Shown: piece by piece, positions 1-64,000 of the stretch
Position numbering within the stretch: position 1 is the stretch's first letter
How the letters are laid out: the number at the start of each line of letters is the position of its first letter
NCBI GenBank assembly: GCA_033584155.1
Contig: CP138355.1
Coordinates: 4,925,501-4,989,500, forward strand
Length of the DNA: 64,000 bases
Reading direction: 5' to 3'
From: Candidatus Electrothrix scaldis
GTDB lineage: Bacteria; Desulfobacterota; Desulfobulbia; Desulfobulbales; Desulfobulbaceae
The notes under the pieces: model-generated
Seen by the model: the letters and a program-made list of their open reading frames with translations, nothing else
Told to the model about the DNA's origin: nothing
Databases searched by the model: none
Position numbers and translations under genes: made by a program

Positions 1-1
1 T

Positions 2-193
2 ATTGATTCCTACCTCTTTGCCGAGCAGGCAATTCCGCGCAAAAAAGCCCTGAAAACCAGCGAGGTTGCTAACACCGCCGCATTTCTCCTCTCTGAACGT
101 TCTTCCGGGATCAATGGTCAGACTATTGTGGTGGATGCAGGCATGAGTTCAAACTATTTTGACAAAGACATTATCAGCAAGGTGGTCAGCTAA
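2..193 (+). CDS. Enoyl-ACP reductase-like SDR protein, C-terminal part
   Basis: This frame is open from the left window edge and stops at TAA 191-193, so only the last 63 residues are visible. The peptide has the typical end of a classical short-chain dehydrogenase: an AAFLLSE helix, then a [14 protein letters not shown] segment, the conserved strand that closes the Rossmann fold. The spacing and the VDAG ending resemble FabI-type enoyl-ACP reductases of fatty acid synthesis, but a 3-oxoacyl-ACP reductase or another SDR cannot be excluded because the cofactor motif and the Tyr-Lys active site lie outside the window. Its stop overlaps the start of the next gene (TAATG), which suggests translational coupling. 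Confidence 0.75.
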
Positions 194-468
194 TGGCTAC
201 GGGAAAACAAAATTTTCTGTCCCGCCTCCTGGGCATGGCCCGGCATACAGTTGGCGTATTTCGGGCAAAAGAGACCCCGTTCTACGTCAAAATCATCCTG
301 GGACTCGGTCTGATCTATATTGCTTCCCCCTGGGATCTTCTCCCGGAAGCCGTACCGATCCTTGGCATTCTGGATGATTTTACCTTGGCGGCCCTACTCA
401 TTGCCTGGGCAAATGGCTTTCGCTTGCCTGATAATAATAATGATGATGTTGGCGATGATAATAAATAA
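193..468 (+). CDS. YkvA/DUF1232 family small membrane protein
   Basis: This 91-residue protein contains the DUF1232 (YkvA) core: a hydrophobic stretch with the pattern LIYIASPWDLLPE followed by LGILDDFTLAALL, the hallmark of the family. The segment is predicted to be membrane-associated. The biochemical role of the family is not established. The start is the ATG that overlaps the stop of the upstream SDR gene. The C-terminus is short and Asn/Asp-rich, ending in a run of acidic residues. The identification rests on the clear family motif and the expected length of about 90-130 residues. Confidence 0.85.
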   Translation: MATGKQNFLSRLLGMARHTVGVFRAKETPFYVKIILGLGLIYIASPWDLLPEAVPILGILDDFTLAALLIAWANGFRLPDNNNDDVGDDNK

Positions 469-477
469 AACAGCAAG

Positions 478-505
478 GTAGGGGGACGGCGCGCTGTCCC
501 CCTAC
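478..505. terminator. Strong GC-rich stem-loop downstream of the YkvA gene
   Basis: A perfect 10-bp inverted repeat, GTAGGGGGAC and GTCCCCCTAC, encloses an 8-base loop. It starts ten bases after the stop of the DUF1232 gene. No T-run follows, so this is either a weak or factor-assisted terminator, an mRNA-protecting hairpin, or a member of an extragenic repeat family. A second small hairpin (AGGGG/CCCCT) lies about 60 bp downstream, before amrA. Confidence 0.45.
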
Positions 506-585
506 TGAAATCGCGATATTTCAAGGCAGGAGGCAGGCTCCAGGACAGGCAGAGGGGCCTTCTCCCCTACGACACTACAAAAAAA

Positions 586-1167
586 ATGCTCACAGCGCTC
601 CAGAAAAAAATCCTGCTCCGCCTGGCGCGGCAGACCATCGAAAAAGAACTTGGTCAGGAGGCAAGCGATCCTGTGACAGCGGAAGAGCTGGACGACCCTG
701 AACTCCGCCAGCATCACGGTGTTTTTGTCACCCTGAATCTGGATGGCACGCTCCGGGGCTGTATAGGCAGCCTACTCGGACTGGAGCCACTCATCGCCGG
801 AGTACGCCGCCATGCCATTAATGCGGCACTGCGGGATAATCGTTTCCCCCTGCTCACCGTGAACGAACTGGCAGAGGTGCTTATAGAAATTTCTATCCTC
901 ACCCCTCCCAAAAATCTGGAGTATACTGACAGCATAGATCTGGTCAGCCGCTTACAACCCGGCGTTGACGGAGTGATCCTCAAGGTACCTGCTGGCGCGG
1001 GAGCAACCTTTCTTCCCCAGGTATGGGAACAACTCCCGGAACCCGAGACCTTTCTCCGCCACCTCTGTATCAAGGCGGGACTTCCTGCGGATAGTTGGCA
1101 ACACGGGGACCTCACGGTACAGACCTATCAGGCCCATCATTTTGACGAACGAAAAATCTCACCATAA
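586..1167 (+). CDS. amrA: AmmeMemoRadiSam system protein A (AMMECR1 domain)
   Basis: This 193-residue protein has the AMMECR1 fold signature: GVFVTLNLDGTLRGCIG, then ALRDNRFPLLTVNEL and a VEISILTPP-like strand (here IEISILTPP). The family is usually encoded with a Memo-like protein (AmrB) and a radical SAM enzyme (AmrS), which define the AmmeMemoRadiSam group; its chemistry is unresolved. Neither partner is adjacent here, so the gene is away from the usual cluster. It is followed after two bases by a YkgJ-type cysteine-cluster gene, and the two are probably co-transcribed. There is no obvious Shine-Dalgarno before the ATG; an A-rich stretch precedes it. Confidence 0.88.
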   Translation: MLTALQKKILLRLARQTIEKELGQEASDPVTAEELDDPELRQHHGVFVTLNLDGTLRGCIGSLLGLEPLIAGVRRHAINAALRDNRFPLLTVNELAEVLIEISILTPPKNLEYTDSIDLVSRLQPGVDGVILKVPAGAGATFLPQVWEQLPEPETFLRHLCIKAGLPADSWQHGDLTVQTYQAHHFDERKISP

Positions 1168-1169
1168 TC

Positions 1170-1799
1170 ATGAAGGAAATAACTCTCTCCCCGCAACTGA
1201 CCACGGAAATCGAAGCAATCTATCAGGCCATGCAGGAAGGATACGAGCAGGTCGCCAGCCAAGTCGGCCTGACCTGCGCTGACTGCCCGGATAATTGCTG
1301 TGATTCCTATTTTCTCCATCACACCTACAGCGAATGGGCCTACCTCTGGCAGGGGCTTGGTCAACTGAGCAGCGAAGAGCTTGCAGATATTACAGAACGA
1401 GCAAAAGCATATATTGCACAATGCGCTGAGCCATTGGCTCAAGGCAGGCTTCCCCAGATTATGTGTCCACTCCTCAATGAAAAGGGACTTTGCAGCCTGT
1501 ATCAACACCGCATGTTGGTCTGCCGGATGCACGGAATTCCAGCCACTGTCACCAGACCAGATGGACAGCCCATGCGCTTTCCTGGCTGCTTCCGTTGTCA
1601 GGAAATCGTGAGGGAAAAATACAGCCCGGAAAACGAAGCACCGGCCATGAACCGCACCCAGCTTTTCCGCCAGCTGGCCGCCTTGGAATCCCGTCTTCTT
1701 GAAGAACGACGTCACCTCTACCCCAAGGTCAAAAAAACCATTGCGGAAATGATCGTTGAAGGGCCTCCGGCAGTGCCCCTCCCCCATTGTGAACGATAA
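1170..1799 (+). CDS. YkgJ family cysteine-cluster protein
   Basis: A 209-residue soluble protein with clustered cysteines: CADCPDNCC near residues 32-40, then MCPLL, CSLY and CRMHG in the middle and FPGCFRC later. This matches the YkgJ family (zinc- or iron-chelating domain), whose members are thought to bind a metal or Fe-S cluster; the substrate is unknown. The C-terminus is a charged helical extension that ends shortly before bioB. The gene starts two bases after amrA and is 68 bp before bioB, so the three genes plausibly form one transcript. Confidence 0.8.
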   Translation: MKEITLSPQLTTEIEAIYQAMQEGYEQVASQVGLTCADCPDNCCDSYFLHHTYSEWAYLWQGLGQLSSEELADITERAKAYIAQCAEPLAQGRLPQIMCPLLNEKGLCSLYQHRMLVCRMHGIPATVTRPDGQPMRFPGCFRCQEIVREKYSPENEAPAMNRTQLFRQLAALESRLLEERRHLYPKVKKTIAEMIVEGPPAVPLPHCER

Positions 1800-1867
1800 A
1801 GTGACCGATAAACCGGTGCAAAACGAGACGAGTAGCGAAACCACTATTCCTACGATGGAGCGAGCCA

Positions 1868-2836
1868 ATGAAACCAGATGACTCTCCACAAAAAATCGCA
1901 GAAGAGATCATAGCTGGAGCAAGCATTGATCATGCAACAGCCTACGCGCTGTCCCGTTCTGCGGATCAGGCAGCTGTCTGGGCTGCTGCTGATGAGCTCC
2001 GTCGTTACTTCATGGGCAATCGCTTTCATCTCTGCTCTATCATCAATGCCCGGAGCGGCAACTGCTCAGAAAACTGCCGTTTCTGCGCCCAATCAGCTCG
2101 CTATCAAACCGGAGCGGCTATTTACGATCTGATCAACAGCGACCAAGCTATTAAGATCGCCCTGGATAACGAGGCCCACGGAGTTCATCGACTTTCTCTG
2201 GTCACCAGTGGCCATTCCATCGACAAAGAAGCTTGGGAAGAATTATCCAAGCTCTATGCCCAAATCAACGAAAAGACCTCGATGGAACTCTGCGCCTCGA
2301 TGGGGTTCCTGGATCGTGAGCAGGCGGAACAGCTGGCAGAGGCCGGGATCACCCGCTATCATTGCAATCTGGAAACCAATGAGAAGCGTTTTCCTGAGAT
2401 TTGTACCACCCATAGCTGGCATGACAAAATCGACACCCTGGTTATTGCAGCGGAAGCGGGCATGTCAGTTTGTTCCGGTGGAATCATCGGCATGGGAGAA
2501 ACCATGAAGGACCGGATAGAACTGGCCTTTGAACTCTGGGAAATCGGGGTACAGTCCATTCCCATCAATATCCTGACGCCTATTGCAGGCACCCCTCTTG
2601 CCGAGTTTGAGCCACTTCCTGCCGAAGAAATCCTCACCACCATCGCCCTGTTCCGTTTTATCAACCCGGATGCGGTGATCCGTATTGCCGGAGGCAGGCA
2701 GCAGCTCGGCAAGGAGCAATATCGTTGCTTTGCTGCCGGGGCCAATGGAGCTATTGTCGGGAATTATTTAACCACGACCGGAAGCTCCATTGCCGAGGAC
2801 CTTGAGGCCTTAAAAAAGATGGGGTTTACCGTGTAG
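1868..2836 (+). CDS. bioB: Biotin synthase
   Basis: A 322-residue radical SAM enzyme that inserts sulfur into dethiobiotin in the last step of biotin synthesis. The radical SAM CxxxCxxC motif is visible as Cys66, Cys70 and Cys73 (SGNCSENCRFCAQ). Other BioB features are the YHCNLET segment, the GIIGMGET motif, the PINILTPIAGTPL loop and the RIAGGRQ strand. Length and order agree with the family. An A/G-rich stretch (ACGATGGAGCG) upstream gives a GGAG ribosome site. The AAA/nuclease gene starts only two bases after the stop. No other bio gene is in the window. Confidence 0.96.
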   Translation: MKPDDSPQKIAEEIIAGASIDHATAYALSRSADQAAVWAAADELRRYFMGNRFHLCSIINARSGNCSENCRFCAQSARYQTGAAIYDLINSDQAIKIALDNEAHGVHRLSLVTSGHSIDKEAWEELSKLYAQINEKTSMELCASMGFLDREQAEQLAEAGITRYHCNLETNEKRFPEICTTHSWHDKIDTLVIAAEAGMSVCSGGIIGMGETMKDRIELAFELWEIGVQSIPINILTPIAGTPLAEFEPLPAEEILTTIALFRFINPDAVIRIAGGRQQLGKEQYRCFAAGANGAIVGNYLTTTGSSIAEDLEALKKMGFTV

Positions 2837-2838
2837 CC

Positions 2839-4392
2839 ATGTCACGGAAAAAATTCAACACCACTGGCCCCTGCCTGGAAGAACGCCACTACATGCTCCC
2901 ACCGGAGCAACGACTTGCTGAGGTGCGTGACCTGATTGACGACCACGCTTTTTTTGTCATTCACGCTCCCCGGAAAACCGGTAAGACAACCTTGCTGCGC
3001 AACCTCTCCCGACGCCTGACGCAGGAGGGAAAGTACGCAGCCCTAACTATCTCTCTGGAAAGCTTCATCCGATCAGATGTTCAGCAGGCAATGCCGGGAA
3101 TTTTAGCAAGGCTCCACTACGACTCCGAATATCAGCTTACTGAAGAACTCAGACCACCTGCACCGGATCTCTGCAAGACAACACCCGATGTTGCTCTCCT
3201 GACCTACCTGTCTATCTGGAGCAAAAACATTGCTCGTCCGCTTGTCCTTTTTCTGGACGAAATCGATTCCATCTCTGGCCCACTCCTGCTTTCCGTTCTC
3301 CGTCAGCTCCGAGATGGCTACACCTCACGCCCTGCTCCCTTTCCCCAAAGCGTCGCTCTGGTCGGCCTCAAAGACGTGCGCGACTACAAAATACAGATCA
3401 GAGAAGATGTCAAAAGTCTAGGTACGGCCAGTCCCTTTAATGGCAAGGCTCGCTCGTTGACTATGCGCAACTTCACGAAACCGGAGGTGCTGGATCTGCT
3501 ACATCAACATACCAGGACAACCGGCCAGGAGTTTGAAGCAGATGCTGCTGCGGAAATCTTCCGCCTGACCCGTGGTCAACCTTGGCTGACCAATGCCTTG
3601 GCTGCGCAACTGGTCACGGATTACGATGCCCTGGTCAAAGACCCTTCCTGTCCGGTCCGAAAACAGGATGTCACCAAAGCGCGGGAAATCCTTATCGAAC
3701 GCCGGGATACCCACCTGGACAGCCTTGTTGATAAACTGCATGAGCCGAGGGTTCAATCGGTTCTTGAACCGATCATGACCGGAGGGATTTCCACGAATGC
3801 CACTTACAACGATGATTTCTCCTATGTCAGAGACCTCGGTCTGGTTGAAGTAGTCAACGGGACCCGGCAGATTGCCAACCCCATCTATCGGGAAATCATT
3901 CCCCGTGTACTGTCCCATCAGATCCAAACCGCTATCCCGGATGAACCGGCCTGGTTTGTTGCTGAAGATGGCTCTCTGGATATCACCTTGCTTATTCAGG
4001 GCTTCATCAAATTCTGGCGACGGCACGGAGAAATCCTGCTCCGGGGCATGCCCTATCATGAGGCAGCACCTCATCTCGTGTTCATGGCTTATTTGCAGCG
4101 AATCGTCAATTCAGGCGGCTATATAGAACGGGAATTTGCAGTGGGTACAGGTCATGCTGATCTGGTAGTGGATTTTCAGGGAAGGCAGGATATTATTGAG
4201 CTGAAACTGCTGCGAGGTTCCTATACTCGGCCTGAAGGGGTGGAACAGGTCGCAGGCTATGCAACCCGCCTCAGCCGGGATCGGGGCTATTTGCTGATCT
4301 TTGATCCCACTTCAGAGACTCCCTGGGAAGAACGCGGGAAGGTGGAGATTGAGCAGTGCCTGGATGTTGCAGTGGTGGTGCTGGAGGCATAG
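2839..4392 (+). CDS. AAA-type ATPase with C-terminal PD-(D/E)XK nuclease-like domain
   Basis: A 517-residue protein of the AAA_14/DUF1703-like ATPase class. Residues about 40-60 hold a Walker A (APRKTGKTTLL) and residues about 130-140 a Walker B (LVLFLDEIDSI). A winged-helix-like middle follows. Near the C-terminus the pattern GHADLVVDFQGRQDIIELKLL fits a PD-(D/E)XK nuclease core (D, then E-x-K). Such ATPase-nuclease fusions are common in mobile or accessory regions; their substrates are not known. The gene is directly downstream of bioB with two bases between them, although its function is unrelated, which suggests an insertion into the operon. Confidence 0.8.
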   Translation: MSRKKFNTTGPCLEERHYMLPPEQRLAEVRDLIDDHAFFVIHAPRKTGKTTLLRNLSRRLTQEGKYAALTISLESFIRSDVQQAMPGILARLHYDSEYQLTEELRPPAPDLCKTTPDVALLTYLSIWSKNIARPLVLFLDEIDSISGPLLLSVLRQLRDGYTSRPAPFPQSVALVGLKDVRDYKIQIREDVKSLGTASPFNGKARSLTMRNFTKPEVLDLLHQHTRTTGQEFEADAAAEIFRLTRGQPWLTNALAAQLVTDYDALVKDPSCPVRKQDVTKAREILIERRDTHLDSLVDKLHEPRVQSVLEPIMTGGISTNATYNDDFSYVRDLGLVEVVNGTRQIANPIYREIIPRVLSHQIQTAIPDEPAWFVAEDGSLDITLLIQGFIKFWRRHGEILLRGMPYHEAAPHLVFMAYLQRIVNSGGYIEREFAVGTGHADLVVDFQGRQDIIELKLLRGSYTRPEGVEQVAGYATRLSRDRGYLLIFDPTSETPWEERGKVEIEQCLDVAVVVLEA

Positions 4393-4409
4393 AGGTCATT
4401 TTGTAAACC

Positions 4410-5186
4410 ATGATGACGTCCATCATTAAAAAAGTTAATCAGATAAAATCTCCTATGAAAAAAAATAGTAACATACCTGTATATAACCTTACAGAAGAAC
4501 ATAATTTGAACTCAGAAATCGGAGTCGGAACCTGCCTTGACGATCTAATATTTTGTCTCGAACAAGGTTATTTTCTCATATGGGAGGCAGTTGTCCGGTA
4601 TGAGCAGGGGCTTCCTCTGTCTAAACCACAGAAGAATGCTCTCAACGACCTTGTATCATTCAGCGATGATGAGACAGCAATTCTGTATATTGATGAAATG
4701 CCCCGACCTGCTGAACCCTGGTATGAAACTGTACGCAAAATTGCTCCCAAACTACTTCTTGAACCTTTCAAGACCTTTGACGTACACGACGAAATATATC
4801 ACGATGGGTGGCCAGGACTTATTGATGCTATAGAAGAACATGCTTGCGACCTGTCTCTCCCTGAAGGAATCTCTTCTCCAGATGAAGTGGTGCAACCCGA
4901 TATCCGTCATAAATTATGGCTCCAATACTGCTTTGACGAGCTCAGCGGATTGGGGCAAGACGATGAACTGACACTGGCAAATGAAGACCAGAAGTCGTGG
5001 CGGATTGAAGGGTTTATTGATCTTCTCAAAGAATGCAAAGACAGTGTGGAGTTTCTCGACCTTACCCTGAACGATCTTTTAAAAATGGTTATCTTGCTAC
5101 CAGAAGACGAAAAAATCCTGGTTGAGTCGCTTATGGATGAGCTGGGCATAAAATCCCCTTCTGATAAACTTGCTCATGTGTTATAG
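4410..5186 (+). CDS. Hypothetical acidic protein
   Basis: A 258-residue protein I do not recognise. It is soluble, acidic and mainly alpha-helical, with many Leu, Glu and Asp residues and no membrane segment or signal peptide. A WYETVRKIAPKLLLEP stretch and a C-terminal LNDLLKMVILLPEDEKIL helix stand out but match no motif I know. Two ATG codons start the frame at 4410; a second possible start (MKKNSN) is at 4455, and neither has a convincing ribosome site. It lies 17 bp after the ATPase-nuclease gene on the same strand and has lower GC than bioB, in keeping with accessory origin. Confidence 0.55.
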   Translation: MMTSIIKKVNQIKSPMKKNSNIPVYNLTEEHNLNSEIGVGTCLDDLIFCLEQGYFLIWEAVVRYEQGLPLSKPQKNALNDLVSFSDDETAILYIDEMPRPAEPWYETVRKIAPKLLLEPFKTFDVHDEIYHDGWPGLIDAIEEHACDLSLPEGISSPDEVVQPDIRHKLWLQYCFDELSGLGQDDELTLANEDQKSWRIEGFIDLLKECKDSVEFLDLTLNDLLKMVILLPEDEKILVESLMDELGIKSPSDKLAHVL

Positions 5187-5320
5187 GTGAAGCAGCAGGA
5201 CACGAACTGTGCTGCCCGATTCAACAGAGATAAAAAGGGATCTGCGCTCACTGGACTCGAATCCTTCTAGTACATTATCGAGAAGAAAATAAAAAAATAA
5301 TATAAAATAAAATAGTTAAA

Positions 5321-5710
5321 ATGGTATTTTTTCGCTTTTGGAAGAGTAAAAACATGACGGAGCAAGAGGCATTGGATAGCATTCCAGATGACTGGGCTAA
5401 AGATATCTCCCCAGCAGAACTGAAAGAAAGAACAAACGCAATGTGGCCTTCGGTAGTCCGTGGGCTTGCTGAAGAGAGAGGAGTTCGTATTTCGCCCTCA
5501 GATACTACAGACAAAATTATCTCAAAGCTAGCCAGGCAACAAAGGCGGAGCAAGGCTAATATCTTACAATCATTGAGAGATACCTGTTTACAGAACTCCA
5601 AGATTGATATTTTCACAGAAAAATATGGTCATTTATTTACGCAAGATAAGCATGGGGAGCTATCTTATTCACTTCCCATGTTACGAAAAATTACAGGACT
5701 GGACTTGTAA
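5321..5710 (+). CDS. Hypothetical protein
   Basis: A 129-residue basic/acidic helical protein with no recognised domain. It begins with FFRFWKSKN and contains a segment like TTDKIISKLARQQRRSKANILQSL, which could be a helical bundle. A second ATG (MTEQEALDS) at 5354 is an alternative start. The preceding 134 bp are AT-rich with no further ORF. It is convergent with the HipA-family gene that ends at 5755. The assignment as a gene rests on frame length and codon use only. Confidence 0.45.
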   Translation: MVFFRFWKSKNMTEQEALDSIPDDWAKDISPAELKERTNAMWPSVVRGLAEERGVRISPSDTTDKIISKLARQQRRSKANILQSLRDTCLQNSKIDIFTEKYGHLFTQDKHGELSYSLPMLRKITGLDL

Positions 5711-5754
5711 CTTCTTGAGTTGCCATTTTCTAACTTTTTGCGAATTCATCAAAA

Positions 5755-7083
5755 TTACGATAAACTCATCAACCCAACAGGATTCCCCTTCTCCAAAAAC
5801 GCCCTGAATTCATCCGAAATCCTCTCCTCAGCCGCAATACGTTCCCAGAACGCATAAGCCATCTCTTCTATCCGCTGCAAAGCAGCCTGATCAACAAACT
5901 TAGTCTTGGTCAACTTTCTCGGGACAAAATGATACGGTGCCACTTCCCCACCACTTTTCGGTGCAAAGCCCATAGAGCACATATCGTATATAGGCAACAA
6001 GCTGAACATATCCCCCTCCATCGCCATGCTTATATTACCTAAATGCATGTCGGTATTATTGATCAACTTGCCAAAGAACCAGAGACATTCAGCCTCATAA
6101 ACATGCTCCGCACTGATGAGCCCTTGTTCAAATAATGTTTCACACACCTGCGGCCATCCGGCCCCTATCCCGGTAAACTCCGCATCAAGAGAAGAAAGGG
6201 AAATCATAGACATTCTGCCATACTCACCAACCCTGTCAAATCGCTGGGACTCCAAAAACAGCCGACCACCTGCTTCCAATAATCGTGTTGCAGCAACAGA
6301 ATACCCCCTTTCATCAAGAATCTGGGCAGCATGATACTCTGTCAGGAGAATATCGCGCCAGCGCCGGGCAAGTTCGTTCTCTCCCTTTGGAGAAAATTTC
6401 ACAATGACATGGGCCGAACGCTCCTCACTGAATGCGGTAAATTTCGGCTGTTCACCAGCGGCGGATGAACCTGGAACCTCCCCCTCTATCACACTCTCAG
6501 CAAGTGCAGGATAATCCGCATCGGGAACAGGGACAGGCTTTCTCCGTACCCGCAACATCGCCTGCTCTCCCAATGTAAAATTTCCCGGCAAATCATCCCC
6601 ATTGGAGAGTAAATAGCGCCCGATATGCTCTGTGGTCCAACGCTTAGGGTCAGCAGGAAAGACATCCGACCGAGAAGCCATCTCCAAAGCAATCTTCCTC
6701 CCAATAAACCCTTGCGGACTACAATCCAATAAAAAATAGGGCAAATCGTCATATAGCCCTTGTTTGTTTTCCCCCAGCAATAAAGATGACACTCCTTCAG
6801 ACGGTTCCAGAAAAAATCCCCCGTGGGCCAAAGGACGCAGAAAGGCAATAAACATTATGTTCCCCTGTGGATCAACTCTGCTTAAAGGGAGCTTGTCCGT
6901 CCCTCCAAAGGCGTTTCGTGTTACTGCATATAAAATAGCGCGCCCTTCCCGCACCCTGACGACGCGGTCCCCCATACTTCTCAAACGCCGGGATACTGCG
7001 GCCTGACTTAGTCCTGTGGCTGCCTGAATTTCCTTTGATGTGGCAGGGCCTCGCTGGAGGTACTCGATAATTTTTTCTGTCAT
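5755..7083 (-). CDS. HipA-family serine/threonine kinase, YjjJ/HipH type
   Basis: About 442 residues. The N-terminal 60 residues form a winged helix (TSKEIQAATGLSQAAVSRRLR) and the rest a HipA-like kinase. Visible kinase features are GSSAAGEQPKF (nucleotide-binding loop), VIVKFSP (catalytic lysine strand), NNTDMHLGNISM (catalytic loop Asp and Asn) and LLPIYDMCS (metal-binding Asp). In E. coli the orphan HipA homologue YjjJ/HipH has the same architecture, with no separate HipB; here too no antitoxin gene is adjacent, and the fused HTH may replace it. I chose the ATG at 7083 rather than the one at 7113 because GGAG lies eight bases before it. Confidence 0.85.
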   Translation of the reverse strand: MTEKIIEYLQRGPATSKEIQAATGLSQAAVSRRLRSMGDRVVRVREGRAILYAVTRNAFGGTDKLPLSRVDPQGNIMFIAFLRPLAHGGFFLEPSEGVSSLLLGENKQGLYDDLPYFLLDCSPQGFIGRKIALEMASRSDVFPADPKRWTTEHIGRYLLSNGDDLPGNFTLGEQAMLRVRRKPVPVPDADYPALAESVIEGEVPGSSAAGEQPKFTAFSEERSAHVIVKFSPKGENELARRWRDILLTEYHAAQILDERGYSVAATRLLEAGGRLFLESQRFDRVGEYGRMSMISLSSLDAEFTGIGAGWPQVCETLFEQGLISAEHVYEAECLWFFGKLINNTDMHLGNISMAMEGDMFSLLPIYDMCSMGFAPKSGGEVAPYHFVPRKLTKTKFVDQAALQRIEEMAYAFWERIAAEERISDEFRAFLEKGNPVGLMSLS

Positions 7084-7310
7084 ATGATGCACTCCAACCT
7101 GAAAAAGACTCAATTCACGACTAAATTTAAAAGAAAAAATGTTATATTTAACTTTTAATCATCGGTATATTACATACAAATATAACACATAAAGAGAATA
7201 AAAAACGACTAGAATAAAATGACAAAAATCAAACTTTACTTTCTTTTCCAACCATGCTTTAACTGAAACATCAGCACAACGACGAACAATCAGAAAACAG
7301 GAGGAAATAC

Positions 7311-8135
7311 ATGGAAGATCTTGCCGTTAAGATTCAGGAATGGGTCATACTCTACGGGATCAAAGTTGGTGCAGCCATCTTAATTTTCATCCTTGGCCGC
7401 TACGCCGCGCTCACCATACGATCCTTTGTAGAAAAGATGCTCACCAAGAGCCGGGTCGATGTCACCCTGATCTCCTTTTTAACCAGTATCTCCTATGTTG
7501 CCATGATGGCCTTTGTGGTCATTGCGGCCTTGAGCAAACTGGGCATCCAAACCGCATCCTTTGTTGCGGTTCTCGGTGCAGCAGGTCTGGCTGTGGGACT
7601 GGCCCTGCAAGGGTCGCTTTCCAACTTTGCCGCTGGAACCCTGCTGATCATCTTCAAGCCCTTTAAGGTCGGCGATTATATAGAGGCTGCCGGGACAGCA
7701 GGCACAGTCAAGGAAATCGGCATTTTCACCACAGAGCTGAGAACCCCGGACAATAAAAAGGTCATCGTCCCCAATGCAAAGGCCTCAGGGGACAACATCA
7801 TCAACTACACTGCCACGGGACAGCGTCGAATAGACATGATCGCCAGTGTCGGCTATAGTGACGATCTGGACAAGGTCCGGGAAATTCTCATCAGCATCCT
7901 TGCGGAAGACGAGCGCATCCTCAAAGACCCGACTCCTGTTATCGCCGTATTGCAGCTGGCTGACAGCAGCGTCGACTTTGCTGTCCGCCCCTGGGTAAAA
8001 ACCTCAGACTATTTTGCGGTACTCTGCGATACCCAGGAAAAAATCAAGAAGCGCTTTGACGCCGAAGGCATTAGCATCCCATTTCCGCAATGCGATATGC
8101 ATATCCACAAAGACGAGGATCTGCCTGGCGCATAA
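7311..8135 (+). CDS. mscS: Small-conductance mechanosensitive channel MscS
   Basis: A 274-residue inner-membrane channel that releases solutes on hypo-osmotic shock. Three hydrophobic helices occupy roughly residues 12-110. The pore helix has the Gly/Ala pattern VLGAAGLAVGLALQGSLSNFAAG typical of MscS TM3, followed by the cytoplasmic beta domain starting FKVGDYIEAAG. Length matches E. coli MscS (286). An AGGAGG ribosome site lies six bases before the ATG. It is divergent from the HipA-family gene with a 227-bp AT-rich region between, which must hold both promoters. Confidence 0.93.
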   Translation: MEDLAVKIQEWVILYGIKVGAAILIFILGRYAALTIRSFVEKMLTKSRVDVTLISFLTSISYVAMMAFVVIAALSKLGIQTASFVAVLGAAGLAVGLALQGSLSNFAAGTLLIIFKPFKVGDYIEAAGTAGTVKEIGIFTTELRTPDNKKVIVPNAKASGDNIINYTATGQRRIDMIASVGYSDDLDKVREILISILAEDERILKDPTPVIAVLQLADSSVDFAVRPWVKTSDYFAVLCDTQEKIKKRFDAEGISIPFPQCDMHIHKDEDLPGA

Positions 8136-8393
8136 AACATCTCCCCATTATTTCGTATCATCCGGGGTAACAAAAAACACCTCGGATGAGCCCTCCTCAG
8201 CAAAGCTGCACATCAGTAAGAACAAGCGCTCTTTGCCCCTTCTCCCTTTCCCTCCAATTGATTACAGTATCTCTTTCGAAAAAAAACAAAACACTGTAAA
8301 ATGTTTCGAGCAGACAGCAAGGAAATCAACTTCACCATTGCTCCCCAAATCCTCCCAGAGAAAGAATAGAAATCCTTAACTGCGGCATCCATT

Positions 8394-11186
8394 ATGTTGA
8401 ATCTGTTTTCAGCTGAGACAGCTCTGGAAAATAATCTCTCCGACGATCAAATCCGTACGGTCATTGATGCGCTTCGCCGAGAAGGCAAGGTGCAGGAAGT
8501 CATTTACCATACAGAGAATAAGGAGTCTTCTCGATACGTCATCACCACAGAGATTGTAACCAATACAGGCGACAAACTGGTCCAAGCCACAACCTCTGTG
8601 GAAAAATTCAAGCTACAGGAGGACGAATTCCTGGAGTTTGTGCAAGACACGCTGGACGGCGGGCTGGTACGGGAAAAAAAGTACACCCTCCCCCTCCAGG
8701 AAGAGGAAGAGCAAGCCTGCCAGGAATGTCTCAGGCCTATTGCTGTCAAGCACCTGCGTTGTATTAATAAGATAGAAAAACTTCTCTCAAGCCCTCGCCC
8801 CCGACCCGTTATCAAGGAAAGCGGTGCCCGAACGACCTTTCTGCTCTTTACGATGCTTATCGCCCTGATCGGAGCAGGCCTTTTTTTCCTCCGTCCCCTC
8901 CTGACGAACAAAGAATCCGCAGACCTGACCCTTCTCTTTAATACCGTGAATGTTAAAGTCTGGTTGGGCACAGAACCGTACACCACAGACGGCAACCGGC
9001 TTGACCTCACCCTTCCCCTTGCTCGCTATCGCCTACAGGCGGAAAAGCCCGGTTTTAAACCAATCCGTCGGGATATTTTTCTCACCACAGATGAGGAGAT
9101 AGGGATCCGCCTTGAAGAAATCCACACCCTGACGGTCTATGCCGATATGGAGGACAGTAGGGTTTTACTTGATGGCAACACCGTTGGTGCGGCAGGAAAA
9201 ACAACCCCGTTGGAGCTTTCCTTGACCGAGGGAGAATATAATCTGAGCCTGATCAATCCTGCTGTCTCAAGACCCTTTGAGGAAAAAATCCTCCTCCAGA
9301 AAGATCAAATAATCCACGCGGAACTCCCGCACCCTCAGCTTGTTCTTCATCTCAACGTTGATGATGTACTCCTTACGGTGGGAGAAAAGGAATATCAGGT
9401 CCAAGGGAAGGAGCTTGCCCTGAAGCTCCCTGTTGGCACCTACCAAGTTATGGCTCGTAAACCAGGCTATCTCCCTGCACAGCTTGAAGCAAGCATCGAG
9501 ACACAGGATATTGATCTGCCTATCAATCTTGAGGCTATTCAATACCGATTATCCATAACCCCGAACGTGGAGAATAGCTCCATCTCTGTCTCCTGTGCAA
9601 ACGAACAGAAATACTTCGGACTTGCCTCACCGGATAAACCTTTCCAGATAAAAAGCCCGGCGCAAACATGCACGGTCCTTGCGGAGAAACAAGGCTACCA
9701 GCACATGAGTAAGGAGGTATCACTGACAGCAGATCAGGAGCTTACTCTCACCTTGAAGAAGCTCTTTCTGGTCACGGTGTACACCAACCTGGACCTCAGC
9801 ACGGTCATGCTTGACGGAAAAGAGGTGGATAAGGCCGGAAGTAAAACTCCAGCAGCCCTCTCCATTCCCAGCGGCAAGTATCTCATCAATATCTCCAATC
9901 CGCAAGCGGCTGCCGCTGTAGAGCAACAACTTGAAGTAACAAAGGATCAACGTCTGAATATCGACATGCCTCTTCCCAAGCTGACCATCAAAGTCAATAA
10001 AGCAGGGACAATACTGATTGTGGACGGAAAAGAATACAAAGTTTCCGGGAAACAACTGCACCTGGAGCTCCCGCAAGGATCACATCATATTACCGCGAAG
10101 AAAGAGGGCTATGCCACTCTCCAGCGGGAAGTACTTGTTCGGGATGGCGCACAAACCTTTTTTGAACTTCTGCCTCCCACCTACCCCCTCTCGGTCAGAT
10201 CAAATATTGACAAGGCTGCTATATATGTTAAGTGCAAAGATGGAAAAGAGTATGCAGGTATTGCCTCACCTGATGAACCTTTCCTGTTTAAGGCAGCGGC
10301 CGGAACCTGTACGGTATCTGCAAGTCGAGAGGGATATCAACAGGCCAGCAAACCAACGGCCTTGCCCACGGAGAAAGAAATTACTCTTAACCTGATCCCG
10401 GAAGAACAGAAAAAAATACAACCGCCAGAGAAAAAGGATCAGGCGGTTGTACAGGTTGTACAACCTGAGGAACAGGTCCACGCAAAGAAAAATGAGCCCG
10501 TCGTGACAGAGCAACCTGTGGAACAACCCACAGAACAGGCTGAAAACACAAAAGATACATCTGCTACTACTGGGCAGTCTCCAGAGCAACCCAAAGCCGA
10601 AAAGCATACGTCTGTTGCGATTGAGGAACCTGTAGAACAGCCCGCAGAACAAGAAAAAACTAAAACGGATGAACCGGTTGCGGTCGAACCGGCTGAGGAT
10701 CAGCCTATTAAACAGACTACAGATGCAAAAGATAAACCGGTTGTAGTTGAGCAACCTGTAGAGCAAAGCAAGACAGAAAAGATTGAGCCAACTACGGCTG
10801 AAGAACCTGCGGAACAGCCTTCAAAGCAGCCAAAAACGGAAAAAAATAAACCTGCTGTGACTGAGCAACCAGCAGAACAGAAAAAAACCGAAGAGAAGGA
10901 ACCCGCCTTCATCGAGATAAAACCAAGAAAGGTTAAAACAAAACAAGAAGCTGCTCAGAAGCGCCAAAAGACAAAAAGTAAACCAGCTCCTCGCCAGCCC
11001 AAGATAAAAAAAACAACTGTTAAAAAACAACCTGTTTCGCAAGAAAAGAAGGAACAGCCAGCTGTGCAGCCTGAGAAAAAGCCTACCCCAGCCCCAAAAG
11101 AGGCTGACCCGCTCAAGCTCAAGCAGAAGAAAAAAGATTGTCAGTATGAAATCAGCATCGGTATGCCGGAGCTCTGTGATGAATAG
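8394..11186 (+). CDS. Large PEGA-domain membrane protein with Pro/Glu/Lys-rich tail
   Basis: A 930-residue protein. Residues 1-145 are cytoplasmic and charged, with CQEC and RC cysteines near 109-123. One membrane helix spans about 147-167. From about 180 to 670 there are repeated beta-rich PEGA-type modules (such as LNVDDVLLTVGEKEYQVQG and KAGTILIVDGKEYKV), which recur in two alternating forms and imply internal duplication. The last 260 residues are low-complexity, rich in EQPVEQP and Lys. PEGA domains are extracytoplasmic and often found in surface-associated proteins; a role in peptidoglycan or envelope interaction is inference. An OmpA-type lipoprotein follows on the same strand, suggesting a joint envelope role. 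Confidence 0.75.
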   Translation: MLNLFSAETALENNLSDDQIRTVIDALRREGKVQEVIYHTENKESSRYVITTEIVTNTGDKLVQATTSVEKFKLQEDEFLEFVQDTLDGGLVREKKYTLPLQEEEEQACQECLRPIAVKHLRCINKIEKLLSSPRPRPVIKESGARTTFLLFTMLIALIGAGLFFLRPLLTNKESADLTLLFNTVNVKVWLGTEPYTTDGNRLDLTLPLARYRLQAEKPGFKPIRRDIFLTTDEEIGIRLEEIHTLTVYADMEDSRVLLDGNTVGAAGKTTPLELSLTEGEYNLSLINPAVSRPFEEKILLQKDQIIHAELPHPQLVLHLNVDDVLLTVGEKEYQVQGKELALKLPVGTYQVMARKPGYLPAQLEASIETQDIDLPINLEAIQYRLSITPNVENSSISVSCANEQKYFGLASPDKPFQIKSPAQTCTVLAEKQGYQHMSKEVSLTADQELTLTLKKLFLVTVYTNLDLSTVMLDGKEVDKAGSKTPAALSIPSGKYLINISNPQAAAAVEQQLEVTKDQRLNIDMPLPKLTIKVNKAGTILIVDGKEYKVSGKQLHLELPQGSHHITAKKEGYATLQREVLVRDGAQTFFELLPPTYPLSVRSNIDKAAIYVKCKDGKEYAGIASPDEPFLFKAAAGTCTVSASREGYQQASKPTALPTEKEITLNLIPEEQKKIQPPEKKDQAVVQVVQPEEQVHAKKNEPVVTEQPVEQPTEQAENTKDTSATTGQSPEQPKAEKHTSVAIEEPVEQPAEQEKTKTDEPVAVEPAEDQPIKQTTDAKDKPVVVEQPVEQSKTEKIEPTTAEEPAEQPSKQPKTEKNKPAVTEQPAEQKKTEEKEPAFIEIKPRKVKTKQEAAQKRQKTKSKPAPRQPKIKKTTVKKQPVSQEKKEQPAVQPEKKPTPAPKEADPLKLKQKKKDCQYEISIGMPELCDE

Positions 11187-11335
11187 CTGGCTCTGAGCTC
11201 AAGAACTTTGCATCAATGCCTCAACGTATCAATATGTTACTATCATTTCCATCTCTCCCAGGGATGATGTAAGAAAACATGAAAGTTAGCTCGGGCGGTT
11301 GCACCGGCTACTTTCTCAATATAAAGGAGAACTTC

Positions 11336-12505
11336 ATGGTATCCACAGGAAAGACCTTTCTCTTCACCGCATTCCTCATCCTTGCTCTCGCGCTTGCCGC
11401 CTGCGCACCCAAAACAGTCCCCAGCAAGCGAGCAAGCAGTAACAAACCTACGACGCTCAACAAGGGTATCCCTCTCCTGGGCAAACGCATCTTGAGCAGC
11501 ATACCGAAAAAGAGAGCGATCGTCCTGCTGGAGCCTTTCAAAGAAGCAACGCTCTATGATGAGATTGAGGCGAGTGTGGAAATCGAACAACTCCTTTTAA
11601 AGGTTGGCAGCCGTAAAAAATACGCTGGTATCCGTCTCATAACCACGGCAGATGCCTCTGATAAAGAGCTGGAAAAAGCAGATTACATCCTCAAAGGTGT
11701 GATCAGTTACACTGCTTTCCCCGAGAAACCAGGGCAAAAATATTATCAGATCCTGGCCTCTCTGGCTGATAGAAAAACAGGTGCTTTGACCGCCCGGGAA
11801 TCCGTCTGGGTCTACTCGGTGCCGTACGGCAAGCTGGAACTCCCTGTCATCACAGCAGACCCAACAGCCAAGCGTAAGGTCGTCGAGATTATGAAGAAAA
11901 AGAAGATTTCAGTCAAAGACATCAAAACCGATGCCCGGATCGCTAAGGCAAAGGCCGCCTATCGAGACGGGAACTACGCAGAGGTTCGGGAAATTCTGGA
12001 AAAACTCATCAAATCTTCCGGCAAGGGTGTCCTGGATGCCTACCGCATGCTGTATCTGGCCTCGCTGCAAATGAATGACCAGGACCGAGCAGCAAGCGCT
12101 TTCTTGCAAATGATCAACATCGGTTTCAGAAACACCCATAGAATGCCGCTTCTCTTTCTCTTTGAATCCGACAGTACGGAGTTTGCCCTGCATCGTGACC
12201 AGGAATACGATATCTGGATCAAGCAGCTGATTACCTATATGAAAGAAAATCCCAAAAAATGTATGCACATCATAGGCCATACAAGCAAGCAGGGAGAATT
12301 CCAATACAACATGGAACTTTCAGCAAGCCGGGCAGCCTATATCAAAAATAGATTGATTCAGGACGCAGAACTGCCTGAACTCGGCAACCGCATTACGGTT
12401 GAAGGAAAAGGAGAAACCGAGACCAAAGACGGCAGTGAGCCGGATAGTGACCAAAATATGATTGATCGACGGGTGGAATTTGAGCTATTCAATTGCTCTA
12501 TGTGA
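11336..12505 (+). CDS. OmpA-domain lipoprotein
   Basis: A 389-residue outer-membrane lipoprotein. The start at 11336 follows AAGGAG and gives a clean signal peptide ending in the lipobox LALAAC, so Cys near residue 22 is the lipidated residue. The middle part (IVLLEPF, DKELEKADYILKGVISY, PYGKLELPV) resembles curli-assembly CsgG/LpoB-like lipoproteins. The C-terminal domain, with HIIGHTSKQGE, SASRAAYIKNRL, EGKGETE and NMIDRRVEF, is an OmpA/Pal-type peptidoglycan-binding fold. It sits 150 bp after the PEGA gene. An upstream in-frame extension to 11279 is unlikely because it would bury the signal peptide. Confidence 0.82.
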   Translation: MVSTGKTFLFTAFLILALALAACAPKTVPSKRASSNKPTTLNKGIPLLGKRILSSIPKKRAIVLLEPFKEATLYDEIEASVEIEQLLLKVGSRKKYAGIRLITTADASDKELEKADYILKGVISYTAFPEKPGQKYYQILASLADRKTGALTARESVWVYSVPYGKLELPVITADPTAKRKVVEIMKKKKISVKDIKTDARIAKAKAAYRDGNYAEVREILEKLIKSSGKGVLDAYRMLYLASLQMNDQDRAASAFLQMINIGFRNTHRMPLLFLFESDSTEFALHRDQEYDIWIKQLITYMKENPKKCMHIIGHTSKQGEFQYNMELSASRAAYIKNRLIQDAELPELGNRITVEGKGETETKDGSEPDSDQNMIDRRVEFELFNCSM

Positions 12506-12678
12506 GATTTTTACCCAGAAAAAAACATTTCCCGCAATTCCGGGCTGAAACTAATATGCAAACAAGGTATAGTGTGGGGAATGATGAGCGAGTGCTTTCC
12601 GGCCCCAAAGCAGGAGCTCGCTCGCAACATATAGGAAGGCCAGTACTACGTTGAATATCATGGTCATACGAGTGAAGA

Positions 12679-13404
12679 GTGATGCAACAAACTTTTGATC
12701 TGAAAGGCTCATCCTTTACGATCCCTATGCTTTCCCTGCGTGGGAGCAATATCCAGCAGATATCTGCCCAGCTGACAGAGAAAGTTCGTCAAGCCCCCTC
12801 ATTCTTCCACAACGCACCGGTTGTTCTTAACCTGGGCATACTTCCTGATCCTGAGCGGATTGACATCACCGAGTTGCTGGCGCTGGTGCGGGAGCAGGGT
12901 TTTCTTCCTGTCGGTATCAGCAACTGCACCGAAGAGCAACAAAAACAGGCCGGAATTCTCAAGCTGCCCGTGCTGACCACACGCGGAAGTGGAAAAGCGC
13001 AGGGGGAGAAAAACGAGGAAGAAGAGATACAGCCTGAAGCAGAAACAAAGCCTGACAGCGCTCAAACCGCTGCCCCCCCTGCTGCCACGGTCATCAGCGA
13101 CCCGATACGTTCCGGGCAACGAATTGTCGTGAAAGAGGGTGATCTTATCGTCTTGTCCTCAGTCGGTTCTGGGGCAGAGGTGACCGCAGCCGGTAATATT
13201 CATGTCTACGGCGCCCTGCGCGGACGAGCTTTTGCAGGCAGCAGCGGTAACCCTGAGTCCCGAATATTTTGCCAGCAGCTGCGAGCAGAACTTGTTGCTG
13301 TGGCCGGAATCTATCTGGTCAATGAAAAATTCCCTGATAGCCTGCGGGGGCAACCCGTCCATATCCGGCTTCAGGCAGAAAGAATACGTATCTCTCCATT
13401 ATAA
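12679..13404 (+). CDS. minC: Septum site-determining protein MinC
   Basis: An FtsZ-assembly inhibitor that, with MinD, prevents division at the poles. The N-terminal domain (QTFDLKGSSFTIPML) is followed by a charged linker (about residues 115-130) and the C-terminal beta-helix with VVKEGDLIVLSSVGSGAEVTA and GNIHVYGALRGRAFAG, the MinD-binding part. Length 241 is normal. GTG 12679 and ATG 12682 are tandem start candidates. It leads a minC-minD-minE set, with 132 bp before minD, so minDE may also have their own promoter. Confidence 0.94.
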   Translation: MMQQTFDLKGSSFTIPMLSLRGSNIQQISAQLTEKVRQAPSFFHNAPVVLNLGILPDPERIDITELLALVREQGFLPVGISNCTEEQQKQAGILKLPVLTTRGSGKAQGEKNEEEEIQPEAETKPDSAQTAAPPAATVISDPIRSGQRIVVKEGDLIVLSSVGSGAEVTAAGNIHVYGALRGRAFAGSSGNPESRIFCQQLRAELVAVAGIYLVNEKFPDSLRGQPVHIRLQAERIRISPL

Positions 13405-13536
13405 GAATATCTATTCCGCCCCTTAGGGACGAAAAATAACACGTAAAAACAGCCAAAAGACGCTTGAGCAACCCTAAGAAGTCGCTCGATATTTTTAAAT
13501 AAAAAAACGACCTGTCATTCAGGAGGACATATAACG

Positions 13537-14349
13537 TTGACCAGAATAATAGTAGTTACCTCCGGCAAAGGAGGCGTCGGCAAAACCACAACCAGTGCGG
13601 CCTTTGCAACCGGCCTGGCATTACAGGGGTACAAGACTGCGGTTATTGACTTTGATGTTGGCCTGCGCAATCTGGACCTGATTATGGGTTGTGAGCGCAG
13701 AGTTGTTTACGATTTTGTCAACGTGATCAATAAAGAAGCCAGCTTGAATCAGGCGCTGATCCGGGACAAACGCATAGACAACCTCTACATTCTGCCAGCC
13801 TCCCAGACTAGGGATAAGGAAGCGCTGACAATGGAGGGCGTTGAGACGGTCATTAACGAGCTGACAAAAAGCTTTGATTACATCATCTGTGATTCGCCAG
13901 CTGGGATTGAGCACGGAGCCTATATGGCTATGTACTTTGCCGATGAGGCCATCGTGGTCACAAATCCGGAGATTTCCTCTGTCCGCGATTCAGACAGAAT
14001 ACTTGGCCTGCTGGCCAGTAAAACCAAAAGAATCGTGGAAAACCGAACGCCGGTGAAAGAGTACCTGCTCCTCACCCGCTATTCTCCTGAACGGGTAAAG
14101 AGCGGAGAAATGCTCTCTGTTGAGGATATCCAGGAAATCCTCTCTATCCCGCTCCTGGGGGTAATACCGGAATCACAATCTGTGCTTACCGCATCAAACC
14201 AGGGCATCCCAGTTATTATGAATAAAAACAGTCGGGCGGGTCTGGCCTATACCGATTGCATAGGGCGTTTTCTTGGTGAAGAGATTGAACTCCGTTTCAT
14301 TGATGCAAAAAAAAGTGGCATCTTTGGTAAACTTTTCGGAGGGAGATAA
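13537..14349 (+). CDS. minD: Septum site-determining ATPase MinD
   Basis: A 270-residue ParA/MinD-family ATPase that dimerises on the membrane with ATP and recruits MinC. The deviant Walker A (SGKGGVGKTT) is at residues 9-18, with the DFDVGLRNLDL and ICDSPAGIEHGA motifs following. The C-terminal amphipathic membrane-targeting helix is visible as KSGIFGKLFGGR. The start is TTG at 13537, chosen because AGGAGG lies ten bases upstream and the MTRIIVVTSGKGG N-terminus fits the family exactly. minE starts immediately after the stop. Confidence 0.97.
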   Translation: MTRIIVVTSGKGGVGKTTTSAAFATGLALQGYKTAVIDFDVGLRNLDLIMGCERRVVYDFVNVINKEASLNQALIRDKRIDNLYILPASQTRDKEALTMEGVETVINELTKSFDYIICDSPAGIEHGAYMAMYFADEAIVVTNPEISSVRDSDRILGLLASKTKRIVENRTPVKEYLLLTRYSPERVKSGEMLSVEDIQEILSIPLLGVIPESQSVLTASNQGIPVIMNKNSRAGLAYTDCIGRFLGEEIELRFIDAKKSGIFGKLFGGR

Positions 14350-14616
14350 ATGGGATTATTTGATTATTTCCATGCGAATCGAAAATCCGCCGATGTGGCC
14401 AAGGAACGCCTGAGTATCCTTATTGCCCGTGACCATTTCCACAGAAGCCAACCCTCCTTTTTACCGGCCCTACAAAATGAGCTTCTGGAGGTCATTAAGA
14501 AATACGTGGATATCAAGCAGGATGATGTCACTGTCACTTTGGACAGGGAAGAAGATTGCGAAATCCTGGAACTGAACATTGCCCTGCCGGAAAAAAGCCG
14601 TTACAAAGACCTGTAG
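14350..14616 (+). CDS. minE: Cell division topological specificity factor MinE
   Basis: An 88-residue protein that stimulates MinD ATPase and drives pole-to-pole oscillation. The N-terminal membrane-targeting and MinD-contact region is visible as MGLFDYFHANRKSADVAKERLSILIARD in pattern, followed by the topological domain with LQNELLEVIKKYV and a beta strand ending in LELNIALPE. Length is typical. The ATG directly follows the minD stop and a GGAGGGAG ribosome site inside the minD end, so the two are translationally linked. Confidence 0.96.
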   Translation: MGLFDYFHANRKSADVAKERLSILIARDHFHRSQPSFLPALQNELLEVIKKYVDIKQDDVTVTLDREEDCEILELNIALPEKSRYKDL

Positions 14617-14693
14617 CACTCCGCCGACTAAGGCATGGCATATTAAACCATAAACCGTTCATAGAACATCAACCAGAAAGAAAGGAAATCTCC

Positions 14694-15137
14694 ATGAAAG
14701 CAATGCAAATCATCACAGTATTCTTGTCTCTTTTCATGCTCTCCTCTTGCATGATGGCCAACAAAGGACAAATGGGAGCGGCAGGTGGCGCAGCGGGTGG
14801 CGCAATTCTCGGACAGGCAATTGGTCATAATACTGAAGCCACGCTGCTTGGTGCTGCAATCGGTGGAATGCTCGGTTATATCGTTGGCAATGAAATGGAT
14901 AAATATGACCGCCAGATGCTCAATAATGTCTATGAAGCCACGCCATCAGGACAAACCGAAACCTGGGTCAACCCTGATCACGGGAACCAGTATCAGGTCA
15001 CTCCTCAACCAGCCTATACAGGACCGAATAATCAGCAATGCCGTAAAGCTGAAATTCTGGCTGTGATTGACGGAAGAACAGAAAGGACCTACTCCACAGC
15101 CTGTCGCGACAGAAACGGTCAGTGGCAGCTTCAGTAG
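14694..15137 (+). CDS. Glycine-zipper lipoprotein (17-kDa surface-antigen type)
   Basis: A 147-residue lipoprotein. The signal peptide ends at the lipobox LSSC near residue 19. Residues about 28-70 form a glycine zipper (GAAGGAAGGAILGQAIG and LGAAIGGMLGYIVG), which packs two helices in a membrane. The C-terminal half has the pattern GQTETWVNPDHGNQYQV and paired cysteines in CRKAEI and CRDRNGQW, typical of 17-kDa surface-antigen-like proteins. A GGAAATC ribosome site lies upstream. The gene at 15247 is a paralogue lacking the zipper, so the pair arose by duplication. Confidence 0.82.
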   Translation: MKAMQIITVFLSLFMLSSCMMANKGQMGAAGGAAGGAILGQAIGHNTEATLLGAAIGGMLGYIVGNEMDKYDRQMLNNVYEATPSGQTETWVNPDHGNQYQVTPQPAYTGPNNQQCRKAEILAVIDGRTERTYSTACRDRNGQWQLQ

Positions 15138-15149
15138 CAGGTATTTTTT

Positions 15150-15181
15150 CTCACAGCCCCCTTTAAATAAGGGGCTGTGAG
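15150..15181 (+). terminator. Strong stem-loop after the glycine-zipper lipoprotein gene
   Basis: A perfect 11-bp inverted repeat, CTCACAGCCCC and GGGGCTGTGAG, encloses a 10-base AT-rich loop. It lies 12 bp after the stop at 15137. The sequence after it is GATTTCTC, not a full T-run, while a T-run precedes it, so termination efficiency on the plus strand is uncertain. Confidence 0.55.
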
Positions 15182-15246
15182 ATTTCTCATTCATACGCGA
15201 TATCCTCTACTGACAAAATACAATTCACTCCTTCACATCGCCAACT

Positions 15247-15759
15247 GTGCAGAACGCTCCCACTCACTCTAAGCAGCAGAGACAACAGCAGAAGAGTACG
15301 CGCAAAAGAAGATATCTTGCCCTTCTCCTCGTCCTCCTTTTTCTTACCTCCTGCGCCCCAATTTCAGCAGGCAAGAAAAACAGGGTACGGGGAAAGAAAG
15401 TGAACAAAGCTGCAAAGGCTCTTCCTGTTGGTCATGATCTTGAAGTGGGATTACGTAAGGATGCCAAGGGAAGCCCTTTAGCTCTCCTTGTGCAAAAGCA
15501 GATGGACCGCTACGACCGTGAGCAGGTCAACCATGTCTTAGAGCGGGGACTTTCCGGTCAGACATTATCATGGACCAATCCGGACAGGGGAAATCAGTAC
15601 CGTATAACTCCCCTGCCCGCCTATCAGACCATAGGTAAAAGTGTGTGCAGAAAAGCAAGCATAGAGGCGATGCTCAAGGGCACCAATCAACTCGGTGTCC
15701 TCAACACCAAAGCATGTCGGGCCAGGAATAACCAGTGGCGACTTAGTGAGGAAAAATAA
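15247..15759 (+). CDS. Lipoprotein, paralogue of the upstream glycine-zipper protein
   Basis: A 170-residue predicted lipoprotein. A hydrophobic segment (LALLLVLLFL) ends at the lipobox-like LTSC near residue 36. It lacks the glycine zipper of its neighbour but keeps the C-terminal domain almost line by line: MDRYDREQVNHVLE, LSGQTLSWTNPDRGNQYRI, CRKASIEA and ACRARNNQWRL. The listed start is GTG with a long, basic N-terminus before the hydrophobic part; a later unannotated start is possible. It ends two bases before yjbQ. Confidence 0.75.
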   Translation: MQNAPTHSKQQRQQQKSTRKRRYLALLLVLLFLTSCAPISAGKKNRVRGKKVNKAAKALPVGHDLEVGLRKDAKGSPLALLVQKQMDRYDREQVNHVLERGLSGQTLSWTNPDRGNQYRITPLPAYQTIGKSVCRKASIEAMLKGTNQLGVLNTKACRARNNQWRLSEEK

Positions 15760-15761
15760 TC

Positions 15762-16163
15762 ATGCATTGCGGTAAATTTTCAGTCAGCACCACGGCCCAT
15801 ATGCAGTTTGTCGATATAACAGGCAAGGCGCAAGAAAGAGTAAAGGAATCTTCTGTTCGCGATGGCATCCTCTACCTGTTTAATCCGCATACCACTGCTG
15901 GCTTGACTATTAACGAGGGTTGTGACCCGGATGTGCAGCATGATCTGCTTGGGGTCTTCCGAACCATTATCCCAAGCTCCTATCCCTACCGCCATGCTGA
16001 GGGCAACTCTCCCTCGCACATGATGACGACCCTCACCGGGAGTTCGCTAACTCTTATTATCACAGAGGACAAAATCCAACTGGGCACTTGGCAGCGGATT
16101 TTTTTCTGCGAATATGACGGGCCAAGAAGCCGTAAGATACATTGGAAAATTATAGCAGGATGA
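15762..16163 (+). CDS. yjbQ: YjbQ/UPF0047 family protein
   Basis: A 133-residue protein of the widespread YjbQ family, for which a weak secondary thiamine-phosphate synthase activity has been reported in E. coli; the true role is unclear. Family marks are NPHTTAGLTINEG, the HAEGNSPSHMMTTLTG histidine-rich motif and GTWQRIFFCEYDGPR. Length is normal. It overlaps the next small gene by four bases (ATGA), so the two are translationally coupled. Confidence 0.92.
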   Translation: MHCGKFSVSTTAHMQFVDITGKAQERVKESSVRDGILYLFNPHTTAGLTINEGCDPDVQHDLLGVFRTIIPSSYPYRHAEGNSPSHMMTTLTGSSLTLIITEDKIQLGTWQRIFFCEYDGPRSRKIHWKIIAG

Positions 16164-16411
16164 CAAACCAAGAAAACAAAATACCTTTTGAGCAGATCTG
16201 CTTTGGTCTCAATCGGGAGCTGGATGAACAGTCTCTTACCCTTTTTCTTCGTCTCTTCAACCAGGAGCAACTGCTGGAGACCTTAATCCCCCGCCTGGAA
16301 GAAGAAGAAATTACTGGACTTGTCCAACAACTGACCGCACTCCTTCATAAGCATTTGGCAGAAAAAGAATACCATGAACTTTTTCTGGGAGATGAAAATC
16401 ATCACCATTGA
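16160..16411 (+). CDS. Hypothetical small acidic protein
   Basis: An 83-residue acidic helical protein with no recognised domain. It contains LDEQSLTLFLRLFNQEQLLETLIPRL, a Leu-rich helix, and ends in DENHHH, a histidine tail that could bind metal. I chose the ATG at 16160 because it overlaps the yjbQ stop, rather than an upstream TTG at 16142. Confidence 0.6.
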   Translation: MTNQENKIPFEQICFGLNRELDEQSLTLFLRLFNQEQLLETLIPRLEEEEITGLVQQLTALLHKHLAEKEYHELFLGDENHHH

Positions 16412-16463
16412 TCTCGTTTTTATGCGTTTCTGCGCCTGAGTTCAATATATTTTCAAGGACATA

Positions 16464-16574
16464 GCCTCTCTCTTTGACCGTGAAATTGCAGCTCACATGT
16501 ACCAAGGCTTGAAAGACAACTTGCTCAACACCCTGCTACCGGGACAATGCTGCACCTGTGCCTCTGCGCAGTAA
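16464..16574 (+). pseudogene. Remnant of a paralogue of the downstream membrane protein
   Basis: In the 310-bp gap before 16722 one frame reads ASLFDREIAAHMYQGLKDN and continues to a TAA at 16572-16574. This resembles residues about 83-105 of the next gene (ALFDKVIAAQMYQNLKSTLL), and both are followed by a CC-containing, Cys-rich stretch. No start codon or upstream membrane part precedes it, and the frame is closed just upstream. I read it as the broken end of a duplicated copy. The rest of the gap has no ORF. Confidence 0.5.
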
Positions 16575-16721
16575 AAATTATTCGGCAGTATCATGTGTTC
16601 TGGGATATTGACAAAACCGCACAAATTTGACAGTATGAAGATTTATTTGCAAAAAATTTGCAATACGCCATAACTCACGGAACTGCTGAAGCAAAAGCTC
16701 TACAAGAAAAGAAGGAAGCCT

Positions 16722-17858
16722 ATGAAAAACAAGACCTTGCTCAAACCACTCCTTTACTCAGTGCTCATACTCATCTTGCTCGGCACGATGGTTTATCAGA
16801 TTGCTGGCAATCCTGAGGCCTCTGTATTCAATAGCCTTGCGAGTGCCATCGGTATACTTTTTATGGGAATAGTCCGGACAATACAATGGCTTTTTGCCAT
16901 GCTGATCGCCCTGGCTGTCTGTCTTGCCTTTCTTTTTGCACTCTTCTTAGGTGCTATTGCTCTTTTTGACAAGGTAATTGCGGCCCAAATGTATCAGAAC
17001 CTGAAGAGCACCTTACTCGGTGCTACCGCTCCCTTTACAGGTGCCTGCTGCACACAATCTCAAGCTTGTGCGTCTCAAGCTCCTGAGGACTCTTCCCCGG
17101 AAGAAGAGCGATACGAAACAATCCAAACCGAAATCAGCGGCATTCAGGAACAGCTGCAAGCAGACCAGCAAACGCTGACCCACACCCTCAATCAGCTCGT
17201 AAGCCGCGTTGAAACCCTGGAAGCAGGAAGCGCTGACATAGCCAGCCAGCAAGCATTAGAGAAAACCAATCGTGAAGTGCAGGATGCTACGGCATCTTTG
17301 ACTGCCATGCAAGAGACGATTTCAGCCCTGCAAAGCTCTTTGGATCAAACTGCGAATCAGGTAAATGCAATCTCTCCAGATGCCATTCTCGGGGATCTTC
17401 CGCAACGGCTCCAGAGCCTGGAAGAACAACAGAGCACATTGGAAATACCCGAGCCCGTTGATATCGCTCCGCTCCAGAATGATATCCAGGCAATACAGGC
17501 AGAACTCAGCCAAGTGCAGGAGGCAGCGACCAAGGCCCTTCAGGCGGCAAGCGAGTGTGCGGCAACGCCCGCTATTCAGGAGGCTCCTGCCAATTCCTCC
17601 AAACCAGATCCCGCTCCTGTTACCCAAACAGCCCCTTCTGAGCAGGAAGATCATCGTCTCTTTAGCTATTTTGATGACCCAGCTGATCGGGAGAAACTGG
17701 TACAGGTGGTCTCATCTACCCTGAATAAAAATATGAGCTATAAACAGGTCCTCAATCTTCTGGTCAAAGAGTTCGGTCCAGTCAAGGGGAAGATTATCAG
17801 TTCCCACCCTTCGCTGAGCAAAGATTTCATCCGCCAGTGCCGTAAGAACCACCACTAA
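16722..17858 (+). CDS. Membrane protein with long coiled coil
   Basis: A 378-residue protein of unknown function. Two hydrophobic segments (about residues 8-30 and 48-85) form the membrane part. A CCTQSQAC cysteine cluster follows near 107. Residues about 130-290 form a heptad-rich coiled coil (IQTEISGIQEQLQADQQTL, LQSLEEQQSTLEI). The last 70 residues are a separate helical domain ending in FIRQCRKNHH. A broken second copy lies just upstream (16464-16574). The architecture suggests a scaffold or tether at the inner membrane; this is inference. Confidence 0.6.
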   Translation: MKNKTLLKPLLYSVLILILLGTMVYQIAGNPEASVFNSLASAIGILFMGIVRTIQWLFAMLIALAVCLAFLFALFLGAIALFDKVIAAQMYQNLKSTLLGATAPFTGACCTQSQACASQAPEDSSPEEERYETIQTEISGIQEQLQADQQTLTHTLNQLVSRVETLEAGSADIASQQALEKTNREVQDATASLTAMQETISALQSSLDQTANQVNAISPDAILGDLPQRLQSLEEQQSTLEIPEPVDIAPLQNDIQAIQAELSQVQEAATKALQAASECAATPAIQEAPANSSKPDPAPVTQTAPSEQEDHRLFSYFDDPADREKLVQVVSSTLNKNMSYKQVLNLLVKEFGPVKGKIISSHPSLSKDFIRQCRKNHH

Positions 17859-17887
17859 GAACGACGATTCCAGCCATGTACGTTCCC

Positions 17888-17933
17888 GGCTCCTCATCCC
17901 TCTCCGAGCAGAGGTGAGGAGCCGTTGTATTTT
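17888..17933 (+). terminator. Rho-independent terminator
   Basis: GGCTCCTCA at 17888-17896 pairs with TGAGGAGCC at 17915-17923, extended inside by CCCTCT/AGAGG-type pairing, and is followed by a T-rich stretch (GTTGTATTTT). It lies 30 bp after the stop of the coiled-coil membrane gene. Confidence 0.75.
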
Positions 17934-17993
17934 CATCGATTGTCATCAATTATCCTCCCAAACGTCATCACTCATCACTGACTTGCCTTTATC

Positions 17994-18509
17994 ATGACAA
18001 CAAAAAATAAGCGTATCCTGATTGCGGTCCCGACCCTGCTCTTTCTTCTCTGGTTAGCCTGGTATTATTCCGATAAGCAGGTTATTAAGCGCCAGCTCAA
18101 CGAGTTAACCTGGAATATCAACAAAGAAGCAAATGAACCTACCCTGGAAACAGGTTTGAAGATGCGCGAAGTCAAACAGATGTTGGCACCGGATGTCCGA
18201 GCTGTTATTCCAGAGCGTAAGCATAACGAGACCCTAGCCAGTGATATGGCTGTCCGCTACCTGATGTATTATCGTGACAGGTACGAAACCCTCACCATTC
18301 GTTTTGATGATATGCTTATTGAGTTACCTGAAAAGGGCAAGGCTACTGTTTCAGCAACCGTCTTGGTACAAAAGAAAACACCGCAGGCGGATACACCTGA
18401 TGAGCTCAACGAACAGGTAGAGTTTCTCCTGGTGAAGGATAAAGAGCAAAAGGGAGGAAGGGATTGGAGGCTGACGCAGGCAAGAGTGCCTGCGAGTTTA
18501 GTGCAATAA
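17994..18509 (+). CDS. Membrane-anchored protein of unknown function
   Basis: A 171-residue protein with a single N-terminal membrane helix (IAVPTLLFLLWLAWYY, residues about 9-25) and an extracytoplasmic domain. The segment MAVRYLMYYRDRYETLTIRFDDMLIELPEKG followed by ATVSATVLVQKK and REWRLTQAR-like strands suggests a small alpha/beta, NTF2-like fold, but this is only a shape impression. No neighbour gives a functional hint; it is convergent with cvpA. Confidence 0.6.
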   Translation: MTTKNKRILIAVPTLLFLLWLAWYYSDKQVIKRQLNELTWNINKEANEPTLETGLKMREVKQMLAPDVRAVIPERKHNETLASDMAVRYLMYYRDRYETLTIRFDDMLIELPEKGKATVSATVLVQKKTPQADTPDELNEQVEFLLVKDKEQKGGRDWRLTQARVPASLVQ

Positions 18510-18574
18510 TTTTTTGCTTCCGATCTCGCGAAGGGAAGCAAAGAGGCGGGTAAGACGAGTTAAGAGAGTCAGCC

Positions 18575-19238
18575 TTAATGAACGATCTCGGTACTGCTTG
18601 CCGGATCATCACCAGCTTGTGAGGGACGAACCTGCTGAGGAGCGGGATTCAGAGGCATTTCCTCCTGCTGGATCGGGGCCTGAACCTGCTGCGGATTCTC
18701 CGCCTTTTTCTCAACAGGTGCTGCCTTACGAGGTCTGAGATCCTTCCTGATCTCTGCATCCTGAATAACACTGCGTGCCATATCGCTGCCCTGCTCAAGA
18801 TAGGGGGCTATCAAGGAATCACGGAAGAAATGATCTGCCGGAGGAAGGCTCGCAGCGAGAAACATAACCAGGATAACCACCAAGGCAAGTCCCTTCACCA
18901 AGGCAAGAGGCGCGCCCAGGAAAAGCCGATTTCCCCAACCAACCACCTTGACCTGAATAACCTTGCCGAGCAAAGTACCAATTAATTTCAGAAGTAGGGT
19001 CAAGACAATCAACAGGATCAGAAAGCTGCCCCCAAAAATTCCTTTGGGGTTTTCCGTGACCTGGGCAAGATGGGGCATCAATTTCCCGGCATAGAGGGCA
19101 GAAGCGGCATAGCTGCCGATCAGGGAAATGACAAAGGGCAACTGGCGAAAGAATCCCACCCAAAGCCCATACACGACAAAGAGGATCAGGACCGACAAGC
19201 AGGATATAGTCAAACAGGGGGATAGTGGCGAGGTTCAT
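18575..19238 (-). pseudogene. CvpA family protein gene with an N-terminal frameshift
   Basis: From about 19195 down to 18575 the frame encodes the CvpA (colicin V production) membrane family: VVYGLWVGFFRQLPFVISLIG, several hydrophobic helices, then a Pro/Gln-rich tail. The natural start, ATG 19238 with GGAG upstream, gives MNLATIPLFDYILLV, the expected CvpA N-terminus, but in a different frame. Removing one G near 19192-19196 would join the two into DYILLVVLILFVV. So the gene carries a +1 shift near its fifteenth codon. It could be a real pseudogene, a slippage product or a sequencing error. Without repair the only start is TTG 19213. Confidence 0.7.
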
Positions 19239-19395
19239 AACAGGCAATCTCCGAAATGAATTGAGCAAAAGAAACCTCATCGGAAAAGACCTTTTTCTGA
19301 ACGGCTCCTCTTTCTTTTCTTGTAGACCGTTCTATTATACCGTTCTCTCATTATTTGACAAGTACCACTCAGCCAAGCCGATTCCTACGACTCCT

Positions 19396-20148
19396 ATGGA
19401 CATTCGCTCTTTTTTTACGACCCAACAATATTATAGCGGCATTCCTGTTCACTATCACCAGGATGAGCAGCAATGGCTCAGTCTGATTGATCTCCAGCTG
19501 GTCGAACAGGCTCTGCTCTCTGATGAAGCAAGGCTTTTGCAGCGCGTTCTTTCCCCCACAGAACACACCTATTTCCAGCATTTTAAATATATGAAGCGAA
19601 AAAAAGAATGGCTGGGTGGTAGAATTGCCGCCAAGGCAACGTTCTTTGCCTCCACTCAGGATACGATTCAGGACCCACGCAGCATAAGCATCCTGCCCAA
19701 TAAGCACGGTCGTCCTATTGCGGAAGGCGTTCCCAGCTCTTCCGGGAAGGACCTACTGCTCTCCCTGTCTCATAGTGATACCTTTGCTGTTGCCCTGGTA
19801 CGCTCAGGAAAAACCTGCGGAGTAGATTTACAAGAGATCTCCACCAAGCTTGCTGATCTGACCAGCCATTTTGCCACAAACGAGGAGTTGCAGCGCCTTA
19901 CAGGGCAGATAGATTACGATGAGGACACCCGCCTGACCATGCTCTGGACCGTGAAAGAGGCTCTGAAAAAGGCCCTGCTCCATGACCAATCAGCAATCTT
20001 TTCCGAGACAGAGCTTCAGGAGGCTACCCGGCTGAATGACGCGGCCTGGCGTTTTCTCTGCACGGTTCAGGGACAACGGCAATCCGTACTGGTCTATCCC
20101 CTGCCCCCCTATGTCCTGTCCATCACCGAAGAGAAAAAACATGCCTGA
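19396..20148 (+). CDS. 4'-phosphopantetheinyl transferase superfamily protein
   Basis: An Sfp-type enzyme that moves the phosphopantetheine arm of CoA to carrier proteins. Motifs are SLSHSDTFAVALV, CGVDLQEI (metal-binding Asp) and LWTVKEALKKAL (the WxxKEA motif). I start at ATG 19396, giving about 250 residues; a longer frame from GTG 19225 would add a low-complexity stretch overlapping the cvpA start. It overlaps mutM by eight bases. The target carrier protein is not in the window. Confidence 0.85.
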   Translation: MDIRSFFTTQQYYSGIPVHYHQDEQQWLSLIDLQLVEQALLSDEARLLQRVLSPTEHTYFQHFKYMKRKKEWLGGRIAAKATFFASTQDTIQDPRSISILPNKHGRPIAEGVPSSSGKDLLLSLSHSDTFAVALVRSGKTCGVDLQEISTKLADLTSHFATNEELQRLTGQIDYDEDTRLTMLWTVKEALKKALLHDQSAIFSETELQEATRLNDAAWRFLCTVQGQRQSVLVYPLPPYVLSITEEKKHA

Positions 20149-20986
20149 ACTCCCGGAAGTCGAAGTCACCTGCCGAGGCCTGCGTCCCCATCTCCTTGAA
20201 CGGCGCATCCTTGCGGTTCGCAGCTCAGGAAAGCCATTACGCCAGCCTCTGCCTGAGGATCTGATCCGGCAATGCCTCTGCGATAATACCATCTCTGCTG
20301 TTGAGCGGCGGGCAAAATATATCTTGGTCCGCTTTGCAGATGGAGCGGTGCTGCTAATTCATCTGGGTATGACCGGCAAGCTGGGTATTTTCCCTAAAGG
20401 CAAGGAAGGAGCCAAGCATGACCATCTGGCCTTATCCCTGGATAACGGAAGCGAGCTGCGTTTCAACGATGCTCGCCGCTTCGGCAGCTTGGTGGTTTGG
20501 CCTGCGGATGAGGCGAAGGAGCTGGAGCAGGCTTTTCTTGCCCGGCAAGGACTTGAGCCCTTGAGTACGGAATTCACCGGGGAGAACCTGTATGAGCGCG
20601 CCCGGCAATGCCGGTTACCGATCAAGAGCTTCCTCATGGACAGCCACCGCATCAGTGGGATCGGGAATATCTATGCCAATGAAACCCTGTTTGCTGCGGG
20701 CATCCATCCTCTCTGTCCGGCCAATAGCCTGAGTACCGAGCAATGGCAGGAGGTGGCGACCTGCGCGGCCCGCATTCTTAAACAGGCCATCAAGGCTGGT
20801 GGCTCTACTATCTCGGATTTCCTCGGGGCCAGCGGGCAGCCAGGCTATTTTCAGTTACAGCTGGCAGTGTATGGGAAAAAGGGGGAGGACTGTCCGCGTT
20901 GCGGGGAGGAGATACAGAAAGAGGTTATAGGGGGAAGGGCGACGTTTTTTTGTTCGGAATGTCAGGAGCAGGCATTGATTCACTGA
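20141..20986 (+). CDS. mutM: Formamidopyrimidine-DNA glycosylase
   Basis: A 281-residue bifunctional glycosylase/AP lyase that removes 8-oxoguanine and formamidopyrimidines. The mature N-terminus PELPEVE with the catalytic Pro2 and Glu3 is intact. The helix-two-turn-helix region has SHRISGIGNIYANETLF, and the C-terminal zinc finger shows CPRC ... FFCSEC. Length is standard. The ATG at 20141 overlaps the end of the phosphopantetheinyl transferase gene. Its stop codon lies inside an 8-bp tandem repeat. Confidence 0.96.
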   Translation: MPELPEVEVTCRGLRPHLLERRILAVRSSGKPLRQPLPEDLIRQCLCDNTISAVERRAKYILVRFADGAVLLIHLGMTGKLGIFPKGKEGAKHDHLALSLDNGSELRFNDARRFGSLVVWPADEAKELEQAFLARQGLEPLSTEFTGENLYERARQCRLPIKSFLMDSHRISGIGNIYANETLFAAGIHPLCPANSLSTEQWQEVATCAARILKQAIKAGGSTISDFLGASGQPGYFQLQLAVYGKKGEDCPRCGEEIQKEVIGGRATFFCSECQEQALIH

Positions 20987-21004
20987 TTCACTGATTCACT
21001 GATT
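20975..21004. repeat. 8-bp tandem repeat at the mutM stop
   Basis: The unit TGATTCAC occurs three times in a row and continues as TGATTA, covering the last codons and stop of mutM. It could vary by slippage, but the first copy already supplies the stop, so protein length would change little. Confidence 0.7.
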
Positions 21005-21065
21005 ATATTTACTTCAAAACACTCTGATGTTCCGAAAAAACAAGCTTTCGGAACGAAACCAGTGC

Positions 21066-22529
21066 CTATTTGTGAACTCTTCTATTCGTTTCAATATCCT
21101 TTTCAATTTCTGCATTCTCTTTTTCAATATCCCTGATTTTTTTTAACAAAATATTCCTTTGTTCTGCTTGATCTACCTCATCAAAGATGTTCTCCTTATC
21201 AGGTAATTCCGATCTTTTTCTATCCCTCTCCATTTTTTCTCTCATTCTCGTTGAATAGAAGCTATATGGTGAGAAAAACAACATAACCATTACAGGGGAC
21301 AGCTCTAGCAATATGATAGTTATCTTGAGACCGTAAGAAAATTCCTTTGCAGCTGTCCCGTATTCAGGATCATTGTATAATTTTTTTAAACCAATATATC
21401 TATCAAGAGGGCCATAGTTATTTTTTTGATAAAACCCCCCATTTTCCAATGTTTGCTTGTAATTAGCCAGATAAATTTCATTTGATTTCATCAGCTTATT
21501 CAATTCATTTCTTTCCTTTTCCAATTCGGAAGAAATTTCCTCAACAGTCCTTGTGTCATACTGTTTTTTTTCAGTTTTACTCGCCAGCTCCTTTGATCTT
21601 TTTTCTAGTTCTGATAAATATTTTTTATTCTTTTCTATCAGAGCAGCAATCCTTTGCATCTCATTTCTTTTACTTTGCAAATATGGTATATTATTGCTAT
21701 TTTGTGTTTTCAACGCAATCACTTCACGGTTGAATGCCTTCCATCTCGGTCCTTTTTTTGCCCCTCTGTCTTTATCATTTGCTTCATGATCCATTTCAAT
21801 TTCTTTTAATCGTATTTCCTCATTATTTGCATCAACTTTTGCTTGAATAATCGATATTTCCTCGGAAAGATCCATTATTTTTTTTTGGTTTTCAGAGATA
21901 TTATCTCTGTAATGAATAATATCATTGTCCAGGTCATTCTTTTCCTTTAAAGAGAGTGCTATATTCTTTTTGCTGTTTAAGGCGTTCCGTTTGCTGTTCA
22001 GCACCTCTTCCAGTTGAGCGATATTTTTTTTCTTTTCACTTTCTTTCCTTTCGATATCTCGTTCTTTTTCTTCTGTTTTTGCTAGATATTCATTGTTAAA
22101 CTGTTTGCTTTCTGTATTTAAAATTTTATCTATAGCTCTATGCTGGATTCTTATTTCAGCAATTGTTGCAATTCCGTAAGCAATAATAATAGAATAGCAT
22201 ATTCTTGGCATGATCCTTAACGGTATAAGAATGACATTTGTAAAAAAATTTACAAACTTATTCTTTACATATATTTTATATAATGACCACTCCGATCCAA
22301 TAATAGCTTGGTCGATACTGAATAATATCAAAACGATTACCATCGATATAACTATAGAGTACCATAGCGGCAAAATTATTGAAGTTCCGTAGAGGAGCAC
22401 ACAAAATGAAAAAAGTGTACTTAATACTTGGCGTGTAAATGAAGCTGAAATTAAAAATAATTCGTATTTTCCAAATCTTTTTATCTCTTCAGTGTCAATT
22501 AATGCAATATAATAAAAAAAGTTCTTCAT
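21066..22529 (-). CDS. DUF4407 family membrane protein with long coiled coil
   Basis: About 487 residues. Two membrane helices lie near residues 28-75 (ASFTRQVLSTLFSFCVLLYG), another pair near 100-130, and one near the C-terminus (ITIILLELSPVMVMLFFSP). Between them is a 250-residue Lys/Glu-rich coiled coil. This N-terminal membrane, coiled coil, C-terminal membrane layout is that of the DUF4407 family, of unknown function. I use ATG 22529; a TTG 48 bases upstream is possible. The base composition is clearly more AT-rich than the flanking genes, which points to acquisition. Confidence 0.7.
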   Translation of the reverse strand: MKNFFYYIALIDTEEIKRFGKYELFLISASFTRQVLSTLFSFCVLLYGTSIILPLWYSIVISMVIVLILFSIDQAIIGSEWSLYKIYVKNKFVNFFTNVILIPLRIMPRICYSIIIAYGIATIAEIRIQHRAIDKILNTESKQFNNEYLAKTEEKERDIERKESEKKKNIAQLEEVLNSKRNALNSKKNIALSLKEKNDLDNDIIHYRDNISENQKKIMDLSEEISIIQAKVDANNEEIRLKEIEMDHEANDKDRGAKKGPRWKAFNREVIALKTQNSNNIPYLQSKRNEMQRIAALIEKNKKYLSELEKRSKELASKTEKKQYDTRTVEEISSELEKERNELNKLMKSNEIYLANYKQTLENGGFYQKNNYGPLDRYIGLKKLYNDPEYGTAAKEFSYGLKITIILLELSPVMVMLFFSPYSFYSTRMREKMERDRKRSELPDKENIFDEVDQAEQRNILLKKIRDIEKENAEIEKDIETNRRVHK

Positions 22530-22610
22530 TGATATTGAATATAGAATGTATTGGTGCCCTTCAGGTATCCTCTCCAAATCTCAAGGTCGTTTTCGTTAAC
22601 GAAGATTCAA

Positions 22611-22848
22611 TTAGTTACGGCACGAAAAAAGACCATTGAGGATGTTTTACCCTGTATTTCTGGGAAGGATGTAATCAGGTGAACTCTGTTGAAGAACTCT
22701 TCCAGGAGCTGGATACGTTGAATCTGTACTACGCCGGGCAATTCAAGCTCACAAAAAAATCAAGAAACGGAACAAAGATCTCGCGAAACTTAAAGCTGTT
22801 ATTGAGATATTGGTGCAGAAAAACAAAACGGGCAGGCTCGCATTCTGA
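22611..22848 (+). pseudogene. Degenerate gene fragment
   Basis: Successive frames read LVTARKKTIEDVLPCISG, then NSVEELFQELDTLNLYYAG, then AHKKIKKRNKDLAKLKA ending at TGA 22846-22848. Each has coding character but the frame changes twice and no start is seen. I interpret the region as a decayed gene of unknown family. A stem-loop, CGGGCAGG at 22829-22836 with CCTGCCCG at 22867-22874, follows and could terminate either strand. Confidence 0.35.
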
Positions 22849-22903
22849 CCTTCTCAAAAGGTGAAACCTGCCCGCCAATACTGCGGATAAAAGAATCGTC
22901 ACA

Positions 22904-23266
22904 TCAGTTTACTTCCCCCTGCGGTTCCGCCTTCTTTTTCTTTTTTCTCTCACTGGTCCGGGTGCCTCCGGCCATTTCATACTCGTTGCTGTCCTTGCCG
23001 TACTTGACACCCACTGCTGCCAGCATCCGGGAAGACGTGGTGCGCAGTCCTTTTTCCCCTGCCTTGAAGTCATTTCCCGCTGCATCGGCCTTAGCCAACT
23101 GGGCATTATAATCGTCCAGCTGCTTCTGGTTGGCCGCGATCTCGTCTGCATAGGCTGCAAGGGTGAGGCCATTGCCCAGATCCAGGTTCGGATCAATGCC
23201 CTGCATATTGGCAAGCCGGGTTTGAGCCTCGGTGAGGACCTTTGATGTTTTCCGTTTAAATGCCAT
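22904..23266 (-). CDS. Hypothetical protein with helical core and basic tail
   Basis: A 120-residue protein of no family I can name. The body is helical (LTLAAYADEIAANQKQLDDYNAQLAKADAAG) and the C-terminus is basic (ERKKKKKAEPQGEVN). The pattern VKYGKDSNEYEMAGGTRTSERK is distinctive and could be used for a search. GAGGAACATCTC upstream gives an acceptable ribosome site. A 21-bp minisatellite lies upstream. Confidence 0.6.
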   Translation of the reverse strand: MAFKRKTSKVLTEAQTRLANMQGIDPNLDLGNGLTLAAYADEIAANQKQLDDYNAQLAKADAAGNDFKAGEKGLRTTSSRMLAAVGVKYGKDSNEYEMAGGTRTSERKKKKKAEPQGEVN

Positions 23267-23383
23267 GAGATGTTCCTCCTTGAGAATAGGTTTTCCCTTG
23301 GTTTAAGGGAGATTGAGGACGTGTGCAGGTAGCCTGCACATGTGTACATACTACTGACAAACAAGTGGATAGAACTTTACTGC

Positions 23384-23640
23384 GTGTAAACAGAGGATAC
23401 AGACGTTGAAACACTGTGTTTCAACATGTAAATCCTCTGTTCAAACATGTGAATGCTGCTGATAAACGTATAAACAGAGCGTACAAACATTGAAACGCTC
23501 CATTGCAACATGTGAATGCTCTTGTCAAACGTATAAACGAAGTATTCAGACATTGAAATACTCTGTGCAGATGTATGAATGCTGCGTTTACATGTCTCAA
23601 CGCTCCATACAGACATCTGCTTGCTCCGGCACGATGTATT
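23384..23640. repeat. Degenerate 21-bp minisatellite
   Basis: About twelve copies of a roughly 21-bp unit, of the type AATGCTCTTGTCAAACGTATA, cover this stretch. Read on the minus strand, an open frame (23377-23715) translates it into 7-residue repeats of the form S-(I/V)-(Y/H/S)-(M/T)-x-x-x (SIHTSAQ, SISMSEY, SVYTFIS, SIHMFEQ). Many units are also imperfect palindromes, for instance GTTGAAACA with TGTTTCAAC at 23405-23423. I do not annotate a gene because no ribosome site or domain supports it, but the frame has stayed open through all copies. Confidence 0.7.
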
Positions 23641-23802
23641 TAAACAGGTGTTGAATGAGCAAACCAGAGGCATCGACCTGTTCGTTTTTTTTCGGGAAGA
23701 TGCAGAACTATACAACTACAGTAAGATTTTTTTTGCACGTTGAAAATTGGATGGATTTGGAGAGCCGCATAAAGGTACAGCTCTCCAGAAAAAATAAGGT
23801 GC

Positions 23803-24594
23803 TTATTTGGAAGTAGATCTGGCTTTTCTGGCTTCCTCTCTTGCTTTTCTCTGTGCCTCAGCTTCGGCTCTGGCTTTATCTGCTCTCGCCTTAGCTGCTG
23901 CCCTGGCTTTCGCTGCTTTCTCTTTGCGCTTACGTATTATCATATCACCTTCATAATCGGTAAAGGTGGATGTTCGATCTGTCAACCAGAGCATCCAAGA
24001 ATAATTAGTCCTGCCTAGATTGATTGATTGAGAAGAAAGACCCGTGCTAACACCTAGCACCTTTCCCAAATCTTGCAATGGCAATGAGAGTTGATTACCC
24101 TGTGAGAGATTTGCTCCTATAACGGAGATGAAGCCATTCTGCCCCTTAATAAGACGGTCATCAAGATCACGAATCCGGTAGCTTCGGGAATCCGGCCCAG
24201 TCGCATTAGGAGAAACTTTACACAACGCCAGAACTCCACCATAAACAGGTTTGATCTTAACGCGCTTAGTTATTTCTTTACCTTCTTTGTCAGTAACAAT
24301 CTCCTTCACTTGTCGCGGAGTCTGTATCCTCACTACAAGTGCTCCTGCTTCAATCGCATCCTTGAATGAGTCTGATTTCAAGGTAAGGCTGGAACAATCA
24401 ATAGTTTTCGGAGGAGGAAAAGACTCACCGGATCGGTACGTTTTCCTGACGGATGGAAAGGTAAATGTAACGTTGGGATACTGCAACTCAACGGTATTCA
24501 ACGGTCGATTCATATCTCCCCCCTTCGGAGACATGGGACCACAGGCCATTAGAAGGGGCAATGAAAGAAAGCAGGCTGTCAATAATTTCTTCAT
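23803..24594 (-). CDS. Lipoprotein with Ala/Arg/Lys-rich C-terminal tail
   Basis: A 263-residue protein. The signal peptide MKKLLTACFLSLPLLMAC ends in a lipobox, with Cys18 as the lipidated residue. The middle domain (VRIQTPRQVKEIVTDKEG, PVYGGVLALCKVSP) is beta-rich and not recognised. The last 45 residues are an unbroken charged helix of Ala, Arg, Lys and Glu. It is the last gene of a minus-strand set with a second lipoprotein, a caspase-like protease and a TPR protein, so a shared envelope function is likely. Confidence 0.65.
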   Translation of the reverse strand: MKKLLTACFLSLPLLMACGPMSPKGGDMNRPLNTVELQYPNVTFTFPSVRKTYRSGESFPPPKTIDCSSLTLKSDSFKDAIEAGALVVRIQTPRQVKEIVTDKEGKEITKRVKIKPVYGGVLALCKVSPNATGPDSRSYRIRDLDDRLIKGQNGFISVIGANLSQGNQLSLPLQDLGKVLGVSTGLSSQSINLGRTNYSWMLWLTDRTSTFTDYEGDMIIRKRKEKAAKARAAAKARADKARAEAEAQRKAREEARKARSTSK

Positions 24595-24619
24595 ATCAAT
24601 CCTTATTTTTCAATTAATA

Positions 24620-25273
24620 TTACCAAGTGATACAGCTCGTCGGGAAAGATTTCCTTCCTGCCTCAGTACGAACTGTAATCTGCTGCGGTTCATAACCAAT
24701 CAGTTGAAAACCGGGACACCCCGACACAATACGACAAGAGAGTTTGGTAGAGTCCTTTGAAAGCCCATCGACTTCATCCGCCCTGGTCAACGAAGCTCCT
24801 TCATCCGCCTTGGCCAGCAAAGCTCCTTCATCCGCCTTGGTCAACGAAGCTCTTTCATCCGCCTTGGTCAACGAAGCTCTTTCATCCGCCTTGGCCAACG
24901 AAGCTCTTTCATCCGCCTTGGTCAACGAAGCTCTTTCATCCGCCTTGGCCAACGAAGCTCTTTCGTCAGCTCTATCCAAATTATCGTCTTCATCAGCTCG
25001 GTCTAGATTATCTCTTTCGTCTGCTCTGTCCAGACGATCACCTTCATCGGCTCCGAGGAGAGAACCTGCCTGATAGCAGGCACAGACAAATTTCTTATCC
25101 CCAGCCAAAAGTATCGGATTACCAGTCCCGACTTGGAGACTAATCCGTTCCTTCGGGCTGAGACTATCCACCGGGTAGCAGTCTTTAACGACCTCCGGTT
25201 TAGGCAATAAATTTGCACATGAACTGAGTGCAACGCATGTCGCCATACCGATTCCGAATTTTATAATTTTCAT
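24620..25273 (-). CDS. Lipoprotein with 9-residue tandem repeats
   Basis: About 217 residues. ATG 25273 follows GGAG and starts a signal peptide with lipobox ALSSC. After about 60 residues come roughly ten tandem 9-residue repeats (ADERASLTK, ADERASLAK, with an older block DNLDRADER), encoded by 27-bp DNA repeats that are nearly identical at 24780-24970. The C-terminal 50 residues have two cysteines (LSCRIVSGCPGF) that may form a disulfide. The near-identity of DNA repeats implies recent expansion. The repeats are charged and would form a flexible or helical stalk; function unknown. Confidence 0.7.
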   Translation of the reverse strand: MKIIKFGIGMATCVALSSCANLLPKPEVVKDCYPVDSLSPKERISLQVGTGNPILLAGDKKFVCACYQAGSLLGADEGDRLDRADERDNLDRADEDDNLDRADERASLAKADERASLTKADERASLAKADERASLTKADERASLTKADEGALLAKADEGASLTRADEVDGLSKDSTKLSCRIVSGCPGFQLIGYEPQQITVRTEAGRKSFPTSCITW

Positions 25274-25316
25274 GTCAGTCTCCAACGGGTTAACTTATGC
25301 CTATTTCATAGGAAGG

Positions 25317-26507
25317 CTATTGACCACGCGCACGTAGTTCGTTCAGTTTCTTCTGTGCAGCTGGCACATGAGAGCCCACAGGGTATAGTTTGAGAAATTG
25401 CTCAACTGTATAGGAGCTGGCAGAACCTTGGATATCATGCTGCCACTCATAAAGAGCCTGAGCTTGATCCTCTTTGCTCAACGTGTTTTTTACCGCTACA
25501 GGTTTAGTGTATGATTCTGGTGTGTATGATTTTGGCCTTGATCTTTCTTCTGCTCGCAATCTCTCTAATCGCTCTATCTCTGCCTGCAACCTCTCTACCT
25601 CACGCCTATCCTCGTTTCTACCCGACTGAAATCCCTTCGTTTGAGAGGTGAATATAGTGCCCCCTCTTGTCGTTGCAGGCAACGGAGAACGAAAAAGAAA
25701 ATTTCCTTGCTCATGACCAGCAAAGCTGTCCCCCCGTGGTTTGTTCATGTTGCTCGTAGCCGCTGGCCCAAGATAGGCATCAAGCTCGCTTGCAGTTATG
25801 ACTCCATCGCGATAGGTGTCTGCAGCACCTTCAAGCCCTTTAAGAAGATACGCCGTATAGTGGCTATGCTCTCTGTATCCGGGGAGTTGGCTACCTGCCG
25901 GGGTTTGCTCTCCGGCACCACCGGCTGTCAGGTATTGTCGTGCACGATGCTTCGCCATCTCCCCAATGTAATTAGGGGTGTCCTCCGGCTCTGAATTCAT
26001 ATGCCCCTTAGTCGCAAACAACCCTCCGAAACAGGAATCAAAGATAAACAACTGATGGTGAGCATAACCGAGTTTTTGGGCAAGCTCTCGAAGTTTCTCC
26101 ATGCTGATCCAAGTTGCAGAACGATCTGTGCCCTCATAAGGAATAATATATCCGAAGTTTTTGCCGCCTCGCTCTTTGGTCGCGCCATGTCCAGAAAAAT
26201 AAAAAATAATGCGGTCATTCGTAGTCAATCGTGTTGCCAGATCATCTTCCAAATAGGAGACAATATTATTTCTTGTCGCCTCTCGACCGATGAAACGCCG
26301 CACCTCAAATCCCTGCTTCTCAAGAAGTTCAGCCATAGCCTTTGCATCTTTTTCGGCATATTCCAGCGCATCCCAATGGGTTGGATAGTTACGAATACCG
26401 ATCACAACAGCATAACTTTTACCGAAATAGCGGGAGGGGTCAATAGCCTGAACGGGAGCAGCAATGAGTAGTAACAGCACCGTAACAATAATATAGCGAT
26501 TCACCAT
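25317..26507 (-). CDS. Secreted caspase-like (C14) protease
   Basis: A 396-residue protein. Residues 1-21 form a signal peptide (ending APVQA). The caspase domain follows: KSYAVVIGIRNYP, the catalytic His107 in IIFYFSGHGATK and the catalytic Cys159 in FIFDSCFGGLF, so both residues are intact. After residue 280 come a coiled segment (REVERLQAEIERLERLRAEE) and a short C-terminal helical domain (VEQFLKLYPVGSHVPAAQKKLNEL). Bacterial caspase homologues cut after basic residues or act in signalling and cell death; a periplasmic location is the inference here. Genes on both sides encode lipoproteins and a membrane TPR protein. Confidence 0.88.
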   Translation of the reverse strand: MVNRYIIVTVLLLLIAAPVQAIDPSRYFGKSYAVVIGIRNYPTHWDALEYAEKDAKAMAELLEKQGFEVRRFIGREATRNNIVSYLEDDLATRLTTNDRIIFYFSGHGATKERGGKNFGYIIPYEGTDRSATWISMEKLRELAQKLGYAHHQLFIFDSCFGGLFATKGHMNSEPEDTPNYIGEMAKHRARQYLTAGGAGEQTPAGSQLPGYREHSHYTAYLLKGLEGAADTYRDGVITASELDAYLGPAATSNMNKPRGDSFAGHEQGNFLFRSPLPATTRGGTIFTSQTKGFQSGRNEDRREVERLQAEIERLERLRAEERSRPKSYTPESYTKPVAVKNTLSKEDQAQALYEWQHDIQGSASSYTVEQFLKLYPVGSHVPAAQKKLNELRARGQ

Positions 26508-26525
26508 TTGAGAGTACCTTAGATG

Positions 26526-27281
26526 TTACTGTGCGTCTTCTTGAGACGCATGTACTTGCTGTAGAGTTTTCTCATAATCTTTATTGTAAGGAGCGAGATC
26601 AACAGCTATTTCAGCAGCCCGCTCTGCTTTCTTATACTCCCGCTGGTCCAACAGAATTAAGGCCAACGTGTCAAAGTAACCAGGGACGTCCTTCTTAATC
26701 GTTGTTGCTACATTTGCCAATGCCGCAGCTTCATCAAGTCGATGCTGCTCTTTGTATATCCATGCAAGATTATTGAACACAACTCCAGCTTTACCCAAGG
26801 GCACCTCAGATTCCGACAGTGCCTTATTATACGCTGTTATGGCTGCCTTGATCTCTCCATCCTTTTCGAGCCGCACGCCTTCATCGAATGCGCGGTCAAA
26901 TCGCTGCACTGCTTCGCTTCGTTCATTATTGCTATTCCCATTTCCCTTAGCTGACGCGCTCTGACTACGTACTTCGGACTGAGAGTTACCTTGCGAGTCC
27001 TTTATAACGGTATGGACATCCTTCAGGATGATTTCCGGATTACCTTGAGAAAGCATAACCGCGATAATGATTGCCCCGAAAGCCGCAAAGACCGTACCAG
27101 GTGCTGCATTACGGATTATTATCTTGAACCGATCTGCTTGAGCCCCGACATCAGTTCTTCTTTCAGAACCAGTATCATGCACAAACAGCCTATATCCAAG
27201 GATAATACTGACAATGCCCGCAGCAATAATTGCCAAACGAAATATCGCTGCGTAAATATAAAATCCGATTAAAGAATCCAT
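26526..27281 (-). CDS. Membrane protein with TPR repeats
   Basis: A 251-residue protein. Two membrane helices (residues about 8-30 and 55-75) are followed by a linker rich in Ser, Asn and Gln, then three tetratricopeptide-like helical pairs (AITAYNKALSESEVPLGKAG, VFNNLAWIYKEQHRLDEAA, YFDTLALILLDQREYKKAE). TPRs bind partner proteins. It is the first gene of the caspase-lipoprotein set and is separated from the caspase gene by 18 bp, so it may hold the protease or a lipoprotein at the membrane. Confidence 0.8.
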   Translation of the reverse strand: MDSLIGFYIYAAIFRLAIIAAGIVSIILGYRLFVHDTGSERRTDVGAQADRFKIIIRNAAPGTVFAAFGAIIIAVMLSQGNPEIILKDVHTVIKDSQGNSQSEVRSQSASAKGNGNSNNERSEAVQRFDRAFDEGVRLEKDGEIKAAITAYNKALSESEVPLGKAGVVFNNLAWIYKEQHRLDEAAALANVATTIKKDVPGYFDTLALILLDQREYKKAERAAEIAVDLAPYNKDYEKTLQQVHASQEDAQ

Positions 27282-27541
27282 AGCTTCTCACCGGTGCAAA
27301 AAGTTGGAATGGATATGGGTTTCAACAAGGGGGAATTAAAGATAAATCAAAGAAGACTTTGAACTTACGAGGTATATCCATCTCTGTCAACAGAAAAGTA
27401 CAGAGCCTGAAGAGTTAGACAACAACAGACAGGGGGTTATTCTTCACTTTTTCCCTTTTGCACTCCCCTCCTTCAAATGGTACAGTAGAAAAAAAGCAGA
27501 CAACGGTTACCGGAAAAGAAAGAAGGATACACGGGGCACAC

Positions 27542-27913
27542 ATGGAAACAAACAGTAAGGAACTGCAACAAATCCTCGACCACCTGAAAGCCGTGAATCT
27601 CCACAAGGTCATCCTGTTCGGCTCTGTTGCCAAAGGGCAGCAGCACGAGCACAGCGACATCGACCTGCTGGTCGTGACCGACGATGAGTTCTTCCCGAAA
27701 AATTATCAGGAAAAAAGCGAACTGTATCTCAAGGTATCCGAGACGCTTACAGAGGTTGCTGGCAGAATACCGATCGACCTGATTGTCTTTACTAAATCCA
27801 TGTATCAGCGGTTTGTTCAACTCGGCTCGCTGTTCTCCAAGGAAATTCTCCAACACGGGATTATACTTTATGAAACTGATCACGCGAGAATGGCTGGACA
27901 GAGCCAAAGATGA
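27542..27913 (+). CDS. MNT-type minimal nucleotidyltransferase (antitoxin-like)
   Basis: A 123-residue protein of the polymerase-beta-like nucleotidyltransferase superfamily. The catalytic signature GSVAKGQQHEHSDIDLLV, with the GS and the DxD pair, is intact; a third acidic residue is likely in PIDLIV. In HEPN-MNT modules the MNT protein neutralises the HEPN toxin, in studied cases by AMPylating it. I use ATG 27542; the longer frame has no better start. The HEPN gene overlaps its 3' end. Confidence 0.88.
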   Translation: METNSKELQQILDHLKAVNLHKVILFGSVAKGQQHEHSDIDLLVVTDDEFFPKNYQEKSELYLKVSETLTEVAGRIPIDLIVFTKSMYQRFVQLGSLFSKEILQHGIILYETDHARMAGQSQR

Positions 27914-28259
27914 CCTTGCGGTCATTGAGGAAATTATCGACAACCATGCCCTGACCAACATGGTTGCCTTTCATGCGCAACAGGCTGTGGAGAAAACCTT
28001 GAAGGCCGTCATTGAAGAATATGAGATAGCCTTTGTCAGGACACATAAGCTGGAGTTTCTGCTTGAAAAAACAAAGGCCCATCTCGACTTCCCTGTTGAC
28101 ATGCAGTCTATCAGGCGGCTCGACGAAGTCTACACGGAAGCGAGATATCCGTCAGAGTTAGGGCTGCTTCCCTATGGTAAACCCACTGAAGATGATGCCC
28201 GAACGATGCAGGAATTCGCCCGAAACCTGCACGAGAATGTAAAGTCTGTGTTGCAATAA
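27870..28259 (+). CDS. HEPN domain protein
   Basis: A 129-residue all-helical protein of the HEPN family paired with MNT nucleotidyltransferases. The pattern WLDRAKDDLAVIEEI, then AFHAQQAVEKTLKAVIEEY and RTHKLEFLLEK, is typical. Where tested, such proteins are RNases or form inactive complexes. The ATG at 27870 lies within the MNT gene, a 44-bp overlap that implies coupled expression as a toxin-antitoxin pair. Confidence 0.87.
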   Translation: MKLITREWLDRAKDDLAVIEEIIDNHALTNMVAFHAQQAVEKTLKAVIEEYEIAFVRTHKLEFLLEKTKAHLDFPVDMQSIRRLDEVYTEARYPSELGLLPYGKPTEDDARTMQEFARNLHENVKSVLQ

Positions 28260-28275
28260 GGAGACTTACCTCTCC

Positions 28276-28974
28276 CTACCCCTCAAAAATCGCCAACTTC
28301 GTCCTGAAATCCAAGGCCTCAAAACTCTCCCCCTGCGTGATCGTCCGCCCGATCAACTCCCCGAACCGACGCGCCTCAGCCAACTGAACCCGGCTATGTC
28401 CATACTTCTTATAATGCGGCTGCATCCAGGACATCTTCTCCGGCAACTTACCAGCCAGCTTCAGAAAAACCCCGATGGTACACCAAGGCTCCTTGCTGGG
28501 ATGACTGAAGATAATACCGTTGGGCACCGTAGCCCCGAGCCCCCGGAGCAGAGAGCGAATACCCCACCAATGCATCCGCCAGAAACCACGACAGGAGATC
28601 ACCGGGATCGCCACCTGATCACGGAATATCCGCTCCCCATCCCGATCCAGCAAGGAGAGCACCGGCCCGCTGGGATTATAGGACCAAGTCGGCCCGGCCA
28701 GGATAATCAGGTCATATTGCTCAAAACATTTCTGCGACAGAGGGTGAATCGGCACCCGCTGACGAAACAGGGTTACGATCATCTTATGCACCGTCTTGGG
28801 GATGGTGCCGATGGGAAAATGCTGATCCTCCACCGGGACAAGGCATTCCCGAAACACGGAAACAGGATATTCATCCAGCCCTTCAACTATTGAACGAACA
28901 AGCTTTTGCGTCTGGGCGCTGAAGGAATACTGAAGAACAAGAATACGCTTGGAAGGTATCATATTGGCGGACAT
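28276..28974 (-). CDS. Flavodoxin-like protein
   Basis: A 232-residue protein with a flavodoxin-type start: RILVLQYSFSAQTQKLVRSIVEGL, where YSFSAQT is the phosphate-binding loop, and LIILAGPTWSYNPSGPV, the flavin-contact loop. The C-terminal part is unusual (ISCRGFWRMHWWGIRSLL, PEKMSWMQPHYKKYG), so I do not assign it to flavodoxin itself; an NAD(P)H-dependent FMN reductase or electron-transfer partner is possible. It lies downstream of the dsrMKJ terminator on the same strand. Confidence 0.65.
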   Translation of the reverse strand: MSANMIPSKRILVLQYSFSAQTQKLVRSIVEGLDEYPVSVFRECLVPVEDQHFPIGTIPKTVHKMIVTLFRQRVPIHPLSQKCFEQYDLIILAGPTWSYNPSGPVLSLLDRDGERIFRDQVAIPVISCRGFWRMHWWGIRSLLRGLGATVPNGIIFSHPSKEPWCTIGVFLKLAGKLPEKMSWMQPHYKKYGHSRVQLAEARRFGELIGRTITQGESFEALDFRTKLAIFEG

Positions 28975-29072
28975 GAGATACTTTTGCAGGTAGAGGACAA
29001 TAAAGACAAAGTATTCTAATCACTTTTTTTGATAAGCAAAAGCAAATTAAGAAATATACCATAGAATCTGAA

Positions 29073-29109
29073 ATAAAAAAAGCCTCCTGATCTTTTTGAA
29101 CAGGAGGCT
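29073..29109 (-). terminator. Rho-independent terminator of the dsrMKJ operon
   Basis: On the minus strand AGCCTCCTG at 29109-29101 pairs with CAGGAGGCT at 29089-29081 and is followed by a seven-base T-run. It lies 37 bp after the dsrJ stop. This is a textbook terminator and implies that transcription ends after dsrJ. Confidence 0.9.
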
Positions 29110-29145
29110 AACATACAGCTGAAGGCTGTAAAAAGGAGCACTTTC

Positions 29146-29538
29146 TTACTGCTTGTTATGACACGTCCAACAATCCGGGGTGCTCACAGCTGCACTGACA
29201 TGGCAGCTATCGCAAAATGCCTCTTTGGTGCCGTGGCACATCAGGCACTGCATCGTTTTCTGCTTTCCGTCTTTGTCCGGTGCGTATCCATCGGCCATCG
29301 CCTTTCCGTGAATGCTCTCCAACATCTGCATATGGGTACTGCGCATCTCCGGGGTTGTCAGCGCATGTTTCGCATCATTGGGAAAAGTGATGCTCTGAAA
29401 CATGGCCTCTGGCAGCTCATTATTTGAAACCGTAGGCACGGCTTCAACATTACCAATGAGCTTATTATACCATATGGGGAAGGTGACCAGCAGAACAAAG
29501 ATCACCAGTGCCGTTATGGTCTGTCCTTTATCATACAT
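29146..29538 (-). CDS. dsrJ: DsrJ, triheme periplasmic cytochrome c
   Basis: A 130-residue subunit of the Dsr membrane complex that links quinones and DsrC to sulfite reduction. The N-terminal helix (ALVIFVLLVTFPIWY) acts as an uncleaved anchor. Three heme-binding CxxCH motifs are visible near the end: CLMCH, CDSCH and CWTCH, which is the DsrJ number. dsrK ends 30 bp upstream. In most sulfate reducers dsrO and dsrP follow; here a terminator follows. Confidence 0.93.
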   Translation of the reverse strand: MYDKGQTITALVIFVLLVTFPIWYNKLIGNVEAVPTVSNNELPEAMFQSITFPNDAKHALTTPEMRSTHMQMLESIHGKAMADGYAPDKDGKQKTMQCLMCHGTKEAFCDSCHVSAAVSTPDCWTCHNKQ

Positions 29539-29568
29539 ATTAAATCCTCCGCTCTCATGTCGGGCTGT

Positions 29569-31200
29569 TTACACCAGAGTCCGCAGACCCTCGTCAAGTT
29601 CCTGTCTGTTTTCGCCTTCGATAACCAACGCATTCCCGACTAACTCACTGAGGCCAGCCACCTGCACATCTGGTATCCAGTAATTCATCAGAGTGGTCAG
29701 GGTAGCCCGGTCAATGGCGCAGACACATGCCAAGGTATTAATGGCATGCTTATCGTAGACATGCTTGACCGCATTGGCGCGAGGCAGACCGGAGCGCATA
29801 CGCAGCTCCATGATCTCATCCGTATTCAGGGCAGTACCGGAACCACAGCAAAAGGTCTTCTCCCGGATGGTGTTGCGCGGCATCTCATGCCACTCCTCCA
29901 GGACATGATTCAGGATGTAACGCGGCTCTTCCAGCAGGCCCATAGCACGAGAGGTGTTGCAGGAATCATGGAATGTCGCCTTGACATGGGCGTTCCGGCT
30001 CTTATCAAACTTAATCTTGCCGTGTTTGATCAGGTCAGCGGTGAACTCACTGATATGCACCATCTTGGTGGATGCTGCATTATCAAAGACAGTGCCGGTG
30101 ATCGGAGACTTGGGCACCTCAAGGAAATCAGCAGGACCGTTCATGGTATCCATATACTGATTGATAACGCGCCACATATGACCGCACTCACCACCAAGGA
30201 TCCATTTTACGCCCAAACGCTCTGCCTCTGCATACATCTTACCGTTGAGCTTCTTCATCATCTCGTTGGAGGTAAAGAGACCGAAGTTACCACCTTCAGA
30301 GGCATAAGTGGACCAGGTATAATCCAGCCCGATGGCCTCGAACAGGAGCAGGTAGCCCATACCGGTGAAGAGGCCCGGTTCAGCAAAAACATCCGCAGAC
30401 GGGGTGATGAACAGGACTTCAGCACCCTTCCGGTTAAAGGTCGGGTTGACCTTGACGCCGGTCAGGTTCTCAATATCCTCACAAAGGAAGTCTATGTTAC
30501 CTTTAAATGCCTGAGGGGTCAGGCCCATATGGTTACCGGTGCGGTTGGAGTTGGAAACAGGCTCCATTGCCCAGTTAATACCGCAACCAACCATGTGCAG
30601 CAGCTCGCGCAGCATCATGGTGATTTCTGCGGTGTCGATACCGTAGGGACAGAAAACAGAGCAACGGCGACACTCGGTACACTGATAGGCGTACATGAAC
30701 CACTCTTTCAGCACACCAGCGGTCATCTTACGAGCACCAGCCATCTTACCCAGGATTTTACCGGCCAGGGTAAATTCCCCGCGATACACAGAGCGCAACA
30801 ACTCAGCTCGCAGAACCGGCATATTTTTGGGGTCACCGGTACCCAGGAAAAAATGACATTTATCTGCGCAGGCACCACAGCGTACGCAGCAATCCATGAA
30901 AATCTTTAGCGAACGGAAGCGATCCAGACGATCAGCCAGCCCGTTGATAATAATTTCTTTCCAGTTTGCTGGCAGCTTCCAGTCTTCATCTTCAGGGTTC
31001 CAGACACGGGCATTAGGGAAACTGACACCCTGCTGGCTGTTCAGATATTCCAGTTTCTCTACTTTGGTAGGATAGGCATAGTTGCCCGGCCTGAATTTTA
31101 CTGGTGTATCCATCCACCCCTTCTGCGGGGTAGAGCCGGTCATCATCGAAGGGTCTTCGGCCACATTCTTTGACAACTCATCTTTTTTTATAACGGCCAT
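29569..31200 (-). CDS. dsrK: DsrK, Fe-S heterodisulfide-reductase-like subunit
   Basis: A 543-residue cytoplasmic subunit related to HdrD, thought to react with the DsrC trisulfide. Two ferredoxin-type motifs are seen: CVRCGACADKC and CTECRRCSVFC. The CCG-domain cysteines are visible in GGECGHMW, FHDSCNTSR and KTFCCGSGTALN, which in this family bind a non-cubane or special 4Fe-4S cluster. Length matches the DsrK family. It lies between dsrM (37 bp upstream) and dsrJ. Confidence 0.95.
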   Translation of the reverse strand: MAVIKKDELSKNVAEDPSMMTGSTPQKGWMDTPVKFRPGNYAYPTKVEKLEYLNSQQGVSFPNARVWNPEDEDWKLPANWKEIIINGLADRLDRFRSLKIFMDCCVRCGACADKCHFFLGTGDPKNMPVLRAELLRSVYRGEFTLAGKILGKMAGARKMTAGVLKEWFMYAYQCTECRRCSVFCPYGIDTAEITMMLRELLHMVGCGINWAMEPVSNSNRTGNHMGLTPQAFKGNIDFLCEDIENLTGVKVNPTFNRKGAEVLFITPSADVFAEPGLFTGMGYLLLFEAIGLDYTWSTYASEGGNFGLFTSNEMMKKLNGKMYAEAERLGVKWILGGECGHMWRVINQYMDTMNGPADFLEVPKSPITGTVFDNAASTKMVHISEFTADLIKHGKIKFDKSRNAHVKATFHDSCNTSRAMGLLEEPRYILNHVLEEWHEMPRNTIREKTFCCGSGTALNTDEIMELRMRSGLPRANAVKHVYDKHAINTLACVCAIDRATLTTLMNYWIPDVQVAGLSELVGNALVIEGENRQELDEGLRTLV

Positions 31201-31237
31201 TGTTCAATCCTTATATCTTATATAGTAGAGTTAGTCG

Positions 31238-32260
31238 TCAGTCCTCAGCCTTCTCAAGTTCCTTTTCAACCGGGAGGCCCTGTTCAACCATATCCTCACG
31301 GAATTCATCCTCATAGGAAGCATAAGAGTGCGGTTTGATATCAGGGTTCCAAGGATTAATATGGCGCTTCATTCTACTATTATTCGCCATATCCCGGGTC
31401 GGGCTCATGAACACCCCACCCATATGCATCAATTTGGAAAAGGGGAAGTAAGCCAGCAGACAGGAAACCAGAAAAAGATGCGTGTAGAAGATTGGCGCGA
31501 TATTCGTGGTGATTTCTGGATTGAAGGTGGCTAGCCCCACAGCCAGCTTTTTGATAGCGATGATATCCACCCCGCTGCGCAGGAAGTAGCGCATGGAGAT
31601 ACCGGAGATGGCAATACCGATCAGCAGGAACAAGGGAAAGTAGTCATTAGCTAAAGAGATGTAGCGAACAGGACGAAGAAGGAAACGCCGGAGCAGGAGA
31701 GCTACCAGGCCGCAAAGAATCAGAACATCTGTAATATAGACAGAAAGTTCAGGGGTAGGATTAAAAGTCAATCCATCCAGAGCACCCAATGCGTCGATCA
31801 AAAAGGGTACCGGCTCAACAAAGAGACGCAGATGACGAAGCACGATGATCAGCATGCTGTAATGGAAGAGAATACCGAAAAACCAGAGCCACCGGGTTGA
31901 TTTATAGGTCAGGACAGGACCGGGCTGAATGTTCGCCTTGGTATTCCGCCACAAGGAACGAAAAAAAACAATTTCCATGAACATCCGGCCAACAACCTCA
32001 GTTGTGTTTACCGGGGCCTCCAGTTTGTCTCGCTTAATCCAGGACAGGGAATAACCCTGCCCGCAAGTTGTCGGGATTTTAAACGGAACAGGCGATTTGG
32101 CCCAATAAATGACCCGCCAGCAAAAGCCGCAGATAAATAGAATCAGGGCTGCATAGGGCACGTCAATGCCAAACACGTTTTGCATACCAGGAATAGTGGA
32201 CCCTACCCATGCAATTCGTGCCAAGACAATGACTGCAACCAAGGGGAAGAGGTACTTCAT
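31238..32260 (-). CDS. dsrM: DsrM, membrane cytochrome b subunit
   Basis: A 340-residue NarI-like integral membrane protein that carries two hemes b and passes electrons between menaquinol and DsrK. At least five hydrophobic helices are visible, including LVAVIVLARIAWVG, YAALILFICGFCWRVIYW and LFLVSCLLAYFPFSKLMHMGG, the latter with typical heme-ligand histidines. It opens the dsrMKJ operon and has GGAGCGATC upstream of the ATG. Confidence 0.94.
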   Translation of the reverse strand: MKYLFPLVAVIVLARIAWVGSTIPGMQNVFGIDVPYAALILFICGFCWRVIYWAKSPVPFKIPTTCGQGYSLSWIKRDKLEAPVNTTEVVGRMFMEIVFFRSLWRNTKANIQPGPVLTYKSTRWLWFFGILFHYSMLIIVLRHLRLFVEPVPFLIDALGALDGLTFNPTPELSVYITDVLILCGLVALLLRRFLLRPVRYISLANDYFPLFLLIGIAISGISMRYFLRSGVDIIAIKKLAVGLATFNPEITTNIAPIFYTHLFLVSCLLAYFPFSKLMHMGGVFMSPTRDMANNSRMKRHINPWNPDIKPHSYASYEDEFREDMVEQGLPVEKELEKAED

Positions 32261-32388
32261 TGATCGCTCCTTCTCTTCAAGTTAAAAAAAATAAAACTTT
32301 ATATCTTTAAGTGTCAAGATACGATACAACAGCGTATCACAATCTCAACACTTCACCACTGTGCTGTAGCCCTCTTTATTTTCCCGCT

Positions 32389-32928
32389 TTATTTCCCTGA
32401 TAAGGAGGCTATGTCCTGCAAATTTTCCCGGACAGCCGCAGAGGCGCAGGAAGAGTCCGTTAAAATATAACTACCGCTTTTCAACTCACGAATGCGGGCC
32501 TGATACAACCGGTCCCGGCAATTCATATAAATATCAAAGGCCATCAGAGCAATCCTGTCGACGTCACGGTCAAAAGGGGCAAGCTCGGTGACGAGAGAAC
32601 GACATGTATTATCCGCAGAAAGAACCTGCCTCACTACCCATTTCAGCTCAAGGAGCGGCGCAACTGCCTGCGCGGCGGTGAAATCCTGCACTGCGCGAAT
32701 CCGAACAACCTGATCAAGGGGCTCAGCAAAGTCCTGTGGCTCATCCTCTGAGACCATCAGATGAAAAACCTTGGTCAATCCAGCTCGAATATTCGCACCA
32801 ACAGGATTATCAAACTGATCCTTGGTCTGCTTGAAGAAATCCGCTGACTGATAGGAGTCCAGCGTCCTTTCCACCCAGGTATCTATTATTTTTTTTTCTT
32901 TACTTTTCAGCGCTTCAAGCAGATTCAT
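32389..32928 (-). CDS. RsbRD N-terminal domain protein
   Basis: About 179 residues. The sequence MNLLEALKSKEKKIIDTWVERTLDSY followed by helical segments is that of the RsbRD_N family, globin-like sensor helices first known from the stressosome. In many sulfate reducers a gene of this type precedes the dsrMKJOP operon, which fits its position 128 bp before dsrM; a regulatory or complex-associated role is likely but untested. I use ATG 32928 rather than 32976 because the family starts with this helix. Confidence 0.8.
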   Translation of the reverse strand: MNLLEALKSKEKKIIDTWVERTLDSYQSADFFKQTKDQFDNPVGANIRAGLTKVFHLMVSEDEPQDFAEPLDQVVRIRAVQDFTAAQAVAPLLELKWVVRQVLSADNTCRSLVTELAPFDRDVDRIALMAFDIYMNCRDRLYQARIRELKSGSYILTDSSCASAAVRENLQDIASLSGK

Positions 32929-33164
32929 AATATAATCTCGGTACAATTGTACATAATATTGACACTGAACCCTCATTCAGTGCAAATTGCTCTATCATGA
33001 TTACGGGTTGATTTCAAGAAAAATTTCATACTTCATGGGAAAAGGAGACTCACCAAGAAAGGTTGAGCCGCAGCCCTTTTCTTACAAAAAAGAAAGAAAA
33101 ATATCAACTCGGAAATGAGCTGATGGACTTATGATCTACTCGGAAAAATAAGGGTGAGAAGAAG

Positions 33165-33199
33165 AGAAAAGGCCTCAGAGGGTCACCCCTTGAGGCCTT
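33165..33199 (-). terminator. Terminator downstream of the tail-specific protease gene
   Basis: On the minus strand AAGGCCTCA pairs with TGAGGCCTT, loop 13 bases, followed by TTTTCTCTTCTT. A second hairpin (CCTCTC/GAGAGG, 33214-33231) lies between it and the gene. Together they end the prc transcript. Confidence 0.75.
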
Positions 33200-33243
33200 G
33201 CGAGTTGACTTTTCCTCTCCTGAACGAGAGGAAGATAAGAAGG

Positions 33244-35376
33244 TTAGTTATTAGCCCCGGCAGTCAGCTCTACGTTTTTGGAGTTTTCCATCAGAAAAAC
33301 AGCCAGGTCCACATAAAGATCATGAGAAAGCTTCTCGTCCAGACTTTTCTCACCTTGTTTCTCCTGCTCATCGTCATCCTCCTCGTCAGCAAGTACTCCG
33401 GCATCCCGAGCCTCTTTTCTTGCCTGCTCAAGCTCTTTTCGTTCCTTGATAACGCCAGCCAGATACACAGGGACCTTGGTTTCTTCTTTCCGCTTCTTTG
33501 CCTTCAGGCTTTCCTCTTTGATCTTCTGGAATCGTTTGCTTCTTGCCACATACCTGCGACTCTGCTCCTTGACCCTTTCCAGATCAAAACGAGAGCCATG
33601 CCATAATGGATGGGCAACCTCTGCAACAGTATCCCACGGCAGGGAATTATCCATGTACTGTTCGCCTGTCTCCAGATAATCCAGCATGCTGGGTAGGACC
33701 ACGTCCGGCACAACCCCCTTATATTGGGTTGAGCTGCCGTTTACCCGGTAAAATTTCTGGATAGTAACCTTTAAGGCCCCCAAATCATCATACTTTTTCA
33801 GATGAAGTAAGGGGAGATTACGATTCATATCCAGCAGGGCCTGCACTGTGCCCTTTCCGTGCGTGTGCGCTCCACCAACAACCAAGGCGCGACCGTAATC
33901 CTGCATGGCAGCGGCAAAAATCTCTGATGCAGATGCTGCAAATTGATTGATAAGAACGATCATGGGACCGTCATAGACAACGCCCCGATCCTTATCCTCA
34001 AGCACACGAATAACTCCCTGGGAGTTTTTCACCTGCACCATAGGGCCACCAGGTAAAAAGAGACCAGAGACATTCACCGCATCACTCAAGGAGCCGCCAC
34101 CGTTATTCCGCAAATCGAGAATAAGGCCGTGGATCCTTTCCTTTTTTAACTTATTCAGCTCTGCACGCGTATCATCGGTGACATTACGACCATCCTTGCC
34201 CAGTCGTCCCGCAGAAAAATCACGATAAAAGCTGGGAATTTTTACATAACCAATCTTCCCACCCTTATCATCTTTAATAACAGTGGATTTCACATAGGTT
34301 TCCTCCAGTCGTACCACGTCACGTACAATAGGAATAACCAGGCGGGCACCATCAGGCCTGCTCACGGTCAGGCGAACTTCAGTCCCCTTGGGACCACGGA
34401 TATACGAGACAGCCTCCCGAATACTCATGGAGGAAATATCCACCGGTTCTCCATCGCTCTCTGAGACCGACATGATAACATCTTCGGCCTGAAGCTGCCC
34501 CTGGGCCTCTGCGGCACTGCCAGGGATAACGCGAACTACCTTGATATGCCCGTCATCCTCACGCAACAGGGCTCCGATACCTTCCAGAGAGCCGCTCATG
34601 TGGATATCAAAATCTTCCTTTGAAGTCGGAGCCATATAATTGGTATGCGGGTCAAAGGAACGGGCAACCGCATCAAAGTACCTATTATAATGTTCCTGAC
34701 GAGTGACCTTGAGGAGCCGTTCCAGATAGGCATCGGTTTTCTTCTGGACCTTCTTCATTGCCTCAGCCCAAAGCGTTTCATCCACCTGCTCGCCTTCAGC
34801 GTCTAACAGCACTTCGCCCTTTTTTTCCCGCTTTTTATTTTCTTTCTCAACTGCTTCCAGGTATGAATCCAGGACTTCCAGCTTCAAAGAGCGCCGCCAA
34901 CGATCTCTCAGCTCGGCTTCGTCTGCCGCAGCAGCCAGCTTTTCAGGATCAGTCTGAAGGTAGTCTTCCTTATTCGGAGAAAAACCCGCAGCCATGACCT
35001 CCTTAATTATGCCTGAGACCTTTTCAACTTGCTTATTCAGGAGCTTCATGCCCATATCAGGCAGGGTGATATGACCGTTACTGATCTCGTCATCAATCCT
35101 ATCGGTATATCGATCCAACTCCTTCACATCAGCAGCCAGGAGAAACTGTTTTTTAGGATCCAGTTGACTGAGATAGAGTTTATAGGCCTCTTTGGACATC
35201 TGCTCATCAAAAGGCTTATGATCAAAATGCTGAGCAGAAAGTTGACTCCGCAGCATTGCGGCAATAAGGCGGTTACGACCTCGGTCGAATTCCACCGGCA
35301 TTACCTTGCCGTATGCTGACACCCCGGTCAGCAGAAAGGCCAGTAGTAAACTCGAAACCAAACGATGGATACGCAT
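33244..35376 (-). CDS. prc: Carboxy-terminal (tail-specific) processing protease
   Basis: A 710-residue periplasmic S41 protease like E. coli Prc/Tsp. Residues 1-24 form a signal peptide. A PDZ domain is visible around GSLEGIGALLREDDG and VIPGSAAEAQGQLQ. The catalytic region has NQFAASASEIFAAAMQDYG (Ser nucleophile) and HTHGKGTVQ (Lys base). The C-terminal DUF3340-like part is rich in Arg, Lys and Glu and ends with an acidic stretch. Start at ATG 35376 (GGGAG six bases upstream). It trims cell-wall enzymes and lipoproteins in other bacteria. Confidence 0.93.
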   Translation of the reverse strand: MRIHRLVSSLLLAFLLTGVSAYGKVMPVEFDRGRNRLIAAMLRSQLSAQHFDHKPFDEQMSKEAYKLYLSQLDPKKQFLLAADVKELDRYTDRIDDEISNGHITLPDMGMKLLNKQVEKVSGIIKEVMAAGFSPNKEDYLQTDPEKLAAAADEAELRDRWRRSLKLEVLDSYLEAVEKENKKREKKGEVLLDAEGEQVDETLWAEAMKKVQKKTDAYLERLLKVTRQEHYNRYFDAVARSFDPHTNYMAPTSKEDFDIHMSGSLEGIGALLREDDGHIKVVRVIPGSAAEAQGQLQAEDVIMSVSESDGEPVDISSMSIREAVSYIRGPKGTEVRLTVSRPDGARLVIPIVRDVVRLEETYVKSTVIKDDKGGKIGYVKIPSFYRDFSAGRLGKDGRNVTDDTRAELNKLKKERIHGLILDLRNNGGGSLSDAVNVSGLFLPGGPMVQVKNSQGVIRVLEDKDRGVVYDGPMIVLINQFAASASEIFAAAMQDYGRALVVGGAHTHGKGTVQALLDMNRNLPLLHLKKYDDLGALKVTIQKFYRVNGSSTQYKGVVPDVVLPSMLDYLETGEQYMDNSLPWDTVAEVAHPLWHGSRFDLERVKEQSRRYVARSKRFQKIKEESLKAKKRKEETKVPVYLAGVIKERKELEQARKEARDAGVLADEEDDDEQEKQGEKSLDEKLSHDLYVDLAVFLMENSKNVELTAGANN

Positions 35377-35641
35377 AACCAACTCCCAATAAAAATAAAG
35401 GCAGAATGCTCAATAAAAATAATTATTTTCAAACAGTTCCGTCTAACATAACAATAAGAAAGCCCTGTTCACGAGATGAAACAGATCAAAGAGCTCTTTG
35501 CGGTAAGATATTACTCTTTCTCCGTTCTTACCAAAAAAAGTTAACTCCTGTGGTATAGCATACCACACCGTAATTTTTTTGCCAACCGACGGAAAAAAAA
35601 GAGCTAGAGGGATAAAGAAAGAGGATAGAGAAAGAGGACAA

Positions 35642-36277
35642 TCAATAGGGACTGACCACTTTCGCGGCATTATTCACCGTGTTCATAATCTCATACATAT
35701 CGGTGATTCTGCCGACCCTGAGAGAGGTGGTGAGTTCATAAAAGTTCAAACAGGTGCCACAGGCAAGGATCTCTACCCCTTGCTCCTGAAGCTGCTCTAA
35801 AGCCTTTAAGGCACCTGTCTCCTCAGCCACCAAACGCACGCCTTCATTATAGAGCAAGATTTTCTCCGGCAGCGGGCTGATTTTATGGATGGTCTGCACA
35901 TAGGTCTGGAGCAAGGCCCAGCCAAGGTCAGCATTTCCATGCCCCATTGAGGCTGAGGAAAGAACATAGATCAAACCGCCACTTTTGGCCGAAGCACAGC
36001 TGTAGTTCTCAGCTGAGGCCTGATTTCTGCGACACACGCGACCTGCCTTGACAGACAAGGTCCAGCAACCATTTTCAGGCTCAGAGCTAGTCACGGTGCA
36101 ATTTCTGTCCTGCAAAAAGCGGGTGACATTATTCTTCGCAGCTTCATTATCCACCACAACCTCAAGCAAACGGTTTCCCGCATCTAAAGCCTCCTTGGTG
36201 GCAAGGACAGGCTGGGGACAACTCAGGCCCCGACAATCCACCCGAAGCACTTTCTTATTCCAAAACATAAAACACAT
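35642..36277 (-). CDS. yedF: Selenium-metabolism protein YedF
   Basis: A 211-residue fusion. Residues about 9-75 are a TusA-like domain with the motif DCRGLSCPQPVL, where the CPxP cysteine is intact. The C-terminal domain is DsrE-like (YVLSSASMGHGNADLGWALLQ, then LACGTCLNFYEL). In many anaerobes yedF lies with selenium-trafficking genes, hence the name; the exact reaction is unknown. It also fits a sulfur-relay context next to dsr genes. ATG 36277 or 36268 may be the start. It ends in a separate transcript from prc. Confidence 0.9.
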   Translation of the reverse strand: MCFMFWNKKVLRVDCRGLSCPQPVLATKEALDAGNRLLEVVVDNEAAKNNVTRFLQDRNCTVTSSEPENGCWTLSVKAGRVCRRNQASAENYSCASAKSGGLIYVLSSASMGHGNADLGWALLQTYVQTIHKISPLPEKILLYNEGVRLVAEETGALKALEQLQEQGVEILACGTCLNFYELTTSLRVGRITDMYEIMNTVNNAAKVVSPY

Positions 36278-36288
36278 AAACTACCCCA

Positions 36289-37185
36289 CTATTTTTTCTT
36301 GAGATATTTCATCTGAATATTCATAGGAATCAGCCCAGCTCCCTCAGGTCGTTTAGGTAAAGCAGGCAGTATTTCCTGAGCAATTTCCTGAGGATCATCA
36401 GACGTAGCAGCAAGCTCCTTGGCCTTTGTATCAAAGAGCTGGAGATAAGCTTCCATATCATCCAAGTCGCCCTTATCAGAAACAGGGCCGTGGCCGGGAA
36501 TAATCTTTTCCACATCCATTGCCTTGATAGCCTCCAGGCGGGCAGACCATTCTGCAATATCACCTTCACCAAGAAAGGGATGATATTGAGTAAACAAGAC
36601 ATCGCCGCTGAACAGAACCTTCTGCTTCGGCAGGTAGACCAGAGTATCTCCGCCAGTATGGGCATGGGGAGCATGGGTCAGCTCAAGGAGTTGCCCTCCC
36701 AGGTCAATGGTCATTTTTTCCTGATAGGTCATCACAGGATAGGCTATTTCCGTCCCCTGCATATCCTCAGCTGTTAAGCCATAGTTCCCAACATGTTGCA
36801 ATGTTTACTCAGCATGCTTCTGCATGAGATCCTTGGCTTCTTCCTGGGCAATGACCAGAGCGCCCTGCTTGACAAATTCGGCATTGCCAAACACATGATC
36901 AAGATGATAGTGGGTATTGATCACATACCGAATCGGCTTGTCAGAGATTTTACGAATATCCTGAAGAAAACGCTTCGCCTCATGAGCAGAAATCAAGGTA
37001 TCAACAACAGCAATACCCTGCTCTCCGATGATAACCCCAGCGTTGGAGCCAAAGCTATTCTGGGGCGTACTGTTCTTTGTATCTACATAGGCGTAGACAT
37101 TTTCAGCAATCTGGGTCAGTTTTTCTGCTGCTGAAGCCGGACTGATACAAGCGAAAAATGCAATACATAATGCCAATACTTTCAT
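36289..37185 (-). pseudogene. Metallo-beta-lactamase-fold hydrolase split by an in-frame TAA
   Basis: The 5' part (37185-36805) has a signal peptide (ending ASA) and the metal-binding motif THYHLDHVFGN. The 3' part (36801-36289) has PHAHTGGDTLVYL and GHGPVSD. They are in the same frame, separated only by a TAA at 36807-36805; the sequence reads QKHAE, stop, TLQHVG. Together they make one complete periplasmic MBL-fold hydrolase of about 297 residues. A single base change would repair it. A TAA cannot encode selenocysteine. Either the gene is dead, the stop is read through, or it is a sequence error. Confidence 0.8.
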
Positions 37186-37242
37186 GGTGCAGCGTCTCCT
37201 CAGTATCTTTTATCTCGTTCAAATAAAACGACAGGTTACGGT

Positions 37243-38664
37243 TTAACTCAACTCCTGGGCAAAGAGCTTATTTGCCATCTGCGGATTGGCCTTGCCCTTA
37301 GTCTTCTGCATCAGCTGACCGACAAAGAAGCCCATAACCTTGGTCTTTCCATCCCGGAATTGCTGGGCCTGCTCAGGATTGGCGTCAATGATTTCGCGGA
37401 CAATGGCGACCAGCTCACCCTCGTCGCTCATCTGCACCAGGCCTTTGTCTTTAACGATCTTTTCCGGATCATCGCCGGACTCCAACATTTCCGCAAACAC
37501 GGTCTTGGCAATCTTGCCGGAGATAGTGTTTTTCTCCACCATCTGGAGCAGGGCTGCCAATTGCGGAGAAGATACCGGGCAGTCATTAATCTGCTCAGGA
37601 CTGTATTCCCTGAGCAACTCGGTGGTGATGAAGTTACTCACCTTTTTCGGATTATTATATTCCGTGCAGACCTGCTCAAAGAAATCAGCCAGATCACGGG
37701 ATGAGGTCAGAGTTGCAGCCACATCTTCGGGTAGCCCCATATCATCCATGAAACGTTGCTTCCGTTCTCCGGCCAGCTCGGGCAACTCGCCCTGTACTCG
37801 TTCGATCCAGTCTTCGTCAATCTGCACCGGCACCAGATCCGGGTCCGGGAAGTAACGATAATCGTGCGCCTCTTCCTTACCCCGCATAGCCTCGGTTCGG
37901 TTTGCATCAGGATTCCAGAGCAAAGTGGCCTGGGTAACAGAACCTCCGTCCAGGAGAACGTCCCGCTGCCTGCGCTCCTCATATTCCAGGGCCAGCTGGA
38001 CATTACGGAACGAGTTCATATTCTTCAGCTCCGTGCGCGTACCAAACTCCTCCTGCCCCTTGGGACGCAGAGAAATATTGGCATCGCAGCGAAAACTGCC
38101 CTCCTGCATATTGCCGTCGCAGATGTCCAGATAGCGGACAATGCCGTGCAGCTTTTTCAGATAGGCCACAGCCTCTTCCGGCGAACGAAGGTCGGGCTCA
38201 CTGACGATCTCCAGCAGCGGGGTGCCAGTGCGGTTCAGGTCCACATAGCTGTTGGGCTCCAGATCATCATGGACCAGCTTCCCCGCATCCTCCTCCATGT
38301 GGGCACGGGTAATGCCGATAGTCTTTTTCTGTCCATCAACTTCTATCTCCAACTGACCGTGCTCGGCAATGGGCAACTCAAACTGGGAGATCTGATAGCC
38401 CTTGGGCAGATCTGGATAGAAATAATTCTTGCGGGCAAAACGGTTTTCCTTATTAATGGTGGAATCCGTGGCCAGGGCCAGCTTGATGCCGTTTTCCACC
38501 ACCTGTTTATTCAGCACCGGCAACGAGCCGGGCATTCCCAGGCAGACAGGACAGGTATGGGTGTTGGGCGGCGCACCGAACTCGGTGGAACAGCCGCAGA
38601 ATATCTTACTCTTGGTCTTCATCTGGGCATGGACTTCCAGCCCGATCACGGTTTCAAATTCCAT
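37243..38664 (-). CDS. gatB: Aspartyl/glutamyl-tRNA amidotransferase subunit B
   Basis: A 473-residue subunit of GatCAB, which amidates misacylated Glu-tRNA(Gln) or Asp-tRNA(Asn). The start [12 protein letters not shown] (here [14 protein letters not shown]), the [15 protein letters not shown] zinc-like motif, [14 protein letters not shown] and the C-terminal YqeY-like domain with [18 protein letters not shown] are all present. Length is standard. gatA and gatC are not adjacent in the window. It is followed downstream by the MBL pseudogene with 57 bp between. Confidence 0.97.
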
Positions 38665-38686
38665 AATATTATTCAGTTAAATAGTT

Positions 38687-39163
38687 TTACAGTTCAAGAT
38701 GTGTTGGAAACTGCGGAACAAGGCCGGAACGCTCAAGAGCTCCATCAGCAGAGAAAAATTGCATTGTCCCGTCCTTAGAGCAGAGCCAGACTTCTTCCGC
38801 ACCATGAGCCAGATACAACATTCTCTTGCGAAGCATTTCATCCGCTGTGTTGGTTGGAGACAGCACCTCCACGCAGATTTCCGGGGCAACCGGACTTTCT
38901 GCCTCGTGCTTGATCTGCCGCCACAATGTGTCGGAACACCAGACCACATCAGCGACCTTGGTGCCCTGTGCTGTGGCAATGGCGACTTCAGGTAAGGCTT
39001 TGCCGCTGTCTGTCAGACGGAGCAGCCACCGGATAATTTCGCCTTGCCAGGCGGAGTGATACAAGCGCACCGGAGTCATAATAATCTGCCCCTGCTCATT
39101 GAGTTCAATTTTGTATGGCAGATTATGCAAATGCGGATCTGCGCAGACTTCCTGCCAGTTCAT
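38687..39163 (-). CDS. Uma2 family (DUF820) putative restriction endonuclease
   Basis: A 158-residue PD-(D/E)XK-fold protein of the Uma2 family. Visible motifs are TKVADVVW (Asp), PEICVEVLSPTNTADEM (Glu) and RKRMLYLAHGAEEVWL, which has the Lys position and the conserved helix. The family is expanded in cyanobacteria and other bacteria; its substrate is unknown. It lies on the same strand 22 bp upstream of gatB, without functional relation. Confidence 0.85.
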   Translation of the reverse strand: MNWQEVCADPHLHNLPYKIELNEQGQIIMTPVRLYHSAWQGEIIRWLLRLTDSGKALPEVAIATAQGTKVADVVWCSDTLWRQIKHEAESPVAPEICVEVLSPTNTADEMLRKRMLYLAHGAEEVWLCSKDGTMQFFSADGALERSGLVPQFPTHLEL

Positions 39164-39229
39164 GCCAAGCCTCTCCCTCTCTGTCAGATGAATGGTTGCC
39201 TATGCAGTCTTTGTAAATTTTCCCTCATT

Positions 39230-39264
39230 CCTTGTTGCCGCGCCGCTGCACCTCTAATTCGCAG
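39230..39264. repeat. 35-bp direct repeat, left copy
   Basis: CCTTGTTGCCGCGCCGCTGC and the following 15 bases match 39632-39666 at 31 of 35 positions. The two copies flank the 23-bp palindromic array, like boundaries of a cassette. Confidence 0.65.
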
Positions 39265-39340
39265 CACGGCTCAATCTCCCATGCGCCCCCGGCATTCCCA
39301 CCCGCATTCTGTTTTCACAGCTGGCCAGCACCCTCTTTCG

Positions 39341-39570
39341 GAGACACTATGGTGACTCTTGCAGAGATACCAGGCTAACTCCGGTGGAGTCACTACGGTG
39401 TCTCGGTGGGAGTTACTACGCTGACTCTGATGGAGTCACTATGGTAACTCGGGAGGAGACACACTCGTTACTCGGATTGAGACACGCTCATTACTCGGAT
39501 CGAGACACGCTCATTACTCGGATCGAGACACGCTCGTTACTCGATGAGAGACACGCTCATGTCTCTGCAA
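39341..39570. repeat. Ten exact 23-bp units of imperfect palindromes
   Basis: Units begin at 39341 and every 23 bp up to 39548, with no indels. Each is an 18-bp imperfect palindrome starting GAG and ending CTC (such as GAGTCACTATGGTAACTC), followed by a 5-bp spacer. The inner positions vary between units (GAGACAC, GAGTCAC, GAGTTAC, GAGATAC halves), while GAG and CTC never change. The unit length is not a multiple of three and no ORF spans it sensibly, so this is noncoding. It lies in a 530-bp gap between Uma2 and the DUF4393 gene; nothing else is visible there apart from the flanking 35-bp repeats. Confidence 0.85.
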
Positions 39571-39631
39571 TACCGACCGGCTGCTGAAGGGCCGCACGGT
39601 ACCCCAGGGCGATTGGCGAGCTGCACCTACT

Positions 39632-39666
39632 CCTTGTTACCGCTCCGCTGCACCTGTACTTCGCAG
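39632..39666. repeat. 35-bp direct repeat, right copy
   Basis: Second copy of the repeat at 39230-39264 (31 of 35 identical), placed 61 bp after the palindromic array. Confidence 0.65.
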
Positions 39667-39696
39667 TCTGGATGAACAACCCCAACGGCTATGGCA

Positions 39697-40524
39697 CTAC
39701 GACAACAGACCAACAGTCGCTGCGAACTGCTGACCAAACTGTGTACGAACTATCAAGCCTTTTTGATATGTGAACTTTACCTTCTCGTCTTCATGTTCCT
39801 TACGCAGCCTGATGAATTCAGGACGAGTTTCAACCCAATCATATATTGTTGGTCGGTTAATCTCCTTACTATAGTCTACCTCGACTAAACCTAACCTACT
39901 CCAGTTATCAATCATAGCTGGTAATTGTGGATCCTCAACAGGGTATTCCGATGTATCATCCAGAAGATGGAGAAGATGGGTAGCGACAATTGTGTAACCT
40001 TTTTGTCCTTTAGTGGCACTATGAAGCTGAACAATAGGGAACGCCGCACTTGATTGCAGGATATAACGCACTAATTCTGCATCCCTGCCATCCAATTGCC
40101 TGATAATCTCGACAAAAGCTGGGTGAGCCGTTGTTGAGACCCGGCCATCCATTGCTGTGGCAAGCAGATTAAGGTACATATCTTTGAGACTCTGCTCTTC
40201 ATGAGTAAATGCCAATCCCTGCAAGGCTGGCCCGGCAATGGATGCCTTGGGTTCAACAATATCCTCTTCAGGTATCTTAGCAACTTTCTCGCTAAGGTCT
40301 TGCTGGAATTTCCCTTGGAAGTATATACGTGCCTTCTCACAGCCAAAGTTGAATGCTGCTAATGGCAACAAGGCATTATTAACGAGCTTAGTCAGAGTGA
40401 CTGCCGTCTGTCCAAGGTTATTACCCGCTTCCTTGACATTCGGATTATCTCCAGCAGCCTTGATGATCTCACTCACGAAGGCTACGCTGTCTTTTGCTTT
40501 CTTCAAAGCGTCATTGTCGGGCAT
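39697..40524 (-). CDS. DUF4393 (Abi-alpha-like) protein
   Basis: A 275-residue protein matching the DUF4393 family, also called Abi_alpha for its link with abortive infection. Recognisable segments are VNNALLPLAAFNFGCEKARIYFQ near residue 50, IAGPALQGLAFTHEEQSLKDMYLNLLATAMDG, and AHPAFVEIIRQLDGRDAELVRYI. These correspond to the family core; the mechanism is unknown. It lies beside the palindromic array and close to a tRNA locus occupied by prophages, a typical accessory position. Confidence 0.8.
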   Translation of the reverse strand: MPDNDALKKAKDSVAFVSEIIKAAGDNPNVKEAGNNLGQTAVTLTKLVNNALLPLAAFNFGCEKARIYFQGKFQQDLSEKVAKIPEEDIVEPKASIAGPALQGLAFTHEEQSLKDMYLNLLATAMDGRVSTTAHPAFVEIIRQLDGRDAELVRYILQSSAAFPIVQLHSATKGQKGYTIVATHLLHLLDDTSEYPVEDPQLPAMIDNWSRLGLVEVDYSKEINRPTIYDWVETRPEFIRLRKEHEDEKVKFTYQKGLIVRTQFGQQFAATVGLLS

Positions 40525-40657
40525 TGTATTTCTCTAATTTCGTACTTTCTGTTCACGGAACCGGGTCAACCGTCCCTGCTCATGCTGGTCGTCCGGATTC
40601 ACATAACTCATAAAGGCAAGTGCTGTCCGGCTCACTCAATCCCCTCCCCTGCGAGTC

Positions 40658-41212
40658 TTACATCCCTGCCAGTTCCGCGCCGTTATGCACCCATGCACGA
40701 AGTTTCACCAGCTCATCAGACCAGTCGCTCGACGCCCTAATATTGATAAACAGACGGAAAAGCTCATTGACCAGCTCAATACCCTCTTCAAACAGGGAGA
40801 TTCGCTCCAGCACCTGCCCTTCAAAACTCTCGTGATCATCGCCGTCCCCGTCACTGGCCCCGGCCGTCTTGGGCAGGCGGACACTGCGAAAGTCCATCGT
40901 GGCGGCGGTCAGGGTGATACTGAACTCATAATCACCACTGGCTATTTTCACCCGGGCCTGTTCTGGTTTTTTACCCAGGGCCAAACCAGCCCGGGCCTCT
41001 TTCAGCTCGGTTTGCAGGCCCCGGCAGATCAACTTCTCACTCTCCGGCCCCTCACCATACTCCAGCAGCATATGCTTTTCAAAGGTAACCAAGATATCGC
41101 CCCGCTGAGGAAGATCAATACTTCCGCCCCGCTCTTCGCTTTTAAACCAGAGCCAAGCCAGAAACTCCTGACCGAGAAAACGTTTTTCTTCTATAAGATC
41201 GACTAAGTCCAT
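40658..41212 (-). CDS. Hypothetical protein next to rdgC
   Basis: A 184-residue protein with no named domain. It begins MDLVDLIEEKRFLGQEFLAWLWFKSEERGG in pattern and contains GDILVTFEKHMLLEYGEG and SGDYEFSITLTAATMDFRSV. The FLGQEFLAWLWFKSE segment is a distinctive feature that I associate with proteins encoded beside RdgC. It lies 48 bp downstream of rdgC on the same strand, so the two likely work together. Confidence 0.65.
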   Translation of the reverse strand: MDLVDLIEEKRFLGQEFLAWLWFKSEERGGSIDLPQRGDILVTFEKHMLLEYGEGPESEKLICRGLQTELKEARAGLALGKKPEQARVKIASGDYEFSITLTAATMDFRSVRLPKTAGASDGDGDDHESFEGQVLERISLFEEGIELVNELFRLFINIRASSDWSDELVKLRAWVHNGAELAGM

Positions 41213-41260
41213 AAAATCTCCAGAGGGGTCTCATTGGAGCCTCTCCTTGTCTTGTGCTCT

Positions 41261-41866
41261 TTAAATGAGTAATGCCGGTTGCAGATTGGCAAGTTTCTCC
41301 GCTGTTTCCTGATCCACCTGATGTAGGGCAGTTGTCCAAGGTATCTGCATAAGTAAGGACAGGTCAAAAGTCTCCTTAAACAAATCTTCCAGCAGGGCAA
41401 TAGCTTTACGACTATTAGAAAAGAAGAGCAAGGTATTGCTGGAAAGGTTCCAGCAGAGTTCATACACTGCCGGGATGGGCGGAGATTTGCGCACCAGCTC
41501 CGCCCGGATTCGTTCCTTAATCTCCAGACGAACACTCCGGCTCAACCGACGTATCCCTTGGTCCTGCCTGATACGAGATTCTTCCTTTGCAATGAATTTT
41601 TTTAGGACAGCCGGGACAACCTTACGCTCATCAATACGCAGAGACAGAACTACATAATCACCGGCAGCGTAAGAACTGTAAGCGAAGCCACTATCAAACA
41701 TATCTGCCACAGAGACCCAACCAATGGAATACTCATCAATGGTATCGTCAATATCCTGAAAGGAGTGTTCCGCCACCCGCTGGGCAACAAAATCCCAAAA
41801 ATTCTCCGGCACCTCACCTTCCACCGCAAAACGGGTGAACGAGGCAGTTCCTGATAGTAGTCCCAT
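41261..41866 (-). CDS. rdgC: RdgC-like recombination-associated protein
   Basis: A 201-residue protein resembling RdgC, a ring-shaped DNA-binding protein that modulates RecA. Conserved features are the N-terminal TASFTRFAVEG, SIGWVSVADMFDSGFAYSSY, and VVLSLRIDERKVVPAVLKKFI followed by a charged helix. It is shorter than E. coli RdgC (303) and may be a variant family. It is read away from the tRNA genes; 297 bp upstream to tRNA-Lys hold only the tRNA promoter. Confidence 0.75.
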   Translation of the reverse strand: MGLLSGTASFTRFAVEGEVPENFWDFVAQRVAEHSFQDIDDTIDEYSIGWVSVADMFDSGFAYSSYAAGDYVVLSLRIDERKVVPAVLKKFIAKEESRIRQDQGIRRLSRSVRLEIKERIRAELVRKSPPIPAVYELCWNLSSNTLLFFSNSRKAIALLEDLFKETFDLSLLMQIPWTTALHQVDQETAEKLANLQPALLI

Positions 41867-42110
41867 ATATTATCCTGGTAAAAGAAAAAATCCCCTGTTT
41901 GGGCTGACTCCTGAATTGAGCGGCCTTGATGCCATACATTTCTCTGCCTCAGCTCAAACATCATCAATGTAACATATTCGAGCTGAAGCTGGTCCAGTAA
42001 GGACCCAAACCGCACCGAAATCTTATAACAAAGATAGTACGAAGCAACAAGTACTATAGAGATGGAGCCCACCCGGAAAAAGAAAAAAAGAGCACCCCAT
42101 GTTTTTTTGA

Positions 42111-42140
42111 TTGACACAGACCAGAAAAAGATGGTATAAA
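42111..42140 (+). promoter_or_regulatory. Promoter of the tRNA-Lys-tRNA-Glu operon
   Basis: TTGACA at 42111-42116, an 18-bp spacer, and TATAAA at 42135-42140 give a near-consensus sigma-70 promoter. The predicted start is about 17 bases before tRNA-Lys. Confidence 0.8.
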
Positions 42141-42163
42141 GACCTGGCCCTGAGCGACACCAA

Positions 42164-42239
42164 GGGTCGTTAACTCAGCTGGTAGAGTATCTGCCTTTTA
42201 AGCAGAGAGTCGCGCGTTCGAGCCGCGCACGACCCACCA
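42164..42239 (+). tRNA. tRNA-Lys(TTT)
   Basis: A complete cloverleaf: acceptor GGGTCGT with ACGACCC, D-arm with AGCTGGTAGAG, anticodon stem TCTGC/GCAGA around CTTTTAA (anticodon TTT at 42197-42199), and T-arm GCGCG TTCGAGC CGCGC. CCA is encoded at 42237-42239. Confidence 0.98.
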
Positions 42240-42246
42240 TATATAT

Positions 42247-42324
42247 GTCCCCATCGTCTAGTCTGGTCCAGGACACCGGCCTTTCACGCCGGCAACACCG
42301 GTTCAAATCCGGTTGGGGACGCCA
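42247..42324 (+). tRNA. tRNA-Glu(TTC), prophage attachment target
   Basis: Acceptor GTCCCCA pairs with TGGGGAC; anticodon stem CCGGC/GCCGG encloses CTTTCAC (anticodon TTC at 42283-42285); the T-arm is ACCGG TTCAAAT CCGGT. CCA is encoded at 42322-42324. It lies seven bases after tRNA-Lys. Its 3' half is part of the attachment core, and the same 3' half recurs at 54805. Confidence 0.98.
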
Positions 42325-42350
42325 TTTATATCAAGGACTTAGCATTCATT
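42275..42350. repeat. attL of prophage 1
   Basis: These 76 bp, from the anticodon arm of tRNA-Glu through its CCA to the loop of the terminator hairpin, are identical to 54805-54880. The next 27 bp differ at two positions. An integrase gene lies just beyond each copy. This is the classic picture of integration into a tRNA 3' end that rebuilds the tRNA. Confidence 0.95.
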
Positions 42351-42367
42351 CGCTAAGTCCTTTTTTT
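42333..42367 (+). terminator. Terminator of the tRNA operon
   Basis: AAGGACTTAGC (42333-42343) pairs perfectly with GCTAAGTCCTT (42352-42362) and is followed by a T-run to 42367. The 5' arm lies in the att core. At the 54805 copy the second arm has a mismatch (GCTAAATCC). Confidence 0.92.
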
Positions 42368-42672
42368 GTTTGTTGGGCCGCTTGTTGGGCCTTTTGTTTT
42401 CTCACTCTCTCATTCCAACATAAAACAGCTTTATCAACAGAACGAAAGTCCCCGACTGAGTCACAAGAGCAAGAAAAAGAAAAAAAATAACCCGATGAAG
42501 TATATATTGCTTTTGAGATATGAGGAAAAGTTGAACAACAAGGGCAAACGAAAGGCTCAAAAATTATAGACTTAGAAAAAAAAAGTCGAGGATAAAAAAG
42601 AAGAACAAAAACAAAACCACCTACAATACCCAACAAAAAACCCAAAAAAGAAAGAAAAGAAAAATAATCCAT
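42346..42672 (-). CDS. Membrane-anchored zinc-ribbon protein, Lar-like
   Basis: A 108-residue protein with an N-terminal membrane helix (LGFLLGIVGGFVFVLLFYP) and a zinc-ribbon pattern: CPCC, then FSCSC, then VDKAVLCWNERV. The spacing and the final WNER match the Lar restriction-alleviation family. ATG 42672 follows GAGGTGTTTTG. Its last codons run through the inverted att terminator and its stop lies in attL. The ORF at 51728 has the same kind of zinc ribbon and membrane parts. The function is unknown; Lar-like is only a fold comparison. Confidence 0.6.
   Translation of the reverse strand: MDYFSFLSFLGFLLGIVGGFVFVLLFYPRLFFSKSIIFEPFVCPCCSTFPHISKAIYTSSGYFFSFSCSCDSVGDFRSVDKAVLCWNERVRKQKAQQAAQQTKKGLSE
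42372..42391. repeat. Paired GTTGGGCC repeats
   Basis: GTTGGGCC at 42372 and 42384 (12-bp step). Further pairs lie at 42689/42700 and 42819/42830 (11-bp steps), and four copies at 54687, 54698, 54707 and 54719. A degenerate GTTGGGTT pair is at 54902/54914. On the minus strand several pairs directly precede the ribosome site of a small ORF. Confidence 0.7.
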
Positions 42673-42715
42673 CAAAACACCTCATTCAGTTGGGCCGCCG
42701 TTGGGCCTTTAAATA

Positions 42716-42802
42716 TCAAGAACGATCTTGAGCAGAAGAAACCATATACATACAAGCAATAAAACCAAGTAAAAAACCAATAATAAAAACTATAAATAAC
42801 AT
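42716..42802 (-). CDS. 28-residue membrane peptide
   Basis: ATG 42802, preceded by GAGGTTTTTTG, opens a 28-codon frame beginning MLFIVFIIGFLLGFIACMYM: a single membrane helix with a short polar end (AQDRS). The leader is nearly the same as those before the neighbouring small ORFs (42672, 43012), and each is preceded by the GGCCCAAC pair. Too short for domain analysis. It may be a phage minor coat or inhibitor peptide. Confidence 0.45.
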   Translation of the reverse strand: MLFIVFIIGFLLGFIACMYMVSSAQDRS

Positions 42803-42841
42803 CAAAAAACCTCATTCAGTTGGGCCACAGTTGGGCCTTCA

Positions 42842-43012
42842 TTATACAGAAAAAGAACGCCAAGCCTTATCAAAACAGCATGCAAGATAAATAGTACCGA
42901 AAAAATCGAGAATACAGAACGTTAAAAGATTTGAAGGGTCAAAAAAATAAAAGGGAAGGACAACAGCAGAAGAAAACAAAAAACCCAGAAAAGAACAGAC
43001 AAATGATGCCAT
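42842..43012 (-). CDS. 56-residue membrane protein
   Basis: ATG 43012, with GGAGGTATTTTGAT upstream, starts a 56-residue frame with two hydrophobic helices (FVCSFLGFLFSSAVVLPFYF and LLTFCILDFFGTIYLACC). It begins one base after the integrase stop, so it is probably co-transcribed. No family recognised. Confidence 0.5.
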   Translation of the reverse strand: MASFVCSFLGFLFSSAVVLPFYFFDPSNLLTFCILDFFGTIYLACCFDKAWRSFSV

Positions 43013-43013
43013 A

Positions 43014-44015
43014 TCAAAATACCTCCACTGCTGAACGCACACTCTCCAATCGGTGAATATAGCGTTCAGTCGTTGAAATTTTCTTATGCCTGAGAATGGT
43101 TTGAACATCAAAGGCGGAAACTTTATTTTTAATCAAAATTGAGGCCGAAAGATGCCGGATAGCATGCAATCCGAACTTCGGAACCTCAGCTTTTTGACAG
43201 AGCCGAGAAAGCCAACGCTGGCGGGCAACATAAGGAGAGCCATAACGCGGATCAGGGAAAACCCATTCTCCGGTAACAGTGAGCATATATACAGAAAGCT
43301 CCTTATGCAGTTTGGAACTCAAAGGAACCCAATCATAACAGCGGGAGCCGTCCTTTCTTTTCCTGGTATAAAGCCGTACCCTCTTCTCAGAAAGGTCAAC
43401 GTCTTCTGTCCGCAGCATGAATATTTCATTGCGGCGGGCAGCCAGGTGCAAAAAACAAAGCAACATGATTCTATCCTGTTCTGATTCAGCCTGATCGTAG
43501 ACCTTCCAAAAATCTTTTTCAGGAGGAACATAACGTGCGCTGCGCTCCTCAGAAAAACGCTCAACGAGGAAAGGATTCTGTGCAGGAAAGCCCGGTATAT
43601 ACTGTGCTGCCCAATTCCAGGCCGCGACAAAATTCTTACGCTCCTTATTGGCTGCATAGCCAGAACGGGCTTGAGCCTGAGCGGAAAGATGGTCAAGGAC
43701 ATTCCTCTTATGCAAAGCATCAACAGGCATAAGGCGGTCAACAAATTGAAAAAACGAACGGAAGGCACGTTGTTTTTCCTCATATGTTTTCTTTGAATGC
43801 TTGAGCTTGGAGTAATCAAGATACTGAATAGCCCAATCACCCAAAGATATTGTGTGGATCTGCTCCGGTTGTTTGCTTTGCCTTTCGAGAGATGCGAACT
43901 TTTGAATCTCCCAGGCTTTTGCCTGCTGTTTCGTATCGAACAAACGGCGGTACTTCTTCCCTTCGTGCTTTATCTGGCCGTGCCACTTCTTGCGCTGTTT
44001 GTTGTAATATGGCAT
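43014..44015 (-). CDS. int: Tyrosine-recombinase integrase of prophage 1
   Basis: A 333-residue tyrosine recombinase. The catalytic residues are visible: Arg in AARRNEIF, HxxR in HAIRH, the second His in RHKKIS and Tyr in TTERYIH. The N-terminus has a small DNA-binding domain (YNKQRKKWHGQIKHEGKKYRR). It is very similar to the integrase of prophage 2 (54924), which lies equally close to its att site. It catalyses integration at tRNA-Glu. Its 5' end overlaps the HTH gene by about 180 bp in another frame. Confidence 0.95.
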   Translation of the reverse strand: MPYYNKQRKKWHGQIKHEGKKYRRLFDTKQQAKAWEIQKFASLERQSKQPEQIHTISLGDWAIQYLDYSKLKHSKKTYEEKQRAFRSFFQFVDRLMPVDALHKRNVLDHLSAQAQARSGYAANKERKNFVAAWNWAAQYIPGFPAQNPFLVERFSEERSARYVPPEKDFWKVYDQAESEQDRIMLLCFLHLAARRNEIFMLRTEDVDLSEKRVRLYTRKRKDGSRCYDWVPLSSKLHKELSVYMLTVTGEWVFPDPRYGSPYVARQRWLSRLCQKAEVPKFGLHAIRHLSASILIKNKVSAFDVQTILRHKKISTTERYIHRLESVRSAVEVF

Positions 44016-44175
44016 TAACTACCCCCTGTTCAAAAAACTTATACACCTTCCCCAGCCTCACACCACCAAGCTGTACATAATTGCGATACACGGTGGTGAC
44101 ATCGCATTGCAGATAATCAGCGACATCTTGAGCTGAGAAACAACGACCAAGCGTTTTCTCAAGTGGATGTGACAT
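43837..44175 (-). CDS. Helix-turn-helix protein overlapping the integrase gene
   Basis: A 112-residue protein. Residues 5-55 have a MerR/excisionase-type HTH: RCFSAQDVADYLQCDVTTVYRNYVQLGGVRLGKVYKF. The C-terminal half is basic and ends in DPHNIFG, the same ending as the homologue in prophage 2 (DPHNIFR), although this part overlaps the integrase by about 180 bp in a different frame. ATG 44175 is preceded by GAGGGGGTCTC. It is likely the excisionase or a control protein of the integrase. Confidence 0.8.
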   Translation of the reverse strand: MSHPLEKTLGRCFSAQDVADYLQCDVTTVYRNYVQLGGVRLGKVYKFFEQGVVNAILQQTAQEVARPDKARREEVPPFVRYETAGKSLGDSKVRISRKAKQTTGADPHNIFG

Positions 44176-45472
44176 GAGACCCCCTCCTCTCATGGTATGA
44201 TTGAGGACTCCAACCTTCATAGGCACTATCGAAACAGACATAGGCCTGATTCCGTTTAACCTTCATTTTTCGCTTATATTCTTTATTATTCGTGCTGTGC
44301 TCATTATAGAGGTATTTACTAATCAGCTGAGTTGCCGTAACGGCATGCTCTGCAACATCATCGAATGAGTGGCCAACAGCAGCGCAGACAGTGAGGATAC
44401 AACCCGAAGCCTGTCGAACTAAGTGGTCAACATTGACATGATTAACAGGAAGGCCCCTTTCCAACTTCTGAACAGGCGCAGCGTTAAAGCGAACAGAACG
44501 GATATATTCCCAAAGAAAAGCCGTCTTAAAACGCTGATGGTTTTTATTTTTGCGGTCCTTAATCTCTAAAGGACGAGAAGTAAAACGGGACCATTCCCCG
44601 GTACAATATTCCCAAATGGCATTGAGATCTTCCTGAAGCTGATAAACCGTATTAATATTGGATTCCTTGAAGTAATCACGGCGAAGTTGAAATTCAATCC
44701 GAGTGACATGCTCAGGAGGAAGGCCGCCAAGATGAGCAGACCAAAGATCTTGAAAAGCTATTTCCTTAGATGAACCTGGTTTAAGCTCTCCGGTCTTATC
44801 ATAAGCCCGCATCATTACCTTTCCCTTGCCAGATGAAAAATAATTAGGCTCAAAATTCTCAAAGCAAAGCTTGCTCTTCGTGGCCCGGCAAATCCAACGA
44901 TTAATATCAAAAAGCCCTGTTTGGGAAAAATCAACATGGAGCAAATCAACAGTGAGGTGAGACTCCATAATCTTCTGTTGACTAATAGAAGCGCCACGTT
45001 CAACAAGCCAATGCATTACACGGTCAACGAGATCAAAAGCACCAGGAACCCAGCAAGAAACCGAACCAATTTCAAGACGGCAATTAGGATGCTGCGCATC
45101 AACCTTATGATTACTGAACATCAAGGTAATATCGCCACATTTCAAAACAAAAGGGTGATTCCCGGCACCGCGACGCTGAACGTTAAAAGTAAAATCTTCC
45201 CCAAAATCAATTGAAGAAAACATCCCCTGACCATCGGTCAAATCATCACTCGAAAAAGAATCTTTGATAGCCTTGATGGAATCAAGGAAGAGGCGGCTTT
45301 TCCAATCCAGCCAAAAAGACACCTTCAAAAAGTCCAGGCCCGCGAGATAAAGGGGCGAACCGACTACTTGAGAGGGGCATGGTATTCGGCCTGCCCCTCC
45401 ATCTAAGTTACTAAAATTTCGTACATTTAAACCAAAGTCAAAAGAGGACCTGTCTTGTAGAGAAGTAGTCAT
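44159..45472 (-). CDS. Replication initiation protein of prophage 1 (rolling-circle type)
   Basis: A 437-residue protein like the replication factors of inoviruses and related plasmids (Rep_trans/gene II type). Conserved parts are LDFLKVSFWLDW, RLEIGSVSCWVPGA, VMMRAYDKTGEL and VTRIEFQLRR, the last being a hallmark. It would nick the phage double-strand origin. ATG 45472 follows GAGGTG. The homologue in prophage 2 has the same blocks, but the two proteins are diverged, in line with different origins. Confidence 0.82.
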   Translation of the reverse strand: MTTSLQDRSSFDFGLNVRNFSNLDGGAGRIPCPSQVVGSPLYLAGLDFLKVSFWLDWKSRLFLDSIKAIKDSFSSDDLTDGQGMFSSIDFGEDFTFNVQRRGAGNHPFVLKCGDITLMFSNHKVDAQHPNCRLEIGSVSCWVPGAFDLVDRVMHWLVERGASISQQKIMESHLTVDLLHVDFSQTGLFDINRWICRATKSKLCFENFEPNYFSSGKGKVMMRAYDKTGELKPGSSKEIAFQDLWSAHLGGLPPEHVTRIEFQLRRDYFKESNINTVYQLQEDLNAIWEYCTGEWSRFTSRPLEIKDRKNKNHQRFKTAFLWEYIRSVRFNAAPVQKLERGLPVNHVNVDHLVRQASGCILTVCAAVGHSFDDVAEHAVTATQLISKYLYNEHSTNNKEYKRKMKVKRNQAYVCFDSAYEGWSPQSYHERRGSHVTST

Positions 45473-45481
45473 AAGAACACC

Positions 45482-45673
45482 TCAACAATAATGGGTACGG
45501 ACAAGTTGACGAACAGAAGAAGTATGTTCCTGTTTCAGTTTCTTACCGTGCTGATAAAAAGACGTTGCACGAAAACGGGCCAGAGACTGAAGCTCTGCAT
45601 GAATGGCCTCAATCTGTTTACAACGAAAATAAGAATCAATAACACGAATAATAGGAAGATCTACAAAACGCAT
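45482..45673 (-). CDS. Small basic protein between zot and rep
   Basis: A 63-residue basic protein, start ATG 45673 with GAGGTG seven bases before. It contains IEAIHAELQSLARFRATSFYQ and a basic C-terminus with KKLKQEH. No domain is recognised. It is tightly placed between zot (which ends 11 bp upstream) and rep, so co-transcribed. A regulatory or DNA-binding role is a guess. Confidence 0.55.
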   Translation of the reverse strand: MRFVDLPIIRVIDSYFRCKQIEAIHAELQSLARFRATSFYQHGKKLKQEHTSSVRQLVRTHYC

Positions 45674-45683
45674 AGTGAACACC

Positions 45684-46742
45684 TCAATGTGAAAAGTCTA
45701 CGGGTATAGCTCGAGAACTATCCTCGAAAGCAGGTAAGGCATAAGAAGGAATAACAGCAAAATAGTTGTAGCCCTTACGTACAACCTTATACGGAAAAAC
45801 GTTGCGGGGAATCCACGACATACCCAAAAGAAATGACATACCGGCCTTTGAGTACATCATATCGAGCCGGTACATATAAAAATCAGTAGAGTGCTTAGAT
45901 TTCTTATTAAAAAGACTCTCTGCACTTGATGAAACGGGACTGGAAGAAACTGGAGCAGAAGAAGAAGCAGAAGAAGAAGCTACTTTTTCAGCCTCAGGAA
46001 CAGAAGATGAGACCTCAGTAGAAGCACTAGACTTTTGTTCATCAGTACCCATAAATTGTTTCCAATAATTATAGGAACTGCGAAAACCAAAAAACATGAG
46101 AACAACAGCGACAAGAAGAGCTAACATATAGCGCCGCATAATAGGATTTTTGATTTTTACAGACTCATCTTTCTTGGAACTTTGATAAAGATTACCAATA
46201 GATTTACTATAAAAAAGGCGATGAGTTTCAAGCTCAACACCACCAAACGTACGGGAAACATAGGTCATTTCACGACCAGTAACACTCAGTGTACGAGGCT
46301 GTGCTGAAATAATGCACTCAGCAAGGCAAGCAACCTCAGAAGTGACCTTTTTATAACTCTGGGTAACAAACCAAATATCGTGGCCCTCATGACGAGACCA
46401 CTCAAAATACAAAAGCGTCTCATGCGTCAGCTTACAATATCTAGGCCTGAACCATTGCTGCGCTTCATCAAGAATATAGATAAGGTGGGCATCGCCTGAG
46501 AAAATAGCCTGATACTCTTTCGTGAAAAAAACCTCAAGACCACCAGCCTTTTTCAGACATGCATTAAAATCCTCGTGAGGAAGCTTGAGGCCTTCAATAT
46601 TTGTAATAATCCTTATCTTCTTTTCAGGATCAAGAATCCAAAGATCATCACTGATTTTTTTACAGTAATTGGTTGCCAGCCAATTAACAGAGTAATAGGT
46701 CTTACCAGCACCCAAAACACCATCAACAATACGTATTGCCAT
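45684..46742 (-). CDS. zot: Zot-type assembly ATPase (pI-like) of prophage 1
   Basis: A 352-residue member of the Zot/pI family, the inner-membrane ATPase that extrudes filamentous phage. Walker A is GVLGAGKTY at residues 8-16; a Walker B-like LIYILDEAQQWF follows near 100. One membrane helix (ALLVAVVLMFFGF) lies near 215, with a Ser-rich periplasmic linker. ATG 46742 has AGGAGG eight bases before it. Position between DUF2523 and rep is typical. Confidence 0.93.
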   Translation of the reverse strand: MAIRIVDGVLGAGKTYYSVNWLATNYCKKISDDLWILDPEKKIRIITNIEGLKLPHEDFNACLKKAGGLEVFFTKEYQAIFSGDAHLIYILDEAQQWFRPRYCKLTHETLLYFEWSRHEGHDIWFVTQSYKKVTSEVACLAECIISAQPRTLSVTGREMTYVSRTFGGVELETHRLFYSKSIGNLYQSSKKDESVKIKNPIMRRYMLALLVAVVLMFFGFRSSYNYWKQFMGTDEQKSSASTEVSSSVPEAEKVASSSASSSAPVSSSPVSSSAESLFNKKSKHSTDFYMYRLDMMYSKAGMSFLLGMSWIPRNVFPYKVVRKGYNYFAVIPSYALPAFEDSSRAIPVDFSH

Positions 46743-46824
46743 ATTTACCTCCTATGAGCCATGCGGCTGCCTCTTCCTCGCTGCGGTGCAGTCGCTCCTC
46801 GCTCGTCATCGATTGCCTTAGGCT

Positions 46825-47181
46825 CTACCGGAAAAAAGGTAGTACACGAAAAGTTAAACGAGTAATAAAACCAGCAACAAGAACATCAACAACACTATCG
46901 ATCTTGAAAGCAAGCAAAATCCAGGCGGCAAGGCCAGTGATTTGGGGCATGGTGTAACCAGTAATGGCCGAAAGGTCATAAGAACTCATCTGGGCGACAC
47001 CAACGTCATAAATCCATTGATAGAACTTACCAAGAAGAAGAGGTAAATATTTAAGAAAGAGAAAAAAAAGCGTACCTTTAAGAACAAGGAACATACCTAC
47101 CCTTGTACTAACAATTTTCTTAATCCAATTCCAGACAACGCCAAGGACAGGAGCAAAATTTATAATAGAATCAAGAATCAT
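46825..47181 (-). CDS. DUF2523-type minor coat protein (pVI-like)
   Basis: A 118-residue hydrophobic protein with three membrane segments (MFLVLKGTLFFLFLKYLPLLLG and GLAAWILLAFKIDSVVDVLVAG). Such DUF2523 proteins sit between the adsorption protein and Zot in many inoviruses and are taken as pVI equivalents, which cap the virion end. It overlaps the adsorption gene by four bases. An 80-bp gap to zot has no ORF on this strand. Confidence 0.82.
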   Translation of the reverse strand: MILDSIINFAPVLGVVWNWIKKIVSTRVGMFLVLKGTLFFLFLKYLPLLLGKFYQWIYDVGVAQMSSYDLSAITGYTMPQITGLAAWILLAFKIDSVVDVLVAGFITRLTFRVLPFFR

Positions 47182-48932
47182 GACTTAAACACCAAAGCAT
47201 AGAAATTCCAGAAAGCAGCAAGACCTATGAGCAAATTACCAATCATATTAAAATAAATTTCATACTCACAGAGGCTGAAAGTATCCTGATAATCAATAGT
47301 AAAAAGAGAAGAACTGTAATAAAAAGAAACGTCAAAAGTACAGACAGAAGAAGTAAAGGAAGGCTTCAAAGCATCCAAAGAAGTTTCCAAGGTTGAAATA
47401 TAACCAGGGGTTTCTGTGGAAGGAGTAAAGGTACCAAAAGAAGTATTCAAATCTTCAGCTGTAGGAAGATCATCATCAGTTGGAGATGAACCATAACCAG
47501 TAGCCTCTGAATCGATTGAATAATCAGAATCACCTACAGAGGTACCAACAGTGCCATAAAGTTTTTTACTATTATCAGCCACTGTTTTTGTGTTTTTCTT
47601 GATTTGGTCAAGATCCTCTTCCATCTCTTTTTGAACAGCTAACTGATCATTAGAAACTTGCAACTGATCATCTGAGTTATGTTTAATACCCTCTAACCAA
47701 CCATTAGCTTCTCGGCCTTGTTCGACAAGAATATCAGTATTTTCCTTTATACTTTCTAACCAACCATTACCATCTTCGGGATCTGAGGGATCATCAGAAG
47801 GAGGATTATCAGCAGGATCGTTAGGGTCTCGGGGATCATCAGGTTCAGGATCAGGATTCACACCCGAACAGTCACAATCTATAGAAATAGCACAGCCTTC
47901 TGAATCAGAAGCACAAGAAAAATTACATTCAGAAGAGCACCTAGATTGATAATCACCACAAGATGGACAGGATTCATCATCAGGTTCACCTGGATCGTCA
48001 TCATCAGGATCGTTATTATTACTATCACCAGGTGGGTCTGTATCATCAGGAGGAGGAACTTTACACTCACAGCCGGAATAATCGACACCGGTCAAATTAC
48101 CTTCAGAATCACGCTGATCAGAACAAGTTGCATCCTTAATATTATTCCCCCCCTGACACTCTTCAACGCAATCCCCGATTAAATCATCACAATCTTTGCA
48201 AGTATATGTACAATTATCGTAATTAAAATAATATCCCTGAGGACAAGCAGCCTTTGCCTGGTCTACTTCAGCAGGACATTCGCAAGAATATTCACAGGTA
48301 TTAGAATCAATAAGTTGAGGATTCTCACACTGCTGTTTAGCTGCTTGATATTCGTCCTCACAATCTCCTTGGTCACAATGATATTTACAATTATCCACAT
48401 CATCCCAAACAACCTGCTCTAAACTTCCACACTCAGCAGCGGCCTGGTCAGCGCAAGGGTCGGAATCAGAAGAAGAGCAAGTGTCAAAATTATAAGGTAA
48501 TTCGCCGTTGTAATCTGGACACTTACAATGATATTGACAAGAATCTTTATCATCCCAAACTAGATTTGAAGGAGAACCACAAAGATCAGAAGCCGTAGAC
48601 AAATCACAGCAAGAACAAGTTATAGTACCGAAATGATCACAGTAAGACTCAGTACAAATAGAATCATCATCATATCGTATAGCCGGAGGATTATTATCTA
48701 CAATTGTATAAGATACAGAAATACCACAAAGATCCTGATCAGCACAAAAGGCATCAGCAACACCAGTTCCACAGCCAGTAATATTGGAAAAACACCAATC
48801 AATAGGAGTACCACCTTTAACGGCATTAAAATCCTTGTCAACAAACTGAACAGTGTCAGCAAACGCCCGATCCCCAAGGGGGATAAAAAAAAAGTAAAAA
48901 GAAGTAAATAAAAAGAAAGAAAAACGATACAT
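47178..48932 (-). CDS. Cysteine-rich adsorption protein (pIII/TspB-like)
   Basis: About 584 residues. ATG 48932 gives a signal peptide (MYRFSFFLFTSFYFFF... ending AFA). Residues about 30-300 are packed with cysteines in repeated modules, such as VWDDKDSCQYHCKCP and VWDDVDNCKYHCDQG. Then come Asp/Pro/Glu-rich spacers (DPDDDDPGEPDDE), two NGWLE repeats, and a C-terminal anchor (MIGNLLIGLAAFWNFYALVF). This is the layout of a filamentous-phage host-binding tip protein. The Cys modules differ from known TspB repeats. Confidence 0.8.
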   Translation of the reverse strand: MYRFSFFLFTSFYFFFIPLGDRAFADTVQFVDKDFNAVKGGTPIDWCFSNITGCGTGVADAFCADQDLCGISVSYTIVDNNPPAIRYDDDSICTESYCDHFGTITCSCCDLSTASDLCGSPSNLVWDDKDSCQYHCKCPDYNGELPYNFDTCSSSDSDPCADQAAAECGSLEQVVWDDVDNCKYHCDQGDCEDEYQAAKQQCENPQLIDSNTCEYSCECPAEVDQAKAACPQGYYFNYDNCTYTCKDCDDLIGDCVEECQGGNNIKDATCSDQRDSEGNLTGVDYSGCECKVPPPDDTDPPGDSNNNDPDDDDPGEPDDESCPSCGDYQSRCSSECNFSCASDSEGCAISIDCDCSGVNPDPEPDDPRDPNDPADNPPSDDPSDPEDGNGWLESIKENTDILVEQGREANGWLEGIKHNSDDQLQVSNDQLAVQKEMEEDLDQIKKNTKTVADNSKKLYGTVGTSVGDSDYSIDSEATGYGSSPTDDDLPTAEDLNTSFGTFTPSTETPGYISTLETSLDALKPSFTSSVCTFDVSFYYSSSLFTIDYQDTFSLCEYEIYFNMIGNLLIGLAAFWNFYALVFKS

Positions 48933-48936
48933 AACA

Positions 48937-49050
48937 TCACCGTAAAGTTTTGCGGAGATAAGCACGAATCTTATAATATGTCAGAATGATGAGACGTAAG
49001 AGTATAGGCTCAGTGATATAATCAAGAAGCCAAGCTGTTTTGATAATCAT
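48937..49050 (-). CDS. 37-residue basic protein, pVII/pIX-like
   Basis: ATG 49050 overlaps the stop of the 47-residue frame (ATGA), and the frame ends just before the adsorption gene. The peptide IIKTAWLLDYITEPILLRL... has one amphipathic helix and a basic end (YLRKTLR). Ff phages encode two tiny minor coat proteins (pVII and pIX) in this region; position and size suggest the same role. Confidence 0.5.
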   Translation of the reverse strand: MIIKTAWLLDYITEPILLRLIILTYYKIRAYLRKTLR

Positions 49051-49190
49051 TTCAAACGCCCTGCTTTTCGTATGTAGTTAAGGATGTATGTAAGAAGCTG
49101 GGTTTTAAACTCGAACATAAGGCGAGCTGTAAGCAGGACAGTAACAAGGGCAAGGCTCAAATGGATGGGGTCACCGTTAAGATCATACAT
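49047..49190 (-). CDS. 47-residue hydrophobic protein, pVII/pIX-like
   Basis: ATG 49190 opens a frame starting MYDLNGDPIHLSLALVTVLL and ending in a basic stretch (YIRKAGRLK). One membrane helix, acidic N-terminus and basic C-terminus match minor coat proteins of filamentous phages. It is translationally coupled to the 37-residue ORF. The ribosome site (GGTGA) is weak. Confidence 0.5.
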   Translation of the reverse strand: MYDLNGDPIHLSLALVTVLLTARLMFEFKTQLLTYILNYIRKAGRLK

Positions 49191-49215
49191 AATATGTCAC
49201 CAAGCAAAGAAAGGG

Positions 49216-49246
49216 TCCCTCCCCTCACCCGGGAAGAAAGGAGGGA
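49216..49246 (-). terminator. Stem-loop after the major coat gene
   Basis: TCCCTCC (plus strand 49216-49222) pairs with GGAGGGA (49240-49246), loop 17 bases; on the minus strand CCCTTTCTTTG follows. Filamentous phages carry a terminator right after gene VIII that sets the high coat level, and this hairpin is in that position. Confidence 0.6.
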
Positions 49247-49266
49247 GATAGAGGCCTCAAACAGGA

Positions 49267-49533
49267 TCAGCCACGGCCAGCGCGGTACACGTAACCGATA
49301 ACCAACGCAGCCACAACAATAGCAATGGCAACACTAATATTTGCAGTGGCCATGGAACTAACAGCTCCAACCAAATCAGCAAATGCAGCGGTAACGGCAT
49401 CAACCATAGCCTGAGCTTCAGGACTCAAAGCGGCCTGAGACTGCGTAGCGCCAAGGACAACCAGGGCACCCGCTCCGATGATGGGAGCTTTCTTCTTGGC
49501 AACAAATTGTTTAATTTTGGGATAAATCTTCAC
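49267..49533 (-). CDS. Major coat protein (pVIII-like)
   Basis: An 88-residue preprotein. The signal peptide has a basic start (KQFVAKKKAP), a hydrophobic core and a cleavage site after QSQA. The mature part, about 52 residues, has an acidic amphipathic helix (LSPEAQAMVDAVTAAFADL), a membrane helix (ISVAIAIVVAALVIGYVY) and a basic C-terminus (RAGRG) that contacts DNA. This is a classic pVIII build. GGAGAATATT precedes the ATG. Confidence 0.93.
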   Translation of the reverse strand: MKIYPKIKQFVAKKKAPIIGAGALVVLGATQSQAALSPEAQAMVDAVTAAFADLVGAVSSMATANISVAIAIVVAALVIGYVYRAGRG

Positions 49534-49587
49534 AATATTCTCCGTAAAAAAGAATTATGGGGTTAAAAAGGGAAACTCAAAAAAGAA

Positions 49588-49758
49588 TCAAACTTCCCAG
49601 GGCTTACGCCGAAAAATAGAGCCTGAGCTCTGTTTCATGCTGGACTTACGCCTTGATGTTCTGGAACTAACACCGGTAGATTTACGACCTTTGGAACCGG
49701 ATTTACGACCAGGACCAAACACGGAAAGGCTAAAGCCCTTAAAACGATACGTTTTCAT
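49588..49758 (-). CDS. 56-residue Ser/Arg/Lys-rich protein, MKTYRF family copy 1
   Basis: ATG 49758, with AGGTGAAT upstream, gives a 56-residue protein starting MKTYRFKGFSLSVFGPG and continuing with dense Arg, Lys and Ser. It is clearly a paralogue of the next upstream gene (MKTYRFRTFSLTLFG start). The high charge suggests nucleic-acid binding, for example DNA compaction in the virion, but no homologue is known to me. Confidence 0.6.
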   Translation of the reverse strand: MKTYRFKGFSLSVFGPGRKSGSKGRKSTGVSSRTSRRKSSMKQSSGSIFRRKPWEV

Positions 49759-49764
49759 AGAGAT

Positions 49765-50001
49765 TCACCTTTTTTTCTTAGAATTACCTTTATGATTGAA
49801 AGTCCAAGAATCATGTTTAGGTTTAGGACCATAAAGCCGTTTCATCTCGAATATGCCCGCCTTGGTAAGGGTAGGCTCAGATAGAACACCAGAATATAGA
49901 GACTGTGAACCAGTTCGAGATCTGGTTTTAGAACGAGATCTAGACCGAGATTTAGAACCGAACAAAGTAAGACTAAAAGTCCGAAAACGATAAGTTTTCA
50001 T
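49765..50001 (-). CDS. 78-residue basic protein, MKTYRF family copy 2
   Basis: ATG 50001, preceded by GCAGGAG, begins MKTYRFRTFSLTLFG, then an SR-rich stretch (SKSRSRSRSKTRSRT) and a longer C-terminus with MKRLYGPKPKHDSWTFNHKG. The shared N-terminus with the gene at 49588 marks a tandem duplication. The SR run resembles protamine-like peptides. The extended frame to 50058 has a weaker start. Confidence 0.6.
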   Translation of the reverse strand: MKTYRFRTFSLTLFGSKSRSRSRSKTRSRTGSQSLYSGVLSEPTLTKAGIFEMKRLYGPKPKHDSWTFNHKGNSKKKR

Positions 50002-50078
50002 GAAAAAAACTCCTGCATTAGGATTAAAGGAAAGAGACAAAAAACTACAACGGGCCATCGCGGATCATACGAACCTCC

Positions 50079-50147
50079 TTAAAGAAAAGCGTTGAGTGCT
50101 AAACCGACAGCAGCACCACAGCAAGCACCGATTAAAAGCCAAGTCAT
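50079..50147 (-). CDS. 22-residue membrane peptide
   Basis: ATG 50147 overlaps the stop of the GTG-started gene upstream (ATGA). It encodes MTWLLIGACCGAAVGLALNA plus two residues, a single Gly/Ala-rich helix. An AAGGAGG site for a following short frame lies just after its stop. Such a tiny peptide could be a minor coat or accessory membrane peptide; confidence rests on coupling and hydrophobicity only. Confidence 0.35.
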   Translation of the reverse strand: MTWLLIGACCGAAVGLALNAFL

Positions 50148-50392
50148 CTCACTGTCTCCATAACTGAACGAACTAAAAAGGCGACCCAGCCAAAAAAAGA
50201 GGTATAGGTAAAACCGGTATTAAATTGAATCGCATCAGCAGCAGCAACCCCACCAGATCCGTCTTCGGGAATCACAATAGTGCGAGCAATATCAAACGTA
50301 GTATCCGAGCCTATTGTGGCAGCCCATGAGGAGGTAGCCCAAAAACAGAGGATGAGAAAAACCGCGTATGATGCAAGTCGGGACCGGTTCAC
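50144..50392 (-). CDS. Secreted membrane protein, possible minor coat protein
   Basis: An 82-residue protein with GTG start (GAGGTG six bases before). It has a signal peptide (VFLILCFWATSSWA), an Asp/Gly-rich part and a C-terminal membrane helix (TSFFGWVAFLVRSVMETV). The build parallels a pVIII-type coat protein but is longer and less basic at the end. It overlaps the 22-residue ORF. Confidence 0.6.
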   Translation of the reverse strand: MNRSRLASYAVFLILCFWATSSWAATIGSDTTFDIARTIVIPEDGSGGVAAADAIQFNTGFTYTSFFGWVAFLVRSVMETVR

Positions 50393-50394
50393 GA

Positions 50395-50670
50395 TTACAC
50401 CTCGTCGAAGAAAATACCGTACTGCGTCTGCCGAACAGAAAGAGCGCAGGCATACTGAGTACCGATCTTGTCACGATACAAAGAAGGATCAGAACCTTCT
50501 TTAATACCAACACGCAAAGGTGAACTACCGGGAACAATCAAGACAAAGGAATAATAGTGTTTATTCCCGTCCTTACTTGTCGAGTGCTGAACCTCAGAAA
50601 TAAGACCTTTGACTTTAATTCCGCAGCCTTCAAGCAGATTGTTTTTTGAATTAGGGGCCGTATCAGACAT
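50395..50670 (-). CDS. Probable single-stranded DNA-binding protein (pV-like)
   Basis: A 91-residue beta-rich protein. The run GCGIKVKGLISEVQHSTSKDGNKHYYSFVLIVPG followed by LRVGIKEG and YACALSVRQTQYG has the strand pattern of OB-fold ssDNA-binding proteins that coat filamentous phage genomes. No exact family motif is seen. AAGGA precedes the ATG. Its position between the early genes and the coat genes agrees with a pV role. Confidence 0.55.
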   Translation of the reverse strand: MSDTAPNSKNNLLEGCGIKVKGLISEVQHSTSKDGNKHYYSFVLIVPGSSPLRVGIKEGSDPSLYRDKIGTQYACALSVRQTQYGIFFDEV

Positions 50671-50694
50671 ATTTTTTCCTTTTGAAAATGGTTA

Positions 50695-50988
50695 TTAAAA
50701 GAGACGAAGTTGGCCGCGTGCCTCCTTCATCGTTTGAGACTCGATAAAACGTTTCTTGCGGTAATACTCAGGGCCTTTCCTCTGCGATTCCTTATAACCG
50801 GAGCAAAGAACATCCATATCCCTGGTGTTGCTGTAGGAAAGAGATTCAGAAAACAAAGCAGTACCAGAAGTCAAAGAGCGGTTGATCCTGATTCGAAGGC
50901 GACATTTCCCACCTTTTACGCAGTTTTGGCATTTGTGACCGAAACGACGTACCGCATCACCGGAGAGCTTTGAAAATTTAATCCTCAT
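50695..50988 (-). CDS. Basic protein with cysteine pair
   Basis: A 97-residue, Arg/Lys-rich protein from ATG 50988 (GGAGG upstream). It has a HKCQNCVKGGKC motif near residues 18-29 that could bind zinc, and an RKGPEYYRKKRFIES helix. Unknown family. It overlaps the 47-residue gene upstream by 11 bp. A DNA-binding role is plausible. Confidence 0.55.
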   Translation of the reverse strand: MRIKFSKLSGDAVRRFGHKCQNCVKGGKCRLRIRINRSLTSGTALFSESLSYSNTRDMDVLCSGYKESQRKGPEYYRKKRFIESQTMKEARGQLRLF

Positions 50989-51121
50989 TGGAGGCCTCCG
51001 GGTCAAAAGTAAAGCCGTCGTCAAAGCCATCGTGAAAACCCCGTTTCCAGCCGAGCCGATAGCCGACTAAGAAAAAAAGAACGGAAGGAATAAAAACGGA
51101 AAGGAAAAAAAGAAGCTCCAT
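50978..51121 (-). CDS. 47-residue membrane protein
   Basis: ATG 51121, preceded by GGAG, begins MELLFFLSVFIPSVLFFLVG, one membrane helix, and continues with RLGWKRGFHDGFDDG and an acidic end. It starts two bases after the stop of the Cys-rich ORF upstream and overlaps the downstream gene, so it is part of the early operon. No family recognised. Confidence 0.5.
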   Translation of the reverse strand: MELLFFLSVFIPSVLFFLVGYRLGWKRGFHDGFDDGFTFDPEASNED

Positions 51122-51122
51122 A

Positions 51123-51506
51123 TCAAACTCCGGCAAAATCAAAGATAACAGCTTGACATTCCGGGCAAAAATCAGGGGCAAAGCAACAAACCTCATCAGG
51201 ACCACAGGAAGAAAAAACGGAGCTATTTTCTTGTTCCTGAGATGTTCCCTGTGTTAATGTGCGATTTTGCCCAATCGTCTGAAACGGAACACAAAGGCAA
51301 GGTGTTTCGTTATCATCTCCACACATAGCGGGAAACTTGTGGCAAAGACCATCTTGTTCCAAAATGGGAGAATGCGGTTTTGAGTGCGGACAAGGTATGT
51401 CGCAGGAATGGGCTAGCTCGCAGATGTACAAGGTGGTTAAGGTGTTAGGTTTAGTAATAATATCATCAAGAAAAGAAACTAATTGTTGACCGGAAGTTTT
51501 ACTCAT
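51123..51506 (-). CDS. Cysteine-rich hypothetical protein
   Basis: A 127-residue protein with twelve or more cysteines: LYICELAHSCDIPCPHSK, LCHKFPAMCG, TPCLCVPF and, near the end, SSCGPDEVCCFAPDFCPECQAV. The last pair resembles a zinc knuckle. No signal peptide is seen, so zinc binding in the cytoplasm is more likely than disulfides. Unknown family. Confidence 0.5.
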   Translation of the reverse strand: MSKTSGQQLVSFLDDIITKPNTLTTLYICELAHSCDIPCPHSKPHSPILEQDGLCHKFPAMCGDDNETPCLCVPFQTIGQNRTLTQGTSQEQENSSVFSSCGPDEVCCFAPDFCPECQAVIFDFAGV

Positions 51507-51515
51507 TGCTTAACC

Positions 51516-51728
51516 TCAAGGCTTAAAACGTAAGAACCAAGAAAGAATCCGACACTTCCAACAAAAAGGAGAAGGAACACCGTTAATATCTGGGATAGAA
51601 TCATGATATTCTTCATCCGATGGATAAGGATAACCGCAAAGGGATTTGTTACCTTTCTTCTGACAATGCCAAACCTCAGAGGAAAGCCCTTCTAAAGAAT
51701 CAGACTTTCGGAACCAATAATTTAGCAT
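51516..51728 (-). CDS. 70-residue hypothetical protein
   Basis: A small aromatic-rich protein beginning MLNYWFRKSDSLEGL, with a CQKKG and a CWKC cysteine pair near the end (PFCWKCRILSWFLRF). It overlaps the stop of the zinc-ribbon gene upstream by one base (TAATG), so the two are coupled. The cysteines may bind zinc. No family recognised. Confidence 0.45.
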   Translation of the reverse strand: MLNYWFRKSDSLEGLSSEVWHCQKKGNKSLCGYPYPSDEEYHDSIPDINGVPSPFCWKCRILSWFLRFKP

Positions 51729-52237
51729 TACTCACCCTCTGGTTGAGTTGAAAAAGCTTCCTGTGCAGCTTCTTCAGATAACCTTTCAAATTCTTGCCTA
51801 ACATAAGTCTTCACAGGGTCATAAAGACGATTAGTCGTGAAGACATAGACAACAAGAGGATACAAAAAGCTGAAAATGCCTAAAATTAAGAAGAATCCAG
51901 AAAAGGAAAAGTCAACATAGGCAAAAGCTGAAGAGAAAACAGAACCAAGAAAATAATAGAAATGGCCTGAACGAAATAACTTATTCAGAAATCCTCTCGA
52001 CGGCTGAGAGGAGGTAATCATTTCTATTTGGTCATCAGAGAAAAACCGCTCATTCCAACCACGAGCAAGTAAATCAAGGGAAGTAACACCGGGAGTAAAA
52101 GAACAACCACAAGGACAGCTAAGAGTTAAATAGCGATATTCTATGGTACCAATCAAATCGCTAGTGATAGGCTCGCCACATAAGGGGCAAGGTCTAAACG
52201 GAGTACTCGAAAAATCTTCTCTAATCTGAGCAATCAT
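51728..52237 (-). CDS. Zinc-ribbon membrane protein, Lar-like
   Basis: A 169-residue protein. Residues about 16-65 form a Lar-type zinc ribbon: CPLCGEPI, then LSCPCGCSF, then LLARGWNERF. Two membrane helices follow (FYYFLGSVFSSAFAYVDF and GFFLILGIFSFLYPLVVYVF). The last seven residues (STQPEGE) and the TGAGTAATG junction nearly repeat those of the lipoprotein gene upstream, so one end is a copy of the other. The ORF at 42346 has the same combination of ribbon and membrane helix. Confidence 0.65.
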   Translation of the reverse strand: MIAQIREDFSSTPFRPCPLCGEPITSDLIGTIEYRYLTLSCPCGCSFTPGVTSLDLLARGWNERFFSDDQIEMITSSQPSRGFLNKLFRSGHFYYFLGSVFSSAFAYVDFSFSGFFLILGIFSFLYPLVVYVFTTNRLYDPVKTYVRQEFERLSEEAAQEAFSTQPEGE

Positions 52238-52395
52238 TACTCACCCTTTGGTTGAGTTGAACAAGCTTCCCTTGCAGCAGCAGGGGAAAGATGGAAATAC
52301 TTCACGGCATCCACCTTGCAGGTGGAAGGCGGAGGTACAGCTCCGCAGCCAGTGAGCAGCAGGGATAAGGCGGAAAGGAGGATTATGTGATACAT
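52237..52395 (-). CDS. 52-residue lipoprotein
   Basis: ATG 52395 (or 52401) gives MYHIILLSALSLLLTGCG, a signal peptide with lipobox LLTGC, followed by VPPPSTCKVDAVKYFHLSP and the ending STQPKGE. It is the first gene of the minus-strand phage operon. Its last codons and stop are duplicated at the end of the next gene (51728). Small lipoproteins of phages can act in exclusion or lysis; here the role is unknown. Confidence 0.65.
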   Translation of the reverse strand: MYHIILLSALSLLLTGCGAVPPPSTCKVDAVKYFHLSPAAAREACSTQPKGE

Positions 52396-52401
52396 TGGCA
52401 T

Positions 52402-52473
52402 TCGAGATTAACTCGCTAAAGATGAAAAATCGAATCTGTTACCTTTTAATTATTTTTTAATCGAATTTGAAAC
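52402..52473. promoter_or_regulatory. Divergent control region of prophage 1
   Basis: The short AT-rich space between the minus-strand phage operon and the CI-like gene holds two direct repeats AATCGAAT at 52428-52435 and 52459-52466, 31 bp apart (about three helical turns), and a small palindrome CGAGATTAACTCG at 52403-52415. These are candidate operators of the repressor. No exact promoter could be fixed. Confidence 0.5.
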
Positions 52474-52908
52474 ATGCCGTCAAGCAAAAAAATCGAGAAA
52501 CAATCTTTTAACGAGATTGAAAGAAGAATAAAAGAAGAATTTAACTTGTCAAAATCAAGCCAAGTTATTGAAATGATTGGGATACCTCAAGGAACATACA
52601 GCACAAGAAAAAACAGAAATAATTTTTCAGAAGAATGGGCTGTAATCCTTCACATCCACTACAATTTACAAATTCAATGGATATTAAGTGGAAAAGGGAA
52701 GAAATACGTTAACGAAGAGAATTCAGCTGTAAAATGCGACTTCCTAGAAATTATCGATTCCTGGATATCGGAAATGAAAGAAAAAGAACCAGAAAGAGAA
52801 GCCTGGTTCAAAGTGGAATTTAAAAAATTATTTCCAGAATTCAAAATGTGGCTAGACAGAAAAAGCAATGCCGATGGGCGTAATACTTCAATTTCCAAAG
52901 TTGCCTAA
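52474..52908 (+). CDS. CI-like phage repressor
   Basis: A 144-residue protein. Residues about 15-75 fit the phage CI repressor helix-turn-helix family: RIKEEFNLSKSSQVIEMIGIPQGTYSTRKNRN, then WAVILHIHYNLQIQWILSGKGKKY, where WxLxG-type spacing is characteristic. The C-terminus is a short charged helix without a peptidase domain, so it is not LexA-like self-cleaving. It is divergent from the phage operon and likely keeps the prophage silent. Confidence 0.85.
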   Translation: MPSSKKIEKQSFNEIERRIKEEFNLSKSSQVIEMIGIPQGTYSTRKNRNNFSEEWAVILHIHYNLQIQWILSGKGKKYVNEENSAVKCDFLEIIDSWISEMKEKEPEREAWFKVEFKKLFPEFKMWLDRKSNADGRNTSISKVA

Positions 52909-52921
52909 ATAGGAGAGAAAA

Positions 52922-53197
52922 ATGATAAAAAGAATTATTTTCATATCTATACTTGTACTATCTGGAAATCAAATAACAAAAGCATCAACTACCGATGAAA
53001 TAATGGGGAAAAGCTGGCAAAAAGTATGTATAGAAAACAAAAAAAGCCTCGCAAGTTGTTGCAACAGGAGAGGAAATAAATGCAGAGACGAAGCAAAGAC
53101 CAAAAAAGAACAAAAGGCCTGCAAAGAAAAAACAAAAGAATGCAGAACAAAAACATTGAAGACTGGCCAAAAAAAAATAGAGATTAAGAAAAAATAA
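52922..53197 (+). CDS. Small secreted basic protein with cysteines
   Basis: A 91-residue protein with a signal peptide (IIFISILVLSG, probable cleavage after TKA). The mature part has six cysteines (VCIENKKSLASCCNRRGNKC, KACKEKTKEC) and ends in a Lys-rich tail. It lies 13 bp after the repressor, and may be expressed in the lysogen, for instance as a periplasmic immunity or exclusion factor; this is inference. Confidence 0.55.
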   Translation: MIKRIIFISILVLSGNQITKASTTDEIMGKSWQKVCIENKKSLASCCNRRGNKCRDEAKTKKEQKACKEKTKECRTKTLKTGQKKIEIKKK

Positions 53198-53210
53198 AAA
53201 AGGTGACCGG

Positions 53211-53681
53211 ATGGTGCAAAAAAGGCAGTACCCGGAAGAAGGAAAAGAGCTCTCAAAGATCACAAGAGTTATTCTCAACGACCTGAAAGGCCGAAGAGAA
53301 ATACAGCAGGAATTCAGAAAGAAAAAGCAAACTCGGCAGCGGAGAAGCTGGGAAATAAAAGAAGAGCCCACAGACCATACAGAGTGGATGCCTAAGCAGG
53401 TGCCCCAGGCAATGAAGCAGGCCATCAAGGAAACCGAAAAACAGAAACCCAAACCGAAGGCACCGAAACCGAAAGTTTCAGTCAGAAAGAAAAAAGACTC
53501 CTTTGAATATGTCGTTCAGCTGAAGAACGGAAAAACCATGAAGGCAAAGAGGGTAATGATAAAAAGAGACAAAGTGATACTGTTCAGCGAGGAAATGGAA
53601 ATAGCAGTACAGGCCAGCGCTGTACAATGGATCAAGGAAACCCGAGTACGAATGATGGTTCTCCAGTCGGGAACAGTTTAA
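53211..53681 (+). CDS. Basic hypothetical protein in the repressor operon
   Basis: A 156-residue, Lys/Arg/Gln-rich protein. The N-terminal half is helical and charged; a KPKPKAPKPKVSVRKKK linker precedes a compact beta part (FEYVVQLKNGKTMKAKRVMIKRDKVILFSEEME), which looks like an Hfq/SH3-like small barrel. It could bind nucleic acid. AGGTGA precedes the ATG. It ends just before the structured noncoding region. Confidence 0.55.
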   Translation: MVQKRQYPEEGKELSKITRVILNDLKGRREIQQEFRKKKQTRQRRSWEIKEEPTDHTEWMPKQVPQAMKQAIKETEKQKPKPKAPKPKVSVRKKKDSFEYVVQLKNGKTMKAKRVMIKRDKVILFSEEMEIAVQASAVQWIKETRVRMMVLQSGTV

Positions 53682-53811
53682 AAAATACCCACTCAGTAGT
53701 TAGAGTGCGGCGTTCCGCCGGGTACTTGACTGCACGAGAACCCGTCAAGAAAAAAACGTCGTCAGCACGGGCGACACTCTGGGCATGCGCGTCAGTCTGT
53801 TTGTTCCCTTG

Positions 53812-53868
53812 TTTTGATAGACTCATAAAGTGAGGCGCTGCGCGCATTAAAAAGATGGTCTATCAAAA
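53812..53868. repeat. Stem-loop 1 with conserved core
   Basis: TTTTGATAGAC (53812-53822) pairs with GTCTATCAAAA (53858-53868). The enclosed 27-base core at 53825-53851 (ATAAAGTGAGGCGCTGCGCG and 7 more) is repeated in stem-loop 2 with one difference. Confidence 0.8.
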
Positions 53869-53877
53869 AATATCTTA

Positions 53878-53926
53878 TCCAGGCATATAAAGTGTGGCGC
53901 TGCGCGCATTAAATATAAAGCCTGGA
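53878..53926. repeat. Stem-loop 2 with the same core but another stem
   Basis: TCCAGGC (53878-53884) pairs with GCCTGGA (53920-53926). Core 53887-53913 matches the core of stem-loop 1 at 26 of 27 positions, while the closing stems share nothing, so the pairing rather than the sequence has been kept. Confidence 0.8.
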
Positions 53927-54146
53927 ACGATAACAGGAACGGCACGACCTGCTTGCGCTAATGCCCGACGTGCTGCCCTGGTGTGCTGCCTAGTTTTTAG
54001 TTCTTGACTGAACCTCGCTTGCCAAGTGAAGGGAAGGTATTAGGAAGGAAAAACGAGTTTTCCTCCCGGATTTTTAAAAGAAGGGGATGCCTCCGGCGGT
54101 CACTTTAAAAAGTGAACAAATTTTTTGTAAATGGAGGATAGAAGAA

Positions 54147-54404
54147 ATGAAAGAAAGAAAACTACTAGAAATATTTGACTGTTTACTGGCGATCAAATGG
54201 AAAGTAAATGTTGCCATAGCAATAATCAGCTATGTGCTGCTGAATTGGATGGCAACCATTGAAACATCATTAGACCTCAGAAACATAGACCCTTTCTTCT
54301 CCGTATACATAGCCCTCAATGGAATAGGGAATATCTTTAAAGAAATAGTCCCTATTCTATTTATGATTCTGGCCATGGCCAGTTTCTTTTCAGGAAAAAA
54401 ATAA
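54147..54404 (+). CDS. 85-residue membrane protein
   Basis: ATG 54147, with GGAGG ten bases before, starts a protein with two membrane helices (VAIAIISYVLLNWMA and VPILFMILAMASFF). Unknown family. It follows the structured region and overlaps the convergent minus-strand ORF by 15 bp. It may be a lysogenic conversion or superinfection-exclusion protein. Confidence 0.5.
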   Translation: MKERKLLEIFDCLLAIKWKVNVAIAIISYVLLNWMATIETSLDLRNIDPFFSVYIALNGIGNIFKEIVPILFMILAMASFFSGKK

Positions 54405-54668
54405 ACGTTTAAACTCATCGCGAGAAAGGGAAGTCCGAGAAAACAAAAACTTCCCCAAGAAAACCAGGGTCAAAAAAACAAAAAGGTCAGAGGAAAGATA
54501 AGCATAGCGAACAACAAAAGCATAGATATCAGGATTCCCTCCAATCGGATAAATAGCACAAAGTATACTCCAGGCAAAATGCCCGCCGGATAAGATCCCG
54601 ATGAACAAGCCTGTATAAAAACCAAAAAAGGGATAGTTCAAAAAACGGAAGAGATTTTTTTTCGTCAT
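54390..54668 (-). CDS. 92-residue membrane protein
   Basis: ATG 54668 begins MTKKNLFRFLNYPFFGFYTG, with three hydrophobic segments (GFYTGLFIGILSGGHFAWSIL, AYLSSDLFVFLTLVFLG). Four GGCCCAAC repeats at one-helical-turn steps lie just upstream, like the pairs before the small ORFs at the left end. No family recognised. It is the last gene of prophage 1 before attR. Confidence 0.5.
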   Translation of the reverse strand: MTKKNLFRFLNYPFFGFYTGLFIGILSGGHFAWSILCAIYPIGGNPDIYAFVVRYAYLSSDLFVFLTLVFLGKFLFSRTSLSRDEFKRLFFS

Positions 54669-54686
54669 AAAAAAGCCTAAAATATC

Positions 54687-54726
54687 GTTGGGCCACGGTT
54701 GGGCCTGTTGGGCCGCTTGTTGGGCC
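54687..54726. repeat. Four GTTGGGCC repeats
   Basis: Copies begin at 54687, 54698, 54707 and 54719, stepping 11, 9 and 12 bp, so they lie roughly on one face of the helix. Same motif as at 42372-42391, 42689-42707 and 42819-42837. Confidence 0.75.
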
Positions 54727-54804
54727 TTTTGTCTGCAAATGAGTCGAAAAAGACCGATTTTAAATAGCCTAAAACATGAAAAATCAGTTAAATAGGATAT
54801 ATAA

Positions 54805-54880
54805 ACCGGCCTTTCACGCCGGCAACACCGGTTCAAATCCGGTTGGGGACGCCATTTATATCAAGGACTTAGCATTCATT
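54805..54880. repeat. attR of prophage 1 / att junction with prophage 2
   Basis: Identical over 76 bp to 42275-42350 (3' half of tRNA-Glu plus the terminator arm). No tRNA 5' half precedes it. As an integrase follows directly at the same distance as in prophage 1, it also serves as the left end of prophage 2. Confidence 0.93.
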
Positions 54881-54923
54881 TGCTAAATCCTTTTTTTGTT
54901 TGTTGGGTTGATTGTTGGGTTTC

Positions 54924-55931
54924 TCAACCAAAAACATCAACAGCACTTCTCACACTTTCAAGCCGATGAATGTAACGTTCAGTCGTTGAAAGCTGCCGAT
55001 GACGTAATATTGTCTGAACATCCAGAAGAGGCACTTTATTTTTTATAAGAATAGAGGCGGACAGATGCCGGATCGCATGGAGGCCGAATTTTTCCACCTC
55101 GGCTTTTCGACAAAGACGCGAAAGCCATCTCTGACGTGCAACATAAGGTAGCCTTGTCATCGGATCAGGAAAAACCCAGTCGCCGAAAACAGAAAGCATA
55201 AAAACAGACAGCTCCTTAAAAAGCGTCGGGCTCATCGGCACCCAGTCATAGGACAAAGTACCATCCTTTCTTTTTCTGGTATAGAGTCTCACTTTCTTCT
55301 GTGACAAATCCACATCCTCAACACGCAACCTGAATATTTCATTACGACGGGCTGCCAAATGCAAATAACAGAGCAACATTACCCTATCCTGTTCTGATTC
55401 TGCCTGATCATAGACTTTCCAAAAATCCTTTTCAGGGGGAATGTAACGAGCTGAACGAACCTCTGAAAAACGATCAACGAGAAAAGGATTCCGAGTAGGA
55501 AAGCCCGGTATATATTGAGCCGCCCAATTCCAGGCGGCCACAAAATTTTTCCTTTCCTTATTAGCTGCATATCCAGAACGCTTTTTCGCCTGCTCAGCAA
55601 GATGATCAAGAACAGTTCGCTTATGAAGATGGTCAACAGGAAGAAAACGGTCAACCGATTCAAAAAAGGAACGGAAAGCGCGCTGTTTCTCCTCGTATGT
55701 TTTCTTTGAATGCTTCAATTTGGAGTAGTCCAAATACTGAACCGCCCAGTCACCTAAAGATATTATGAGGATCTGTTGTTCTTTTTCCTTTGCCTGCGCT
55801 TCGAGATGGGCGAGCTTCTTTCTTTCCCACTCCACCGCCTCTTTCTTGGTCTTGCATGACTTCGTGAACTTCTGATCGTCGTAATAAACCTGCGCTGTCC
55901 AGTTGCCTCTCTGCTTGTTCCGATAAGGCAT
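54924..55931 (-). CDS. int: Tyrosine-recombinase integrase of prophage 2
   Basis: A 335-residue homologue of the prophage 1 integrase, with long identical blocks (KNFVAAWNWAAQYIPGFP, RKRKDG, LHAIRHLSASILIKNKV). Catalytic Arg (AARRNEIF), HxxR (HAIRH), His (RHRQLS) and Tyr (TTERYIH) are intact. ATG 55931 follows GAGGTTAATTG. The N-terminal DNA-binding part differs more (YRNKQRGNWTAQVYYDDQK), though both use the same tRNA site. Confidence 0.95.
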   Translation of the reverse strand: MPYRNKQRGNWTAQVYYDDQKFTKSCKTKKEAVEWERKKLAHLEAQAKEKEQQILIISLGDWAVQYLDYSKLKHSKKTYEEKQRAFRSFFESVDRFLPVDHLHKRTVLDHLAEQAKKRSGYAANKERKNFVAAWNWAAQYIPGFPTRNPFLVDRFSEVRSARYIPPEKDFWKVYDQAESEQDRVMLLCYLHLAARRNEIFRLRVEDVDLSQKKVRLYTRKRKDGTLSYDWVPMSPTLFKELSVFMLSVFGDWVFPDPMTRLPYVARQRWLSRLCRKAEVEKFGLHAIRHLSASILIKNKVPLLDVQTILRHRQLSTTERYIHRLESVRSAVDVFG

Positions 55932-56091
55932 CAATTAACCTCTTTTCAAAAAAACGATATCCTTTACCGACTTTGACCCCGCCGAGTCGGGCATAATTAG
56001 TGCGAACTGTTGTTACACTACATTGCAGATACTCAGCAACATCACGGGCCGACATACAACGGCCCAGATGTTCTTCAAGATGTAAGCTCAT
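55750..56091 (-). CDS. Helix-turn-helix protein overlapping the integrase gene
   Basis: A 113-residue homologue of the HTH protein of prophage 1: RCMSARDVAEYLQCSVTTVRTNYARLGGVKVGKGYRF. It too overlaps the integrase start by about 180 bp and ends DPHNIFR. The conservation of this ending, inside the integrase reading frame, shows that both frames are used. Likely excisionase or integration control. Confidence 0.8.
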   Translation of the reverse strand: MSLHLEEHLGRCMSARDVAEYLQCSVTTVRTNYARLGGVKVGKGYRFFEKRLIDALSEQAERQLDSAGLLRRSEVHEVMQDQERGGGVGKKEARPSRSAGKGKRTTDPHNIFR

Positions 56092-56340
56092 CTAAAACCC
56101 CCTATCAGAAAGCCCCTTAAGTACTTTAAGAGCGTTTTGAACTTCCGAGAGTTGAAGGGCGTAACGTTCCTTTTCCCGATTCGTTTTTTCCAGCTTTTCA
56201 CGGAGCATGTATATTTCTCTCTGATAAAAACCCCATGACATGATCATATGTTTCAGCTTGCCGCTGAATGTGGAATAGTCAGGGAGAAGACGTTTCAGTG
56301 TTTTAATTTCCTTGTCGGAAAGTCTCAGAGTAAGGGCCAT
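56092..56340 (-). CDS. 82-residue protein, possible ribbon-helix-helix regulator
   Basis: ATG 56340 (GAGGTACACA upstream) starts MALTLRLSDKEIKTLKRLLPDYSTFSGKLKHMI in pattern: a short strand then helices as in ribbon-helix-helix proteins or mobilisation accessory proteins. The rest is a coiled coil (LREKLEKTNREKERYALQLSEV). It ends one base before the HTH gene start. Prophage 1 has no counterpart here. It may bind the 44-bp spaced repeats just upstream. Confidence 0.5.
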   Translation of the reverse strand: MALTLRLSDKEIKTLKRLLPDYSTFSGKLKHMIMSWGFYQREIYMLREKLEKTNREKERYALQLSEVQNALKVLKGLSDRGF

Positions 56341-56353
56341 TGTGTACCTCATT

Positions 56354-56451
56354 TGCAATCATTTTGATTCGTCCGGAAGAAACCCGGGAAAGAAAAATGC
56401 AATCATTTATCAGCTGCTAAATCAGCCTGGCTTCAGGAGAATGCAATCATT
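56354..56451. repeat. Three TGCAATCATT repeats at exact 44-bp steps
   Basis: The 10-mer TGCAATCATT occurs at 56354, 56398 and 56442. The second lies between genes and the third inside the end of the 94-residue ORF. Equal 44-bp steps suggest a protein-binding array, perhaps an autoregulatory operator of the gene at 56092. Confidence 0.65.
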
Positions 56452-56706
56452 CCTAACCATACGGGAGTCATGCGGGTCAGGATGAAACAAATCATAAGCC
56501 TCTTCAGAAGAAAGATTTGCAAGATCTGGAGCTAATGAGTTCAAAGCTTCCCAGGCCCAGCAACGATGCTTATGTATTTGACCATTAAAGTATTGAATTT
56601 CGGTAAGGGATGCCAAGCACTGATATAGCCGCTCGTTGGTCAATTCAGGAACTTCAACCTTAGGTACATACTCAACACCATCAATAAGAACCACAGGCAT
56701 AATCAT
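56422..56706 (-). CDS. 94-residue hypothetical phage protein
   Basis: Starts with ATG overlapping the rep stop (ATGA; a second ATG is at 56700). The sequence begins with a beta hairpin (VVLIDGVEYVPKVEVPEL) and has a helical middle with HKHRCWAWEALNSLAPDL. The unit VVLIDGVEYVPK is seen in many small phage proteins, but I do not recognise a family. Function unknown. Confidence 0.5.
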   Translation of the reverse strand: MIMPVVLIDGVEYVPKVEVPELTNERLYQCLASLTEIQYFNGQIHKHRCWAWEALNSLAPDLANLSSEEAYDLFHPDPHDSRMVRNDCILLKPG

Positions 56707-58013
56707 CCCCCCTGAATATACGGTCCATGAAACTCTTCATGCTCCATACCGTGTGGCCAACATTCATTAAGCTTCTTTTTCATCTTCTCCAGAAGAACAG
56801 GTTGCCCTGTTTTTTCATCAAGCTCTTTTGCTTTGAGCAGGCACCATTCAGCAACAAATCCTTGCAGATAATCAACAATGCAGTTTACATCCAGAGGACA
56901 ACGCTCTATTGCAGCCAGGTTGAGAGCACAGCCCACCATTTGGTCGGCCAGCTGGTACTTATCCTTTTGCGGAAGAATGCGTTGACGAGTGACAGGTTGA
57001 TACGTTCCCCAGTCGATAGACTGAAGAACAACCCACCAGGGATGGACAAGGGCTCTGTCCTGGTGGCGGTTCTCGCGATCCGGGGGAATTTCGCAGAACA
57101 TGGCCCATTCACCAACACAATAGGCCCATATGCCGTCGAGCTTTTCAAACAGATCCTCAAGGGTATCAACCTTGAGTTGTCGGAGTACAGGGCGACGGAG
57201 CTGAAATTCAACGCGGGTAACAGGCTGATTATTGTATTCATCCTTGCCCCAGACAGAGGCAAAAACAGACTGTTTTGCACCATCTTTTTTTAGTTCAAGC
57301 ACCTTGTTATAGACACGCAGGGAAATATCACCCTCACCAGCAGATAAGCCGCTTTCATGGAGGGAGCCCACAGTATCGATCATTTTATCATCAGAAAGGC
57401 CGAGTGCCCCTTCAGACTGATGCATGGAGATCCCGGTGAACTCGCGCCGGTCATAGTAGAAATGAAATTTGTTAGCGCGGGTGATCCAGAGTTCTGGATC
57501 TTGTATCCCGAGGTCTGAGAGTTCCAGGCCGATGCAGTCAGCGCAGGGGTGAACCTCGGATAGTCCGTTCTTGAGGATCTTGCCGCTATATTCTTCAACG
57601 AGGTGTTCTATCATCTCGACAGTATCCCTGTAGCCGGGATTCCAGCAGGAAACAGAGCCGATATCTACCCAGATGTTCGGGGTCTCCATCCAGTTCTTGC
57701 GCACAGAGATAAAAACATGGACATCAGCGCGGGAGATATGAAAAGTAAAACCACCTGTTCGTCCAGTAGTGTGCATTATCCAGCCGTCCTTTTCAAAACC
57801 TTTGAGCGATACAGGAACAGAGGTATGCAACTCTTGCGCTTTTCTCTTGAGTTCGCCCAGTGTATCAAAAAACTTTTGGTTAGTTGGCCACTGGACATGG
57901 AGCCCGTATTTCAAACGATCAAGGCCAATGGCGAGTTGGACCCCCCATGTTATTCTATCATGGGATCTGACAAGGTCTAAGACTGCGTTATTTTTCAGTT
58001 GTACGTTATTCAT
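56703..58013 (-). CDS. Replication initiation protein of prophage 2 (rolling-circle type)
   Basis: A 436-residue homologue of the prophage 1 replication protein. Shared blocks are VDIGSVSCWNPGY, SLRVYNKVLEL and VTRVEFQLRR, with IWAYCVGEWAMF after. ATG 58013 follows AGGAGG. The likely origin lies either in the hairpin-rich gap just upstream (58014-58323) or in the shared region at 60401-60655. A helicase gene follows upstream, an arrangement not seen in prophage 1. Confidence 0.8.
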   Translation of the reverse strand: MNNVQLKNNAVLDLVRSHDRITWGVQLAIGLDRLKYGLHVQWPTNQKFFDTLGELKRKAQELHTSVPVSLKGFEKDGWIMHTTGRTGGFTFHISRADVHVFISVRKNWMETPNIWVDIGSVSCWNPGYRDTVEMIEHLVEEYSGKILKNGLSEVHPCADCIGLELSDLGIQDPELWITRANKFHFYYDRREFTGISMHQSEGALGLSDDKMIDTVGSLHESGLSAGEGDISLRVYNKVLELKKDGAKQSVFASVWGKDEYNNQPVTRVEFQLRRPVLRQLKVDTLEDLFEKLDGIWAYCVGEWAMFCEIPPDRENRHQDRALVHPWWVVLQSIDWGTYQPVTRQRILPQKDKYQLADQMVGCALNLAAIERCPLDVNCIVDYLQGFVAEWCLLKAKELDEKTGQPVLLEKMKKKLNECWPHGMEHEEFHGPYIQGG

Positions 58014-58323
58014 GGATGCCTCCTAAAGAATGAATGTTACAATTTTGTAGCTCTCAAAAATAAAAACCACGCCGCCAAGAGCAACGATCCAAGGAAGAGG
58101 AACGGGCGGCGTGACTTAGGAGCTCTGTTTGGTCGCGGGCTTGCTGATGAGCGTGTACTATTGAGAACCTCCGAGAAGCGTCCAAGGACCGCTCCCGGAG
58201 TTCCCGTGAGCTTTTGACTAAGTACCGCCCTTGAGTTACGCTGTTGAACGCACTCAGGGCAGCAGGCGGCTTTTCTGTACACAGGATCAGTATTTTTCTT
58301 TTTTTCTTTTTTTCTTTTTTCTC
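58014..58323. other. Noncoding gap with inverted repeats, candidate origin
   Basis: No gene is seen in these 310 bp. It holds CACGCCGCC/GGCGGCGTG (about 58070-58115), a compact stem with CTCCG/CGGAG, AGCG/CGCT and TCC/GGA (about 58170-58201), ACTTAG/CTAAGT around it, and a long T-rich tract (58288-58321) just after the helicase stop on the other side. Placed between the replication protein and helicase genes, it is a reasonable origin candidate. Confidence 0.45.
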
Positions 58324-60354
58324 CTAAAACGGAGCTGATTCTTCCACCTTCCGGTGTGATTTCCTGTAGGTCACTTTCTCGTAGAGCCGGGGGCTAACCT
58401 GTTGAAGGAAAGGAGACAGGGAGGCCTGATGGTACTTCCGGTCCGGGGTGCGGATCAGTTCGGGGTACATGAGGAAGAGCTGTTGTTTTGCACGTGTAGC
58501 AGCCACGTAGAGCAGGCGGCGTTCTTCTTCCAGTTCTTCGTCATCTGCGTTCTGACGGGGAAAGAGTCCATCAGCAAGACCGATAAGGAAGACAACATCC
58601 CATTCCAGGCCTTTGGCGGAATGGATGGTGGACAGGACAAGTTTTTTCTTTTTCGGGTCCTGGTTAGTTGTTGCTTCGGTTACCTCTGGCGGATCGAGGG
58701 CCGTGTCATCTATGAATGACTGAATATCGTAGTATTCAGCAGCCAGAGTGCGGACATATTCCAGATCATGGCGGCGTTTGGGGTAATCATCGTGGTAGAT
58801 GCGTTCGAATGCTGCCTCGTACCAGGTCATGACCAGGTCGAAGCGGGCCACCACAGTGAGGCCGGGGGCGCGGAGCTTGAGGAGCATATCAGCCAGGGCG
58901 TGCAGATTACCTATCCATTTGGATCGACTTTTGTACTCCTTGAGAGCTGCAATCGGGTCTTTGTGGTCAAGCACGGTTGAGAGGATATTGCCCACGGTTT
59001 TAGGTCCAACTTTTTCCAACATCAGAAGAATGCGGGTCAGGGAGAGGTTATCGTAGGCATTGAGGAGGAGACGGAAAAAGGCCAGCACGTCTTTGACGTG
59101 GGCCGACTCGGTGAACTTCATTCCGCCGCGTTTATCAAAATCGATGTTTTTTGCAAGAAGCTCGATCTCCAGGTTGTAGGAATGGAAGCCAGAGCGGAAC
59201 AGCACTGCGATGTTTTCCTGTGGGGTGCCTGCGGTAATCAGCTCATGGATCGTAGAGGCCACGAGGCGGGCCTCGTCTTTTTCCGATGAGACCTTATATA
59301 ATAGGGGGAGCTCTTTTCCGGGAATATCACTGAACAGCTCTTTTGTATAACGGGTTTCAGCCTGGGCTATAACCGCATTGGTCAGAGCCAGGATAGGACG
59401 AACTGAGCGGTAGTTCTGTTCAAGCTTGATGGTCTGGGCTCCGGGGTATTGGTCTGGGAACTGCATGATATTTTCAAAATCAGCACCCCGGAAACTGTAG
59501 ATAGACTGGGCATCATCACCCACGGCCATGATATTATTGTGTTCAAGAGCTAACAGGCCCACGATTTCCGCCTGAATCAAGTTGGTATCCTGGTATTCAT
59601 CAACCAGGATGTAGCGGAACTGGGAGCAAATGCGCTCCTGGGCAATATCAGATTCCGAGAGGAGGCGGCGAAGGTTAACCAGCAGATCGTCATAATCCAT
59701 GAGCCGGTTGTTTTCTTTGAAGGCTTGATATTCACGATGAACAGCAAGGATGTCATGGGTATACTCCACAAGGTGGGTATGTTCTCTCATGATGATATCC
59801 TGAACCGGATAGGATTTATTGACCGCAGCGGAAAGGATGTTGAACAGAACTCGTTTTGCCGGAAAGCGTTTCCCGGCTCCGGCAAGATTCAATGAGGTCC
59901 TGATATGGTTGATGATCCCTTCTGAATCGCCCCGGTCGATAATGGTAAAATCAGAAGGGAAGCCGAGGAAATAGCCGTGTCTTCTCAGGAGGATGTTTGC
60001 CACTGAGTGAAAGGTACCACCCATAACCCCGGTGCAGGAGCAGCCGGAGAGGTTCGCGGCCCGGTCCAGCATCTCGCGGGCAGCGCGGCGGGTGAAGGTG
60101 AGAAGCAAAACGGATTCAGGGGAAACGCCCCGACTCAACAGCCATGCGGTACGATGCACAAGGGTCATGGTTTTTCCGCTACCTGCTCCGGCGATAACCA
60201 GCACCGGCCCCTCTCCGTGGGTAACAGCTGCATGCTGGGCCTGGTTCAGGGAGCTGAGGTCAAGGGTCGGTGCAAGTGCATCAAAATGGGAAAAACGATC
60301 ATACGGCATGAAGTATGAGTCCGGGTAGGTGGTGTGTTGTTCGTTCATATTCAT
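58324..60354 (-). CDS. UvrD/Rep-family DNA helicase encoded by prophage 2
   Basis: About 676 residues, a superfamily 1A helicase. All motifs are present: LNQAQHAAV (Q motif), AGAGSGKT (I), LTFTRRAAREM (Ia), LVDEYQDTN (II), VGDDAQSIYSFRGA (III), EQNYRSVRPIL (IV), STIHSAKGLEWDVVFLI (V) and YVAATRAKQQL (VI). ATG 60354, with AGGATTT upstream, fits better than 60426, whose extension overlaps the conserved hairpins. Filamentous phages normally borrow the host Rep helicase for rolling-circle replication, so an own copy beside the replication gene is notable. A coincidental accessory gene remains possible. Confidence 0.9.
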   Translation of the reverse strand: MNMNEQHTTYPDSYFMPYDRFSHFDALAPTLDLSSLNQAQHAAVTHGEGPVLVIAGAGSGKTMTLVHRTAWLLSRGVSPESVLLLTFTRRAAREMLDRAANLSGCSCTGVMGGTFHSVANILLRRHGYFLGFPSDFTIIDRGDSEGIINHIRTSLNLAGAGKRFPAKRVLFNILSAAVNKSYPVQDIIMREHTHLVEYTHDILAVHREYQAFKENNRLMDYDDLLVNLRRLLSESDIAQERICSQFRYILVDEYQDTNLIQAEIVGLLALEHNNIMAVGDDAQSIYSFRGADFENIMQFPDQYPGAQTIKLEQNYRSVRPILALTNAVIAQAETRYTKELFSDIPGKELPLLYKVSSEKDEARLVASTIHELITAGTPQENIAVLFRSGFHSYNLEIELLAKNIDFDKRGGMKFTESAHVKDVLAFFRLLLNAYDNLSLTRILLMLEKVGPKTVGNILSTVLDHKDPIAALKEYKSRSKWIGNLHALADMLLKLRAPGLTVVARFDLVMTWYEAAFERIYHDDYPKRRHDLEYVRTLAAEYYDIQSFIDDTALDPPEVTEATTNQDPKKKKLVLSTIHSAKGLEWDVVFLIGLADGLFPRQNADDEELEEERRLLYVAATRAKQQLFLMYPELIRTPDRKYHQASLSPFLQQVSPRLYEKVTYRKSHRKVEESAPF

Positions 60355-60400
60355 AATAAATCCTCTCGTATCGGTTGTGAGGGAACATTGTTTCATTAAA

Positions 60401-60655
60401 GTGCGGCTGCGCCGGGTACTCTCCATTTCAGGAACCCGTCAAGAAAAAAAATACTTTGCTTTTAACGAGTTCAGCGTTATGCGGGCTATGTTGCTCGTAA
60501 ATGAAATCATCATTTTTTTCTTGACTGAACCCTTCCATTGCGAGTGAAAAGGGTTTAATCAAAAGGGAAAACAAGTTTCCCTTTTGGTTTTGGGTTAAAG
60601 GGATGCCTCCGGCGGCCAGCTTTAAAAAGCTGGGGCAAATTTTGTGGGATTATTG
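60401..60655 (+). other. Structured noncoding region of prophage 2, homologous to 53705-54130
   Basis: Elements in the same order as in prophage 1: GTGCGGCTGCGCCGGGTAC hairpin (60401-60419); CGGGT/ACCCG; GTCAAGAAAAAAA (60438-60450) and its perfect inverse TTTTTTTCTTGAC (60513-60525); hairpin AAAAGGGAAA-ACAAG-TTTCCCTTTT (60561-60585); GGGATGCCTCCGGCGG; hairpin CCAGCTTT-AA-AAAGCTGG (60616-60633), then CAAATTTTGTG. The double core stem-loops of prophage 1 are absent. Stems differ from prophage 1 by paired changes. Confidence 0.75.
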
Positions 60656-60660
60656 AAAAA

Positions 60661-60789
60661 TGGCCGGGTGAGGATTTGAACCTCACATGAGCTGTCGGGC
60701 GGCGGGACCTCCTACCCCACTACACACAGGACTTAGCCAGGTGCTTCTCACTCTCTCCCAATAGCGTCTACCCATTCCGCCACCGGCCA
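60661..60789 (-). tRNA. Atypical tRNA-Leu-like element
   Basis: Read on the minus strand, the ends pair perfectly (TGGCCGG with CCGGCCA). The 5' part has a Leu-type D-arm (TGGCGGAATGGGTAGACGC) and the 3' part a good T-arm (TGAGG TTCAAAT CCTCA). Between them are about 75 bases, far more than a class II tRNA needs, with no clean anticodon stem; CTAAGTC could be a loop with anticodon AAG, but its stem has a mismatch and two wobbles. It may be a decayed tRNA, one with an insertion, or a structural mimic. Confidence 0.4.
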
Positions 60790-60799
60790 ATATCAAATA

Positions 60800-61108
60800 T
60801 CACCTGTAATAAATAACCCCGTCATCACAGCGATAACCGGTAACATCCGGTTGAGTTGTGATAAAAAAACCGGTAGCAAGATTACCCTTAGGAGTTACGA
60901 GGTGACCAAAGGAAGAAACATTTTCCCCCTCCTTATGACTCACGATTTCGCATTTATGCTCCACTGCGAAATTCAGGAACTCCGCAAGAGCGATAAGCTC
61001 AGAGTGCTGCTGATAAGAAATGAGCGAGAGAAGAATGGAGCAGAGCAATAAAAGAATCGCTGTATATCTGCTGTAAAAGATGCTATCAATTTTGCTTAAA
61101 AAATCCAT
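60800..61108 (-). CDS. 102-residue membrane-anchored protein
   Basis: ATG 61108 (GGGAG upstream) starts MDFLSKIDSIFYSRYTAILLL in pattern, one membrane helix (ILLLLCSILLSLISY), then a periplasmic part (EFLNFAVEHKCEIVSHKEG, TTQPDVTGYRCDDGVIYYR) with two cysteines. Such small pilin-like or accessory proteins accompany secretin genes; no family recognised. It is coupled to the gene upstream. Confidence 0.5.
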   Translation of the reverse strand: MDFLSKIDSIFYSRYTAILLLLCSILLSLISYQQHSELIALAEFLNFAVEHKCEIVSHKEGENVSSFGHLVTPKGNLATGFFITTQPDVTGYRCDDGVIYYR

Positions 61109-61109
61109 A

Positions 61110-61457
61110 TCAGGCTCCCTTCTGGACATATGAAGGAACAGCACCAGAGCAGGCGAATGAATCAACGATAAAATCCACCACCGCATCAGGGACCGAGACG
61201 GTTTTATAGTCATCGGAAAGGGTCCCGGAATGGTCCAACTCTGCAAATTCATCCTCGTGATATACGCTTCCGTCCGGGTAGATCCGGTATTGTGTTTCGT
61301 ACATAGCTGACTCATTCCACATGTCTTTTATTTTTAGGTAGAAATAAACAAAGGGAGAAAAAACAGCCGTCAAGCCGAACGGAAAAAGCAAAAGAAACCC
61401 GAACAGCTTAAAACAAACCCACAAAGGGTTTTCTCCAAGGAAAGGATCTGACATCAT
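61110..61457 (-). CDS. 115-residue membrane protein
   Basis: Starts at ATG 61457 with AGGAGG seven bases before. One or two membrane helices (FKLFGFLLLFPFGLTAVFSPFVYFYL), then an acidic soluble part (TQYRIYPDGSVYHEDEFAELDHSG). It overlaps the FtsK-gamma-like gene by four bases. Unknown function. Confidence 0.5.
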   Translation of the reverse strand: MMSDPFLGENPLWVCFKLFGFLLLFPFGLTAVFSPFVYFYLKIKDMWNESAMYETQYRIYPDGSVYHEDEFAELDHSGTLSDDYKTVSVPDAVVDFIVDSFACSGAVPSYVQKGA

Positions 61458-61687
61458 AACAAATCCTCCTCTGAGAAATCGGGACACTCAACAAGTCTGT
61501 ATTGAGAAGGACGCTCTACATCTCGAATCAGGCCACCCTGTTCAATAAAGCGTTCAACGGTTCTGGCAGCCTGGTTGTATCCAACACGACAAAGCCGCTG
61601 AACAGTGCTGATGCCGAAAAGAGTATCTCGGGGTGCGGTACGTTGTAAGATGGAAATATTAAGGTCAAGGAATTGGTCGGGATTCAT
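61454..61687 (-). CDS. Stand-alone FtsK-gamma-like winged-helix protein
   Basis: A 77-residue protein. The segment STVQRLCRVGYNQAARTVE followed by RFIEQGGLIRD closely follows the FtsK gamma domain (compare ISGVQRQFRIGYNRAARIIEQ of E. coli FtsK), a winged helix that reads KOPS sequences and activates XerD. Here it stands alone, overlapping the secretin gene (ATGA). Because Zot/pI ATPases are related to the FtsK-HerA motor class, this could be a separate DNA-reading subunit. It may also steer Xer-type recombination. Only the fold is secure. Confidence 0.75.
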   Translation of the reverse strand: MNPDQFLDLNISILQRTAPRDTLFGISTVQRLCRVGYNQAARTVERFIEQGGLIRDVERPSQYRLVECPDFSEEDLL

Positions 61688-63498
61688 AACAAAGCCCCCT
61701 CGAAGGCCTGCGGTGCGGAAACAGTCTTCACTCTGAGAGAAACAACCAGATGCAGGGATTCGGTTTTCTCGGATTTATAGGAGAAGAGCGGACCGAGTAC
61801 GGGGAGCTCTCCGAGGAGGGGCACCTTTTCTATGGAAGTGCCGGTTTCATCGGATCGGAGCCCGCCAAGCAGGATAGTGTCGCCATCGCCTACAAGCACG
61901 GTGGAGGAAAGACTTTTTTTATCCATGACCAGATCCACAGCCCCATCAAGCTGTGAATCCTCAGATACGTTGCTCAGTTCCTGGTTAACGGTCAGGGCGA
62001 TAAAATCACCATCGGGCTGAATAGAAGGTTTTACAGAAAAACTCAGGCCCACGTCGTGTCGATCAACCGTGATGGTATCCTTTTCCTTGTCCTCCTCTTC
62101 TTCTTCGTCTGAACTCTTTTTTGATTTGGTGATAAAGGGCACATTGCGGCCTATCATAATGTGGGCTTCATGGCCGTTAAGTACGGTGAGTACCGGGGAG
62201 GAAATGATTTTGCCTTTGCCTGAACTGTCCTTGGCGGTCAGATCCACATTGACGATTCCGTCAAAGAAATTGAGGAGCATGCCAGGATTTGAGGAAAGGA
62301 CCATTGAGGACAAGCCATCATTGATGGAGCCGGACAGGTCGGAACGGGTAAAGGCAAAGCGGGCGCCCAGCTCCCGGAATTGTGAGTCTGTGAGATAAGC
62401 AACCACGGCCTCGACCTTGACCTGTAATCCGGTCCCGTCAAGACGGCGGGCAACAGCAACGGCATGGGAAACAATGGCAGCTTCACCGGCCAGGTGCAGC
62501 CGATTTTCAGAATAGGCATGAATGCGCAGGTCACCAAACATTTCCTGTAAAATCGGCTCAACCTCATCAGAAGACACAGTATGGAGGAAAACAACTGCGT
62601 CGTTCTGGCCCTGATCAGGTTTGTCCAGAGCAGCAAGCACGGTGCGGATAATGTCCTGTTGTTTCCTGGTGCCAAAGACCAGAATGGCGCTGTGCCAGTA
62701 ATCAGGGAAAACAGGAAAACTTGAGGAAACCGTGCCGGAGCCGGATTTATTTTTGGATTTACCCTTTGCTTTCTTACCAGAAGAGCCGCCAGAGTTGCTT
62801 TTTTTACTGCTTCCTTTGAAGATCTGGAGATCAGAAAGGGCCTGAACAGCGCGTTTAACAGAAATATGCTCCACGGTTAAAGAGAGAACCCCGGATTCAT
62901 CGCGCAGCGCGGGCAGATCAATACGTTTCAAAAGGGTGATAAACTCAGTGACCAGCTTAGGAGAACCGGAAAAGCTCACCATCTGATTATCACCGTAGCC
63001 ATACACAGCCATCTTGTTCTTATAGAGTATTTCCGCTGAATCCATGACCGCATCAGCGCTGAGGTTTTTGAGCTGATAGGTGCCCGAAGAAACACCCATT
63101 GATCCGGCTGAAAGAGTCGGATCTGTTTTGATGGACCAGAAATCGTTTTCGCCTTCAATCAATGAAACTGTGTAACCCAATGAGGTCAGCACATCAATAA
63201 AGGTGGGAATCAGTTCATCTTTAGGGATATTCCTCTGTGACCAGGTCACAGGGGTTTCAATATCATCGTCAAAGACAAAGGCGGCCCCGGTAAACTCAGA
63301 GACCATAAGTAACAGCTCAGAGAGCTGGGCCTTGTCAAAATCCACGCTGACCATCTGTGGAGGAAGTTTTGGCATTTTTTCAAAAACATCCTGCTTGACC
63401 TGTTCCTGTTTTGCGACATCATCCAAGGAAAGACACAGGGAAGGAAACGCAGAGAACAGAAGGAACAGCAGCAGAGAAAGAAAGAGTGTTCGTTTCAT
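61684..63498 (-). CDS. Secretin (pIV/GspD/PilQ-like)
   Basis: A 604-residue outer-membrane channel for phage exit. Signal peptide (LFLSLLLFLLFSAFPSLCLS), N-domains (VSVDFDKAQLSELLLMVSEFTG; AVQALSDLQIF), a Gly/Ser/Lys-rich linker near 230-250 (KKSNSGGSSGKKAKGKSKNKSG) and the C-terminal secretin domain (VLTVLNGHEAHIMIGRNVPF, HDVGLSFSVKPSI, STVLVGDGDTILLGGLRSDE). The linker is unusually long and basic. Only prophage 2 carries a secretin in the window, overlapped by zot at its start. Confidence 0.92.
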   Translation of the reverse strand: MKRTLFLSLLLFLLFSAFPSLCLSLDDVAKQEQVKQDVFEKMPKLPPQMVSVDFDKAQLSELLLMVSEFTGAAFVFDDDIETPVTWSQRNIPKDELIPTFIDVLTSLGYTVSLIEGENDFWSIKTDPTLSAGSMGVSSGTYQLKNLSADAVMDSAEILYKNKMAVYGYGDNQMVSFSGSPKLVTEFITLLKRIDLPALRDESGVLSLTVEHISVKRAVQALSDLQIFKGSSKKSNSGGSSGKKAKGKSKNKSGSGTVSSSFPVFPDYWHSAILVFGTRKQQDIIRTVLAALDKPDQGQNDAVVFLHTVSSDEVEPILQEMFGDLRIHAYSENRLHLAGEAAIVSHAVAVARRLDGTGLQVKVEAVVAYLTDSQFRELGARFAFTRSDLSGSINDGLSSMVLSSNPGMLLNFFDGIVNVDLTAKDSSGKGKIISSPVLTVLNGHEAHIMIGRNVPFITKSKKSSDEEEEEDKEKDTITVDRHDVGLSFSVKPSIQPDGDFIALTVNQELSNVSEDSQLDGAVDLVMDKKSLSSTVLVGDGDTILLGGLRSDETGTSIEKVPLLGELPVLGPLFSYKSEKTESLHLVVSLRVKTVSAPQAFEGALL

Positions 63499-64000
63499 TG
63501 TTCGTCCTTTTTCGTTGGTTGTTTGTTTTTGTTAGTTATTCGGTTAGTAAAAAGCGTCTGGCCAGTCGCTGAATAGGTTCTATATATATTAGGGGTGTGC
63601 TCGGAATAAGGGTTCAGGTCGGTAACAGTTTTGGTGACCTTTGATGCGGGTTTGGGTTGATTTGCTATCTGCTTGGAAAGCTTTTCTGTACCGAAAAGGT
63701 CACCCCGGATCATGCCGGATTGAAAAAGCATATAGAGAAAGAGACCGAAAACCAACGGGATAGCATAGAAAATGGGGTGTTTCAGCACATTAGCATGCTT
63801 CATGATGCCCAGTTCTTTGACGTCAGAGGCAACATAGGACTTGTAACAAAGGAAAATAATATTGTGATAGGTACGGGCATTTTTGGAAAGTGGAGGCCCG
63901 CCTGTATCTTCTCCACCGTAGGCGTAACAGAGGTATTTTTTCTGCACCAGGGAGCCGAAAAAGTTGATTTTCCTATACACATAGGTCCATTCCACCAGGG
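63495..64000 (-). CDS. zot: Zot-type assembly ATPase of prophage 2, C-terminal part
   Basis: The frame is open through the right edge. The visible part has the region after the ATPase (TYVYRKINFFGSLVQKKYLCY, then ARTYHNIIFLCYKSYV), a membrane helix (FYAIPLVFGLFLYMLF) and a periplasmic tail. This order is that of Zot proteins, whose Walker motifs would lie beyond 64000. GTG 63995 inside the frame is not the true start. It overlaps the secretin start by four bases. Confidence 0.75.
   Translation of the reverse strand, partial: LVEWTYVYRKINFFGSLVQKKYLCYAYGGEDTGGPPLSKNARTYHNIIFLCYKSYVASDVKELGIMKHANVLKHPIFYAIPLVFGLFLYMLFQSGMIRGDLFGTEKLSKQIANQPKPASKVTKTVTDLNPYSEHTPNIYRTYSATGQTLFTNRITNKNKQPTKKDEQ

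Follow-up and report, generated by a model that had tools for sequence, protein, structure and literature searches.

A hairpin-rich noncoding module with covarying stems in filamentous prophages and a plasmid, possibly kept as a folded DNA strand

The question raised by this locus is what a hairpin-rich noncoding region shared by two neighbouring prophages does, and whether its fold is under selection. The window analysed here, a stretch of 64,000 nt from Candidatus Electrothrix scaldis, holds prophage 1, of filamentous type, and prophage 2, which continues past the window end. An earlier note had described paired stem changes between the two, taken as a sign of an origin, a packaging signal or a regulatory RNA. 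The hairpins that it named, the GGGATGCCTCCGGCGG block, the GTCAAGAA/TTCTTGAC arms and the CGGC hairpins were all found in both copies of the region, hereafter the module, at these coordinates:

42300-54853: prophage 1, filamentous type, between GGTTCAAATCCGGTTGGGGACGCC copies at 42300 and 54830
45684-46742: Zot-family protein of prophage 1, profile-tested
53703-54130, plus strand: module copy 1 (prophage 1), 428 nt including an insert, running from the CGGC hairpin as far as the CAAATTTTTTGTAA tail
53708-53720, plus strand: 5' hairpin CGGCG-TTC-CGCCG (prophage 1)
53744-53756, plus strand: central-stem 5' arm GTCAAGAAAAAAA (prophage 1), starting with GTCAAGAA at 53744-53751
53757-53990, ends approximate, plus strand: insert 'element B', a long imperfect hairpin in the central-stem loop (prophage 1)
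54001-54008, plus strand: 3' arm TTCTTGAC, with TTGACT (prophage 1)
54047-54063, plus strand: hairpin GGAAAA-ACGAG-TTTTCC (prophage 1)
54084-54099, plus strand: GGGATGCCTCCGGCGG, small GCC-TCC-GGC hairpin (prophage 1), a 3' motif common to dispersed repeats elsewhere
54100-54115, plus strand: 3' hairpin TCACTTT-AA-AAAGTGA (prophage 1)
54830-64000: prophage 2, from GGTTCAAATCCGGTTGGGGACGCC at 54830, the next copy lying beyond the window, at 73775 if the numbering is carried on
60399-60646, plus strand: module copy 2 (prophage 2), 248 nt
60404-60414, plus strand: 5' hairpin CGGC-TGC-GCCG (prophage 2)
60438-60450, plus strand: central-stem 5' arm GTCAAGAAAAAAA (prophage 2), with GTCAAGAA at 60438-60445
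60513-60525, plus strand: central-stem 3' arm TTTTTTTCTTGAC, T-tract and TTGACT (prophage 2), with TTCTTGAC at 60518-60525
60565-60581, plus strand: hairpin GGGAAA-ACAAG-TTTCCC (prophage 2)
60600-60615, plus strand: GGGATGCCTCCGGCGG (prophage 2)
60617-60632, plus strand: 3' hairpin CAGCTTT-AA-AAAGCTG (prophage 2)

The profile test covers the Zot-family protein of prophage 1 only; other Zot, HTH and integrase labels used here reflect resemblance or position. Both window prophages have tRNA-type attachment sites of their own, and an Rfam tRNA match at 54787-54843 (29.1 bits, gathering score 29) was set aside as a tRNA remnant that is part of the attachment site. The module is noncoding, typically 236-290 nt long, and is built of a 5' hairpin, a long interrupted central stem, a variable loop, an A/T-rich hairpin, a GCC-TCC-GGC hairpin and a terminal hairpin. 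Its central stem comprises an outer stem, an internal loop (AACC/GAAC in six of eight copies) and an inner stem of the form GTNAAG-N-A-tract / T-tract-N'-CTTGAC. The GTCAAGAA/TTCTTGAC arms enclose 72 nt in prophage 2 and 249 nt, mostly the self-complementary insert, in prophage 1; measured from outer end to outer end, the arms span 74 to 94 nt in seven copies and 265 nt in prophage 1. Copy 1 was also matched by the RNA-model search. Its insert, element B, has a counterpart elsewhere in the third prophage of this genome (L015, about 9975-10130), and when its link to the plasmid 5' domain was tested with model R2, neither the window nor L015 gave a match at E up to 1. The central-stem loop would take up foreign material, as in prophage 1, provided that the insert closes on itself, and if either is a signal confined to phages, element B, which prophages 1 and 3 share, is a likelier candidate than the module.

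Between the two window copies, the proposed paired change amounts to one A-T to G-C pair (GGAAAA/GGGAAA) with little further clean compensation, and the TCACTTT/CAGCTTT hairpins differ also by an inserted base pair; because the clean compensated change is so small, these two copies alone are thin evidence. The claim of selection on structure finds its support in the wider set of copies, in which six more copies of the module or of its core hairpin (that of the third prophage, and five from as many other genomes) retain the structure with changed letters. For the central stem of seven copies, 74 of 84 cells are Watson-Crick in an alignment made by hand with helices picked by eye, a procedure that favours such cells; when the arms were re-dealt among the copies, 2 of 5040 permutations were as good, the true one included (permutation mean 58), and the second must be the swap between two copies whose 3' arms are identical. 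Over eight copies and 92 cells, there are 81 Watson-Crick pairs, no G-U, one A-C, six A-G and four C-T. One inner pair is seen as A-T (six copies), T-A and C-G, and the outermost pair of the outer stem as T-A (two copies), C-G, A-T, G-C and a C-T mismatch (two copies). The central stem covaries.

Folding with DNA parameters yielded z values of -4.5 to -11.2 on both strands in all seven copies, and none of 100 dinucleotide shuffles was as low on either strand of any copy. With RNA parameters, z was lower on the minus strand in six of the seven, down to -9.4. The share of G-U among predicted plus-strand pairs lies below the shuffle mean in every copy, 0-5 of 60 shuffles being as low in six copies and 22 of 60 in G059; on the minus strand the share is smaller still in total (46 of 646 pairs), the shuffles having been made for the plus strand only. 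Because both strands fold equally with DNA parameters and G-U pairs are scarce, the predicted structure seems to be kept as DNA. A search of Rfam returned no match inside the module at gathering scores; a SNORD121A match on the copy 2 stem (E 0.0055, 32.4 bits, gathering score 44) fell below its gathering score and was taken as chance.

Further copies place the module on mobile DNA. A third copy in this genome belongs to the third prophage, and outside this genome the module occurs in a congener prophage, on a Desulfocapsa plasmid and on two contigs of other mobile elements. One additional prophage (G045) has the core hairpin, placed in the interval that precedes the replication gene. All eight carriers look mobile, which counts for the reading preferred below: four module copies are in inovirus-like prophages, the core hairpin is in a fifth, one copy is on the plasmid and two are on contigs. 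Judged by position, the third prophage and G059 belong to a single prophage lineage. L292 and L293 may be closely related. The G114 contig has integrase, HU and primase matches, the G040 contig resembles it in DNA, and the Desulfocapsa plasmid carries no annotated phage structural gene. Gene surroundings differ between carriers; the direction of the module is opposed to that of the replication gene in five of five inovirus cases, about four of them independent. Among 18 inovirus-like loci examined, the module or hairpin is present in five (the four known copies and one of 14 relatives, these being 12 Rep-match loci and two viral contigs examined with flanks, a subset of the matches), and the hairpin is absent from 13, some relatives being cut by contig ends. 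The module is not a general inovirus signal. When copy 2 was compared by blastn with 72,556 PLSDB plasmids, 13 records were obtained with E values of up to 1, none of which covered 80% of the query, and the Desulfocapsa record, the sole one followed, is a module copy.

The model searches of genomes were strictly filtered, at the cost of weak matches, and several matches were set aside. Weak model matches in G230 (E 0.0094) and G376 (E 0.0014) were without the motif and were dropped, and one in L292 (E 0.063; 0.18) reads like an ordinary promoter without the stem. In viral contigs, GATGCCTCCGGCGG occurs in at least 120 stretches, by inspection chance or short repeats; T-tract-TTGAC-GAACC occurs in seven (model E 0.0024-0.074) with the rest of the module missing; and a long hairpin pattern had no match. 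A two-arm pattern matched 37 viral-contig stretches, among which the one in L364 is identical to the G045 hairpin and to the flanks of it that were inspected; the others were taken for chance, those inspected being the ones with pairing N or GT. Applied to 249 genomes of the order, the same pattern matched nine, six real by their flanks and three not, and a reversed control gave four matches; on account of these three false genomes and the control matches, the two-arm pattern alone proves nothing. A literature search by motif letters found nothing related by title.

The earlier note had also considered that the block might be a general genomic repeat, and this applies in part: the 3' end is a repeat in other phyla, but here it is confined to the three prophage blocks. 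The last ~35-50 nt of the module match a CCTCCGGCGG-hairpin-CAAA motif that is repeated in Desulfoluna, Aminicenantes, SAR324 and others, and a scan of the genome collection for this motif gave at least 119 stretches, some of them chance. Within the order, the motif pattern matched 8 of 252 genomes, in the form of seven block copies and four matches in G074, G147 and G160. This genome has three occurrences, all of them the prophage blocks, and dispersed chromosomal copies, a trait of REP/RAYT or MITE elements, are not found in it. Y1-transposase matches lie near the motif in 2 of 10 Desulfoluna loci inspected; there are five Y1_Tnp matches in this genome, none adjoining a block.

One arm of the central stem seems to be read as sequence, because CTTGAC is identical in all eight copies while the opposite arm varies, being GTAAAG in six and GTCAAG in two. 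A -35-like TTGAC(T/A), a short motif that is weak alone, lies within the stem in 8/8 copies, and the partner arm pairs with it save for one A-G mismatch in six of them. An A/T-rich, UP-like T-tract precedes CTTGAC in seven of eight copies and is broken in prophage 1. At spacings of 15-19 from the arm hexamer a convincing -10 was not found, which counts against the reading preferred below: sites with at least four of six matches plus A2/T6 were seen, in each case at spacing 15, in one of eight copies on the plus strand and one of seven on the minus strand. For the two window copies, promoter scans listed no promoter using TTGACT.

The paired stem changes suggest that the module probably acts while folded as a single DNA strand, for example as a start site for copying that strand. 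With somewhat less than even confidence, we take it for a unit of mobile elements kept as a folded DNA strand, namely a single-stranded DNA site that primes the complementary strand by means of RNA polymerase. The element would become single-stranded either as a phage strand entering the cell or displaced in rolling-circle replication, or as a transferred plasmid strand; the folded central stem would offer a double-stranded T-tract and TTGAC(T/A) to the host RNA polymerase; and synthesis of the complementary strand may then be primed by the transcript, in the manner of Frpo/ssi, sso and the filamentous-phage minus origin. Besides the mobile carriers, the covarying central stem, the DNA-parameter folding, the sequence-fixed arm, the orientation against the replication gene and the position of the G045 hairpin speak for this reading. 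Against it also weigh the 13 of 18 inovirus-like loci without the hairpin, the lack of PLSDB matches over most of the module, the lower minus-strand z with RNA parameters and the small number, about four, of independent cases behind the orientation. More tentatively, the module might represent a novel class of single-stranded DNA promoter or primer, a UP-plus-TTGAC hairpin that filamentous phages and plasmids exchange within Desulfobulbales and that gives both a common host-polymerase start for the complementary strand. Of the three functions proposed earlier, an origin is thus possible in the form of a single-strand (complementary-strand) initiation site, and the other two are disfavoured.

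It is unlikely, if still worth serious thought, that the module is a hitch-hiking signal for DNA recombination or transposition, such as a non-autonomous element (REP/MITE, or with IS200/IS605-like ends) or a folded integrase site. The module is separable, an incomplete copy of the adjoining 5' domain on a plasmid ending 7 nt before it, and its varied gene contexts, the hairpins near both its ends, the dispersal of its 3' motif in other phyla and the Y1-transposase matches in Desulfoluna all fit such a signal; the prophage-only occurrences in this genome, the lack of a Y1-transposase match adjoining a block and the prophages' own attachment sites do not. A structured regulatory RNA, more likely on the minus strand, appears improbable. 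It could be a leader of the minus-strand UvrD/Rep-type helicase gene in prophage 2, whose likely start codon (60354) has copy 2 ~45 nt upstream of it, or of the HTH-integrase genes in the third prophage, where the distance from the module to a likely opposite-strand start codon downstream of it is ~22 nt, and the lower minus-strand z with RNA parameters points the same way; however, the prophage 1 and plasmid copies are not placed before a gene in this manner, and the strand symmetry with DNA parameters, the low G-U share and the Rfam result speak against it.

Filamentous-phage hairpin-rich noncoding DNA commonly carries a packaging signal or plus-strand origin, and the constant orientation against the replication gene would suit one, but we regard this as very improbable for the module: a packaging signal is disfavoured because there are non-phage carriers (the plasmid and the integrase/primase contigs) and because 13 of 18 inovirus-like loci are without it, and element B is the likelier candidate. 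Little credence is likewise given to binding of the duplex module by a DNA-architectural or partition protein that recognises a cruciform or inverted T-tract/TTGAC arms; the palindromes are strand-symmetric with DNA parameters, and an HU-family gene accompanies the module on the G114 contig, on the Desulfocapsa plasmid and, by DNA similarity, in G040 (~750 nt away), but the arm spacing is not constant, which counts against it.

Several known systems resemble the single-strand initiation site that we prefer. Frpo/ssi sites of F-like plasmids were reportedly described as single-stranded-DNA promoters by Masai and Arai in 1997. These too are noncoding DNA of mobile elements folding as a strand, and PMC11541004 describes Frpo promoters by UP, -35 and -10 elements held inside a fold of this kind, to which the -35-like TTGAC(T/A) and A/T-rich UP-like tract of the module, held in a stem with their complements, may correspond. 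Unlike Frpo/ssi, the module has no convincing -10 and no blastn similarity, and its plasmid carrier is typed non-mobilizable, which counts against the preferred reading. The minus origin of Ff phages is an sso-like system for comparison. Like the sso of rolling-circle plasmids and ICEBs1 (PMC4595007), the module is an exchangeable stem-loop whose fold is kept while its letters change and which is patchy among relatives; one sso, according to the same paper, was functional after its sequence had been replaced and its fold kept. This likeness is one of general features. Its last part is like the dispersed CCTCCGGCGG-hairpin-CAAA repeats, here called REP-like, with stems that vary in pairs, but the repeats of Desulfoluna, Aminicenantes and SAR324 are short (~50-60 nt) and without the rest of the module, and the motif is not dispersed in this genome. 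GOLLD, ROOL and HEARO, large structured RNAs of phages and plasmids, are similarly noncoding, hairpin-rich and found on mobile elements; unlike them, the module has no Rfam match and a strand-symmetric DNA-parameter fold.

To our knowledge, few phages and plasmids have known single-strand initiation sites, which are hard to find because their sequence is not kept. In this regard, a covarying module common to filamentous prophages and plasmids of sulfate-reducer relatives is a small, testable candidate, and it offers a recipe by which more may be sought: DNA-parameter folding that is alike on both strands, few G-U pairs and one arm that is fixed in sequence.

All the sequences named in the earlier note, which had taken paired stem changes as a sign of selection on structure, were found where it placed them, and the two window copies of the hairpin module (53703-54130 and 60399-60646) sit in two filamentous-type prophages arranged in tandem. 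Copies of GGTTCAAATCCGGTTGGGGACGCC at 42300, 54830 and 73775 (the last a continued coordinate beyond the window) delimit the two: prophage 1 spans 42300 to about 54850, and prophage 2 follows directly and continues beyond the window end. Prophage 1 encodes a Zot-family protein (Pfam E 1.6e-12; PHROG E 2.5e-30). Other features were observed close to the prophage 2 copy: a UvrD/Rep-type helicase gene (58324-60354, minus strand), lying within the filamentous prophage and adjoining its replication gene (searched from 60351); a small protein between block and secretin gene (61454-61687, minus), presumably resembling an FtsK-gamma winged helix; and, just past the block, a tRNA-like sequence (60660-60790, minus) with acceptor-like ends GGCCGG/CCGGCC and a T-arm GTGAGG-TTCAAAT-CCTCAC, which has a fold z of only -1.16 and is not called by ARAGORN.

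A third copy of the module is present in the same genome (G000:C1:3586824-3587076, minus), inside a third prophage whose replication gene is 46% identical to that of prophage 1, and the 14-mer GATGCCTCCGGCGG is found three times in this genome of 5.09 Mb, once per block (reversed control, none). A CRISPR-like array of 11 repeats of about 37 nt, spaced 70-74, lies beside this prophage (L015 5314-6097). A covariance model of the 3' half, built from four sequences and searched against 257 genomes of the order Desulfobulbales, matched six: the genome under study (three copies), its congener G059, G040, G113, G114 and, weakly, G230, which was dropped. The G113 match is the Desulfocapsa sulfexigens plasmid NC_020305, while the G114 carrier contig has matches to HU, YdjM, AAA, integrase, primase and nuclease and is resembled in DNA, HU and integrase stretches included, by the G040 contig. 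A prophage of genome G045 has only the core hairpin, in the gap preceding its replication gene, and the IMG/VR contig L364 shares this hairpin and its flanks. Among 395 genomes spread over the phylum, a seven-sequence model matched the genome under study and G376, the latter dropped once its sequence had been read. Read on the window plus strand, the module consists of:

5' hairpin: CGGC...GCCG in prophages, CGCCGG...CCGGCG in the plasmid type
Outer stem, then an internal loop that reads AACC / GAAC except in G114 and G045 (6 of 8 copies)
Inner stem: GTNAAG-N-A-tract / T-tract-N'-CTTGAC
Variable loop after the inner stem: 48-68 nt (six copies measured)
3' part, in order: A/T-rich hairpin; GATGCCTCCGGCGG or a close variant; terminal hairpin; CAAA, then a T-rich tail

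In prophage 1 the variable loop is filled by element B, a long imperfect hairpin (53757-53990) with internal 27-nt direct copies. Its counterpart in the third prophage (L015, about 9975-10130) lies 7 kb from the block, and the element occupies different places in the two prophages; it may be an origin or packaging signal of the phage.

Since the two window copies alone show few compensated changes, more copies were needed to make the case for covariation. When the 12 pairs of the central stem were aligned by hand in seven copies, 74 of 84 cells were Watson-Crick, a number reached by 2 of all 5040 re-dealings of the 3' arms (mean 58). One inner pair varies between A-T, T-A and C-G, pairs of the outer stem occur in as many as four Watson-Crick forms (the outermost has two C-T mismatches), and in G114 the hairpin GCC-TCC-GGC is changed to CCC-TCC-GGG. 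Over eight copies, the 92 cells comprise 81 Watson-Crick, no G-U, one A-C, four C-T and six A-G, the last all at one position facing the G of TTGAC.

Whether DNA or RNA is folded was addressed through parameters and pair types. With DNA parameters, none of 100 shuffles scored as low as the real sequence in any of the seven copies, whichever strand was folded (z from -4.5 to -11.2 on the plus strand and from -4.5 to -8.7 on the minus strand). RNA parameters give z between -2.7 and -9.9 for the plus strand and between -4.0 and -9.4 for the minus strand, the minus strand being lower in six of seven copies, which speaks for that strand if the module is an RNA; Rfam gave no module match at gathering scores. 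G-U accounts for 62 of 691 predicted pairs (plus) and 46 of 646 (minus); the mean plus-strand share in shuffles is 0.12-0.17, and a share as low was found in 0 to 5 of 60 shuffles for six of seven copies (22 of 60 for G059). On balance, the data fit a structure kept at the DNA level.

The module is not a general phage signal. Of 249 genomes of the order, 33 encode relatives of the replication protein; 12 of these loci, along with two viral contigs, were examined with their flanks by a model search, blastn and a scan targeted at inverted repeats (shuffled controls 0, 0, 0, 0 and 1). The hairpin was present in one of these 14 (L330, from G045) and, with the four known prophage copies added, in 5 of 18 inovirus-like loci, counts from which contig ends cutting the flanks could hide some. 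The alternative weighed in the earlier note, a general repeat unrelated to phages, holds for the 3' motif end, which is dispersed elsewhere, but not for the rest of the block. At least 119 stretches of CCTCCGGNGG-hairpin-CAAA, some of them chance, occur in the genome collection; among the matches listed many are from Desulfoluna, Desulfatibacillum, Aminicenantes, SAR324 and Pseudomonas sp. NFACC02, where the motif forms a repeat some 50-60 nt long that lacks the remaining block. By simple ORF calls, 59 occurrences of a stricter form divide into 13 inside ORFs, 7 at an edge and 39 intergenic (22 tandem, 12 convergent, 5 divergent). Within the order, 8 of 252 genomes have the motif, and in the genome under study it is confined to the blocks. 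Near matches to Y1 transposase, TGCCTCCGGCGG-type hairpins were seen at 2 of 10 Desulfoluna loci (L402 733 minus and 1899 plus; L410 752), possibly a REP-type system, although the motif is common there and this could be chance.

The plasmid type has an additional noncoding domain, about 500 nt long, upstream of the module, with its own paired changes by eye. On the D. sulfexigens plasmid this domain recurs inverted and 98% identical at 28604-29115, ending 7 nt before the 5' hairpin, which indicates that the block is a separable unit; partial copies lie at 3390-3805 and 26073-26135. A related plasmid contig of G097 bears two domain copies, and the block was not found on it. Long noncoding repeats flank plasmid gene modules, one annotated as BamHI restriction-modification, on NC_020305 (L296; 3390-3805, 26073-26135, 28604-29115, 34866-35674) and G097 C6 (L347, L348), and look like sites of module exchange.

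One part of copy 1 had no blastn match among 50,697 phage records. Copy 2, compared by blastn with 72,556 plasmids, matched 13 records with E no higher than 1, one being the Desulfocapsa copy and the other 12 presumably chance. No description of the module was found in the portions of the literature that our search returned.

The carriers share a mobile appearance, and inoviruses pass through a single-stranded phase. The module is oriented against the replication gene in 5 of 5 inovirus cases (about four independent), and CTTGAC is invariant, unlike the arm it pairs with, and follows a T-tract in 7 of 8 copies. According to PMC11541004, Frpo, the single-stranded-DNA promoters of F-like plasmids, are recognised by a -35 and a UP element lying within a fold, a pattern matched by the fixed CTTGAC and T-tract; for one sso, a single-strand origin of the kind found on rolling-circle plasmids, PMC4595007 describes function that survived a change of letters with the fold intact. 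Read together, these parallels suggest a single-strand priming site. The typing of the D. sulfexigens plasmid as non-mobilizable counts against such a site, and no convincing -10 box was found for the module. Action on single strands, polymerase binding and priming are what we infer, beyond the observed fold, covariation, fixed arm, carriers and orientation. Tentatively, and at somewhat less than even chances, our leading interpretation is that the module would fold on single-stranded DNA, and that the folded form would let RNA polymerase prime the complementary strand.
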